Shown one piece after another: positions 1 to 40,864 of a stretch of DNA of 40,864 bases. Origin of the DNA: Thiomicrospira sp. (GTDB lineage: Bacteria; Pseudomonadota; Gammaproteobacteria; Thiomicrospirales; Thiomicrospiraceae); contig JAUUDE010000005.1 in assembly GCA_030826915.1 (NCBI GenBank), positions 1 to 40,864 on the forward strand, read 5' to 3'. Position 1 is the stretch's first letter; each line of letters begins with the position of its first letter. A program made the position numbers and the translations under genes. The notes under the pieces were generated by a model that had not been told where the DNA came from, made no database searches, and was given only the letters and a program-made list of their open reading frames with translations.

Positions 1-54
1 CCAATAACAAACACACTTAGTTACAATCACTTATATTAGTAAAAAATAAAACGA

Positions 55-1269
55 TTATTTCTGATTCTTACTCATTAAAAGCGCTGGTAATACCGTCAGT
101 ATCAAAATTGTGGCAACCACTAACGCAAGTATTGTTAACAGACTTGCATGAAAAACAAGACCACTTTCACTAAATAACAAAACAGCTAAACCAGAAAACA
201 GTACCCATGAAGTAATCCAGATTGGACGCCCAACGCTTGCCATGGCAAATACTGTTGCCGATTTTGCATCTGAGAATACCGTGTATTTCGCTCTTGCATA
301 GCGTGAGAAGAAATGAATGCCATCGTCAACAATCAGTCCCAAAGGTACCATCCACAAAAGTAACGCCCATTGTGACTCGCCTGTGACAACAATGAACAAC
401 GAAACAGAAACCAAAATAGCAAGAAAGTTTATCCCTAAATTTATTAACGCTAAACTAAGGCTTCGCCAAAACAACCAAAATAAAGCAATAAACACCGTTA
501 TTAACCAAAATAGTTGTTCTAGTTCTTTCAATATTGACCAATTAAATACAACCAGACCTGCTGATATTAGTATTGCAAACCCAATTAGAATTTTTCTATA
601 AACAGTATGATTTTGTAACCAAGTTGCTAAAAAAGTTAAACCATGTCTATCTGTAGGATTACCCACCCTAAATTCAAGCAACCAATTTAATAAAATCATC
701 GGCAGCCAACTTATGGTTATAAGAAAGCTAAAGCTAACACCGATTACTACAAGCCATGCTAAAGGCAAATAGGTACTGTCTAACCAAGCTGCAAAAACAA
801 AGCCTAGAGCAGTGGTTAAATTTGAGAGAAATATAGGTGATGCATTTAATTTAATGGCTTCTGCAACTGCATCATATTGAAACAAACCTCTGGCCATCTC
901 TCTTAATAAGGTACTTAATACATGCACAAGATTACTTGTTATTAGCGTCATAAGTACTACTAAACCAAGAACGGATTCTTGACTTAATCCGTAACCTAGC
1001 CAGCCCAAAGTGCCAAATGTCATGAAAACGATGTACACATTCAATACAAATTGCAGTAAGGCTACCTTAGGAGATTCAAGTAAAAAGCCAACAACAACGC
1101 TCATTAATACTGAGCTAACCAATAACAAGGTTAAATCTGGATTAATAGGTAAAAAATCTAAAGAGATGATTCCAGCCAGAATTAACGAACTGATTAGCCC
1201 CCAACCAATCAACAATTTGGACTTATTGTGCGCCATAATCTGAACCCAAGAAAAAGCCCAATTTCCCAT
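55..1269 (-). CDS. Compact RND/MMPL-superfamily membrane protein without porter domains
   Basis: A 404-residue, very hydrophobic protein that reads as two repeats of about six membrane helices. Repeat 1 carries SNLTTALGF (about residues 150-158), the helix motif typical of RND/MMPL and sterol-sensing-like proteins. Repeat 2 carries LGLIVDDGIHFFSRYARA (about 312-329), matching the TM10-like Asp segment of MMPL exporters. Family members normally insert a 150-300 residue periplasmic domain between helices 1 and 2, and 7 and 8, of the repeats. Here those loops are only about ten residues, so the protein is roughly half the usual length. In repeat 1 the acidic pair is replaced by SN. The start is ATG with GAGGT just upstream. 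It is divergent from mfd. The substrate is unknown; a separate periplasmic partner may lie left of the window. Confidence 0.7.
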   Translation of the reverse strand: MGNWAFSWVQIMAHNKSKLLIGWGLISSLILAGIISLDFLPINPDLTLLLVSSVLMSVVVGFLLESPKVALLQFVLNVYIVFMTFGTLGWLGYGLSQESVLGLVVLMTLITSNLVHVLSTLLREMARGLFQYDAVAEAIKLNASPIFLSNLTTALGFVFAAWLDSTYLPLAWLVVIGVSFSFLITISWLPMILLNWLLEFRVGNPTDRHGLTFLATWLQNHTVYRKILIGFAILISAGLVVFNWSILKELEQLFWLITVFIALFWLFWRSLSLALINLGINFLAILVSVSLFIVVTGESQWALLLWMVPLGLIVDDGIHFFSRYARAKYTVFSDAKSATVFAMASVGRPIWITSWVLFSGLAVLLFSESGLVFHASLLTILALVVATILILTVLPALLMSKNQK

Positions 1270-1360
1270 TTTTACCTCACTTAGCCAAATTAAGTACGTT
1301 TTCAGTTAGCAGTAGTTTAAAATATTGTGCTTAAATTTTGACAAAGAATCTTCAACAAGC

Positions 1361-4300
1361 ATGAAAAAACTCGCTTCACTCTTAGCCACTGACCAAATTA
1401 AAACTAAAGGCCACCGTTCTTATTGGGCACCGCTAACCACTTCTGAAAGTGCTTTAGCTATTGCAAGCTATTTAAAAACCCAAGCAGGCCTGGTAGTGGT
1501 ATTAACTGAAAATTCGCAGTCGGCCAATCAACTTCAAGAGAACCTCGCTTTTTTTCTTGACGATTCTAGCCAAATATTGACTTTTCCTGAGTGGGAAACG
1601 CTGCCTTATGACCAGTTTTCTCCCCATCAGGATATTGTTTCAGAACGTTTAAAAACGCTCTATCGACTTCCTTCTATAAATAAAGGTATATTGATTGTTC
1701 CTGTAGCGACTGTAATGCAAAAAGTGGTGCCTCATAGTTATATTGAGCAGTTTACGTTTTTGCTAAAAACAGGCGATACCATTGATGTTGAAGCCTTTAC
1801 CAAACAACTCGAATCAGGCAGCTATCAACGCGTTGGTCAAGTTTACGAACACGGTGAATTTGCCGTACGTGGTGCTATCATTGATCTCTTTCCAATGGGA
1901 AGTAAAACGCCCTATCGCATAGACCTGTTTGATGATGAAGTAGAAACCATTCGTAGCTTTGACCCTGAGACCCAACGCTCAATTGAACAGGTTGATAAAG
2001 TCGAACTTTTACCTGCAAAAGAGTTTAATTTTACAAAGCAAGGTATTGATTTATTTAGACATAAGTTTAAAGAGTATTTTGGTAATGATGCTCGTGAAGC
2101 GCAAGTATACAAAAGTGTTTCGCAGTCACAAAACATGGGCGGTTTAGAATATTACCTCCCCCTTTTTCATGAAGAACTGACAAGTCTGTTTCAATACTTA
2201 CCGCAAAACAGCACCTTCTTTGATTTTAGAAAAACCAAAGAAACGCTTGACCAAATTCTTATGGATTACAGCGAACGTTATGAAATTGGTCAACACAACC
2301 CAGATTTTCCGCTATTAAAACCAACGGAAATTTTGCTTGAGCCGTCACAGTTTTTAACAGAGTTAAAGCAGCACCATAGAATCACCCTAGAAGAAATTAA
2401 CTCGGATAAAACCACAACAATTTTTGACACGCAAACACTTCCAGATTTAAGCGTTCAATCACAAAGTGAATACCCTTTAGCTAAGTTAAATGCGTTTTTA
2501 GACCGCTACAAGAAAAAAGTGATTTACAGTGCTGAAACCACAGGTCGTAGAGAAACCTTGCTGACGCTGTTAGGTAAACACCAACAACTTCCAAAAATCG
2601 TTGAAACTTGGCAAGAGGCCATTGAAACAGACAGTCCATATAGTATTGTTGTTAGCCCTCTTGAAACCTCAATCCATACAGAACAGTTTAGTGTTATTTC
2701 AGAAACCCAAATATTTGGGCAAACCGTTGTACAAAAACGCCGTCGTAAACGTAAACATGATGATTTTAATACAGCGGTTAGTAATCTTATCGAACTCGAT
2801 ATTGGTAGCCCTATTGTCCATATTGATCATGGTGTAGGTCGCTACCTTGGCTTGGAAACACTAGAAATTCAAGGTGACAAAAAAGAGTTTCTAATGATTG
2901 AATATGCGGGTGAAGCTAAGCTATATGTACCTGTGTCCTCTTTACACCTTATTAGTCGCTACACAGGTGCGACACCTGAAACCGCTCCACTACACAAACT
3001 AGGAAGCGATAAGTGGCAAAAAGCAAAACGTAAAGCCGCTGAAAAAGTGCATGACGTTGCCGCTGAATTGCTTGATGTTTATGCGCAAAGAGCAGCCAGG
3101 CCTGGTTATAAATTTCAAACGCCTGATGAAGCCTATCAGCGTTTTGCATCCAGCTTTCCATTTGAAGAAACCCCAGATCAACAACAAGCCATTGAAGCCG
3201 TCATGAATGACATGCACTCTGAACTGCCAATGGATAGGTTGGTGTGTGGGGATGTTGGTTTTGGTAAAACAGAAGTGGCTATGCGTTCCGCTTTTGTAGC
3301 GGCCTATGATGGCAAACAAGTTGCCATGTTGGTTCCAACCACTCTATTAGCACACCAACATTTAGAAAACTTCAGAAGCCGCTTTTCTGACTGGCCTGTG
3401 CGTATAGAAGTGCTATCTCGTTTTCAAACGGCAAAACAACAAAAAACGACACTAGAAGATTTAAAAGCGGGCAAAGTCGATATTATCATTGGTACACACA
3501 AACTCATTCAAAAAACCGTGGATTACCAAAACCTAGGATTGATTATTATTGATGAAGAGCACCGTTTTGGCGTAAGACAAAAAGAACAACTCAAAAAGAT
3601 GCGCACCGAAGTCGACGTATTAACCATGACTGCCACGCCAATTCCACGTACTTTGAACATGGCCATGAATGACTTGCGTGATCTGTCTATTATTGCTACA
3701 CCACCAGATAAACGTTTAGCGGTACAAACCTTTGTTCAAGAGTGGAATGACGATGTGGTGAGAGAAGCCTCTCTTCGTGAAATTCGCCGTGGTGGTCAAG
3801 TTTACCTACTCTACAACCAAGTCAACAAAATCGAACAAATGGTTGAACATATCCAAGCCTTGATACCAGAAGCAAAAGTCACCTACGCACACGGTCAAAT
3901 GCATGAACGTGAACTGGAATCGGTCATGGAAGATTTCTACCATCGTCGTTTTAATATTTTAGTGTGTACCACTATTATTGAAACAGGTATTGATATCCCA
4001 ACGGCTAACACCATACTGATTAACCGTGCGGATAAGTTTGGTTTAGCACAGCTTCATCAATTACGTGGTCGTGTAGGTCGTTCTCATCATAAGGCCTACG
4101 CTTACCTATTTACCGCTGGTAAAGCCATGCTGACTAAAGATGCTGACAAACGCCTAACAGCCATTGCCAAACACGACACCTTAGGTGCAGGGTTTATGCT
4201 AGCCAGTCACGATTTAGAAATTCGTGGTGCTGGTGAACTTTTAGGCGATGGTCAATCAGGGCAAATACAGGAAATTGGTTTTGGTCTCTATAGTGAACTA

Positions 4301-4813
4301 CTAGAAAGAGCGGTTAAAGCCTTAAAATCTGGCAAGCAGCCTGAATTAAATACGACTTTACACAGTGGTAGCGAGGTGGATTTGGGTGTAACAGCACTGA
4401 TTCCAGAAGATTATTTGCCAGATGTGCATACTCGTTTAGTGTTTTATAAACGCATTGCCAGTGCAACAAATAAAGCGGATTTAAGAGAACTTGAAGTTGA
4501 AATGATTGACCGATTTGGTTTACTTCCAGACTCTGCAAAACAACTGTTTTCGGTCACTCAAGTTAAATTATTGATTGAACCTATTGGAATTACGAAATTA
4601 GATGCCAGTGAATCTATGATTCGTATTCAATTTAACTCAGAACCTAACATTGACCCTATAAAATTGATTAAGTTAATTCAATCACAACCTAAGCAATTTC
4701 AATTAAAAGGACAGACTGAACTCTCCTTTTTCGATACAATGCCTGAAATTACACAAAGAATCTCAGCTATTGAGCTTGTTATTCGTAGTATTGAATTAAC
4801 AGAAAATTCTTAA
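1361..4813 (+). CDS. mfd: Transcription-repair coupling factor Mfd
   Basis: A 1150-residue protein, the normal Mfd length. It displaces RNA polymerase stalled at DNA lesions and recruits UvrA. Domains in order: an N-terminal UvrB-homology region; a CarD-like RNA-polymerase-interacting domain at about 480-535 (SPIVHIDHGVGRYLGLE); a RecG-like translocase with Walker A GDVGFGKTE near 629 and Walker B DEEH near 730; helicase C motifs (TTIIETGIDIP, QLRGRVGRS); and the C-terminal UvrA-binding-inhibition domain. An in-frame TTG at 1325 would add 12 residues; the ATG at 1361 is preferred because MKKLASLL fits the family better. The gene contains two copies of the CAGGCCTGGT repeat. A csiV-like gene follows, a common gammaproteobacterial pairing. 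Confidence 0.97.
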   Translation: MKKLASLLATDQIKTKGHRSYWAPLTTSESALAIASYLKTQAGLVVVLTENSQSANQLQENLAFFLDDSSQILTFPEWETLPYDQFSPHQDIVSERLKTLYRLPSINKGILIVPVATVMQKVVPHSYIEQFTFLLKTGDTIDVEAFTKQLESGSYQRVGQVYEHGEFAVRGAIIDLFPMGSKTPYRIDLFDDEVETIRSFDPETQRSIEQVDKVELLPAKEFNFTKQGIDLFRHKFKEYFGNDAREAQVYKSVSQSQNMGGLEYYLPLFHEELTSLFQYLPQNSTFFDFRKTKETLDQILMDYSERYEIGQHNPDFPLLKPTEILLEPSQFLTELKQHHRITLEEINSDKTTTIFDTQTLPDLSVQSQSEYPLAKLNAFLDRYKKKVIYSAETTGRRETLLTLLGKHQQLPKIVETWQEAIETDSPYSIVVSPLETSIHTEQFSVISETQIFGQTVVQKRRRKRKHDDFNTAVSNLIELDIGSPIVHIDHGVGRYLGLETLEIQGDKKEFLMIEYAGEAKLYVPVSSLHLISRYTGATPETAPLHKLGSDKWQKAKRKAAEKVHDVAAELLDVYAQRAARPGYKFQTPDEAYQRFASSFPFEETPDQQQAIEAVMNDMHSELPMDRLVCGDVGFGKTEVAMRSAFVAAYDGKQVAMLVPTTLLAHQHLENFRSRFSDWPVRIEVLSRFQTAKQQKTTLEDLKAGKVDIIIGTHKLIQKTVDYQNLGLIIIDEEHRFGVRQKEQLKKMRTEVDVLTMTATPIPRTLNMAMNDLRDLSIIATPPDKRLAVQTFVQEWNDDVVREASLREIRRGGQVYLLYNQVNKIEQMVEHIQALIPEAKVTYAHGQMHERELESVMEDFYHRRFNILVCTTIIETGIDIPTANTILINRADKFGLAQLHQLRGRVGRSHHKAYAYLFTAGKAMLTKDADKRLTAIAKHDTLGAGFMLASHDLEIRGAGELLGDGQSGQIQEIGFGLYSELLERAVKALKSGKQPELNTTLHSGSEVDLGVTALIPEDYLPDVHTRLVFYKRIASATNKADLRELEVEMIDRFGLLPDSAKQLFSVTQVKLLIEPIGITKLDASESMIRIQFNSEPNIDPIKLIKLIQSQPKQFQLKGQTELSFFDTMPEITQRISAIELVIRSIELTENS
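1485..1494. repeat. CAGGCCTGGT repeat copy (inside mfd)
   Basis: An exact CAGGCCTGGT decamer inside mfd, read in the frame that gives A-G-L. It is one of the recurring AGGCCT-centred palindromic sites in this window. Confidence 0.6.
3096..3107. repeat. CCAGGCCTGGTT repeat copy (inside mfd)
   Basis: CCAGGCCTGGTT inside mfd, read in a different frame (R-P-G) from the copy at 1485. This indicates that conservation is at the DNA level rather than the protein level. Confidence 0.65.
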
Positions 4814-4861
4814 AGCCAAGCTGTTAAACCCGTATTTTTATAAAACTTACATGAGCAAACA

Positions 4862-5566
4862 ATGTCATACAAAACTCTATTGCAACTTCATCGTTTTTTA
4901 AATCTAAAAGCACCACTAACAGGGATTTTGTTAGTGACGAGCCTAATTTTTATTAGCCAGACTGCTTTTGCTCAACTACCTTCATATAAAATAGAAGTGA
5001 TTGTGTTTGAAAACTTGGCGACTAATGGTTGGACTGAAGAGTACTGGCCTGATAATGTTGAAACACCAAATACACAAAACAGTACATCGGTGTTTACTCG
5101 TAATCAAAAGCCATTATGGATTAATAAACGTAATCATTCTTTAGCTAATGCGGCACGTAAATTAAATAAAAAAGGTTACCGAGTCATTGCCCACCAGGCC
5201 TGGTCACAAGTGGCTTACCCTAAAAAGAACGCCCCTACTGTCCTGATTGAAAATGATCAAGGTAAAGGCTCAAATTTATTGGGTACCGTCCGTTTATATA
5301 AAACACGTTATGCACACGTGGATTTTGATTTAGAGTTTGAAAGAAGAATTCCTGGCAAGGTTTTACAAGCTTTTGTGCAAAACCAGAAAATAGCCAATGA
5401 TGAAATACCGACTCATTGGCGTTTTGCTCTAAAAGAATCTCGCAAAATAAAACCCGGAGAACTTCACTATATCGACCACCCATTGTTTGGTGTTTTAGTA
5501 CAAATTACAAAAAAACTAACAGACAATACCGAAATAAAGGAAGCAAGTTTAACCATGTTAGATTAA
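4862..5566 (+). CDS. csiV: CsiV-family periplasmic protein
   Basis: A 234-residue exported protein. A signal peptide with hydrophobic core at about residues 20-36 ends in AFA-QLP. The mature part begins YKIEVIVFENL and continues with the W-x-E-x-W pattern typical of the CsiV family (Pfam peptidoglycan-binding CsiV). In Vibrio cholerae CsiV is needed for growth on D-amino acids and acts as a peptidoglycan-binding activator of the cell-wall synthase factor LpoA. The position directly after mfd (48 bp gap, same strand) is the usual one in gammaproteobacteria and supports the assignment. The C-terminal KPGELHYIDHPLFGVLVQI is the most family-like stretch. The gene carries one CAGGCCTGGT repeat. 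The call rests on motif memory and synteny; a generic 'DUF' exported protein is the alternative. Confidence 0.75.
   Translation: MSYKTLLQLHRFLNLKAPLTGILLVTSLIFISQTAFAQLPSYKIEVIVFENLATNGWTEEYWPDNVETPNTQNSTSVFTRNQKPLWINKRNHSLANAARKLNKKGYRVIAHQAWSQVAYPKKNAPTVLIENDQGKGSNLLGTVRLYKTRYAHVDFDLEFERRIPGKVLQAFVQNQKIANDEIPTHWRFALKESRKIKPGELHYIDHPLFGVLVQITKKLTDNTEIKEASLTMLD
5193..5204. repeat. ACCAGGCCTGGT perfect palindrome (inside csiV)
   Basis: A perfect 12-bp palindrome ACCAGGCCTGGT inside the csiV-like gene, encoding H-Q-A-W. It is a strong copy of the recurring element. Confidence 0.65.
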
Positions 5567-5613
5567 ACTGGCTTTTTGCTATTTAAAAGAAGTGCTAAGT
5601 TCAGCAAAATCGC

Positions 5614-6315
5614 TTATTCCAAGCAATAAGTTAACTTTGATAAATCAAACCCAACTTTTACTGCTAAACCTTTATAGCTGATTGGAATGTCTTCCGCTAT
5701 CTGATAAAAGCCCACGACACTCACCAATTCTGGTTCAAACTGGTAAGCTCTGACACAAATATCAGCGGCATTTTTTACGCCAGCATTACCAGCATAAGCT
5801 TTACCTGTCAGCGTACCACCAATATAGATATTTCCGTCAGCAATTACCTCAGCACCCTTTTCTACATCACCCAACACCACTAAATCACAGCCTTCAGCAT
5901 ATACCTGCTCTTCACTCGCAACATTACCATGATGAATGAGAGGCGCTTTGGTAAAGCTATCAACGGCTGCATCTTGGTTATTAAGGTTAGGGTTAAACAA
6001 ATCTTGCTGATTTAGTTTATTATTAAAAATAGCGAGCCCAGCATAAACGGCCTGCTCCATTAAGCTTTGTCTATCGGTCTTTAGTCCAACGGGAATAAAA
6101 TTAAATTGACGTAATAACTCCAGTAATTGAGCTAAAAATGTCGGATCTATGACTTCACTATCAATAGCAAGAACACAAGGCAAAGATGAAAGTTCTTCAT
6201 TTTCAACAGGTACTCGTGTAGATAGTTCAGAATGAATTTTGGCAATATCGCAGTGCTGGATTTGAATAACAGGAAGAGAAAATTCCGCTTTCTGTATATT
6301 GATAGAATTTGACAT
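5614..6315 (-). CDS. minC: Septum site-determining protein MinC
   Basis: A 233-residue protein (E. coli MinC is 231) that inhibits FtsZ polymerisation away from mid-cell together with MinD. The N-terminal domain (about 1-110) binds FtsZ. The C-terminal beta-helix (about 130-220) is unmistakable: the run DLVVLGDVEKGAEVIADGNI followed by GGTLTGKAYAGNAG. A linker rich in Asn and Asp joins them. AGGTG lies just before the ATG. The usual partners minD and minE are not in the window on either side, so the gene stands alone. It is convergent with the csiV-like gene (47 bp between stops). A 106-bp gap to thiG holds nothing recognisable. Confidence 0.93.
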   Translation of the reverse strand: MSNSINIQKAEFSLPVIQIQHCDIAKIHSELSTRVPVENEELSSLPCVLAIDSEVIDPTFLAQLLELLRQFNFIPVGLKTDRQSLMEQAVYAGLAIFNNKLNQQDLFNPNLNNQDAAVDSFTKAPLIHHGNVASEEQVYAEGCDLVVLGDVEKGAEVIADGNIYIGGTLTGKAYAGNAGVKNAADICVRAYQFEPELVSVVGFYQIAEDIPISYKGLAVKVGFDLSKLTYCLE

Positions 6316-6421
6316 AGAACACCTAAAGACTTTTGATTTTGCAAGTCTATAAGAGTGCTAAAAAGGAGTCAATGCAGATTGAATAATTTGATTGAAAATG
6401 AATTGTAAAATCAAACATTAA

Positions 6422-7213
6422 TTATCCGTGATTATGCCAAAATGGCGAATCAATAGTAGGCGTACTAGGTTGGGCAGATTTTTGTTCTGTCATTGGCCCT
6501 GCTAAATAGGCGGTACGCCCCGCTTCAATTGATTTTTTAAATGCCTCGGCCATCTGTTGAGGTTGATTAGAATGCGCAATAGCAGTATTTAATAGAATTG
6601 CATCCACGCCCATTTCCATTGCTTGCACAGCATGCGAAGGCAAACCAATTCCCGAATCAACAATTAATGTAATATCCGGAAAACGGTCTCTAATCGCTTG
6701 CAACGCATAAGGGTTTAATAAACCTTTACCAGTTCCAATGGGAGAACCCCAAGGCATTAAAACTTCACAACCTAACTCAACCAAATGCCTCGCAATGACG
6801 AGGTCATCAGTACAATAAGGTAAAACTTTAAAACCATCATTTAATAGAATTTCCGTTGCCTTAACTAAATCAATTGGATCGGGTTGTAAATTATAGTCAT
6901 CGCCAACCAACTCCAATTTAACCCAGTCCGTCTGAAATATTTCACGGCTCATTTTTGCCATATTGACCGCATCTTTTACAGAATGGCAACCTGCGGTATT
7001 CGGTAATAAATTCACACCTAATGACTGAATAATATTCCAGAAATTCTGCCCACCATTTTGTAATGGATTTTGTCGACTAATTGATAAGGTCACCACTTCT
7101 GCAGCCGAGGCTTTAATGGCTTCTTGCATAATTTGCGGAGACGGATATAAAGCACTACCGACCAATAGTCGACTATTAATTTCTGTGCCATATATTGAAA
7201 CTGTATCTTTCAC
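6422..7213 (-). CDS. thiG: Thiazole synthase ThiG
   Basis: Thiazole synthase, which condenses deoxyxylulose phosphate, dehydroglycine and the ThiS thiocarboxylate to the thiazole of thiamin. The Schiff-base lysine lies in [10 protein letters not shown], and the phosphate-binding barrel end reads [13 protein letters not shown]...[10 protein letters not shown]. Start choice: a longer frame to 7255 overlaps thiS by about 40 bp. The GTG at 7213 is one base after the thiS stop and has AAGGTGG five bases upstream, giving 263 residues, the normal length, so I use it. The C-terminal tail after [11 protein letters not shown] is the usual ThiG tail. It is last in the thiC-thiO-thiS-thiG operon and thus under the TPP riboswitch. 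ThiO upstream can supply dehydroglycine. Confidence 0.93.
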
Positions 7214-7214
7214 T

Positions 7215-7412
7215 TTATCCACCTTGAATTGCCCCAACAACATCAACTTTGTCATTGTCTTTTAACAACGTCGATTTATGTTCAGACTGAGGCAAAAATT
7301 CATCATTTAGCAAAATCGCAAATGGCGGTATCGCTTTAAATTTTTCTAATGCTTCTACAAGACAAACTTCCGAATCAAAAGAAAAAAGTTGTTGGTTAAT
7401 GTAAATATCCAT
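7215..7412 (-). CDS. thiS: Sulfur carrier protein ThiS
   Basis: A 65-residue ubiquitin-like sulfur carrier ending in the required Gly-Gly (GAIQGG). The C-terminal glycine is adenylated and converted to a thiocarboxylate that donates sulfur to ThiG. The beta-grasp pattern is visible: [10 protein letters not shown] at the start, [12 protein letters not shown] in the middle, [11 protein letters not shown] near the end. It lies 12 bp after thiO and one base before thiG, so translation is probably coupled. No ThiF-type adenylyltransferase is in the window. Confidence 0.93.
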
Positions 7413-7424
7413 AATGTGATATCC

Positions 7425-8552
7425 CTAAGATAAATTAACGGAACTGGATTGATAAGGATTCATGGAAGTGACCAGGCCTGGTAACAAATCGGAACGACTT
7501 TCAACGACATCGTTTTTAGTTGCTTTTTTAACCAGTTTGACGCATTCCTCAACCAATACCGGTGCTAATAAATAACCATGCCTAAACAAACCATTAACGA
7601 TAATACGGTTATCGTTTTGATGAATTTTAGGATGATTATCTAAATAAGCGGGTCTTAGACCAGAATCCATACTGAGAATTTCAGCTTCAGCAAACCCACT
7701 ATGCACACTAAAACAGGCTGACAATAACTCTAAAGCAGAGCGAACTGTAGGTTTGCGTGTATCTTCAGATTCCAATTGAGTTGCACCAATCACAAAATGG
7801 TGATTTTCTTTAGGTGCAATGTAAATTGGGTATCTTGGATGCATAAGCCTAACAGGACGATTTAATGTTACATCAGGTGCATGCACACGCACCACCTCGC
7901 CTCTCACCCCTCTAAAATGTGTTTTAGAAAGGTCTATATCCTGCTGCAAACCTAATCCACGGCAATCAATAATCCAATCAAAACCTGTTAGCGGTTTGTC
8001 ATTCACATAAACCCCATCATCAACTCGGATATGAGAATTTGAATGCCAGGCGACATCAAATTTACGAATTTGAATAGCCATAGCATTTAATAACTGACGG
8101 TTATCTAACTGGGCTTCATTAGGTAAGTACAGGCCTGCTTGAAAACGTTGCATTAATTCAGGTTCTAATTTCTGAATTTCTGACGAGTTAACCGAATGAT
8201 AATCATCGCCTTTTAAGCGAGATTGAAACTGATTTAGTGCCGCCATGTCTTGTTCAAAAGCAATCACTAAACTGCCTGCTTGTTGAAAATAAACAGGCGT
8301 ATCCAATTTAGCTAAAAAGTCAGGCCACATTGTTAAAGCCTTTTGCCCTAAACGCATGATTTCCAGTGAGCTATCTGCAGACTCTCCAAGTGGAGCAAGC
8401 ATCGCGGCGGCTAAATAGCCTGCGCTCTGCTTGGCATCTCCATCATCCTTATCGAACAGTGACACCTGAAAATCATCCATTAAAGAAACTGTCAGCATCC
8501 GCCCTAACAGGCCTGCCCCCAACACAGCAACTTTAGGTTTATCAGCAAGCAT
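7425..8552 (-). CDS. thiO: Glycine oxidase ThiO
   Basis: An FAD-dependent glycine oxidase of the DAO family (375 residues), which makes the dehydroglycine needed by ThiG; aerobic organisms use it in place of the ThiH radical enzyme. The dinucleotide-binding motif AVLGAGLLGR is at the N-terminus, and the substrate-binding GLRPAYLDNHP and GLFRHGYLLAPV are near the C-terminus. A TTG at 8555 precedes the ATG; the ATG at 8552 is preferred and has AAGGAAGG, from the thiC 3' end, upstream. It starts directly after the thiC stop and precedes thiS, typical of thiO-thiS-thiG operons. It contains a perfect ACCAGGCCTGGT palindrome near its 3' end. Confidence 0.92.
   Translation of the reverse strand: MLADKPKVAVLGAGLLGRMLTVSLMDDFQVSLFDKDDGDAKQSAGYLAAAMLAPLGESADSSLEIMRLGQKALTMWPDFLAKLDTPVYFQQAGSLVIAFEQDMAALNQFQSRLKGDDYHSVNSSEIQKLEPELMQRFQAGLYLPNEAQLDNRQLLNAMAIQIRKFDVAWHSNSHIRVDDGVYVNDKPLTGFDWIIDCRGLGLQQDIDLSKTHFRGVRGEVVRVHAPDVTLNRPVRLMHPRYPIYIAPKENHHFVIGATQLESEDTRKPTVRSALELLSACFSVHSGFAEAEILSMDSGLRPAYLDNHPKIHQNDNRIIVNGLFRHGYLLAPVLVEECVKLVKKATKNDVVESRSDLLPGLVTSMNPYQSSSVNLS
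7471..7482. repeat. ACCAGGCCTGGT perfect palindrome (inside thiO)
   Basis: A perfect 12-bp palindrome near the 3' end of thiO, where it encodes L-P-G-L. This is a third coding context for the repeat. Confidence 0.65.
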
Positions 8553-8555
8553 CAA

Positions 8556-10502
<1,947 letters not shown>

Positions 10503-10694
10503 TTAGCCTTATAGAAAAAATTAGTAAAAGGCGAAGCTGTTTAGACATGTAGATTCAGATTAATATGAAATAGAAACACTTAAATTCAACTTAAGAAGGC
10601 ATATCTATCTTGCTGATTTAAAAAAATATTGACAGAAAAATGTATAAATTTCTATATCAGTTTCTATTTACGTAATAGATTACGTTAATCTGAT

Positions 10695-10782
10695 TGTTCC
10701 CTTCGCTGGCATTATCCAGATCAGGTTCTACGAATCCCGCTTTCGCGATCTCAGCCCACAATTGTCTAAGGGCACTCCGACA
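10695..10782 (-). promoter_or_regulatory. TPP (THI-box) riboswitch
   Basis: Read on the minus strand, this matches the thiamin pyrophosphate aptamer nearly base for base: GGAGTGCCC, then GGGCTGAGAT (the CUGAGA core), then GAACCTGATCTGGATAATG and CCAGCGAAGGGA. The ends pair weakly (TGT with ACA) as P1. Binding of TPP should reduce expression of the downstream thiC-thiO-thiS-thiG operon. Confidence 0.97.
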
Positions 10783-10796
10783 TATAATCAGCATAA

Positions 10797-10825
10797 AGTA
10801 TAAGGCAATTTTTAATTTTTGCAAA
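10797..10825 (-). promoter_or_regulatory. Putative sigma-70 promoter of thiC operon
   Basis: TTTGCA (4/6 to -35), 17 bp, TATACT (5/6 to -10), all on the minus strand. The expected start site near 10790 lies just upstream of the riboswitch, which is where it should be. Sequence match only. Confidence 0.5.
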
Positions 10826-10895
10826 AACTTTTAAAATTTTAAAAGGTGAAATACGCTAGTATTACTTTTACGTATTACTCTATGAGACCTTGAAA

Positions 10896-11693
10896 ATGAA
10901 ACAAACCCTACCTTTTATTTTAAGTTTATATTTGATTCCATTCACTGCTTCTGCCGGAGTCGTTTTCAATAAAAAAACGTGTGATCGAATTTTTAAAGAT
11001 GAAGGTAGTGCCATTTGCCATAAAGCACTCGCTGCTGACCCTAAAGCAGAATATGCTATGGCTCGCTTTTTTGGTGATCCTAAAAATGGTCCTTTAGTGA
11101 ATTTAGACTACGCTTTTTATTGGCATCTCAAGCTAGCACGCCAAATAGTCAAAAATAAACTTAAACAGGAAGCTTATACCTCTACTCTCTATAACACTGG
11201 CGTTATGTATCATGACGGCTTAGGCACGAAACAAGACTTAAAAAAAGCCTTTTATTGGTTTAAGCAAGCTGCAAATCGCGGCGATAATCTATCCATGGTT
11301 CGCCTAGCGTTAGCCTATGAAAATGGTATTGGCACCAAAAAAGATGAAACGAAAAGTTTGCAGTGGCTAAAGCAAGCGGTTGAAAAAAATGATCCAACAG
11401 CAAAAGTATCTATGGCAAAACACCTAATAGAAGGTAAAGGGGTTAAAAAAGATCCTGCCAAAGCCATTCAATACTTAAAAGACGCTGCCAAACTCAACTC
11501 TGCACAGGCCAATTTTGTTTTGGGCAATGCCTATTTAACGGGGCATTTTGTCCAAAAAGATATGCTTAAAGCTAAAAAGCATTACGGCACCGGTTGTCAG
11601 TTAAATATGCTACCCGCCTGTAAACGTTATTATGACATTGATAGTAATTCAAAAGATTTGCAGGCCTGGTTAAACTCCCAGCCAATTAACTAA
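10896..11693 (+). CDS. Exported Sel1-repeat (TPR-like) protein
   Basis: A 265-residue protein with a signal peptide (hydrophobic core residues 5-17, cleavage likely after TASA). It is followed by about four to five Sel1-like repeats of 36 residues, recognisable as A-x-x-x-LG-x-x-Y-x-x-G-x-G-V-x-K-D blocks such as MYHDGLGTKQDLKKAFYWFK and AYENGIGTKKDETKSLQWLK. Such repeats form alpha-solenoids for protein-protein contacts in the periplasm; the partner cannot be inferred. An in-frame TTG six bases upstream is the alternative start. The last codons contain CAGGCCTGGT. It is divergent from thiC and followed 63 bp later by the DUF3087-like gene. Confidence 0.85.
   Translation: MKQTLPFILSLYLIPFTASAGVVFNKKTCDRIFKDEGSAICHKALAADPKAEYAMARFFGDPKNGPLVNLDYAFYWHLKLARQIVKNKLKQEAYTSTLYNTGVMYHDGLGTKQDLKKAFYWFKQAANRGDNLSMVRLALAYENGIGTKKDETKSLQWLKQAVEKNDPTAKVSMAKHLIEGKGVKKDPAKAIQYLKDAAKLNSAQANFVLGNAYLTGHFVQKDMLKAKKHYGTGCQLNMLPACKRYYDIDSNSKDLQAWLNSQPIN
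11661..11670. repeat. CAGGCCTGGT repeat copy (inside Sel1 gene)
   Basis: CAGGCCTGGT followed by TAA, nine codons before the stop of the Sel1-repeat gene. It encodes Q-A-W, the same frame as the csiV copy. Confidence 0.6.
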
Positions 11694-11756
11694 TGACAAC
11701 ATCAATTTAAATCAGTAAAATCTTCCGCTTAATTTACATTAAATACAGTGTCTAAA

Positions 11757-12281
11757 ATGTTTAAAATTGAAGAAATCGATCCCGTTTATTATCGTAAACA
11801 AACTCGCAAAGCAACGTTTATTGTCATGGCCATTTTTATTGTTATTGGCTTTGGATTTGCAACGCTTGCTATTGAATTATTTGGAGAATACTCTAGCAAT
11901 AAATTAGTCCTTAATTTTATGGGGGCGTTTGTTGGTCTTTTGATTACAGGAACGATTGTTAAAGTTTTTTTTGCAGATAAAGAGTGGATGAAAGAAGCCA
12001 TTTACGCTTGGCGTCTAAAGCGTAACTTAATGTATATCACTAACGTTTTACAAAACATTAAAGACGCGGTAGAAAACGACGATCAACAGGCCATGAAGAT
12101 TCTGCGTTTTTATCATTTAGGTTTAGAGCAAATGCACCGTTTAGAAGATAACAACCAAGCACTGATTGATGTGGTAGCAGAAAAGAAAGAACTCGAGAAA
12201 AAAATGAACGAAAAAGAGCTTGATATAAATCAGTACGAATTTGATATGGAATGGGTTAATCCTTACCGTAACGAACCTTAA
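11757..12281 (+). CDS. DUF3087-like inner-membrane protein
   Basis: A 174-residue protein starting MFKIEEIDPVYYRKQTRKAT, with two membrane helices (about 20-40 and 48-68), then a cytoplasmic helical tail containing the charged coiled-coil-like EKKELEKKMNEKELDINQYE and ending DMEWVNPYRNEP. The layout and ends resemble the gammaproteobacterial DUF3087 family, of unknown function. A GTG at 11748 would add three residues; no strong ribosome site decides between them. It is tail-to-tail with the next gene (10 bp between stops). Confidence 0.7.
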   Translation: MFKIEEIDPVYYRKQTRKATFIVMAIFIVIGFGFATLAIELFGEYSSNKLVLNFMGAFVGLLITGTIVKVFFADKEWMKEAIYAWRLKRNLMYITNVLQNIKDAVENDDQQAMKILRFYHLGLEQMHRLEDNNQALIDVVAEKKELEKKMNEKELDINQYEFDMEWVNPYRNEP

Positions 12282-12291
12282 AAGATTGACT

Positions 12292-13269
12292 TTACAATTG
12301 GCGGTTTAACCATAATTCTTCAGCTCGTTTGATGGCCATTTCAGCATCAAGCCTTTCAATCAGCATAAGCGCAACGGCCGTGGTTGCAACCACCGCTTTT
12401 ATTCCATAAGAGTCATCAGTTTTTCCTTGCCAAACATCGAGTAAAGTTTGAGTATTCCATTCATCTGGACGGCGATTACGTTCTGTAATTGAATTGAAAT
12501 TGACCGTTTGTAATTCCGAGTTTGACTTATCTGAAAAATAGAGTTTATTTAAAGCATCAGGGCGTATCTCTGGTTCACCGCCCTCTCCTTTAAACACAAG
12601 ATTGTAGTCTGCGCCATTCACCTTAAACGCCGCGTGATGCAGGTTCTCTACACCTTTATGAAAAATACCTTGAATACTGTACCTTGCGTTTAACGGATTC
12701 AACAATTTGACCGCTGTATTAAAAACTGTGCGAACACCAATCTCTGATTTGAGGTGTAATATTTCGCTAAGTTCCTTTGCAAAAGCTTTTAATGGCAAAT
12801 AAACCAAACTACCTTGAAACGCATATTGACCGGCTTCATCTAATGAACCCGCTTTATGAAAACCTAAATCCTTTAAAAAAGTCTCGGCATACTGCCTATC
12901 AGAGAATTGCCCTGAATCACCATGAACTATAACTTTATAACCACTCTCAACTAATAATTTAACACTTAATAAGAAATAAGGTGGATAGCGCCACTTACCA
13001 GCATAAGCGGAAATATCAAGATCAATACCTGCTTGTGTTTGCTCTAATTGATAATGTTTGCGCAGACCGGAAACAAACCCCATTAATTCATCGAGCGACT
13101 CACCATTTGCACGCATTAGTAACAGAAAAGCACCGAGTTGTTTTTCGGTGACATCACCAGAGAGGATCATCTCTATAGCCTCTTGAGCCTCTTCAATAGT
13201 AAGTGAACGTTTACTTTTAGGGCCTTTGCCGAGAATTCTTAAAAATTGACTAAATGGATGGTCTTTCAT
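12292..13269 (-). CDS. YbiB/TrpD2-type glycosyltransferase-fold protein
   Basis: A 325-residue protein of the anthranilate phosphoribosyltransferase fold. The N-terminal helical domain reads FLRILGKGPKSKRSLTIEEA...LSGDVTEKQLGAFLLLMRAN, as in YbiB. The PRPP-binding GTGGD of true TrpD is absent; the matching region reads AYAGKWRYPPYFLLSVKLLV. No other trp genes are near. E. coli YbiB is a DNA-binding homologue rather than an anthranilate enzyme, so I infer a non-tryptophan role. It lies downstream of the electron-transfer operon but is separated by a strong terminator, so it is probably transcribed on its own. Confidence 0.75.
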   Translation of the reverse strand: MKDHPFSQFLRILGKGPKSKRSLTIEEAQEAIEMILSGDVTEKQLGAFLLLMRANGESLDELMGFVSGLRKHYQLEQTQAGIDLDISAYAGKWRYPPYFLLSVKLLVESGYKVIVHGDSGQFSDRQYAETFLKDLGFHKAGSLDEAGQYAFQGSLVYLPLKAFAKELSEILHLKSEIGVRTVFNTAVKLLNPLNARYSIQGIFHKGVENLHHAAFKVNGADYNLVFKGEGGEPEIRPDALNKLYFSDKSNSELQTVNFNSITERNRRPDEWNTQTLLDVWQGKTDDSYGIKAVVATTAVALMLIERLDAEMAIKRAEELWLNRQL

Positions 13270-13321
13270 ACAAATTAAACTATAAATTAGTGAATATAAA
13301 GCTTCTAAAAAAAAGCAGTAA

Positions 13322-13346
13322 TAAAAAAGCTGCCTTTACGGCAGCT
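13322..13346 (-). terminator. Intrinsic terminator of the electron-transfer operon
   Basis: On the minus strand, a 7-bp stem AGCTGCC/GGCAGCT with a five-base loop is followed by TTTTTTATT. It lies about 77 bases after the stop of the diflavin reductase gene and closes that operon. Confidence 0.85.
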
Positions 13347-13422
13347 ATGAATCATTATAGGGGATGTTTAATACATTTGGAGTGTACAGTTGAGATAAAT
13401 TGATAAAGGTTTAATAAAGTTT

Positions 13423-15009
13423 TTAATAGATATCTTTATGCAACCGATTAAGAACAAACTCTTCCCAACTCTGTTTAGCTTGTTCCATGGAATCGCAGCC
13501 TTCGAGGATGGCATGTTGTGCAACGGTTTCTACAGCGTCCCACATTGGTAAACTACCGCAAACATAGAGATGCGATTGTTGACTGATGGATTTCGCTAAC
13601 ATAGCCATATCTTGTTGCATCCAATCTTGAACATAAGATTTCTGCTCTGTTCTAGAAAAAGCCATTTTCAACTCAATGATACCTTGCTGATGACAACTTT
13701 CGAGAAATTCCTGATAAATAAAATCTTGTTTTGGATCTCTGATACCAAAATACAGAGTTATTTTTGGTCTCTCACTTGGAAAGATTCCGATAATTTTGGA
13801 TAAAAAACCAATAAATGGTGCAATCCCAGTACCCGTTGCCACCCAAATCATCTCTTGCTCTGTTTGTAAATGAAACCCAGGATGTGACTCTAGATAAAAT
13901 TCGGTAGAATTTTCATACTCTAATTGTTCACATAAAAAACCTGAACCTAAACCATTTTCTTGCCGTAAACACCCCGTTGCATAACTGTATTCATTCTTTT
14001 GCAAACCCACACAAAGATGTAGAGTTGTATAGTCTTGCCCGTCGCTAGCAACAGAATAACTTCTAGGAGATATTGGCACTAAAGCAAGTAACCACTCTTC
14101 CAATTTATCATATGGAATAGGATATTTTAAGAACCACTCTAACACATCGTATTGAGTCAATATTGCTGCTATTTTTTCTTCATCAGAAGCTAAATTAAGC
14201 AACTCCCAATCGTTGAGAAGCGCTCCCGTCTTCTTAACAACATTAGCGTTAATTTTGGTGATTTCAACATAGTTTTGTAGGTAATCAAATAGGGTTACTT
14301 TCTGGTTTTGATAATTTATTATCGTGTTTGATTCCAGCTTTAAACCTGATAATAACTCACGCACACGATAAGGGATATTCGTTGGTGTAATAGAAACGAC
14401 ATCACCCGCATTATATTGAAACGGTTCGTCAATCGCATCAAAAACCAAGTGGTATGTTTCTTTAACAGAAGCATCGTTTGTCAGTAGCAGTTTTTTACTC
14501 AGTTTATATTTAGCTTTCGGTTTACGAGCAAACTCATCAAGCTGAGCTAATAAAGTCTCTTCAGACAAACCGGATAGCTCCGATAACAAAGACAACGCCC
14601 AAGCTTCATACAAAACGAGAAAATTTTCATCAGCATAAACAGGAGCTGCGATGGCACTGGCGTTGTTTTCCATAAAGGCCTGGTTTAGTTTTTTACCAGC
14701 CCCACAGAAATTACTATAAGAACGACTACCCAAAGCAAACAGCGCATAACCTACTGAATCAAATTCATCTGATAAGGCAAGCTGATTATTTAAAAAATCC
14801 CGTCCATTTGAAGGAACTTCCCCATTCCCTGTAGTACTCACAAAACAAATTAAATTAGACTTTGCAAAACCCTGTGTAGCCAAATCATTCAAACAGAATA
14901 ACTTAGCGTCAAAAGACAGATTTTGACAACGCTTTGCAAAATCTTCAGCCAGTAATTTAGCGTTTCCGCCTTCACTTGCATAAGTGATATAAATAGCTGA
15001 TTGAGACAT
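13423..15009 (-). CDS. CysJ-like NADPH diflavin reductase
   Basis: A 528-residue FMN/FAD reductase. Order: flavodoxin domain (1-145, with STTGNGEVPSNG and ALGSRSYSNFCGAGKK), FAD-binding ferredoxin-reductase domain (about 165-370, with SPRSYSVAS as the RxYS motif), and NADPH domain (about 375-528, with GTGIAPFIGFL, YVCGS and a C-terminal aromatic). Members pass electrons from NADPH to sulfite reductase haemoprotein, nitrate reductase or haem proteins. No cysI is present; the adjacent globin makes a split-flavohaemoglobin partner plausible, and nitrate reductase is an alternative acceptor. The ATG at 15009 (MSQSAIYITYASEGGNA) is preferred over an in-frame TTG at 15027. It is last in the operon. 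Confidence 0.85.
   Translation of the reverse strand: MSQSAIYITYASEGGNAKLLAEDFAKRCQNLSFDAKLFCLNDLATQGFAKSNLICFVSTTGNGEVPSNGRDFLNNQLALSDEFDSVGYALFALGSRSYSNFCGAGKKLNQAFMENNASAIAAPVYADENFLVLYEAWALSLLSELSGLSEETLLAQLDEFARKPKAKYKLSKKLLLTNDASVKETYHLVFDAIDEPFQYNAGDVVSITPTNIPYRVRELLSGLKLESNTIINYQNQKVTLFDYLQNYVEITKINANVVKKTGALLNDWELLNLASDEEKIAAILTQYDVLEWFLKYPIPYDKLEEWLLALVPISPRSYSVASDGQDYTTLHLCVGLQKNEYSYATGCLRQENGLGSGFLCEQLEYENSTEFYLESHPGFHLQTEQEMIWVATGTGIAPFIGFLSKIIGIFPSERPKITLYFGIRDPKQDFIYQEFLESCHQQGIIELKMAFSRTEQKSYVQDWMQQDMAMLAKSISQQSHLYVCGSLPMWDAVETVAQHAILEGCDSMEQAKQSWEEFVLNRLHKDIY
14675..14684. repeat. AAGGCCTGGT repeat copy (inside diflavin reductase gene)
   Basis: AAGGCCTGGT, one mismatch from the CAGGCCTGGT core, continuing TTA. 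It encodes N-Q-A-F on the minus strand. Confidence 0.5.
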
Positions 15010-15121
15010 AATTATTTTCCAAATCAAATAATTAGAAGGACTCGGTTGAAACCATAAAAATATTTTTTATGATAAACCTGAGCCACATCGTGAAAACTGT
15101 TGGTATCTAAAACCGTTTAAA

Positions 15122-15598
15122 TTAACCAAATATCTTACCTAAAAAACCTTTTTCTTCAGGTTCTTTAGACTTAGCTAACCATTGACGATATTCTTCGGCT
15201 GCACCAATCATTGTTTTTGCTAAAACACCATAAACCTTTACCCATGCCGCTTTGACTTCTGGGGTAAATTCGTCTCCTAATCCTTTCTCAAGTGCAAATA
15301 GAAACGCTGCACCTACCGTATCATACTGAGAATCCTTAACACCCCAATCAACGTGTCTACGTCCAGACGCTTTTAATGCATCAACAATACTTCCAAGGTC
15401 ATTTAAACTGTCTACCGCAACCGTAATCATGTTCATTAGTTTTGCACCTTGCTCTCCCATGTCACCGGTAAAAAGCGCTTTAGCCTCTGGATCCAGTTCA
15501 AACAGTTTTGCATAAAAAATTTCTGCTGCGGTAGCAGAGATAGGTTTAACTTTTTCCCAAGACTCTTGGACTAATTTGATTTCTTCTTGACTTACCAT
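15122..15598 (-). CDS. Single-domain globin
   Basis: A 158-residue haemoglobin-fold protein without a reductase domain. The proximal histidine is visible in SGRRHVDWGVKDSQY, a pattern of bacterial myoglobin-like globins; the E-helix region reads GEQGAKLMNMI. The N-terminal QESWEKVKPISATAAEIFY is typical of the A and B helices. The ATG at 15598 has GGAGAA seven bases upstream and is preferred over a TTG at 15610. No export signal, so it is cytoplasmic. Such globins bind O2 or NO; with the diflavin reductase next door, NO dioxygenation is plausible but unproven. The C-terminus EEKGFLGKIFG looks like a small amphipathic tail. Confidence 0.9.
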   Translation of the reverse strand: MVSQEEIKLVQESWEKVKPISATAAEIFYAKLFELDPEAKALFTGDMGEQGAKLMNMITVAVDSLNDLGSIVDALKASGRRHVDWGVKDSQYDTVGAAFLFALEKGLGDEFTPEVKAAWVKVYGVLAKTMIGAAEEYRQWLAKSKEPEEKGFLGKIFG

Positions 15599-15676
15599 GT
15601 TGTTCTCCAAAATTTATTTTAAGCCCGGCTTACAAAAGAATTACCAGGCTGTTAAGTAAAAGGTTTTAAAAATACG

Positions 15677-16249
15677 TTAGATTGGAATACGGATTACGAC
15701 ACCACCCATAACATCACCCATTTTAAAGTCTGTTTTTGGAGAGTCTTTGTGTTCATTGTGACAAGTCACACAAACCTTAGCAGAAGCAAAGTCTGGATAC
15801 ACTGCAGTAAAATACTTTTTGCCACCCAGCTCTTCAGTTCCGTAGAAGTTTTGACCTTTATTATCAACAACATACTTCAAACCCTCTTTTTCCATTTCGG
15901 TTCTTGGAGCATTCTGTTTATTTATTGGCCATTCAGACTGTAGTGTGTAAGAAAAATTTGCCCCTCGTTCCTGTACCATTTCAGAGCCGTAACGCAACAT
16001 TTGTGCTGGAAGTACCAACGCTTTTTTATCTTCCCAGTGCTCATCTGCTTTAATCACCTTTTCTTTTGCCGCCAAACGGCCAACAATTAATTTTGTGTAT
16101 ACCGTTCTGTCAGAATCAATTACTTTGTGTATATTATCTGCCACCATTTTGTAAGGCATGCCTTCAGCTTTTTCTTCGCCGCCACATCCTGTTAAACCTG
16201 CTGCTAAACCTGCTACACCCATAGTTAAAACAATTGTTTTTAATTTCAT
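15677..16249 (-). CDS. Monohaem c-type DUF3365 (Tll0287-like) lipoprotein
   Basis: A 190-residue exported protein. The N-terminus has a lipobox, LTGC, with lipidation Cys at residue 22. The middle resembles the DUF3365/Tll0287-like haem domain (AAKEKVIKADEHWEDKKALVLPAQMLR, then a PINKQNAPRTEMEKEGLKYV segment). One haem-c site CVTCH (160-164) lies near the C-terminus. Tll0287 of a cyanobacterium is a c-type cytochrome; related domains act as redox or ligand sensors. In this operon it may shuttle electrons from, or sense redox state near, the multihaem protein. AAGGAG stands nine bases before ATG. Confidence 0.8.
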   Translation of the reverse strand: MKLKTIVLTMGVAGLAAGLTGCGGEEKAEGMPYKMVADNIHKVIDSDRTVYTKLIVGRLAAKEKVIKADEHWEDKKALVLPAQMLRYGSEMVQERGANFSYTLQSEWPINKQNAPRTEMEKEGLKYVVDNKGQNFYGTEELGGKKYFTAVYPDFASAKVCVTCHNEHKDSPKTDFKMGDVMGGVVIRIPI

Positions 16250-16358
16250 TTAAATTTACTCCTTGGATAAAAAATTCTTTGTTTTAAACTACGTCGTTGC
16301 AGCTTAATCATTAATGGTTGATTACTAGTTGAAATAAGTTCATACAAAAACCTTAAGA

Positions 16359-17747
16359 TTATCGATCACCTCCATGCGCTTTTTTTGCCCAATCTATACT
16401 CTCGACATGTATAGAAGGCATAGTTGAAAAATTATTGTCAATGAGTTTTTTGTCAGCCAGTGCGTCCAAAGTAAATTGCAACCCATGACACTTTAAACAA
16501 ACACCTCGCACCATTTTTTCATTTGGTCTCAAGTTTAAACTCTGGTTGTGCTCCACACGTACTTCATGTTTTCCTGACAGTGATTCATCTTCTTCAATCA
16601 CCACCCTTGGCATGTGACATGTAGCACAAGAAACACCGCTCCCCGGTCTTGCATTACCAGAAATTTCTTCATGCCATAAACCAAAGTGTTTAGATTTTTT
16701 ATAATTTTGGCTATGCACATCTGCATGACATTTGAGACAACTTTCTACCGCTGCCTTCTGTGGGGCAAAACTGTGTGAAGCGTGGCAACTCATACAAGTC
16801 AGTTGACTACCATGAGCCATCGGGTTCATTGGTAAACGAGCTTTGTCAGGCGTCATAGGCGTTAACCCTTGCTTGATACGCATACCATGTTTTCCATCTA
16901 AAAAGCCATCCGCTTCACGAGCATGACAAGTCATACAAACATCCATGCCTACTTTGTTTTGCCATTTTTGCTCCAAATTTGATTCCGTTTTAACCTGGTG
17001 ACACGCTTTACAGTTCACACCAGCCTTTGCATGAGAGCTTTCGACCCAATCATGTGAAATTTTGGAATCAATATGTTCAACGTAATTGGCATCCATATCT
17101 GTAATATTTAACGCTTTGACTTCCTTCTGCAACGCATCCATCCAAACTTCACTGTTTTTCATATCAACAACAGGGTGTTTTGAAACATCAACGTCATCTT
17201 TATGTAGCATTAAGAAGTCTTCATACAGCGCTGAATTATCATGATAGTTATGACATCCTCCTGTCGCACAAGTCTTAGTATTAAAGCCTTTGTGTGTTGG
17301 ACGCTCTTCATCCACATCCGCATGACATTTAATACAAAAGTCACTGGCTACGGTAACCGCCATTCCCGTATCTCGTTCAACTTGATGTTCTCCATGACAA
17401 GTGACACACGATAAAGCGTCAATTTTTTCTAAACGGTCGGCATTACGTGGATCAGCAAATTTCTTAGCTGGATGAGAGTCTTTCTGCATATTGAGTTGTT
17501 CGCTATGACATTGTAGACATGATTTATCTAGGCTCTTTAAACCGCCGAAACTATCAGTATGACAAGCTGAACAATTTTCTGTGATTTGATGGTGTGCAGA
17601 AGTCAGTTTTCCAGGTGAAAATATCTCTGCTGGTTCTGTTTTTAGCATCTGCCAAGCCAAGATTCCGGCAAGTACAGCAGTTAACACAATCCAGATTAAC
17701 CAAACCAGTTTGTTTGTACTTTTTTCTGTTTTAATTTGTTCGCTCAT
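16359..17747 (-). CDS. Membrane-anchored undecahaem cytochrome c
   Basis: A 462-residue protein with an uncleaved N-terminal anchor (about 14-34) and a periplasmic part with eleven predicted haem-c sites. Ten are CXXCH (starting at residues 59, 77, 114, 138, 246, 271, 318, 337, 374, 417) and one is an unusual CX4CH, CATGGCH at 160. There is no CXXCK site, so it is not a classical NrfA. The C-terminal half (HSQNYKKSKHFG, SCATCHMP, EHNQSLNLRPNE, CLKCHGLQF) resembles the hydroxylamine oxidoreductase/octahaem cytochrome superfamily in order and spacing; this is by eye. It starts 8 bp after the FAD membrane reductase stop, so the two are surely co-translated and likely form one electron path. Confidence 0.88.
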   Translation of the reverse strand: MSEQIKTEKSTNKLVWLIWIVLTAVLAGILAWQMLKTEPAEIFSPGKLTSAHHQITENCSACHTDSFGGLKSLDKSCLQCHSEQLNMQKDSHPAKKFADPRNADRLEKIDALSCVTCHGEHQVERDTGMAVTVASDFCIKCHADVDEERPTHKGFNTKTCATGGCHNYHDNSALYEDFLMLHKDDVDVSKHPVVDMKNSEVWMDALQKEVKALNITDMDANYVEHIDSKISHDWVESSHAKAGVNCKACHQVKTESNLEQKWQNKVGMDVCMTCHAREADGFLDGKHGMRIKQGLTPMTPDKARLPMNPMAHGSQLTCMSCHASHSFAPQKAAVESCLKCHADVHSQNYKKSKHFGLWHEEISGNARPGSGVSCATCHMPRVVIEEDESLSGKHEVRVEHNQSLNLRPNEKMVRGVCLKCHGLQFTLDALADKKLIDNNFSTMPSIHVESIDWAKKAHGGDR

Positions 17748-17755
17748 TCTCTACC

Positions 17756-19756
17756 CTAAAAATAGTACACACTGACAATATGAAATGTTAATAAGATAGG
17801 CAGTGTCCAAACTGCCAGAATGTGACCCCAACCAAATAACTTTCTGAACTTACTGGCAAAATAAGTTGCTGTTTTATGCTCAACACCGAGCCACATTGCC
17901 ATTAATCCACCTATCACCAATACCAGAATAAAATCAATCAACAGCCATTGATTAAGGCCTTCTCCACTTAAATTACCAGTATGTAATAACAAAGTAGCAA
18001 CGGCTATTAATCCAATCACAACATGGATTAAACGCATACCATTAAAAAAGCTTTTAAGCTTGTGAAAATACCGTTTACTCAGCGATAGACTCATCGCCAA
18101 TAAAGAAAGCCCTAACAAAGTGAAGCCGGTAATTTGTTTATTAAAACCATCCAACCAAATTTGATCATAGCCGCCTGACAAGACAGTATCGCTAGCAGGA
18201 ATTTCAGGCATAAAGCTGATCATCAACGCTAATAAAAAAGTGACAAAACCAACTGTTAGCAAACCTTTAAAGTACGGAGCAGCTTGTTTAGCTACTTTTC
18301 CACCCGTTTCTTCTTCTAATAGAGATTGCAGTTTTGGCTGACAAGAACCACAAACAGTACAGGCATGCGTTTTCTGCTGTAAATCATCAATAGTTTGGCA
18401 GCCGGAGATAATGGCATCGGAAAGTTCGCCACGGGTGACACTCATACAATTACAAACAATGGCATTTTCCGGCCAATAGGCGATAGACGCCTCATTACTT
18501 GGAAAAAAGTTACCTGAGTATTTGAATTGAATAAATTTGATTAGAGAGAAACGACGCTTGCTAGAGACTGCTTCTGCTAGGCGATTTGCTTCTTGCCATT
18601 CACCGATACCAATGACATACACCACGCGGTTATTATCTGCCAATATACAACGGTAATTGCCTTTTTGATCTTGGTATTCGTAAACCTTAATACCTTGTCT
18701 TTGAAGATCTTCCTCTGAGCCTGCACAGAAAACTTCGATTCCAGCTACTTTAAGAAACGTGGTAAATTCAGAACCTTGATATACACCCTGCTTACCTAAT
18801 AGATGATTAACCGCCACACTAGCTTGATCATAACCAGGTGAAACAATTCCTAAGGTCTGATTTTTGTATTCGGCACAATCTCCAATTGCGTAGATATCAT
18901 CGTCAGAGGTTTGTAAATATTCATTTACCACAATACCTGTGGCGTAGGCCAATTTGGCTTGTTTGGCCAATTCGATATCTGGCTTTGAACCAGTGGCAAA
19001 AACCAATGTATCACATTTAAAAACCTCATCTGAATGCGCTGTATGAAATCCAATTAATCGATCTGCTTCATCGGAAACAATCTCTTTGATTAAACAGTCT
19101 GATAAAACATCTATCCCCTGTTTTTCAAAGAACTGTTGAACTTTTTCAGCTGACGTTTTATTTAACTGACGATAAAGCACCCAAGCATTGACATCAACAA
19201 TGGTCACCTTAGTTCCATGACGACTTAGCCCTTTGGCTATTTCTAACCCTAAAAGGCCTGCTCCAACGACAACGGTATGATGACTACGCCCCATACGAGC
19301 CAATAAATGATCAGCATCTTTTAAATCTCTAAAAGTGTAAACACCTCTAACATCAAGGTTTTTTACCGGAGGAACAAAACTTTTTGCCCCAGTAGCAAAC
19401 ACCAACTTACTATAAGGTTGTCTAATCCCTTTTTTATCAACAACATACTTCTTTGATGTATTGATTTCTGTGATTTTATTACCTAAATGTAACTTAACTT
19501 GTCCAGAACTGAATATGGGATCATTTGCTATATCAAAATAAAGATCTTGATTGGAGACTTCACCAGACAAATAGAGAGAGAGTTTAACTCGGTTATAAGG
19601 AAGGTAATCTTCGTCGGCATAAAGTACAACCGCCTGCTCTGATTGTTCAGCGAGTTTTTGGCAGTAGTTGATTCCAACAGGCCCACCGCCAATAACAACG
19701 ACAGGATATTCTGTAGGCTCGACACTTTGTATATTTGAAGAATGCTCAACGCTCAT
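17756..19756 (-). CDS. NirB-like FAD/[2Fe-2S] reductase fused to a bis-haem b membrane domain
   Basis: A 666-residue fusion. Residues 15-400 are an NAD(P)H-FAD disulfide-reductase-like module as in NirB (VIGGGPVG, VVVGAGLLGLE, DDIYAIGDCAEY). Residues 434-475 are a BFD-type [2Fe-2S] domain with CNC at 435-437 and CGSC near 469-472. Five helices follow (about 499-516, 541-560, 575-593, 604-624, 643-665). Helices 3 and 5 each carry an HX13H pair: H578/H592 and H645/H659. Basic loops 561-574 and 628-640 put the flavin and Fe-S part in the cytoplasm, so the histidines can hold one inner and one outer haem b, as in ferric reductase/NOX-type domains. Predicted role: NAD(P)H to periplasmic cytochrome c electron transfer. 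Confidence 0.85.
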   Translation of the reverse strand: MSVEHSSNIQSVEPTEYPVVVIGGGPVGINYCQKLAEQSEQAVVLYADEDYLPYNRVKLSLYLSGEVSNQDLYFDIANDPIFSSGQVKLHLGNKITEINTSKKYVVDKKGIRQPYSKLVFATGAKSFVPPVKNLDVRGVYTFRDLKDADHLLARMGRSHHTVVVGAGLLGLEIAKGLSRHGTKVTIVDVNAWVLYRQLNKTSAEKVQQFFEKQGIDVLSDCLIKEIVSDEADRLIGFHTAHSDEVFKCDTLVFATGSKPDIELAKQAKLAYATGIVVNEYLQTSDDDIYAIGDCAEYKNQTLGIVSPGYDQASVAVNHLLGKQGVYQGSEFTTFLKVAGIEVFCAGSEEDLQRQGIKVYEYQDQKGNYRCILADNNRVVYVIGIGEWQEANRLAEAVSSKRRFSLIKFIQFKYSGNFFPSNEASIAYWPENAIVCNCMSVTRGELSDAIISGCQTIDDLQQKTHACTVCGSCQPKLQSLLEEETGGKVAKQAAPYFKGLLTVGFVTFLLALMISFMPEIPASDTVLSGGYDQIWLDGFNKQITGFTLLGLSLLAMSLSLSKRYFHKLKSFFNGMRLIHVVIGLIAVATLLLHTGNLSGEGLNQWLLIDFILVLVIGGLMAMWLGVEHKTATYFASKFRKLFGWGHILAVWTLPILLTFHIVSVYYF

Positions 19757-19820
19757 GAAATTATGAAACCCTTTATGCTTTTTATGCTTGTTTCAATTTC
19801 ATCGACGTTGATAAAATTTA

Positions 19821-19877
19821 TTTTTTTCAAAAAAAAAACAAAAAAAGCTCATACCGGAAATTTGTTCCAGTATGAGC
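19821..19877 (-). terminator. Leader terminator (candidate attenuator) before the electron-transfer operon
   Basis: On the minus strand, GCTCATAC (19877-19870) pairs perfectly with GTATGAGC (19854-19847), with an inner GGAA/TTCC pairing, followed by TTTTTTT and more T-rich sequence. It lies about 170 bases after the cysG stop and ends about 65 bases before the start of the FAD membrane reductase. That is more consistent with a leader attenuator than with a simple cysG terminator, though it could be both. Confidence 0.8.
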
Positions 19878-19887
19878 CTCTCCACTC
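19874..19887 (-). promoter_or_regulatory. Candidate antiterminator hairpin GAGU-N6-GCUC
   Basis: Minus strand GAGT-GGAGAG-GCTC: a four-pair stem (one G-U) with a six-base loop whose fourth base is G. Its GCTC is the first four bases of the terminator 5' arm, so the two structures exclude each other. The same stem and spacing occur in the nrtA leader. Confidence 0.45.
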
Positions 19888-19915
19888 TAATTATTTCTTT
19901 TTGTGTACCTGTATA

Positions 19916-19931
19916 AGAAAGTTCTATGCCA
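19916..19931 (-). promoter_or_regulatory. Candidate sigma-54 promoter of the electron-transfer operon
   Basis: TGGCATAGAACTTTCT on the minus strand: -24 TGGCA matches; the -12 part is TTTCT instead of TTGCT, so the invariant G is lost. This is the weakest of five similar elements here. The expected start near 19905 would give a leader containing the hairpin and terminator. Confidence 0.4.
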
Positions 19932-19994
19932 AAGTTCTTGAAAGACGGTTTTTCAATAAAAAACTAACAGTTACTCTTTTTAAACACAGAATCC

Positions 19995-20042
19995 TGCACC
20001 AATAAATAACAAAATACAAACTTATTAAACCAAAATAGTGCA
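19995..20042. promoter_or_regulatory. Candidate NtrC-type enhancer sites
   Basis: TGCACC at 19995-20000 (a perfect half-site) and TAAACC-N5-AGTGCA at 20026-20042 (9/12 to TGCACC-N5-GGTGCA). They lie 90-135 bp upstream of the candidate sigma-54 start, the normal NtrC distance. Confidence 0.35.
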
Positions 20043-20044
20043 AG

Positions 20045-21439
20045 CTATGAAATGCATAAACGTTGCCTCACTTTAATCACATCACCTATCACAATCAATG
20101 CAGGTGGCTTAATTTGATTATTCTGTATGATTTCTGTGAAATGCGATAACTCTGTAATTGTCACCTTTTGCTCTGGTGTCGTTCCTTTTTCGATAATTGC
20201 CACCGGCATTTCAGGATTCACACCATTGCTTAATAAGCCTTTTTGAATTTTAGGTGCGTTTTTAATTCCCATATAAAACACCATCGTATCGCCAGACTGA
20301 GCCAAACGAGCGTAGTCAATTCCTTCTGCTCCTGCTTGCTGATGACCTGTAATCAATGCAACTGACTGAGAAAATTCACGATGCGTTAAAGGGAAACCTG
20401 CATAAGCAGAACAACCCGCTGCTGCGGTAATACCAGGTACAACTTCATAAGAAACGCCATGCTGAACTAACACTTCAGCCTCTTCCGCTCCACGACCAAA
20501 GATATAAGGATCGCCACCTTTTAAACGCGCAACTCTTTTACCTTGCTTGGCTAATTCCACCATCATTAGCCCAATATCAGGCTGCTGGACTTTATGCCAT
20601 TTATCTTTTTTACCAACGTAAATACGTTCAGCTTCACGACGAGCCATTTCAATAATTTCAGGAGCAACCAGACGATCATATAAAATAACATCCGCTTGTT
20701 GTAAAAGGCGCAGAGCTTTAAAGGTCATAAGGTCAGGATCACCTGGCCCAGCACCAATCAGATAAACTTCACCTTCTGGAATCTCTTGACCCGATTTTTT
20801 AACGGCATTAATCTCATTTTCAATATAGCTTTCTGCCTCTTCAACACGACCTTGCACCGTTTTATCTATAAATGTACTGACTAAAAGCTTTTCCCAAAAC
20901 GCTTTTCTTCCATCTAGGTCTTGAATTGCCTCTTTTACCTTTTGACGGTATCGCCCAACCAAATCGGTTAAACGACCAAAACCTGCAGGAATTAACGTTT
21001 CTAAACGGGCTTTCATCACCCTTGCCAAAACAGGAGAACGGCCACCCGTTGAAATTGCTATGGTCATTGGTGACCTATCCACAATGGCAGGTAGTATAAA
21101 ATCACAGTATTCAGTTTGGTCTGCTACATTGACAGGAATGTTATTAACCTGGCAATATTGATAGACCGCTTGATTAATCTCTTCATCATCGGTTGCCGAT
21201 ATTACATATTTGGGCTTGGCGATATGCTCAATGACTTCTGTCGAAAACAGATCCATCTGCCACACAATTTTTCCATGTGACAAATGATGCTTCATCTCAG
21301 TTTTTAGCTCTGGGGCAATAACAGTAACAATGGCGCCAGCTTTAATAAAAAGATCCGCCTTACGCGCCGCTACTGCTCCACCACCTACAATTAAGCAGTG
21401 TTGGTCTTTTATATTGACAAATATGGGTAAATAATCCAC
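20045..21439 (-). CDS. cysG: Sirohaem synthase CysG
   Basis: A 464-residue fusion (E. coli CysG is 457). The N-terminal half is precorrin-2 dehydrogenase/ferrochelatase (VDYLPIFVNIKDQHCLIVGG with GGGAVAARK; ISTGGRSPVLARV). The C-terminal half is uroporphyrinogen III methyltransferase (GAGPGDPDLMTFKALRLLQQ; LKGGDPYIFGRGAEEAE; GITAAAGCSAYAG). It makes sirohaem, required by NirB. Start: the longer frame begins with TTG at 21475; GTG at 21439 has AAGGAA at good spacing and begins VDYLPIF like the family's MDYLPLF, so it is chosen. It faces away from soxYZ and sits in the nitrate cluster. Confidence 0.96.
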   Translation of the reverse strand: MDYLPIFVNIKDQHCLIVGGGAVAARKADLFIKAGAIVTVIAPELKTEMKHHLSHGKIVWQMDLFSTEVIEHIAKPKYVISATDDEEINQAVYQYCQVNNIPVNVADQTEYCDFILPAIVDRSPMTIAISTGGRSPVLARVMKARLETLIPAGFGRLTDLVGRYRQKVKEAIQDLDGRKAFWEKLLVSTFIDKTVQGRVEEAESYIENEINAVKKSGQEIPEGEVYLIGAGPGDPDLMTFKALRLLQQADVILYDRLVAPEIIEMARREAERIYVGKKDKWHKVQQPDIGLMMVELAKQGKRVARLKGGDPYIFGRGAEEAEVLVQHGVSYEVVPGITAAAGCSAYAGFPLTHREFSQSVALITGHQQAGAEGIDYARLAQSGDTMVFYMGIKNAPKIQKGLLSNGVNPEMPVAIIEKGTTPEQKVTITELSHFTEIIQNNQIKPPALIVIGDVIKVRQRLCIS

Positions 21440-21588
21440 AGAATTCCTTTTTTTATTCAAACCTGAGTAGTTCAATTTTTTATTGCTATTTTGTTATGCT
21501 TTAGTTTAGCGTTTAATATCAAATTAATTCATTTAATTTATGCGATTTTTTATAATATTCTTTACTTAATTACTCTTAAAAAACCAAA

Positions 21589-21606
21589 TTAACCAGGCCT
21601 GGTTAA
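21589..21606. repeat. 18-bp perfect palindrome TTAACCAGGCCTGGTTAA
   Basis: The longest copy of the recurring AGGCCT-centred element. On the minus strand it is followed by a T-rich tract (TTTGGTTTTTT), so as RNA it could also fold into a terminator-like hairpin. Confidence 0.75.
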
Positions 21607-21810
21607 CTTTCTTTTTGCTTTCAATTCTTAACAAACAATGACAACAGTTTATACACTAAAAAAAATTTACCACGACCTATAAAACTCTATCTTACTGATA
21701 TATAAAGCTTTAATTTATAAAAAAACGGTCTCAATAGTTTTTCAACAAAAATAAACTCATAAAAATACCGCTTGCCTTCTTACTTTTAAGGATTAATCTG
21801 GAATTACGAA

Positions 21811-21832
21811 AATATTAGACCTCGCTAATATT
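21811..21832. promoter_or_regulatory. Inverted repeat upstream of soxY (possible operator)
   Basis: AATATTAG-N6-CTAATATT, perfect 8-bp arms, ending 59 bases before the soxY ATG. The symmetry suits a dimeric repressor operator or a 5'UTR hairpin; no T-run follows. Confidence 0.5.
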
Positions 21833-21891
21833 TAATCAACTGAGTGTTTAATTTTATAACACTTTACTTTCAAACCAGGAGTTTAATTATT

Positions 21892-22359
21892 ATGAAACGT
21901 AGATCATTTTTAAAAAGTACTTTAGCGACTGGTGCTGCCGTTGTTGCGGCTAACGCTGGTCTTTTAACACCAACGATCGTTCTCGCTGACTGGAACAAGA
22001 AGGCATTTTCTGCTAAATCAACCGATGATGCTTTGAGTAATGTCTTTGGTTCAGCCACTGCAGAAGAATCAGGAGACATTAAACTTAAAGCGCCGGCCAT
22101 AGCGGAAAATGGTGCAGTTACTCCAGTAACGGTTGATGCTTCTGGTTTAGCAGGCGTTGAATCTATTGCCATTATGGCAAGTAAAAACCCGCAACCTCTT
22201 GTTTGCCAATATACATTCAGTGCTGGTGCGGTAGGTTATGTCTCAACTCGAATTAAAATGGGACAAACCATGAATGTCATTGCTGTTGTAAAAACAGGCG
22301 ACAAACTACTTAAAGCACAACAAGAAGTCAAAGTAACCATTGGTGGTTGTGGTGGGTAA
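21892..22359 (+). CDS. soxY: Sulfur-oxidation carrier protein SoxY
   Basis: A 155-residue carrier of sulfur intermediates in the periplasmic Sox thiosulfate-oxidation pathway. It has a Tat signal (RRSFLK then ATGAAVVAANAGLL) and the diagnostic C-terminal GGCGG, whose cysteine carries the substrate. The upstream in-frame ATG at 21844 would put 16 extra residues before the Tat motif; AGGAG about ten bases before 21892 supports the later start. It pairs with soxZ 71 bp downstream. Other sox genes are absent from the window, so this is a separate soxYZ locus, common in sulfur-oxidising gammaproteobacteria. Confidence 0.96.
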   Translation: MKRRSFLKSTLATGAAVVAANAGLLTPTIVLADWNKKAFSAKSTDDALSNVFGSATAEESGDIKLKAPAIAENGAVTPVTVDASGLAGVESIAIMASKNPQPLVCQYTFSAGAVGYVSTRIKMGQTMNVIAVVKTGDKLLKAQQEVKVTIGGCGG

Positions 22360-22430
22360 AAAACCTACACAAACAACAATAACTAGAACAAACAAAACAT
22401 TAAAGTTTAAGACTTTTAAAGGATGACAAT

Positions 22431-22742
22431 ATGAGTATTAAAATCAGAATGCGTAGTAAATCAAAAGGTGGCGTTGCAGAAGTTAAAGCACTTATTAAAC
22501 ACCCAATGGAATCTGGCGCACGTATGAATAAAAAAACCGGCAAGCCTTATCCAGCTAAATACATCGATATGGTTCAAGTTTCTGTAAATGGCACTCCTGC
22601 TGTAGATGCACAATGGTCAGGTGCTGTATCAGCAAATCCATACATGGCTGTAAAAGTGAAAGCTAATTCAGGTGATAAAGTGGAAGTTTCTTTAACAGAT
22701 AACACGGGTGCTAAAGGAAATTCAGCCATCACTCTCAAGTAA
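22431..22742 (+). CDS. soxZ: Sulfur-oxidation protein SoxZ
   Basis: A 103-residue immunoglobulin-like partner of SoxY, with which it forms the SoxYZ carrier. The family pattern is clear: SIKIRMRSKSKGGVAEVKAL, IKHPMESG, then SANPYMAVKVKANSGDKVEV. It has no own signal peptide and is exported with SoxY through Tat. AAAGGA precedes the ATG. It is followed by a long hairpin terminator shared with the convergent nasA gene. Confidence 0.96.
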   Translation: MSIKIRMRSKSKGGVAEVKALIKHPMESGARMNKKTGKPYPAKYIDMVQVSVNGTPAVDAQWSGAVSANPYMAVKVKANSGDKVEVSLTDNTGAKGNSAITLK

Positions 22743-22777
22743 ATTGAATCTTTGAAAAATTTTAATTAAAACCAATC

Positions 22778-22834
22778 ATCCCAAATAACCATAGCCGCAA
22801 GGGGTATAAAGACCTGGTTGTTTGGGATTTTTTA
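22778..22834 (+). terminator. Intrinsic terminator after soxZ
   Basis: A 14-pair stem, ATCCCAAATAACCA with TGGTTGTTTGGGAT (one G-T pair), a loop of about 23 bases, then TTTTTT. It lies between convergent soxZ and nasA. T-richness on the other strand is weaker, so it is mainly for soxYZ. Confidence 0.85.
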
Positions 22835-22860
22835 TGTCAATTTGAAAGAATAACATTTGT

Positions 22861-25557
22861 TCATTTCAGTTCTTTTGCAAGAATCTCAGTCAATTCTGGC
22901 ACACACGAACCGCAATTGGTTCCGGCTTTCAGTGCTTTCCCTATCGCTTCAACTGAAGTAAGTTTGTCTTTATGAATCGCCTCAACAATGGTGTTGATTC
23001 CAACTCCAAAACAAGAACAGATGGTCTGCCCTTCATCTTTGGCACCTGATTGTTGCCCTGCTAGTAGACTTAAACGCGTTTTAGCGTCGATTTCGTTTTT
23101 TGTAAAGACGGAACCTAGCCAGCTTCGGCTTGGCATTTCGATACTTGGTGCAATAAACACAACAGACTGTAAACGACCGTCAACAATACGAGCACTACGA
23201 TAGCGATCACCACTTGCATCCTGATATTGAACCTTATCACCATCTAGACCTAAAATAGAATCCGTCCATACTTCTAAATCTACTGGTCGCACCGTACAGG
23301 CAATTTCATATCGGTAGAACTGCTTGCCTTTTACCTTGACCCAATACTCGATTCCCTGAGTTTCAATCGGCTCACGACTTAAAATAAAGCCATACCATTT
23401 GGCCTTAAACGGTTCAATTTTTACTGGCGAATGTTTGGACTCTGGCTGACCTGAAAGCGGATCTCCCACGGGTTGAACCAGTACATCCACACGACCATGG
23501 CTAGAGTATTGCGCCGTCCAGTGAATCGGCACAAATAAGCTTCCTGGACGAATGGAGTCACTAACCTCAACACGAGCAATCACCTGCTTGCCTTCACCTA
23601 ATGGGCTAGTTAATTTAGCGAGTTCACCCTCAACTAACTGATACTTTTTGGCATCGTCAGGATGAACCGTTACATAGACTTCGTCCTTGTGCGCCATCAA
23701 CTTAGCGGTTTTCGCGGTTCGAGTCATGGTATGCCACTGGTCACGAACACGACCCGTATTCAATATCAATGGAAACTCTTCAGTTGTTGGATGCACTGGA
23801 GGTCTAGGTGTTATAGCAATAAACTGCGCTTTACCGCTAGCAGTAAAGAATTTACCATCTGCAAACATGCGTTTAGTACCATTTGGACTATTTGCTGATA
23901 ACGGCCACTGGAAGGACTCCATTGAAGAGTATTCACCTTCACTGATTTTATCTAATAAGGAGATATCAAAATCACGTGTACCGTTATTTTCAAAACCAGA
24001 TAATGCTGCGTGTTCTCTAAAAACATCTGCGGCAGATTGATAATTAAATTCTTTATCAAAGCCCATTTTTTTAGCAACTTCGCTTAGAATCCACCAATCG
24101 GGCTTGGCGTTTTCAGGCCCTTGCATAAACTTGCGTTGACGAGAAACGGTTCGGTCTGAATTGGTGACAGTTCCATCGGTTTCACCCCAAGTTAAGGCTG
24201 GTAATAATACATCAGCTACATTTGTGGTATCCGTGCTTTGAACACAGTCTGATACCACAACCATTTCACAATCAAGCAAAGCTTGTTTAACGGCATCGGC
24301 ATCAGGCATAGAGACCACTGGATTAGTATTCATAATCCAAATAGCTTTGATTCTTTTATCGGCCACCGCTTGGAACATATCAATCGCTTTCAAGCCGTTT
24401 TCTTGTGCCATATTGTTGGCATTCCAAAAACGTGAGACCAAATCGATACTTTCTGGCTTATTAAAGTCCATGTGAGCGGCAAGTTGGTTGGCTAATCCAC
24501 CCACTTCACGACCACCCATTGCATTAGGTTGACCAGTAATTGAGAATGGTCCCATACCCTCTTTACCGATACGCCCTGTTGCTAAGTGGCAGTTAATAAT
24601 AGCGTTGGATTTATCCACTCCTGAAGAGGACTGATTAACCCCTTGCGAATACAAAGAGACCATTTTTTGACGTGCCACGGCCCATTCAAAAAATTGGCGC
24701 AAGTCTTGTTCATCCAGTTCACACTGCTCGGCAACTTCGGCAATGCTGCCCTGTTGTTCCTGTGCTTTGTCAATGGCTGCTTGAAAACCTTCAGTGTTAT
24801 TTTCTATAAATGTCGTATCCAAGACATTGGCTTCTGACAATTGCGATAACAGTCCATTAAACAACACAGCATCTGTTCCTGGCTTTAAAGCGAGATGCAA
24901 GTCTGCGATATCACAGGTTGCTGTTTTACGAGGGTCAACGACCACAATTTTCAAATCTGGGCGACGACGCTTTTCAGCGGCTATACGTTGATAGACAATC
25001 GGGTGTGCCCAAGCGGTATTTGAGCCAACAATCACAATCAAGTCGGCTAAATCTAAATCTTCATACGAACAAGGAACCGTATCCGAACCAAAGGCACGTT
25101 TATAACCAACTACCGCGGAGGCCATACACAAACGAGAATTGGTATCGATATTGGCACTTCCCATAAACCCTTTAATCAGCTTATTGGCCACGTAGTAATC
25201 TTCGGTTAAAAATTGCCCCGATACATAAAAAGCTACGGCATCCGAACCATGCTCTTTGATTACCGAACTGAATTTATCTGCAACGGTGGCTAATGCTGAA
25301 TTCCAGCTAACGACTTCTCCATTCACTTGTGGTTCTAACATACGACCATCAAAATCAACCGTTTCACCTGCTGAAGAGCCTTTAACACACAAACGCCCAA
25401 AGTTAGCCGTATGATTTTCTGAGCCGACAACCTTCACCTCAAACGAATCGAGATTTGTACCCGATTTTTTGACTGGTTTAGGCGAGATATCCATCCCACA
25501 ACCAACCCCACAATATGGGCAAGTGGTTTGGATTGTTTGGTTTTCTGACATTGGCAT
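22861..25557 (-). CDS. nasA: Assimilatory nitrate reductase catalytic subunit NasA
   Basis: An 898-residue molybdopterin enzyme that reduces nitrate to nitrite in the cytoplasm. N-terminal [4Fe-4S] motif CPYCGVGCG at residues about 13-21; molybdenum-ligand Cys near 143 in SRLCMASAVVGYKRAFGSD; MGD-binding blocks (IVVVDPRKTATCDIADLHL, WIMNTNPVVSMPDAD). A C-terminal BFD-type [2Fe-2S] domain (about 846-893: ICSCFGVG and TNCGSCVPEL) marks the NasA class that takes electrons from a FAD reductase; the protein encoded at 28573-29811 is the natural donor. A second ATG two codons in is possible. It follows nirD by 63 bp, probably in the nirB operon. Confidence 0.96.
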   Translation of the reverse strand: MPMSENQTIQTTCPYCGVGCGMDISPKPVKKSGTNLDSFEVKVVGSENHTANFGRLCVKGSSAGETVDFDGRMLEPQVNGEVVSWNSALATVADKFSSVIKEHGSDAVAFYVSGQFLTEDYYVANKLIKGFMGSANIDTNSRLCMASAVVGYKRAFGSDTVPCSYEDLDLADLIVIVGSNTAWAHPIVYQRIAAEKRRRPDLKIVVVDPRKTATCDIADLHLALKPGTDAVLFNGLLSQLSEANVLDTTFIENNTEGFQAAIDKAQEQQGSIAEVAEQCELDEQDLRQFFEWAVARQKMVSLYSQGVNQSSSGVDKSNAIINCHLATGRIGKEGMGPFSITGQPNAMGGREVGGLANQLAAHMDFNKPESIDLVSRFWNANNMAQENGLKAIDMFQAVADKRIKAIWIMNTNPVVSMPDADAVKQALLDCEMVVVSDCVQSTDTTNVADVLLPALTWGETDGTVTNSDRTVSRQRKFMQGPENAKPDWWILSEVAKKMGFDKEFNYQSAADVFREHAALSGFENNGTRDFDISLLDKISEGEYSSMESFQWPLSANSPNGTKRMFADGKFFTASGKAQFIAITPRPPVHPTTEEFPLILNTGRVRDQWHTMTRTAKTAKLMAHKDEVYVTVHPDDAKKYQLVEGELAKLTSPLGEGKQVIARVEVSDSIRPGSLFVPIHWTAQYSSHGRVDVLVQPVGDPLSGQPESKHSPVKIEPFKAKWYGFILSREPIETQGIEYWVKVKGKQFYRYEIACTVRPVDLEVWTDSILGLDGDKVQYQDASGDRYRSARIVDGRLQSVVFIAPSIEMPSRSWLGSVFTKNEIDAKTRLSLLAGQQSGAKDEGQTICSCFGVGINTIVEAIHKDKLTSVEAIGKALKAGTNCGSCVPELTEILAKELK

Positions 25558-25620
25558 AAAAGGGTCTTCTTTAAACTTAGAAATTAATTAATGATGGCTA
25601 TAAACACTTAGGGTTTTAGG

Positions 25621-25941
25621 CTACAACTTAACGAGTACTTGGTTATTTTCAATTTTAGTTTCGTAAGTAGGAATAGAGACCCCTTCCACATCCATACACT
25701 CACCTGTTTTTAGGTTGTAATGTTGTTTTTGTAGAGGCGCAGCCACCATAAACTCACCTTTTAAGTCTCCAATCAAACCTCGAGACATCACATTGGCTTT
25801 ACCAATTGGATCGTAATTATTTAATGCATATACTTCGTCATTTATATAAAACAATGCAACTTGGGTATCATTAATTAGAGCCGCAACTCCTGAATTTTTA
25901 ACTAAGTCATCTGTAGAACAAACTTGTACAAATTCACTCAT
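25621..25941 (-). CDS. nirD: Nitrite reductase small subunit NirD
   Basis: A 106-residue Rieske-fold subunit of cytoplasmic NADH-nitrite reductase. The fold is kept (ALFYINDEVYALNNYDPIG; MVAAPLQKQHYNLKTGECMD), but the Cys/His cluster ligands of true Rieske proteins are missing, as is normal for NirD. The ATG at 25941 has AAGGAA eight bases upstream, so the extra 14 residues of the longer frame (from 25983) are dropped. It is separated from nirB by 91 bp containing two copies of the AGGCCT palindrome. Confidence 0.94.
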   Translation of the reverse strand: MSEFVQVCSTDDLVKNSGVAALINDTQVALFYINDEVYALNNYDPIGKANVMSRGLIGDLKGEFMVAAPLQKQHYNLKTGECMDVEGVSIPTYETKIENNQVLVKL

Positions 25942-25960
25942 TTTGTTTTCCTTATTTTCT

Positions 25961-25995
25961 ACCAGGCCTAGTATCTTTAACAACCAGGCCTGGTT
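25961..25995. repeat. Two AGGCCT palindromes between nirB and nirD
   Basis: ACCAGGCCTAGT at 25961-25972 and the perfect 14-mer AACCAGGCCTGGTT at 25982-25995, ten bases apart. Either could form a hairpin in the nirB-nirD mRNA, but there is no following T-run on the minus strand. Confidence 0.7.
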
Positions 25996-26032
25996 AAATT
26001 ATATTTGTGTAATAATTCGCTATAATTGATTG

Positions 26033-28576
26033 TTATGCAATTTGTTTTATTTCAACTGCAATCCCTGCAAGTTTATCCTCTTCGGTTGCGGGACGAATCT
26101 GGCCACGCTCTTGAACGAATAACTGCTCTGCAGGTGAGTCCACATTCACAAATGAACGGAAACGTTTTGTAAACTCAGGATTCTCTAATGCAGCTTCCCA
26201 GTCACACTGATAAGTCTGTTGCTGTCTTTCCATCTGAGCTTCTAATTCTGCGCCCAAACCAAGCGAATCGTTAATCACCACATCCTGAAGATACTCAAGA
26301 CCCCCTTCTAGGTTATCCATCCAAGTGGCGGTACGCTCTAGTCTGTTTGCTGTTCTAATGTAGAACATCAATAAACGATCCACATATTTAAAAACTTCTT
26401 CTTTGGTTAGGTCTGTTGCAAACAGATCTGCATGGCGAGGTTTCATACCACCATTACCACATACATATAGATTCCAACCATTCTCGGTTGAGATTAGACC
26501 GATATCTTTCGCCTGTGCTTCCGCACACTCACGCGTACAACCCGACACACCCATCTTCATTTTGTGTGGAGAACGCAAACCTTTATAGCGGTTTTCCATT
26601 TCAATCGCCATGGTCACTGAATCATCCAACCCAAAACGACACCAGGTTGAACCAACACAAGACTTAACCGTACGTAATGCTTTAGCATAAGCCTGTCCTG
26701 ATTCAAAACCAGCATCAAGTAGCTCTTTCCAGATGGCTGGAAGATCATTCATTTGCGCACCAAACAAGACAATTCGCTGGCCACCATTCACTTTGGTATA
26801 TAACTTATATTTGGTTGCAACCTCTCCCAAAACAATCAATTTTTGAGGCGTGATTTCACCACCCGGAACACGTGGAATAACGGAATAAGTCCCATCTTTT
26901 TGCATGTTTCCTAGGTAATTATCGTTGGTATCTTGCAAAGCAACGTTCTCTTTTGCCAGAGCATGCGTATTCCAAAGTGAAGCAAAGATATTTCCGACTG
27001 CCTGCTTACAAACTTCACAACCGCAACCTGTACCGTGCTTCTCAATCAGCGTATCAAAGTCTTTAATCTCTTCTACCTGACAAATATGGTAAAGCTCTTG
27101 ACGTGTGTGTGCGAAATGCTCACATAAATCGGTATTAACCTCCACACCACGTTTTTCCAATTCACTGTTCAATACATTGGTAACTAATTGAACACAACCA
27201 CCACAACCTGTACCCGCTTCTGTCGTTGCCTTCACATCAGCCATAGTGCAACATCCACCTTCAACCGCATTGATGATATCGCCTTTTGAGACGTCATAAC
27301 ATGAACACAACTGTGCCGTTTCTGGTAATGCGTCAGGGCCAAATAGATCACCACCAGAACCATCACGATTTGGAAGAATCAACGCATCAGGATGCTCCGG
27401 CAGATCCATGTCATTCAGCATAATTTGTAACAGGTTACCGAAATCTTCCGCGTCGCCCACCAATACCGCACCTAACAGCTTCTTACCATCAGGCGTAACC
27501 ACAATCTTTTTATAAATCTCTTCTGGCCCATTTTCATAGACATAAGAAAGCGCATTTTCGTCTGTTCCATGTGGGTCACCAATCGATGCTACATCCACAC
27601 CCATCAGCTTTAACTTGGTACTCATGTCCGCACCTTCAAAGCTAGCTGGTTCAGCATTTAATTGATTCACCACTACTTGCGCCATCGAGTAACCTGGTGC
27701 AACCAAACCGTAAACCATTCCGTCGTGTAACGCGCACTCACCAATCGCAAACACATCTGAATCCGATGTTTTACACTGATTATCAATTTGAATCCCACCG
27801 CGTGGACCAAGCTCTAAACCAGACTCTTTAGCTAAATCATCACGTGGTCGAATACCAGCTGAGAACAGAACCATGTCTGTTTCAAGCTCTTCACCATCCG
27901 CAAACACCATCTTGTTCATGCAGCTTTCACCATCTGTTATTAAGGTGGTGGCTTTTGAGGTGTGTACCGTCACACCTAAGTTTTCAATTTTACGTTTAAG
28001 TAGTGCTGCACCACCGTCATCCAACTGAACTGGCATTAAGCGAGGCGCAAATTCAACCACGTGAGTTTCCAAACCTAAATCAACTAAAGCTTTGGCAGCT
28101 TCAAGACCTAACAGGCCTCCGCCAACAACCACACCGACTTTACCGCGAGCGGCCACCTCTTTCATGGCATCCAAATCTTCAATGGTACGGTAAACCAAAC
28201 AACCATCGCGGTTGTTGCCATCAATCGGTGGCACAAATGGGTAAGAACCGGTTGCCATAATCAGCTTGTCATACTCAATTGTCACGCCCGCTTCAGAAGT
28301 CACGGTTTTATTCTGAGTATCAATTCCAACAGCTTTATCATTAATATAAATTTTTACGCCATTCTCTTCATAGAACCCAGGTTTAACCAAAGATAAATCT
28401 TCTGCTGTTTTACCTGAGAAGTATGAAGATAGATAAACACGGTCATAAGCAACACGAGGTTCTTCACAAAAAGTATGTACCTCAAAATTTGCATAACCTT
28501 CGCTGGCTACTAATTTTTCGATGAAGTTATGACCAACCATACCATTACCGATAACCACTATTTTTTGCTTACTCAT
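26033..28576 (-). CDS. nirB: NADH-dependent nitrite reductase large subunit NirB
   Basis: An 847-residue enzyme reducing nitrite to ammonium. N-terminal FAD module (VIGNGMVGHNF) and NADH motif (VVVGGGLLGLEAAKAL); BFD [2Fe-2S] domain (CSCYDVSKGD...GTGCGGC, about 427-466) and a second BFD-like segment (GTGCGCEVCKQAV); then the sirohaem/[4Fe-4S] domain with CX5C in SCVGSTWCRFGLDDS (near 637) and CX3C in SGCTRECAEA (near 679). All catalytic ligands are present. Its ATG overlaps the stop of the upstream FAD reductase by four bases, so they are translationally coupled. Sirohaem comes from CysG. Confidence 0.97.
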   Translation of the reverse strand: MSKQKIVVIGNGMVGHNFIEKLVASEGYANFEVHTFCEEPRVAYDRVYLSSYFSGKTAEDLSLVKPGFYEENGVKIYINDKAVGIDTQNKTVTSEAGVTIEYDKLIMATGSYPFVPPIDGNNRDGCLVYRTIEDLDAMKEVAARGKVGVVVGGGLLGLEAAKALVDLGLETHVVEFAPRLMPVQLDDGGAALLKRKIENLGVTVHTSKATTLITDGESCMNKMVFADGEELETDMVLFSAGIRPRDDLAKESGLELGPRGGIQIDNQCKTSDSDVFAIGECALHDGMVYGLVAPGYSMAQVVVNQLNAEPASFEGADMSTKLKLMGVDVASIGDPHGTDENALSYVYENGPEEIYKKIVVTPDGKKLLGAVLVGDAEDFGNLLQIMLNDMDLPEHPDALILPNRDGSGGDLFGPDALPETAQLCSCYDVSKGDIINAVEGGCCTMADVKATTEAGTGCGGCVQLVTNVLNSELEKRGVEVNTDLCEHFAHTRQELYHICQVEEIKDFDTLIEKHGTGCGCEVCKQAVGNIFASLWNTHALAKENVALQDTNDNYLGNMQKDGTYSVIPRVPGGEITPQKLIVLGEVATKYKLYTKVNGGQRIVLFGAQMNDLPAIWKELLDAGFESGQAYAKALRTVKSCVGSTWCRFGLDDSVTMAIEMENRYKGLRSPHKMKMGVSGCTRECAEAQAKDIGLISTENGWNLYVCGNGGMKPRHADLFATDLTKEEVFKYVDRLLMFYIRTANRLERTATWMDNLEGGLEYLQDVVINDSLGLGAELEAQMERQQQTYQCDWEAALENPEFTKRFRSFVNVDSPAEQLFVQERGQIRPATEEDKLAGIAVEIKQIA

Positions 28577-29811
28577 GCTACTTTTTCCTTTTCTGAGCTT
28601 TGACTTGCTGACGGCTGATAACCTTCGCCAAAAACTAATGTATCTCTATAAGCAGACATATCGTTCTGCTCAACTAAATTATCAAATATCCAATTAGAGC
28701 CGGTCACATCACCAAACATGACCGCACCCTGAATTTTGTTATCTTTCAAAACAACCTTACGATAAATGTTTTGACTTAAATCTTTATAAACTAGTGACTC
28801 TGAGCCTTCTGAGTCATGAAAATCACCGGCAGAGAACAAGCTAATCCCCGTTACTTTTAATTTGGTAGAGATAAAGCTCCCTTGATAGGCCGATTTTTTA
28901 CCTGCGAGTGTTTCTGCTAAAACTTGTGCTTGTTCATATAAAGGAGCAACCAAACCGTAGACCATACCTCTATGCTCAACACACTCTCCTAAGGCATAAA
29001 TACCGTCTACTGATGTTTCTAACTGGTCATTAACCACAATGCCCCGATTGACTTCCAAATCAAGCTTTTTGCCAACACCAATATTTGGACGAATCCCCAC
29101 GGCCATAACCACCAAATCGGCATCCAGCACTCGACCATCGGACATTTTTACACCGGTTACAAAATCATCCCCCAGAATTTCAGAGGTTTGTGCAGACATG
29201 GCGAACTTCATACCATTCGCTTCAAGACTTTTTTGAAGTAGACCGCCAGAGATAGGGTCCATTTGAACCTCCATTAAGACGTCACCAAGGTGAACAACTG
29301 TGACATCCATGCCGCGTTTAATAAGCCCGTTCGCGGCTTCTAAACCAAGCAGGCCTCCACCAATTACCACCGCTTTTTTCTTGGTAGCCGTAGAATGAAT
29401 CATAAAATTAACATCGCGAATATCACGAAATGCAACCACGCCTGGTAGTTCATGACCTGGCACAGGGATTATGAAGGGATTAGAACCCGTTGCTATGATA
29501 AGTTTATCGTACGAATAGGTCGCACCTAAATCTGTGCTAACTGTTTTGGATTGTTGATCAACGGCCACAATTTCAGTACTGGCATGAAGGTGAACATCAC
29601 GTTCTTCAAACCAATCATGGTCATGTGTCATTATTTCAGGGAGCTGTTTTTCACCTGCAAGAACTGGTGATAGCATAATGCGGTTATAACCGCCATTCGG
29701 CTCTTTATTGAATACGCGAATATCGTATTTATCTGGTGCTTCTTGTAGAAGGCGCTCAATAAATCGCGCGCCAACCATACCTGAACCAATAAGTATGAGT
29801 TTCTGCTTCAT
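28573..29811 (-). CDS. FAD-dependent NAD(P)H reductase, likely electron donor of NasA
   Basis: A 412-residue relative of the NirB N-terminal module (LIGSGMVGARFIERLLQEAP; VIGGGLLGLEAANGL; DGIYALGECVEHRGMVYGLV). It lacks a BFD domain and ends in a short acidic/basic tail. Klebsiella NasC and Bacillus NasB are the NADH-linked donors for their NasA; this protein fits that role because NasA here carries the missing [2Fe-2S] domain. It is first in the operon FAD reductase-nirB-nirD-nasA. A small inverted repeat (GCTCAA...TTGAGC, 29831-29850) sits 20 bases before the start. Confidence 0.85.
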   Translation of the reverse strand: MKQKLILIGSGMVGARFIERLLQEAPDKYDIRVFNKEPNGGYNRIMLSPVLAGEKQLPEIMTHDHDWFEERDVHLHASTEIVAVDQQSKTVSTDLGATYSYDKLIIATGSNPFIIPVPGHELPGVVAFRDIRDVNFMIHSTATKKKAVVIGGGLLGLEAANGLIKRGMDVTVVHLGDVLMEVQMDPISGGLLQKSLEANGMKFAMSAQTSEILGDDFVTGVKMSDGRVLDADLVVMAVGIRPNIGVGKKLDLEVNRGIVVNDQLETSVDGIYALGECVEHRGMVYGLVAPLYEQAQVLAETLAGKKSAYQGSFISTKLKVTGISLFSAGDFHDSEGSESLVYKDLSQNIYRKVVLKDNKIQGAVMFGDVTGSNWIFDNLVEQNDMSAYRDTLVFGEGYQPSASQSSEKEKVA

Positions 29812-29905
29812 TGCATTCCTTTACTTTTAGGCTCAATACTGTTGTTGAGCCATAATGTGACATTAGGACCCAACAATAGATCATATTATCATTTTCTGAT
29901 GACAT

Positions 29906-29921
29906 AACAGGATTTATGCCA
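29906..29921 (-). promoter_or_regulatory. Candidate sigma-54 promoter of FAD reductase-nirB-nirD-nasA
   Basis: TGGCATAAATCCTGTT on the minus strand: -24 TGGCA, GG-N10-GT spacing. The flanking TTTTTGGCATA is similar to the elements at 19916 and 39506. Expected start near 29895. Confidence 0.45.
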
Positions 29922-30040
29922 AAAAATTACAAAAACAATATAACAAAACAATATCAATACCTTATAAGGGTTTTATCATTATCTCACCAAACACCACTCA
30001 GTTTTATCGATTCAATACAGTGCGAAAACCAAATCATTAT

Positions 30041-30046
30041 GGTGCA
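30041..30046 (+). promoter_or_regulatory. Candidate NtrC half-site
   Basis: GGTGCA, a perfect NtrC half-site placed between the two divergent sigma-54-like promoters. The second half (CAAATC at the right spacing) is poor. Confidence 0.3.
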
Positions 30047-30131
30047 TTACTGACTAAAACACTCAATACATTAGCAATAAATAATATCCATTTAAACTAT
30101 AAGTAATTGTAATATAAGTCTTTAATACCCC

Positions 30132-30147
30132 TGGTACTACAAATGCT
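30132..30147 (+). promoter_or_regulatory. Candidate sigma-54 promoter of narK
   Basis: TGGTACTACAAATGCT: only C to T in the -24 TGGCAC and one mismatch in the -12 TTGCT, with invariant GG-N10-GC. The best of the five elements. Expected start near 30158, 43 bases before the narK ATG. Confidence 0.55.
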
Positions 30148-30200
30148 TTAACCCATTAAATCAAACAATGCCGTTTATTTTTAAGAGCAAAGAGGTCTCT

Positions 30201-31676
30201 ATGTCAGTCGACAATTCCAAGTTCAACCTACTCTCCTTTAGTGGAAACACACGCATACTCCATTTAACATGGTTTGCATTTTTTATGTCATTTGTTGTCT
30301 GGCTAGGCCTTGGTCCTATGATGCCTTTTATTCAAGAGGCACTTAATTTAACCACCCAACAAGCGAAAGTTCTTCTAATATTGAACGTTGCCATGACCAT
30401 CCCCGCTCGTATCGTAGTCGGAATACTGGTTGATAAATACGGCCCTAAAATTATGTATTCAGCCATCCTTGTTCTAGGTGGTATTATCAGCATCGCATTC
30501 GCTTGGGCTCAAACTTATGAAGAGTTGGCTCTATTAAGATTCTTATCTGGTTTTATTGGTGCTGGTTTTGTTGTTGGTATCCGCATGATTTCAGAATGGT
30601 TTCCAGCTAAACAAACAGGTATTGCTCAAGGTATCTACGGCGGCTGGGGTAACTTTGGTTCTGCTGGTGCAGCGATGACCCTACCGTTTATTGCGGTTGC
30701 AATGGGCGATGTTGACGGCTGGCGTTATGCAATCACCTTTGCTAGCTTAGCTGCAATGGCATATGGCATTTTCTACTTCTTTAACGTATCAGATACACCT
30801 AAAGGCTCAACCTACTTCAAGCCTAAAAAGACAGGTGCAATGGAAGTGACCTCTAAAGGTGACCTATTCCTTTACATCATTATGAACATTCCACTATACC
30901 TTGCATTAGCAGTATTAACGTGGAAGTTATCGCCTGAAAAAATGGGACTCATCACCGCTGAAATGACATTTGCAGTTTACGCTACGTTAATTGGTACCTA
31001 TGTTTTACAGATTTGGAAAATCTGGCAAGTTAATAAGCATATCTTTAAAGAACCCGTCCCAGAACTTCACCGTTATAAATTCAAGCAAGTTGCCATCTTA
31101 GACTGGGCTTACCTTGTGACTTTTGGTACAGAACTAGCCGTTGTTTCAATGTTAGCCATGTTTTACGTATCTTGGTTTGAATTACCAAAAGTAACCGCTG
31201 CCCTACTAGCTGGTATATACCCGTTTATCAACCTTGTTGCTCGCCCTGGTGGTGGTTGGATCAGCGATAAAATTGGTCGTCGCAGAACATTATTATTTGT
31301 TTTTGCTGGAATTACAGCAAGCTTCTTATTCCTAGGTAATGTTGATAAATCTTGGTCAGTTGAATTAGTGGTAGGGATTACAATCATTGCAGGTATTTTT
31401 TCTAAAGCAGGTTCAGGAGCTGTATTTGCTATGGTCCCATTAGTACAGCGTCGCATGACAGGACAAATTGCAGGTATGGCAGGTGCTTACGGTAACGTTG
31501 GTGCTGTTACCTTCTTAACCGTAAATAGCTTAGTCGATTATGATATGTTCTTTATGATCATTGGGATTGTCTCAGCCTTTGTGCTTGCTCTTATCATCTT
31601 CTTCCTAGAAGAGCCTGAAGGACAAATGACAGAAGTTATGCCAGATGGAACCGTTCAAATGATTGATGTTAAATAA
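30201..31676 (+). CDS. narK: NarK-family nitrate/nitrite transporter
   Basis: A 491-residue major facilitator protein with about 12 helices. The two nitrate-signature glycine motifs are visible: GGWGNFGSAGAAMTL (TM5) and GAYGNVGAVTFLTVNSL (TM11). A loop of about 80 residues with an extra helix lies between TM6 and TM7. In this context it imports nitrate (or exports nitrite) for assimilation. The ATG at 30201 follows AGAGG; the frame could begin at 30168, but that ATG lacks a ribosome site. A clear terminator follows, so the kinase gene may be only partly co-transcribed. It duplicates the function of NrtABD. Confidence 0.95.
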   Translation: MSVDNSKFNLLSFSGNTRILHLTWFAFFMSFVVWLGLGPMMPFIQEALNLTTQQAKVLLILNVAMTIPARIVVGILVDKYGPKIMYSAILVLGGIISIAFAWAQTYEELALLRFLSGFIGAGFVVGIRMISEWFPAKQTGIAQGIYGGWGNFGSAGAAMTLPFIAVAMGDVDGWRYAITFASLAAMAYGIFYFFNVSDTPKGSTYFKPKKTGAMEVTSKGDLFLYIIMNIPLYLALAVLTWKLSPEKMGLITAEMTFAVYATLIGTYVLQIWKIWQVNKHIFKEPVPELHRYKFKQVAILDWAYLVTFGTELAVVSMLAMFYVSWFELPKVTAALLAGIYPFINLVARPGGGWISDKIGRRRTLLFVFAGITASFLFLGNVDKSWSVELVVGITIIAGIFSKAGSGAVFAMVPLVQRRMTGQIAGMAGAYGNVGAVTFLTVNSLVDYDMFFMIIGIVSAFVLALIIFFLEEPEGQMTEVMPDGTVQMIDVK

Positions 31677-31697
31677 TCAAATTTAATACCCTATCTT

Positions 31698-31727
31698 AAA
31701 AGCCAGTTTATACTGGCTTTTTTGTTT
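31698..31727 (+). terminator. Intrinsic terminator after narK
   Basis: AAAAGCCAGT/ACTGGCTTTT, a perfect ten-pair stem with a TTAT loop, then TTGTTTTC. It sits 21 bases after the narK stop and 33 before the kinase gene; transcription of the kinase must read through or start nearby. Confidence 0.85.
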
Positions 31728-31759
31728 TCAGAATTCGACATCTTTTACAGGAACGTAAT

Positions 31760-33481
31760 ATGAGCCAACAATTATGTATGGATATTGGTTGTCACTCAAC
31801 CGCCGGTGTTAAACACGAAAATCAAGATTCTGTGAATTTCAGCATCCCTACCGATCAATCTCTTGAAAACAAAGGTATCGTGGCGGTTTTAGCCGACGGA
31901 GTAAGTAGTAGTGAGGCCGCTAAACAGGCAAGTGATACAGCCGTCAAAAGCTTTATTTCTGACTACTACTCCACACCAGACACCTGGGGAACAAAAAAAT
32001 CCTGCCAACAAGTTGTCAGCGCCATCAACTCCTGGCTATACAAGCAAGGCAGCACTCATGCCAATGAATTAAAAGGCTGGGTAAGCACCTTTGATGCGAT
32101 TATTTTTAAATCCACAACGGCTTATATCGTCCATATTGGTGACTCAAGAGTTTACCGACTTCGCGATGGCGAGCTCACTCAAATGACCAAAGACCATATT
32201 ACTTGGCTAAACTCAGAACGCAGCTACTTAAGCCGGGCTTTAGGCGTAGATACCGCCCTTCAAATTGACTTCAAGACCGAAGCTTTACAAGAGGGAGATA
32301 TTTATCTACAGACATCCGATGGTGTGCATGAATTTTTAAAAGAAGCGGATATCATCAAACTCCTCCTCTCTGAACAAACATCGACTGAAAAAGCGCAGCG
32401 TCTTGTTGAAAAAGCGATTGCCAATCAATCTGATGACAACCTTAGTGCCCAAGTATCCAAAGTAAATCGACTGCCCAATGCAACCAAGCAAGAGGTTTAC
32501 GATAAGTTAACAGAACTTCCCTTCCCCCCTGAACTACTTCCAGGAATGAAAATTGATGGTTATGAAATCCTTCAAGAGATTAACTTATCAGCTCGTAGCC
32601 AAATTTATCTAGCCAAAGACATGGAAAACGGGAAACAAATCATACTAAAAACGCCATCTGAAAATTACAGTGACGACCCCTGGTATCTTGATGGCTTTGT
32701 GCGTGAGGAGTGGATTGGCCAGCGTTTAAAACATCCCAGCCTAATGAAAACATATAAGTCGAAAACAAAAAAACAGTTTTTATACTTCACAACAGAGTAC
32801 ATCAAAGGTCAGACTGTCAGCCAATGGATTAGCGCATACCCTAACCCTGAGATTAGCACAGTAATAGATTATATCGAGCAACTTGCCAGCGCCTTAAGAG
32901 CCATGCATCGTCAGGATGTCATTCATCAGGATTTAAAACCTGATAACGTAATGATTAATGAAAGCAACCGTATTAAGATCATTGACTTTGGTGCGGTGCA
33001 TGCAGCAGGCCTGGCAGAGTTAGCCAGCGTACTACAGCGACAACACCCAAAAGGAACCCTAAACTATACTGCTCCAGAATACCTAATGGGTGAATCAGGA
33101 AGTAAGCGTTCAGATATCTTTTCTTTAGGTGTCATTTGCTATGAAATGCTCACAGGTAAACTGCCGTTTAAAGAAAAAATAGCCAATAAGTTCCAACTAA
33201 AAAGCTATGAACACATGCAGTACATACCTTTAAAAAAACATCGACCAGACCTACCTGAATGGCTTGACTCAGTACTGAAAAAAGCCTGTGCACCCAACCC
33301 AACAAAACGCTATGGTTTACTCTCAGAATTTGTACACGATCTAAAAACTCCCAAAGATGTAATTGTTAAAAACGAATACGAACCTCTTTTAGAGCGCAAT
33401 CCGTTACTTTTTTGGCAGGGACTATCAGCTACCCTCCTATTTACCTTAATCACAACCATTTTATTCTGTGACAGTCATTAA
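31760..33481 (+). CDS. PP2C phosphatase-Ser/Thr kinase fusion protein
   Basis: A 573-residue bifunctional signalling protein. Residues 1-240 are a PP2C phosphatase with the metal-binding blocks (KHENQDS, VLADGVSSSEAAKQA, HIGDSRVYRL, TSDGVHEFL, SDDNLS). Residues about 268-530 are a Hanks-type kinase: ATP-binding Lys near 297 (IILKTPS), catalytic IHQDLKPDN near 391 (HQD instead of HRD), IIDFGAVH near 408 and TAPEYL. The glycine-rich loop reads NLSARSQIY and lacks the usual glycines. A C-terminal helix (about 547-568) anchors it. Pseudomonas has a similar gene beside its assimilatory nirB/nitrate transporter genes, so the linkage is conserved; the target is unknown. Confidence 0.88.
   Translation: MSQQLCMDIGCHSTAGVKHENQDSVNFSIPTDQSLENKGIVAVLADGVSSSEAAKQASDTAVKSFISDYYSTPDTWGTKKSCQQVVSAINSWLYKQGSTHANELKGWVSTFDAIIFKSTTAYIVHIGDSRVYRLRDGELTQMTKDHITWLNSERSYLSRALGVDTALQIDFKTEALQEGDIYLQTSDGVHEFLKEADIIKLLLSEQTSTEKAQRLVEKAIANQSDDNLSAQVSKVNRLPNATKQEVYDKLTELPFPPELLPGMKIDGYEILQEINLSARSQIYLAKDMENGKQIILKTPSENYSDDPWYLDGFVREEWIGQRLKHPSLMKTYKSKTKKQFLYFTTEYIKGQTVSQWISAYPNPEISTVIDYIEQLASALRAMHRQDVIHQDLKPDNVMINESNRIKIIDFGAVHAAGLAELASVLQRQHPKGTLNYTAPEYLMGESGSKRSDIFSLGVICYEMLTGKLPFKEKIANKFQLKSYEHMQYIPLKKHRPDLPEWLDSVLKKACAPNPTKRYGLLSEFVHDLKTPKDVIVKNEYEPLLERNPLLFWQGLSATLLFTLITTILFCDSH
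33006..33014. repeat. CAGGCCTGG repeat copy (inside kinase gene)
   Basis: CAGGCCTGG followed by C instead of T; encodes A-G-L. A degenerate copy. Confidence 0.45.
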
Positions 33482-33502
33482 AACCAATCCTCCTAAAAGA
33501 CA

Positions 33503-33525
33503 AAAAGCACCCTAAAGGTGCTTTT
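33503..33525. terminator. Bidirectional terminator between kinase gene and nrtD
   Basis: AAAAGCACC/GGTGCTTTT, a nine-pair stem with a five-base loop. T-runs follow on both strands (TTTT on plus, TTTTT on minus). It lies between two convergent genes. Confidence 0.8.
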
Positions 33526-33549
33526 AAAGATACTTTTTACTTAATCTTA

Positions 33550-34344
33550 CTAGTGTTCTACCTTTCGCTGCTTCTCATACAAGAAGCGCAATACTTCAGA
33601 ACGATAATGGTTGTAGGTAGGGTCATCCGCTAAGGCTAATCTGTCTCTTGGATGAGGTAGATCGACTTTAAGAATTTCACCAATAGTCGCCGCAGGGCCG
33701 TTGGTCATCATTACAATTCTATCTGAGAGCAAAACAGCCTCATCCACATCGTGAGTAATCATAATAACGGTGTTATTTAACTCTTTTTGAATTTCCATCA
33801 ATGAATCTTGCAAATGTGCACGAGTCAATGCATCTAAAGCACCAAACGGCTCATCCATCAACATAACTTCTGGCTGCATCGCTAATGCTCTGGCAATCCC
33901 CACACGCTGCTTCATACCACCAGAAATCTCATCTGGCCTTTTATGCATGGCATGATCCATATGTACAAGTTTTAAATTGTGCTCAATCCACTCTTTCTTC
34001 TCTGCTGCAGACTTGGTATTTTTAAATACCTGATCTACCGCAAGCTCTACGTTTTCATAAGCACTTAACCAAGGAAGCAATGAATGGTTTTGGAACACAA
34101 CTGCTCTTTCAGGGCCAGGTTCGTTGACCTCTCTACCATCTAACAGAACCCCACCTTCGGTTGCTTCATATAAACCTGCGACAATGTTTAACACTGTAGA
34201 TTTACCGCAACCAGAGTGACCAATCAAAGAGATGAACTCTCCTTGATCGATTTTTAAGTTAATATCTCTAAGTGCTCTAAACGGACCTTTAGGCGTAGGA
34301 AATTCAATACCAACATCGGTTAATTCTAAATGTACTTCTGACAT
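33550..34344 (-). CDS. nrtD: Nitrate ABC transporter ATPase NrtD
   Basis: A 264-residue ABC ATPase of the nitrate/sulfonate/taurine group. Walker A GHSGCGKST near residues 42-50, Q-loop FQNHSLLPW, signature SGGMKQRVGIARAL, Walker B VMLMDEPFGALDA, and the switch histidine in MITHDVDEA. It energises import with the NrtB permease (24 bp upstream). There is no C-terminal substrate-binding extension, so this is NrtD/NasD-like rather than NrtC. Confidence 0.94.
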   Translation of the reverse strand: MSEVHLELTDVGIEFPTPKGPFRALRDINLKIDQGEFISLIGHSGCGKSTVLNIVAGLYEATEGGVLLDGREVNEPGPERAVVFQNHSLLPWLSAYENVELAVDQVFKNTKSAAEKKEWIEHNLKLVHMDHAMHKRPDEISGGMKQRVGIARALAMQPEVMLMDEPFGALDALTRAHLQDSLMEIQKELNNTVIMITHDVDEAVLLSDRIVMMTNGPAATIGEILKVDLPHPRDRLALADDPTYNHYRSEVLRFLYEKQRKVEH

Positions 34345-34367
34345 GTTTTTTTCTCCTTAGCCTTTTT

Positions 34368-35366
34368 TTAACGAATATCCGCTGATTTATCCCAAGAAAC
34401 CGCTTTCTGTATAATCAACATACCGCGATCTAAAAAGAAACCAACAATACCGATTACGATAACTGCAACCATGATTCGTCCTAAAGAGTCCGAACTACCA
34501 TTTTGGAATTCATCCCAAACAAACTTACCTAACCCAGGGTTTTGTGCCAACATCTCTGCCGCAATCAATACCATCCAAGCAATACCTAAAGAGATACGAA
34601 GACCTGTAAACATCATTGGAATTGAACAAGGAAGTACGATTTTACGTACATGCGTCCACCAACTTAAGCTTAATACTTGACTCACGTTTTTAAGATCTTG
34701 AGTAACTGTTGCTACACCAGCAGCCGTATTAATAATAGTTGGCCATAAACAACATAAAAGAACAGTAAACATAGAGTTAAGAAAAGCTTTATCAAACATC
34801 GGGTCATCAGTTACATACACTGCAGAAACAACCATTGTTACCAGAGGCAGCCATGCTAAAGGAGAAACCGGTTTAAATATTTGAATTAACGGGTTAACAG
34901 CTGCATAAGCGTTGGTACTTAAACCGATAACAATACCGATTGGAATCGCAATAATCGATGCCAAAATAAATCCACTCATTACCGTCACTAAACTACGCCA
35001 AATCTGTTCGAAGAAAGTTGGTGGCCCTGTATACTCACGAACCTTAATTTCAGCTTCAGGATTCTTTTCAAGTTTACGAGCGTTACGCTCTTCTTGACGC
35101 TGATAAAATTTTTCTTCTTTAAGCGCTTCAGCTTCAGCTTCTTCTTGCAAGCTTGAAAATTGTTCATAAGTTTGAACAGGCCCAGGAAACTGACCTAAAG
35201 AAGTATTGATATTAGATGCAGCACCTTGCCAAAGTGCCAAAAAGATAAGCAGACCAGCCAGTGGTAAACCTACCATCTTAATAATCTGGTTCATTTGACC
35301 TTGACGATCTTCACCAATTATTAATTTATAAAAAGGCTCCACAAGAGCCCATTTTAAAGGATTCAT
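34368..35366 (-). CDS. nrtB: Nitrate ABC transporter permease NrtB
   Basis: A 332-residue permease with about six to seven helices. The EAA-type loop is visible (LKNVSQVLSLSWWTHVRKIV). Between helix 1 and the core, a charged, helical segment at about 72-112 (ALKEEKFYQRQEERNARKLE) is probably on the cytoplasmic or periplasmic face; similar insertions are common in proteobacterial NrtB, so it is not aberrant. It lies between nrtA and nrtD. Confidence 0.93.
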   Translation of the reverse strand: MNPLKWALVEPFYKLIIGEDRQGQMNQIIKMVGLPLAGLLIFLALWQGAASNINTSLGQFPGPVQTYEQFSSLQEEAEAEALKEEKFYQRQEERNARKLEKNPEAEIKVREYTGPPTFFEQIWRSLVTVMSGFILASIIAIPIGIVIGLSTNAYAAVNPLIQIFKPVSPLAWLPLVTMVVSAVYVTDDPMFDKAFLNSMFTVLLCCLWPTIINTAAGVATVTQDLKNVSQVLSLSWWTHVRKIVLPCSIPMMFTGLRISLGIAWMVLIAAEMLAQNPGLGKFVWDEFQNGSSDSLGRIMVAVIVIGIVGFFLDRGMLIIQKAVSWDKSADIR

Positions 35367-35398
35367 AAAATCACCTTTGATGTATACGAATAAAAATC

Positions 35399-35423
35399 CT
35401 CCTCAAAAATGCATTTTGAGGAG
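35399..35423 (-). other. Intercistronic hairpin between nrtA and nrtB
   Basis: CTCCTCAAAA/TTTTGAGGAG, ten pairs with a five-base loop. On the minus strand GGATTTTTATTC follows, so it may terminate in part, or stabilise the nrtA transcript to make more binding protein than permease. Confidence 0.6.
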
Positions 35424-35441
35424 ATTTTGAAGATTAATGAA

Positions 35442-36830
35442 TTAAAGTTTTTCAGAACCTTTTAGACCGATTTTCATACTATCGATATATTCATTTGGTT
35501 TTGACCCGTCATATGGGATACCATCCATAAAGTCATCTTGAACGCCACGGAAACCATCTGTATCAAATACAGCAGCAAATTCTGATTTTTTGAATGTACC
35601 GTCGGCAATCAACTCTTCAACTGCTTTCTTATAGATATCTGGGCGATAGACTTTTTTAGCCATATCTTTGTACCATGAATCTGTTTGTTGCTCTGAAATT
35701 TGTCCCCAACGACGCATCTGAGTCATATACCAGATAGCATCTGAGTAATATGGGTAAGTTGCGTTATAACGGAAGAACACGTTGAAATCAGGCTCTGAAC
35801 GCTTATCACCTTTCTCGTACTCAAATGTACCTGTCATAGAGTTGGCAATAACTTTGTAATCTGCACCAACATAGTTTGGTTTAGATAACATTTTTACAGC
35901 CGCAGGGCGGTTTTTGTTATTTTCAGCATCTAACCAATGTGCAGCACGAATCATTGCTTTAACGACACGAATAGTTGTGTTTGGATATTTTTCATAAAAG
36001 TCTTCACGAAGACCAAATACTTTTTCAGGGTTGTTTTTCTGGATGGAGTTATCAGAGATAACTGGAACACCAATACCTTTAAATACAGCTTGCTGGTTCC
36101 ATGGTTCACCTACACAATAACCTTCAATTGTACCCGCTTCCATTGTTGCTGGCATTTGCGGTGGTGGTGTGACAGAAAGTAAAACATCGGCATCTAAAGT
36201 ACCAGCAGAATCACCCTTATGTGGCGCATAATAACCTGGGTTTAAACCACCAGCAGCTAACCAATAACGTAGTTCATAGTTGTGAGTTGATACAGGGAAA
36301 ACCATTCCCATTTTAAATGGCTTACCAGCATCTTTATAAGATTCAACTACCGGCTTCAATGCCGCAGCGCTGATTGGGTGAACAGGTTTACCACCTTCCA
36401 TTTTGACATGTGGCTTCATAGCAGCCCATGTTTTATTAGAAACAGTGATGGCGTTACCATTTAAATCCATCGAAATTGGCGTAATGACAGGTGCTTTTGT
36501 TCCATAACCGATTGTTGCTGCAATTGGCTGACCAGCAAGCATGTGCGCACCATCCAACTGACCATCAATAACTCTATCTAATAGCACTTTCCAGTTTGCT
36601 TGCGCTTCTAGCTGAACATATAAACCTTCGTCTTCAAAATAACCATTTTCATAAGCAACGGCTAAAGGTGCCATATCAGTCAATTTAATAAAACCAAATT
36701 TTAAATCTTCTTTTTCTGGATCACCTAAAGCGTAAGCACCAGTTGCATACGCAGCCGCACCAATTGCAACAGAAACAGCCAAAGCCGTTCTCTTAATAAA
36801 CGTTCTTCTACCAGTTGTGTTAATAGACAT
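35442..36830 (-). CDS. nrtA: Nitrate-binding protein NrtA (Tat-exported)
   Basis: A 462-residue periplasmic substrate-binding protein of the NrtA/CmpA type. It has a twin-arginine signal (GRRTFIKRTALAVSVAIGAA) and the family blocks FGFIKLTDMAPLAVAYENGY, DGAHMLAGQP, DLNGNAITVSN, YCVGEPWNQQAV and RYNATYPYYSDAIWYMTQM. AAGGAA precedes the ATG. The leader contains an intrinsic terminator with a competing hairpin, so expression is probably under antitermination control as well as a sigma-54 promoter. Confidence 0.95.
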   Translation of the reverse strand: MSINTTGRRTFIKRTALAVSVAIGAAAYATGAYALGDPEKEDLKFGFIKLTDMAPLAVAYENGYFEDEGLYVQLEAQANWKVLLDRVIDGQLDGAHMLAGQPIAATIGYGTKAPVITPISMDLNGNAITVSNKTWAAMKPHVKMEGGKPVHPISAAALKPVVESYKDAGKPFKMGMVFPVSTHNYELRYWLAAGGLNPGYYAPHKGDSAGTLDADVLLSVTPPPQMPATMEAGTIEGYCVGEPWNQQAVFKGIGVPVISDNSIQKNNPEKVFGLREDFYEKYPNTTIRVVKAMIRAAHWLDAENNKNRPAAVKMLSKPNYVGADYKVIANSMTGTFEYEKGDKRSEPDFNVFFRYNATYPYYSDAIWYMTQMRRWGQISEQQTDSWYKDMAKKVYRPDIYKKAVEELIADGTFKKSEFAAVFDTDGFRGVQDDFMDGIPYDGSKPNEYIDSMKIGLKGSEKL

Positions 36831-36877
36831 ACTTAATTCCTTTGGAGATTAAAATAAATAAAACATTAAAAAAAACT

Positions 36878-36922
36878 AAAAAAAAACGCCCACAGACCTT
36901 CCCTTGAGAATTCTGTGAGCGT
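36878..36922 (-). terminator. Attenuator in the nrtA leader
   Basis: On the minus strand, ACGCTCACAGA (36922-36912) pairs with TCTGTGGGCGT (36896-36886), eleven pairs with one wobble and a 15-base loop, then eight T. It is 48 bases before the nrtA ATG and well after the nasS stop, so it must be passed to express nrtABD. Confidence 0.88.
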
Positions 36923-36930
36923 CTATACTC
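36917..36930 (-). promoter_or_regulatory. Candidate ANTAR-type antiterminator hairpin in nrtA leader
   Basis: GAGT-ATAGAC-GCTC on the minus strand: a four-pair stem and a six-base loop with A at position 1 and G at position 4, the loop pattern described for ANTAR-protein RNA targets. Its GCTC belongs to the terminator 5' arm, so the two folds compete. Only one such hairpin is evident; the described targets have two. Confidence 0.5.
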
Positions 36931-36952
36931 GATTACTAATTAACATCATTAA

Positions 36953-36968
36953 AACATTCTATGTACCA
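36953..36968 (-). promoter_or_regulatory. Candidate sigma-54 promoter of nrtABD
   Basis: TGGTACATAGAATGTT on the minus strand: GG-N10-GT spacing, -24 TGGTAC. Expected start near 36942, giving a leader of about 110 bases that contains the hairpin and attenuator. Confidence 0.45.
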
Positions 36969-37042
36969 AAACTAATAATTATTTTATTTAACAACAAGTT
37001 AATTAAAATTAATAAAATTACCAATCACTAATAAAATGCTAT

Positions 37043-37082
37043 TGCACCTTATTGTTCTAAATTACTGCACCCTATTAGTGCG
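37043..37082. promoter_or_regulatory. Tandem NtrC-like sites upstream of nrtA
   Basis: TGCACC-N5-AGTGCG at 37066-37082 (10/12 to the NtrC consensus) and a second TGCACC at 37043-37048, 23 bp apart or about two helical turns. They overlap the 3' end of nasS and lie 100-140 bp upstream of the candidate nrtA start. Confidence 0.5.
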
Positions 37083-38221
37083 TCAGAACCAAGCTCGATT
37101 CCATCCATAAACCAAGCATTCTTATGAACACCTTCCTGCTTGAAATTCACCACTGGCAAATCACATCCCATGGAAGAAACCACCTCTCTATAAAAATCAG
37201 TTAAATAGATCGATTCTGCAACTTCCCTAGAATCACAAATATCAGAAACCTGCCCTAAATCCCGCATTTGCTCAACTATCCATTGCGCATGTGACTGCCA
37301 CGGAAAATTTGCCTGATATTTAAATGGCAAACTAAAATTTGGTATCTTTCTGCATGTTGAGCAAGCAGGGTTACAGACTTCCCCTTTAAATGCATTACGA
37401 ATAGAATCTTCAGGCGCACCCACGTACTTTGGCAAGGATAAATAACCTAACAACTTTTGATAATTTTTTTCATCATCAATCCACTGACTCGCCAAATAGA
37501 GGGACTTAATCAAGCGCTCGTGTATACCTAAATTTTCTTCAGCCCAAGACTTTCTAACGCCCAATACTTTTTCAGGTGCATTATTCCAAATCTCATAACC
37601 AGTAATAATTGTTACTCCGACTTGTTTTTTAACAGCATGAGTATTCCAAGGCTCACCCACGCAATAACCATCTATCAACCCTTCATCCAAAGCCTGAACA
37701 ACACTCGACGGGGGAACCACTAATATCTCAACGTCATTACCAACACTGATTCCAGCAGTCGAGAACCAATACCTCAACAGATAGTTATGCATTGAATACG
37801 GAAAAACCACGGCAAAACGCAACTTTTCGCTTCCCGCTTTCTTTCTAGACTTAATGACACTCTTTAAAACAGATGCACACTCATTCGGTTTGAGTACGAT
37901 TTTTGGCTCAACCTCAGTCATTTCAGCGTACAAATCATTTGAGACGCTTACTGCATTACCATTAAGCCCAAATGAGTAGGCGGTAACAAGTGGTTTCTTC
38001 ACACTACCCAACCCAAGAGTTGAAGAAACAAGCATGGGAGCGAGCATATGAGCTGCGTCAAATTCTCCAAACACTAACTTATCACGAATATTTGACCAGG
38101 AAACCTCTCTAACCAACTCAACATTTAAATCAAATTGCTCAAAAAAACCCTCTTCCCTTGCTACCACTAACGGTGCTGAGTCAGTTAAAGCAATAAAGCC
38201 TATTTTTAAATCATCTTTCAT
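37049..38221 (-). CDS. nasS: Cytoplasmic nitrate/nitrite sensor NasS
   Basis: A 390-residue homologue of NrtA without a signal peptide (starts MKDDLKIGFIALTDSAPLVV), the hallmark of NasS, which binds NasT and releases it when nitrate or nitrite is present. NrtA-like blocks are kept: DAAHMLAPMLVSSTLGLG, GLNGNAVSVSN, DGYCVGEPWNTHAV, NFPWQSHAQWIVEQM. A cysteine cluster CNPACSTC, absent from NrtA here, lies in the segment before the last block. An in-frame TTG at 38227 is the alternative start. It begins 8 bp after the nasT stop, so the two are coupled. Confidence 0.92.
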   Translation of the reverse strand: MKDDLKIGFIALTDSAPLVVAREEGFFEQFDLNVELVREVSWSNIRDKLVFGEFDAAHMLAPMLVSSTLGLGSVKKPLVTAYSFGLNGNAVSVSNDLYAEMTEVEPKIVLKPNECASVLKSVIKSRKKAGSEKLRFAVVFPYSMHNYLLRYWFSTAGISVGNDVEILVVPPSSVVQALDEGLIDGYCVGEPWNTHAVKKQVGVTIITGYEIWNNAPEKVLGVRKSWAEENLGIHERLIKSLYLASQWIDDEKNYQKLLGYLSLPKYVGAPEDSIRNAFKGEVCNPACSTCRKIPNFSLPFKYQANFPWQSHAQWIVEQMRDLGQVSDICDSREVAESIYLTDFYREVVSSMGCDLPVVNFKQEGVHKNAWFMDGIELGSDALIGCSNLEQ

Positions 38222-38229
38222 ACTCAACC

Positions 38230-38802
38230 CTATAACTCGTAAACACTAACAACACTTTGTGCTATCTCAGACATTTTCTTATTGTTATCCATTGATGATT
38301 TACGCATCGCATCATAAGCCTCTTCTTCACTCACTCCCTTATTTTCCATCAACAACCTCTTAGCCTTATCGATCAACTTACTGTCATCAAGCTCACTTTT
38401 CGTTTCTCTCAACTCATTTTTTATAGCCTGATACTCTCTAAAACGTGCTATGGAGACATTCATAATAGAATTAACCCTTCCCATATCCACGCCCTTTACA
38501 ATATAACCACTCACACCAGAACGAATCGCTTCTTGGATAATGACTTCATTTTCCTCATCGGCAAACATCACAACCGGCAACGGATTATGCTCATTAAGCA
38601 AATGCATACTCTCTAAAATATCACGATCAGGAGAGTCGGTATCAACAACCACCATGTCAGGCATAAACTGAGCCACCTTAGCCAAAAGATTTGGCCCAGG
38701 CTTAACCCTAGCAATCACTTCATAACCGCTATCAGCCAAGGCTTGGGATAACATTGCTGAACGCACTGTTTCATTATCAACCAACATCACCTTAATCGAC
38801 AT
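38230..38802 (-). CDS. nasT: ANTAR-domain antiterminator NasT
   Basis: A 190-residue protein with an N-terminal receiver-like domain (acidic pocket VDN, VVVDTDSP; conserved Lys in GYIVKG) and a C-terminal ANTAR RNA-binding domain (about 125-185: DKAKRLLMENKGVSEEEAYD, then AMRKSSMDNNKKMSEIAQ). NasT relieves termination in leaders of nitrate genes when freed from NasS. GGAGGG precedes the ATG at 38802. It directly precedes nasS. The likely targets here are the nrtA and electron-transfer leaders. Confidence 0.93.
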   Translation of the reverse strand: MSIKVMLVDNETVRSAMLSQALADSGYEVIARVKPGPNLLAKVAQFMPDMVVVDTDSPDRDILESMHLLNEHNPLPVVMFADEENEVIIQEAIRSGVSGYIVKGVDMGRVNSIMNVSIARFREYQAIKNELRETKSELDDSKLIDKAKRLLMENKGVSEEEAYDAMRKSSMDNNKKMSEIAQSVVSVYEL

Positions 38803-38875
38803 GCAACCCTCCAAACCCTAAAGATAGAGCTCGCTTACAACCAAGCACAATGATAAACACTTTAGAAAACAACAA

Positions 38876-39466
38876 CTAAACACCCTCTAAACCAACAAGA
38901 ACACCACAAACCTCATGAGCTACCAGAGATATTTTTTTACCTTGATCCATTGCCATCTTTCTTAATGTTTTATAGGCATCATCCTCAGTCATGTTTTTAT
39001 GCTCAATCAACAGACCTTTAGCCTTTTCGATTATCGCTCTCTCCGAGAGTTTATCCTTAACAGACATCAACTCCTTACGCACCGCTTGACACTCATTAAA
39101 GCGCAAAATTGCAACATCAATAATTGGTTTAACGCGATCAGCAGACTTACCATCAACAATATAAGCCGCAACACCAGCTTTAACTGACTTTTCTATAATC
39201 TTAGAATCCGAATCATTACTAAAACAAACGATTGGCTTAGGACAAAACTCCTTAACAACAGAAAACTGCTCAAACAACTCAATCGAAGGCTTATCTACAT
39301 CTAAAACAATTAAATCTACATTTACAGAATCAAGCTTTTGCAAGAAATTCTCACTCGAAGAACATTTATGAATATCTGAAGCACCAGATTTTTCCAGCCC
39401 TTCCTGGATAGATTCAGTACAAGAAAGATTATCACTAATTAACAATACAGAAAATGACGGTCGCAT
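38876..39466 (-). CDS. Second NasT-like ANTAR regulator
   Basis: A 196-residue paralogue of the neighbouring NasT with the same order: receiver-like domain (ISDN; LIVLDVDKP) and ANTAR domain (IEKAKGLLIEHKNMTEDDAY, then LRKMAMDQGKKISLVAHEVC). The conserved receiver lysine is replaced (AYIVDG against GYIVKG in NasT). It is first of the likely operon nasT2-nasT-nasS, with AAAGGTG before the ATG and a sigma-54-like element 40-55 bases upstream. It might use a different partner or bind different leaders; whether it binds NasS cannot be judged. Confidence 0.88.
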   Translation of the reverse strand: MRPSFSVLLISDNLSCTESIQEGLEKSGASDIHKCSSSENFLQKLDSVNVDLIVLDVDKPSIELFEQFSVVKEFCPKPIVCFSNDSDSKIIEKSVKAGVAAYIVDGKSADRVKPIIDVAILRFNECQAVRKELMSVKDKLSERAIIEKAKGLLIEHKNMTEDDAYKTLRKMAMDQGKKISLVAHEVCGVLVGLEGV

Positions 39467-39505
39467 TATATTTCACCTTTGAAAATGTATTAATTTCAAG
39501 TCATA

Positions 39506-39521
39506 AACGAAATATATGCCA
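39506..39521 (-). promoter_or_regulatory. Candidate sigma-54 promoter of nasT2-nasT-nasS
   Basis: TGGCATATATTTCGTT on the minus strand: -24 TGGCA with GG-N10-GT, flanked by TT as in the elements at 19916 and 29906. Expected start near 39495. Confidence 0.45.
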
Positions 39522-39606
39522 AATATTATTTATAGATTATTAACAGAAACTTATATAAAATGAATCAAATTAATGAGAATTAAAAACAAAAATATTTGCC
39601 ATGAAT

Positions 39607-39631
39607 GGTGCAGTTGAACTTTTATAGTGCA
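39607..39631. promoter_or_regulatory. Candidate NtrC sites upstream of nasT2
   Basis: On the minus strand TGCACT-N5-AGTTCA (39631-39615, 9/12 to consensus) followed by a perfect TGCACC half-site (39612-39607). They lie about 110-135 bp upstream of the expected nasT2 start. Confidence 0.4.
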
Positions 39632-39741
39632 AAAACCAAATTGCCAGACAAATTTAGCGTATTTGAAGCGCAACACCACTACAAAAAGAGAAGGTAAAAA
39701 GAGTTAAAAAGAATGAAATGGCGTTAAGAAAACTTTAGACA

Positions 39742-39774
39742 TAAAAAACCAGATTAGAAAAACATCTAATCTGG
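39742..39774 (-). terminator. Intrinsic terminator downstream of the hsdM remnant
   Basis: CCAGATTAGA/TCTAATCTGG, ten perfect pairs with a six-base loop, then TTTTTT on the minus strand. It insulates the nitrate regulators from the hipA/hsdM region. Confidence 0.88.
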
Positions 39775-39873
39775 TGACTGTATAGTTCTACATGCTTGGT
39801 AAACCAAACCTATCTGTGAAATTTAACGGTATATCATTAAGCGTCAAACAAGGCAAAAAACAACCCTGAGTCA

Positions 39874-40188
39874 TCAATTTAGCAAAGCCTCTACTTCTTT
39901 AAATTCATCCAATGCCGCTTGCAATTGCTCTACAATTTCCGTTGCCAATACTTCAGGAGCTGGCAGGTTTTCAGAATCTTCTAATGAGCTATCTTTTAAC
40001 CAAAAAATATCTAAATTGGTTTTATCACAAGCAGTTAAATCGGCATAATCATAACTGCGCCAACGCCCTTCAGGATTATCTTCACTCCAAGTTGCTTGGC
40101 GCCGCGATAAATCATCGGCACAATACAGCTCAATAAATTCTGCAAAGTCATTTTTAGTTAAACGGTTTTGCTTTAAGGTTTTGCACAT
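39874..40188 (-). pseudogene. 3' remnant of type I restriction methylase HsdM
   Basis: A 104-residue frame equal to the C-terminal end of type I N6-adenine methylases (NRLTKNDFAEFIELYCADDL; DKTNLDIFWLKD; EDSENLPAPEVLATEIVEQL). Full HsdM is about 500 residues and the SAM and NPPF motifs are missing. An in-frame stop lies a few codons upstream of the first ATG, and the space before that is occupied by hipA, so the 5' part is not adjacent. It is probably non-functional; a rearrangement or a hipA insertion could explain it. Confidence 0.75.
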
Positions 40189-40212
40189 ATGGATATATGA
40201 CGTCTTTAATTT

Positions 40213-40864
40213 TTAACCTAAACGTTTATCCAATAACTTAATATTGTTTTCAATAACAGACTTTAATAGAGGATACGCTTCAAAGACTTCATCATTCTGC
40301 TCAATTGCTTTAATGAGTTTTTTCAGTTCTTTCTCAATCAAAACAAATTTCACACTTATTTCTTCAGCAAAGCGCTCAAAATGGCGCTTTTGTAACCAAT
40401 CCAAACGATTTTCACCGCCCAGTTTCATACTAAACTTATCACTTAACCCTTCATAACACTGAGTAGATAACAAATCGTAATAAGGCGCCAACTCAAACCT
40501 TGGTGTGTACAAAAACGCAATGTTTTTTCGGTGTGCGTCACGATTTCCAATCAACACATTGAATAGTACCCAGCGAATAAACTGTAAAATATCCGCCGCG
40601 GGCTTATGACTGTATTCTCTAATTAATTCTGCGCAGTCTTTCAAAGAAGGCCCGCCTTCCGATTCATATTTGTTTTCGGCATCAACGGCCAGTGCTTGGC
40701 AAAAGTCTTCTTGGTGCAATCTCTCACCTGCTTTACGGTCATAACGCGTTACCAGCAAATGTGCCAGCCCATCAACAGGCAATAAATCAACCTCTGCCAC
40801 GTTTAAACCCACGGCTTTGGCTAGTTTCATACAAGTAAATTCATTCAGCACCAAATCATTAAAA
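40213..40864 (-). CDS. hipA: HipA-type kinase, partial (runs off the window)
   Basis: At least 216 residues of the C-terminal half of a HipA-family Ser/Thr kinase; the frame stays open through the right edge, so the N-terminal part is outside. Motifs: NEFTCMKLAKAVGLNVAEVD, RYDRK, catalytic GNRDAHRKNIAFL and metal-binding APYYDLLST. HipA toxins phosphorylate tRNA synthetases and pair with a HipB antitoxin, usually just upstream and not visible here. The next feature downstream, 24 bp away, is the hsdM remnant. Whether the full gene is intact cannot be judged. Confidence 0.85.
   Translation of the reverse strand, partial: FNDLVLNEFTCMKLAKAVGLNVAEVDLLPVDGLAHLLVTRYDRKAGERLHQEDFCQALAVDAENKYESEGGPSLKDCAELIREYSHKPAADILQFIRWVLFNVLIGNRDAHRKNIAFLYTPRFELAPYYDLLSTQCYEGLSDKFSMKLGGENRLDWLQKRHFERFAEEISVKFVLIEKELKKLIKAIEQNDEVFEAYPLLKSVIENNIKLLDKRLG

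Follow-up and report, generated by a model that had tools for sequence, protein, structure and literature searches.

The reduction of nitrate for assimilation is usually regarded as confined to the cytoplasm. The closest functional precedent for the genes described here is the narK-bjgb-flp-nasC system of Bradyrhizobium japonicum, in which a globin and an NAD(P)H flavoprotein are linked with nitrate assimilation, NasS-NasT control, and NO detoxification, while the part of that report on which our comparison draws mentions neither a membrane domain of Flp nor a multihaem cytochrome or a Tll0287-like protein (PMC4724949). The locus of the present study combines a membrane-fused NirB-type reductase (FUS), an 11-haem cytochrome c (MHC11), a Tll0287-like monohaem lipoprotein (TLL), and a globin. 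Literature searches found no description of a module of these genes, in agreement with a preliminary description of the locus that knew of no named system with this gene set.

Gene set and layout of the locus

The window, that is, the whole analysed stretch of 40,864 nucleotides from Thiomicrospira sp. (contig JAUUDE010000005.1), contains the following features.

22861-38814: host nitrate-assimilation cluster, with ORFs for nasA, nirD, nirB, nasB-like, narK, nrtC, nrtB, nrtA, a second nrtA-like gene, and an ANTAR regulator (names presumed from the sequences themselves)
20045-21475, minus strand: cysG (sirohaem synthase), neighbour on the FUS side
19841-19883, minus strand: longer terminator-like hairpin upstream of FUS, fold z -3.67
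17756-19756, minus strand: FUS, membrane-fused NirB-type reductase, 666-aa ORF
16359-17747, minus strand: MHC11, 11-haem cytochrome c, 462-aa ORF
15677-16249, minus strand: TLL, Tll0287-like monohaem lipoprotein, 190-aa ORF
15122-15610, minus strand: GLB, single-domain globin, 162-aa ORF, likelier ATG at 15598
13423-15027, minus strand: CysJ-like diflavin reductase, 534-aa ORF, likelier ATG at 15009
13328-13346, minus strand: intrinsic-terminator-like site downstream of the diflavin gene, 7-bp stem and T tract
12292-13269, minus strand: trpD-like gene of the glycosyltransferase family (PRK09071), neighbour on the opposite side

The five genes that the preliminary description had placed on one strand were all recovered as minus-strand ORFs; the 8-bp gap it had seen between FUS and MHC11 follows from the ORF coordinates, and the terminator it had placed after the last gene corresponds to the stem and T tract running from 13346 to 13328. 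Its cofactor assignments were matched in a Pfam search by Pyr_redox_2 and Fer2_BFD, multihaem cytochrome families, a Tll0287-like family, Globin, and Flavodoxin_1 with FAD_binding_1 and NAD_binding_1. The hairpin at 19841-19883 may be the terminator of cysG or a leader attenuator.

In 21 of 21 same-genus loci, cysG and the trpD-like gene are adjacent; in the window they are separated, with the module between them. Because the junction is closed in the relatives, the module is probably an insertion in the cysG/trpD-like pair beside the nitrate-assimilation cluster, with precise loss of the module in the relatives as a conceivable alternative. With a GC content of 0.385, the module is no different from the rest (0.393), so that transfer is not indicated by composition.

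Conservation of the module

The loci compared with the window were the best 80 of 427 relatives, and are therefore biased toward good matches; they span five phyla, and their genes were called as longest ORFs. The weakest of the 427 relatives may be other multihaem proteins. FUS is present in 79 of the 80 loci, in each case upstream on the same strand, TLL in 78, and a globin of either type in 65 (single-domain in 59, truncated in 6), while neither type was found in the sequence around the other 15, some of which is cut by contig ends. Because this order recurs across the 80 loci, chance association is excluded, and the conserved module consists of four genes: FUS, MHC11, TLL, and a globin or, instead of it, a truncated globin. 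The lack of association elsewhere that would have refuted the preliminary description does not apply to four of the five genes. It does apply to the diflavin reductase, which was found near none of the 80 loci and whose full-length homologues among same-genus relatives reach just 25-28% identity. The CysJ-like diflavin reductase, despite its common strand, is not part of the conserved module.

In a separate genome sample, FUS or its membrane-domain part directly adjoins MHC11 in 26 of 28 MHC11-positive genomes, 23 of them recognised by position and the others being G084, G320, and G527; the 28 carriers exclude G319, which has a partial match in a 72%-complete genome. FUS lies on a contig other than that of MHC11 in G302. 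G318 has a divergent MHC11 homologue, with no match to FUS, TLL, or globin within its 1.5-kb flanks. Between-locus distances of FUS and MHC11 correlate at 0.65, better than with NrtB (0.32), but we give these correlations little weight because globin shows no clear within-module pattern (globin-NrtB, 0.47). No relative was found among viral contigs.

Proposed electron path and association with nitrate assimilation

FUS is composed of an FAD/NAD domain (about residues 18-320), a BFD [2Fe-2S] domain (433-482), and a five-helix membrane domain (496-665). Its N-terminal FAD/NAD and BFD parts resemble those of NirB (TIGR02374)/NasC-type FAD/BFD reductases: residues 19-491 align with residues 1-476 of NirB, and the match with the NirB profile, which scores 354.8 bits against a cut-off of 578.35, ends at position 476 of 794. 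Unlike NirB, FUS has membrane helices in place of the sirohaem/[4Fe-4S] half, and a Pfam search found no sirohaem family in it. The membrane domain had no Pfam match, the best being DUF4231 at E 0.26, and in a fold search with FUS the hits were taken up by the reductase domain. The NOX/ferric reductase and MsrQ-type proteins are two-b-haem membrane proteins that move electrons across the membrane, and they share with this domain two His pairs, spaced by 14 residues on each of two helices; the likeness lies in this spacing. The corresponding histidines of FUS (H578, H592, H645, and H659) are proposed ligands whose positions suit a stack of two b haems. They are kept, together with the Gly motifs including that for NAD binding and the four BFD cysteines, in 59 of 59 rows, which comprise the window and 58 of the 79 loci after short or cut rows and those without the strict N-terminal motif, including those from Verrucomicrobiota, Planctomycetota, and Poribacteria, had been dropped.

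Downstream of these components, TLL, a haem-c protein of the sensor fold, matches sCache_heme (PF11845) at 75.1 bits (cut-off 24.1) and keeps its haem motif (C160, C163, and H164) in 79 of 79 rows. It represents the stand-alone form of the sCache_heme (Tll0287/DUF3365) proteins with CXXCH. No conserved Cys was found outside CXXCH and the lipobox, and sequence and profile searches of the PDB with TLL gave no match onto which the axial-ligand position might be mapped. If it lacks a conserved axial Cys, as this suggests, TLL would differ from the stand-alone protein of P. putida and resemble the NO-binding protein of P. azotoformans (PMC12889525). The globin keeps its pocket residues Y29, Q50, F43, and H82 in 60 of 60 rows. 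We take these to be B10 Tyr, E7 Gln, CD1 Phe, and F8 His, respectively, and by its sequence GLB has the pocket of an NO-dioxygenase-like single-domain globin. Its closest solved structure is 3s1i (5e-28), presumably Hell's Gate globin I, in which Y29 and Q50 have counterparts at equal positions; this comparison concerns the protein only, and GLB is set apart by belonging to the present module.

The link to nitrate use proposed in the preliminary description gained support from several directions. Nitrate-assimilation genes are located near 31 of the 80 loci, and near 19 of the 41 that have at least 6 kb of sequence on both sides, without counting the FUS genes of L094 and L119, which score best against NirB. 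A NasA-like match was found in 24 of the 28 carriers versus 24 of 52 non-carriers (p 7e-4), the latter being genomes with no MHC11 match chosen at roughly even steps through the genome list and not at random. In addition, hexaloop hairpins that occur in tandem and carry A1 and G4, the mark of ANTAR/NasT targets (PMC3369931), precede 14 of 64 fusion genes (12 of 55 lineages) versus 10 of 617 other genes, some of which may be unreal (p 1e-9), and the same search detected the pair before 11 of 31 nrtA-like genes as a positive control. The tandem pair is present for part of the family only. The leader of FUS in the window contains a single hairpin with the hexaloop AGAGGC on a stem of 4 pairs, of which up to two are G-U, and this hairpin overlaps the 5' arm of the terminator-like one; no strict ANTAR pair was found in this leader, and an Rfam search of it gave matches only below gathering scores. 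A link to denitrification was rejected because cd1 nitrite reductase, a source of NO, is not tracked by the module, being present in 4 of 28 carriers and in 4 of the 24 NasA-bearing non-carriers, one of the latter weakly.

We therefore favour, with moderate confidence, the reading that the module exports electrons from NADH across the inner membrane, is linked with the nitrate-assimilation regulon, and has a globin as its partner. Electrons would pass from NADH through FAD, [2Fe-2S], the b haem on the cytoplasmic side, and that on the periplasmic side to an MHC11 wire, which might deliver them to small periplasmic haem proteins, namely TLL and, where present, a small cytochrome c. The globin would bind or oxidise NO in the cytoplasm, and the purpose of the whole might be to protect both sides of the membrane from the NO or nitrite of nitrate assimilation. 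NO handling fits best as the role for the terminal acceptor. A more specific and only tentative proposal is that this is an unnamed, widespread system in which a relative of NirB, after loss of the catalytic half, acquired a new bis-haem-b membrane domain and is coupled to the MHC11 wire. Electrons from NADH would then reach the periplasm by a route that is induced by nitrate and ends in a labile-ligand haem-c protein reacting with NO, and the system would amount to a second, respiratory-style arm of nitrate assimilation. Counting against the export reading, no nitrate-assimilation gene was detected near 22 of the 41 well-flanked loci, 4 of the 28 carriers have no NasA-like match, and export of electrons would use up membrane potential. 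Also speaking against it are the failure of the module to track cd1 nitrite reductase, the 15 loci in which neither globin type was found, the divergent homologue of G318 without matches to the partner genes in its flanks, and the leader in the window, in which a strict ANTAR pair is lacking. If the export reading is true, nitrate users in several phyla would handle electrons or NO on the periplasmic side as well during nitrogen assimilation.

Flow in the opposite direction, from periplasmic or quinol-derived electrons via MHC11, the b haems, and [2Fe-2S] to NasA or NirB, would build membrane potential and would save NADH in lithotrophs. The N-terminal FAD and BFD make-up of FUS, which is that of donors to assimilatory nitrate reductase, and the names of several carriers, which point to sulfur or C1 oxidisers, suit such import. 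We nevertheless consider it unlikely, since the NAD-binding Gly motif is invariant in FUS and RuBisCO, present in 14 of 28 carriers, is no more frequent there than in the 24 of the 52 non-carriers that have a NasA-like match (15 of 24), which leaves a link with lithotrophy unsupported. A separate NasB is also equally scarce in the two groups, with 2 of 28 carriers having one and likewise 2 of the 24 non-carriers, of which a further two have tandem fusions; because non-carriers lack it as often, the idea that FUS replaces the reductase of NasA is unsupported.

Similarly improbable is a redox valve that, whenever the redox balance is altered by nitrate metabolism, discharges excess NADH through the wire and a small cytochrome c to a c-type oxidase, with any connection to NO secondary. 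A gene for a small monohaem cytochrome c does occur in 32 of the 80 loci, between TLL and the globin in the 25 having both, but it was found neither in the other 48 loci nor in the window, and the valve leaves unexplained why so many loci carry a globin.

The 11-haem cytochrome

MHC11 carries 10 CXXCH motifs and one CX4CH motif, and its N-terminal helix resembles a membrane anchor of the inner-membrane type, as expected for the anchored 11-haem cytochrome first described. The 10+1 arrangement is found in 81 of 81 rows, and in 26 of 28 rows of the 11-haem profile, G318 and G527 having 11 CXXCH and no CX4CH. Each of 11 further (distal) His residues, equal in number to the haems, is conserved in 80-81 of 81 rows, which is consistent with bis-His ligation throughout, and from its sequence MHC11 appears to serve as a wire and not as a reductase of nitrite or hydroxylamine. 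The path from NAD(P)H through FAD, [2Fe-2S], and two b haems to the 11-haem protein, as originally drawn, is supported by proposed ligands along it that are invariant or nearly so.

That MHC11 itself reduces nitrite or hydroxylamine in the periplasm seems quite improbable to us, even though the C-terminal half of its predicted model (about residues 216-443; model pLDDT 72) may have a fold like that of the HAO/octahaem nitrite reductase superfamily (Z 6.3-9.2, rmsd 3.8-5.7 over 180-209 residues versus HAO/ONR) and its sequence is weakly similar to NrfA/ONR. A Foldseek search with the model gave no match at E < 0.001. The catalytic haem of NrfA and ONR is bound by CXXCK, and this motif is absent in the 80 loci and the window; MHC11 further differs from that superfamily in its extra N-terminal five-haem part. 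The conserved set of further His also argues against a reductase, though one of the 11 could conceivably be catalytic rather than a ligand, and a NirB-sized frame is in any case present in 23 of the 28 carriers. It is scarcely credible that the module belongs to a chain for extracellular electron uptake like the Uet undecahaem complex (porin UetC, trihaem neighbours, and UetJ). The haem number is equal, and some carriers come, judged from titles, from biocathode-type samples, but a comparison of neighbouring genes in the 80 loci found none with exactly three CXXCH motifs and just 3 further ORFs having at least two, and the N-terminal helix of MHC11 resembles an anchor of the inner-membrane type.

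The primer of a Thiomicrorhabdus 11-haem gene (PMC13293256) had no match in the window at up to 3 mismatches. In a quick tree of MHC11, the branch of the window row is long and its position lacks support. Two parts of the module, a membrane domain for which Pfam has no family and an 11-haem wire whose ligand set hardly varies, are testable in cultured carriers. Cultured carriers include Filomicrobium insigne, Halochromatium glycolicum, and Blastopirellula marina.

Gene content and conservation of the module

The preliminary description placed five same-strand genes in one operon, and ORF calls on the window confirm all five at 13423-19756 of the minus strand, together with the 8-bp gap reported between genes one and two. 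The products, classified by Pfam and NCBIfam, and two terminator-like sites seen in the sequence are as follows.

17756-19756, minus strand: NirB-like FAD/BFD reductase with a membrane domain (the fusion)
16359-17747, minus strand: multihaem cytochrome (the 11-haem protein)
15677-16249, minus strand: Tll0287-like haem protein
15122-15598, minus strand: globin
13423-15009, minus strand: CysJ-like diflavin reductase
13346-13328: terminator-like site, 3' of the last gene
19883-19841: second terminator-like site, upstream of the first gene

The single terminator that had been proposed to end the operon is matched by the site after the last gene, and it is accompanied by another such site before the first.

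The conserved unit is four genes rather than five. A scan of named genomes yielded 427 relatives among 486 candidate stretches, and the best 80 of these 427 were retained (judging by record titles, 70 Pseudomonadota, 5 Verrucomicrobiota, 3 Poribacteria, 1 Planctomycetota, and 1 Nitrospirota). Within these best 80 loci, the expected co-occurrence of the fusion and 11-haem genes was found in 79, the fusion lying upstream on the same strand in 79/79. The Tll0287-like gene is present in 78/80, and a globin gene in 59/80, with a truncated globin in six others; the substitution by a second globin family argues that a globin function belongs to the module. Association elsewhere therefore holds for four of the genes, but a place for the diflavin reductase in the set is not supported, no CysJ-like gene having been detected near any of the 80 loci at E 1e-4. 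Full-length diflavin homologues of same-genus relatives share only 25-28% identity, and a 185-aa frame in one of these relatives (G017) matches the flavodoxin part at 46%. A small cytochrome c (~128 aa, Cytochrome_CBB3 family; for example, L032:12168-12551) occurs in 32/80 loci and sits between the Tll0287-like gene and globin in 25 having both, and none was seen in the window.

A second sample agrees with this result. Matches to the 11-haem profile, the window's genome counted in each case, were found in 27/369 genomes of the class and 3/299 of the phylum sample, and these searches provided 28 carrier genomes. A fusion-sized frame is present in 24 of them, beside the 11-haem gene in 23 and on another contig in one (G302), while in G084, G320, and G527 the membrane-domain part of the fusion lies directly upstream of the 11-haem gene; only G318 among the 28 has no fusion within 1.5 kb of that gene. 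A protein search of 58 genomes (the window's own and relatives) found the full-length fusion outside the window only in G046 (39%) and G051 (36%), both of other families. The 11-haem and Tll0287-like genes adjoin the fusion in both, followed by a truncated globin in G046 and by a small cytochrome c and then globin in G051. At two Verrucomicrobiota loci (L087 and L121), the Tll0287-like gene is located upstream of the fusion, not downstream of the 11-haem gene.

As the preliminary description had supposed, no named system with this gene set was found in literature searches, which reached few subscription papers; each part belongs to a known kind, and their combination appears undescribed. Published work places the Tenderia undecahaem cytochrome and the UetJ protein of iron oxidisers in a complex with a porin and trihaem cytochromes (PMC5371394, PMC10734462). 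A trihaem ORF was found at 0/80 loci, and by this comparison of gene content the module is probably distinct from that Uet complex.

Predicted electron path

In the fusion, 59/59 aligned rows keep the glycine motifs for FAD and NAD, all four cysteines of the BFD domain, and histidines 578, 592, 645, and 659. In its structural model (mean pLDDT 89), five helices span 496-665, with 578/592 on helix three and 645/659 on helix five. Because the BFD domain is taken as cytoplasmic, the helix order leads us to infer that 578 and 645 lie close to the inner face, that 592 and 659 lie close to the outer one, and that haems are bound. For the 181-residue C-terminal part, the best Pfam hit has an insignificant E of 0.26.

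Across 81 aligned rows, the window's and those of the 80 loci, the 11-haem protein always has exactly 10 CXXCH motifs and one CX4CH, and another 11 histidines are kept, each in 80 or 81 rows. Since these equal the haems in number, each haem would have one distal ligand, which is consistent with a pure electron wire, and no CXXCK motif occurs in the 81 proteins. It is possible that one conserved histidine is catalytic instead of a distal ligand. In the model, which is of moderate quality (pLDDT 72), the second half is similar to HAO and to octahaem nitrite reductases, with Z 9.2 to 6.3; Foldseek gave no E under 0.001, and sequence matches are weak. The first helix is probably an anchor that stays uncleaved.

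As in the homologous NirB and NasC-type reductases, NADH would be the electron source of the fusion, and an unbroken route to the periplasm would run through the histidines of the membrane domain and on through the 11-haem wire. This NAD(P)H-to-periplasm path, already proposed in the preliminary description, is our firmest reading and is quite probably correct, given the conserved cofactor motifs and histidines of both proteins.

The divergent homologue in G318 (L058) has 11 CXXCH and no CX4CH, and no match to the fusion, Tll0287-like protein, or globin was found within 1.5 kb of it; it possibly represents a second use of this cytochrome. The G527 protein also has 11 CXXCH without CX4CH, yet a diverged fusion and a Tll0287-like gene are kept there.

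Nitrate link and possible roles

Y29, Q50, F43, and H82 of the globin, which we take to be pocket positions B10, E7, CD1, and F8, are kept in 60/60 rows, and the closest solved structure is 3s1i. In the Tll0287-like protein, CXXCH is kept in 79/79 rows, and no other cysteine is conserved except that of the lipobox (35/79). A 2026 preprint (PMC12889525) reports weak NO binding by a stand-alone Pseudomonas putida member, whose ligation is Cys/His and which is not made tight-binding by removal of the Cys, but tight binding by a signalling member without axial Cys. The protein of the module resembles the P. putida member in standing alone but has no conserved Cys, and for that reason may possibly bind NO.

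Nitrate-assimilation genes were found in 31 of the best 80 of 427 loci; where at least 6 kb was available on both sides, they were present in 19/41 and not detected in 22/41. NasA-like proteins occur in 24/28 carriers vs 24/52 non-carriers (Fisher p 7e-4). NasR and other ANTAR proteins are described as binding a pair of hairpins whose six-base loops have A as the first and G as the fourth base (PMC3369931), and leader RNA binding by NasT as preventing termination (PMC6759348). Hairpin pairs of this type precede 14/64 fusion genes vs 10/617 other genes (p 1e-9), and 11/31 nrtA-like genes as the positive control; random stretches drawn from these loci gave them in 22/2154 cases. When relatives were merged at 75% identity, 12/55 lineages had pairs. 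At six of the 14 pair-bearing loci, no nitrate-assimilation gene passed the threshold in the stretch available, one of these loci (L098) having a weak NarK-like match. The window's own leader has a single weak hairpin of this type and no strict pair.

NO handling would fit as the role of the module because of the globin, the haem-c protein, the nitrate link, and the precedent of Bradyrhizobium japonicum, in which a globin and a flavoprotein are reported to guard against NO arising in nitrate assimilation (PMC4724949). The module might possibly act as a redox valve. Reverse flow, with electrons passing inward to nitrate reductase, is also possible, but neither the missing NasB in carriers nor the enrichment in autotrophs that it predicts was borne out. 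The module showed no association with cd1 nitrite reductase, an argument against NO made by this denitrification enzyme being the target.

Position of the module in the window

The 11-haem gene was detected in none of the 31 other genus genomes searched, some of which are 79-88% complete. A cysG search matched 23/32 genus genomes, and in 21/21 loci with enough flank (L189-L209) cysG adjoins a trpD-like gene or shares a few bases with it, while 6775 bp separate the two in the window. The simplest account is that the module was inserted between them. Its GC content is not an outlier in the window, and in a quick tree the branch leading to the 11-haem protein of the window is long.

Between cysG and nasA, on the opposite strand at 21844-22742, lie genes presumably soxY- and soxZ-like, and such genes also adjoin cysG in same-genus loci L190, L192, L193, and L200. 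The product of 31760-33481, 3' of narK, is one that we take to resemble a phosphatase-Ser/Thr kinase fusion; similar genes are found in G051 and at 4/80 module loci.
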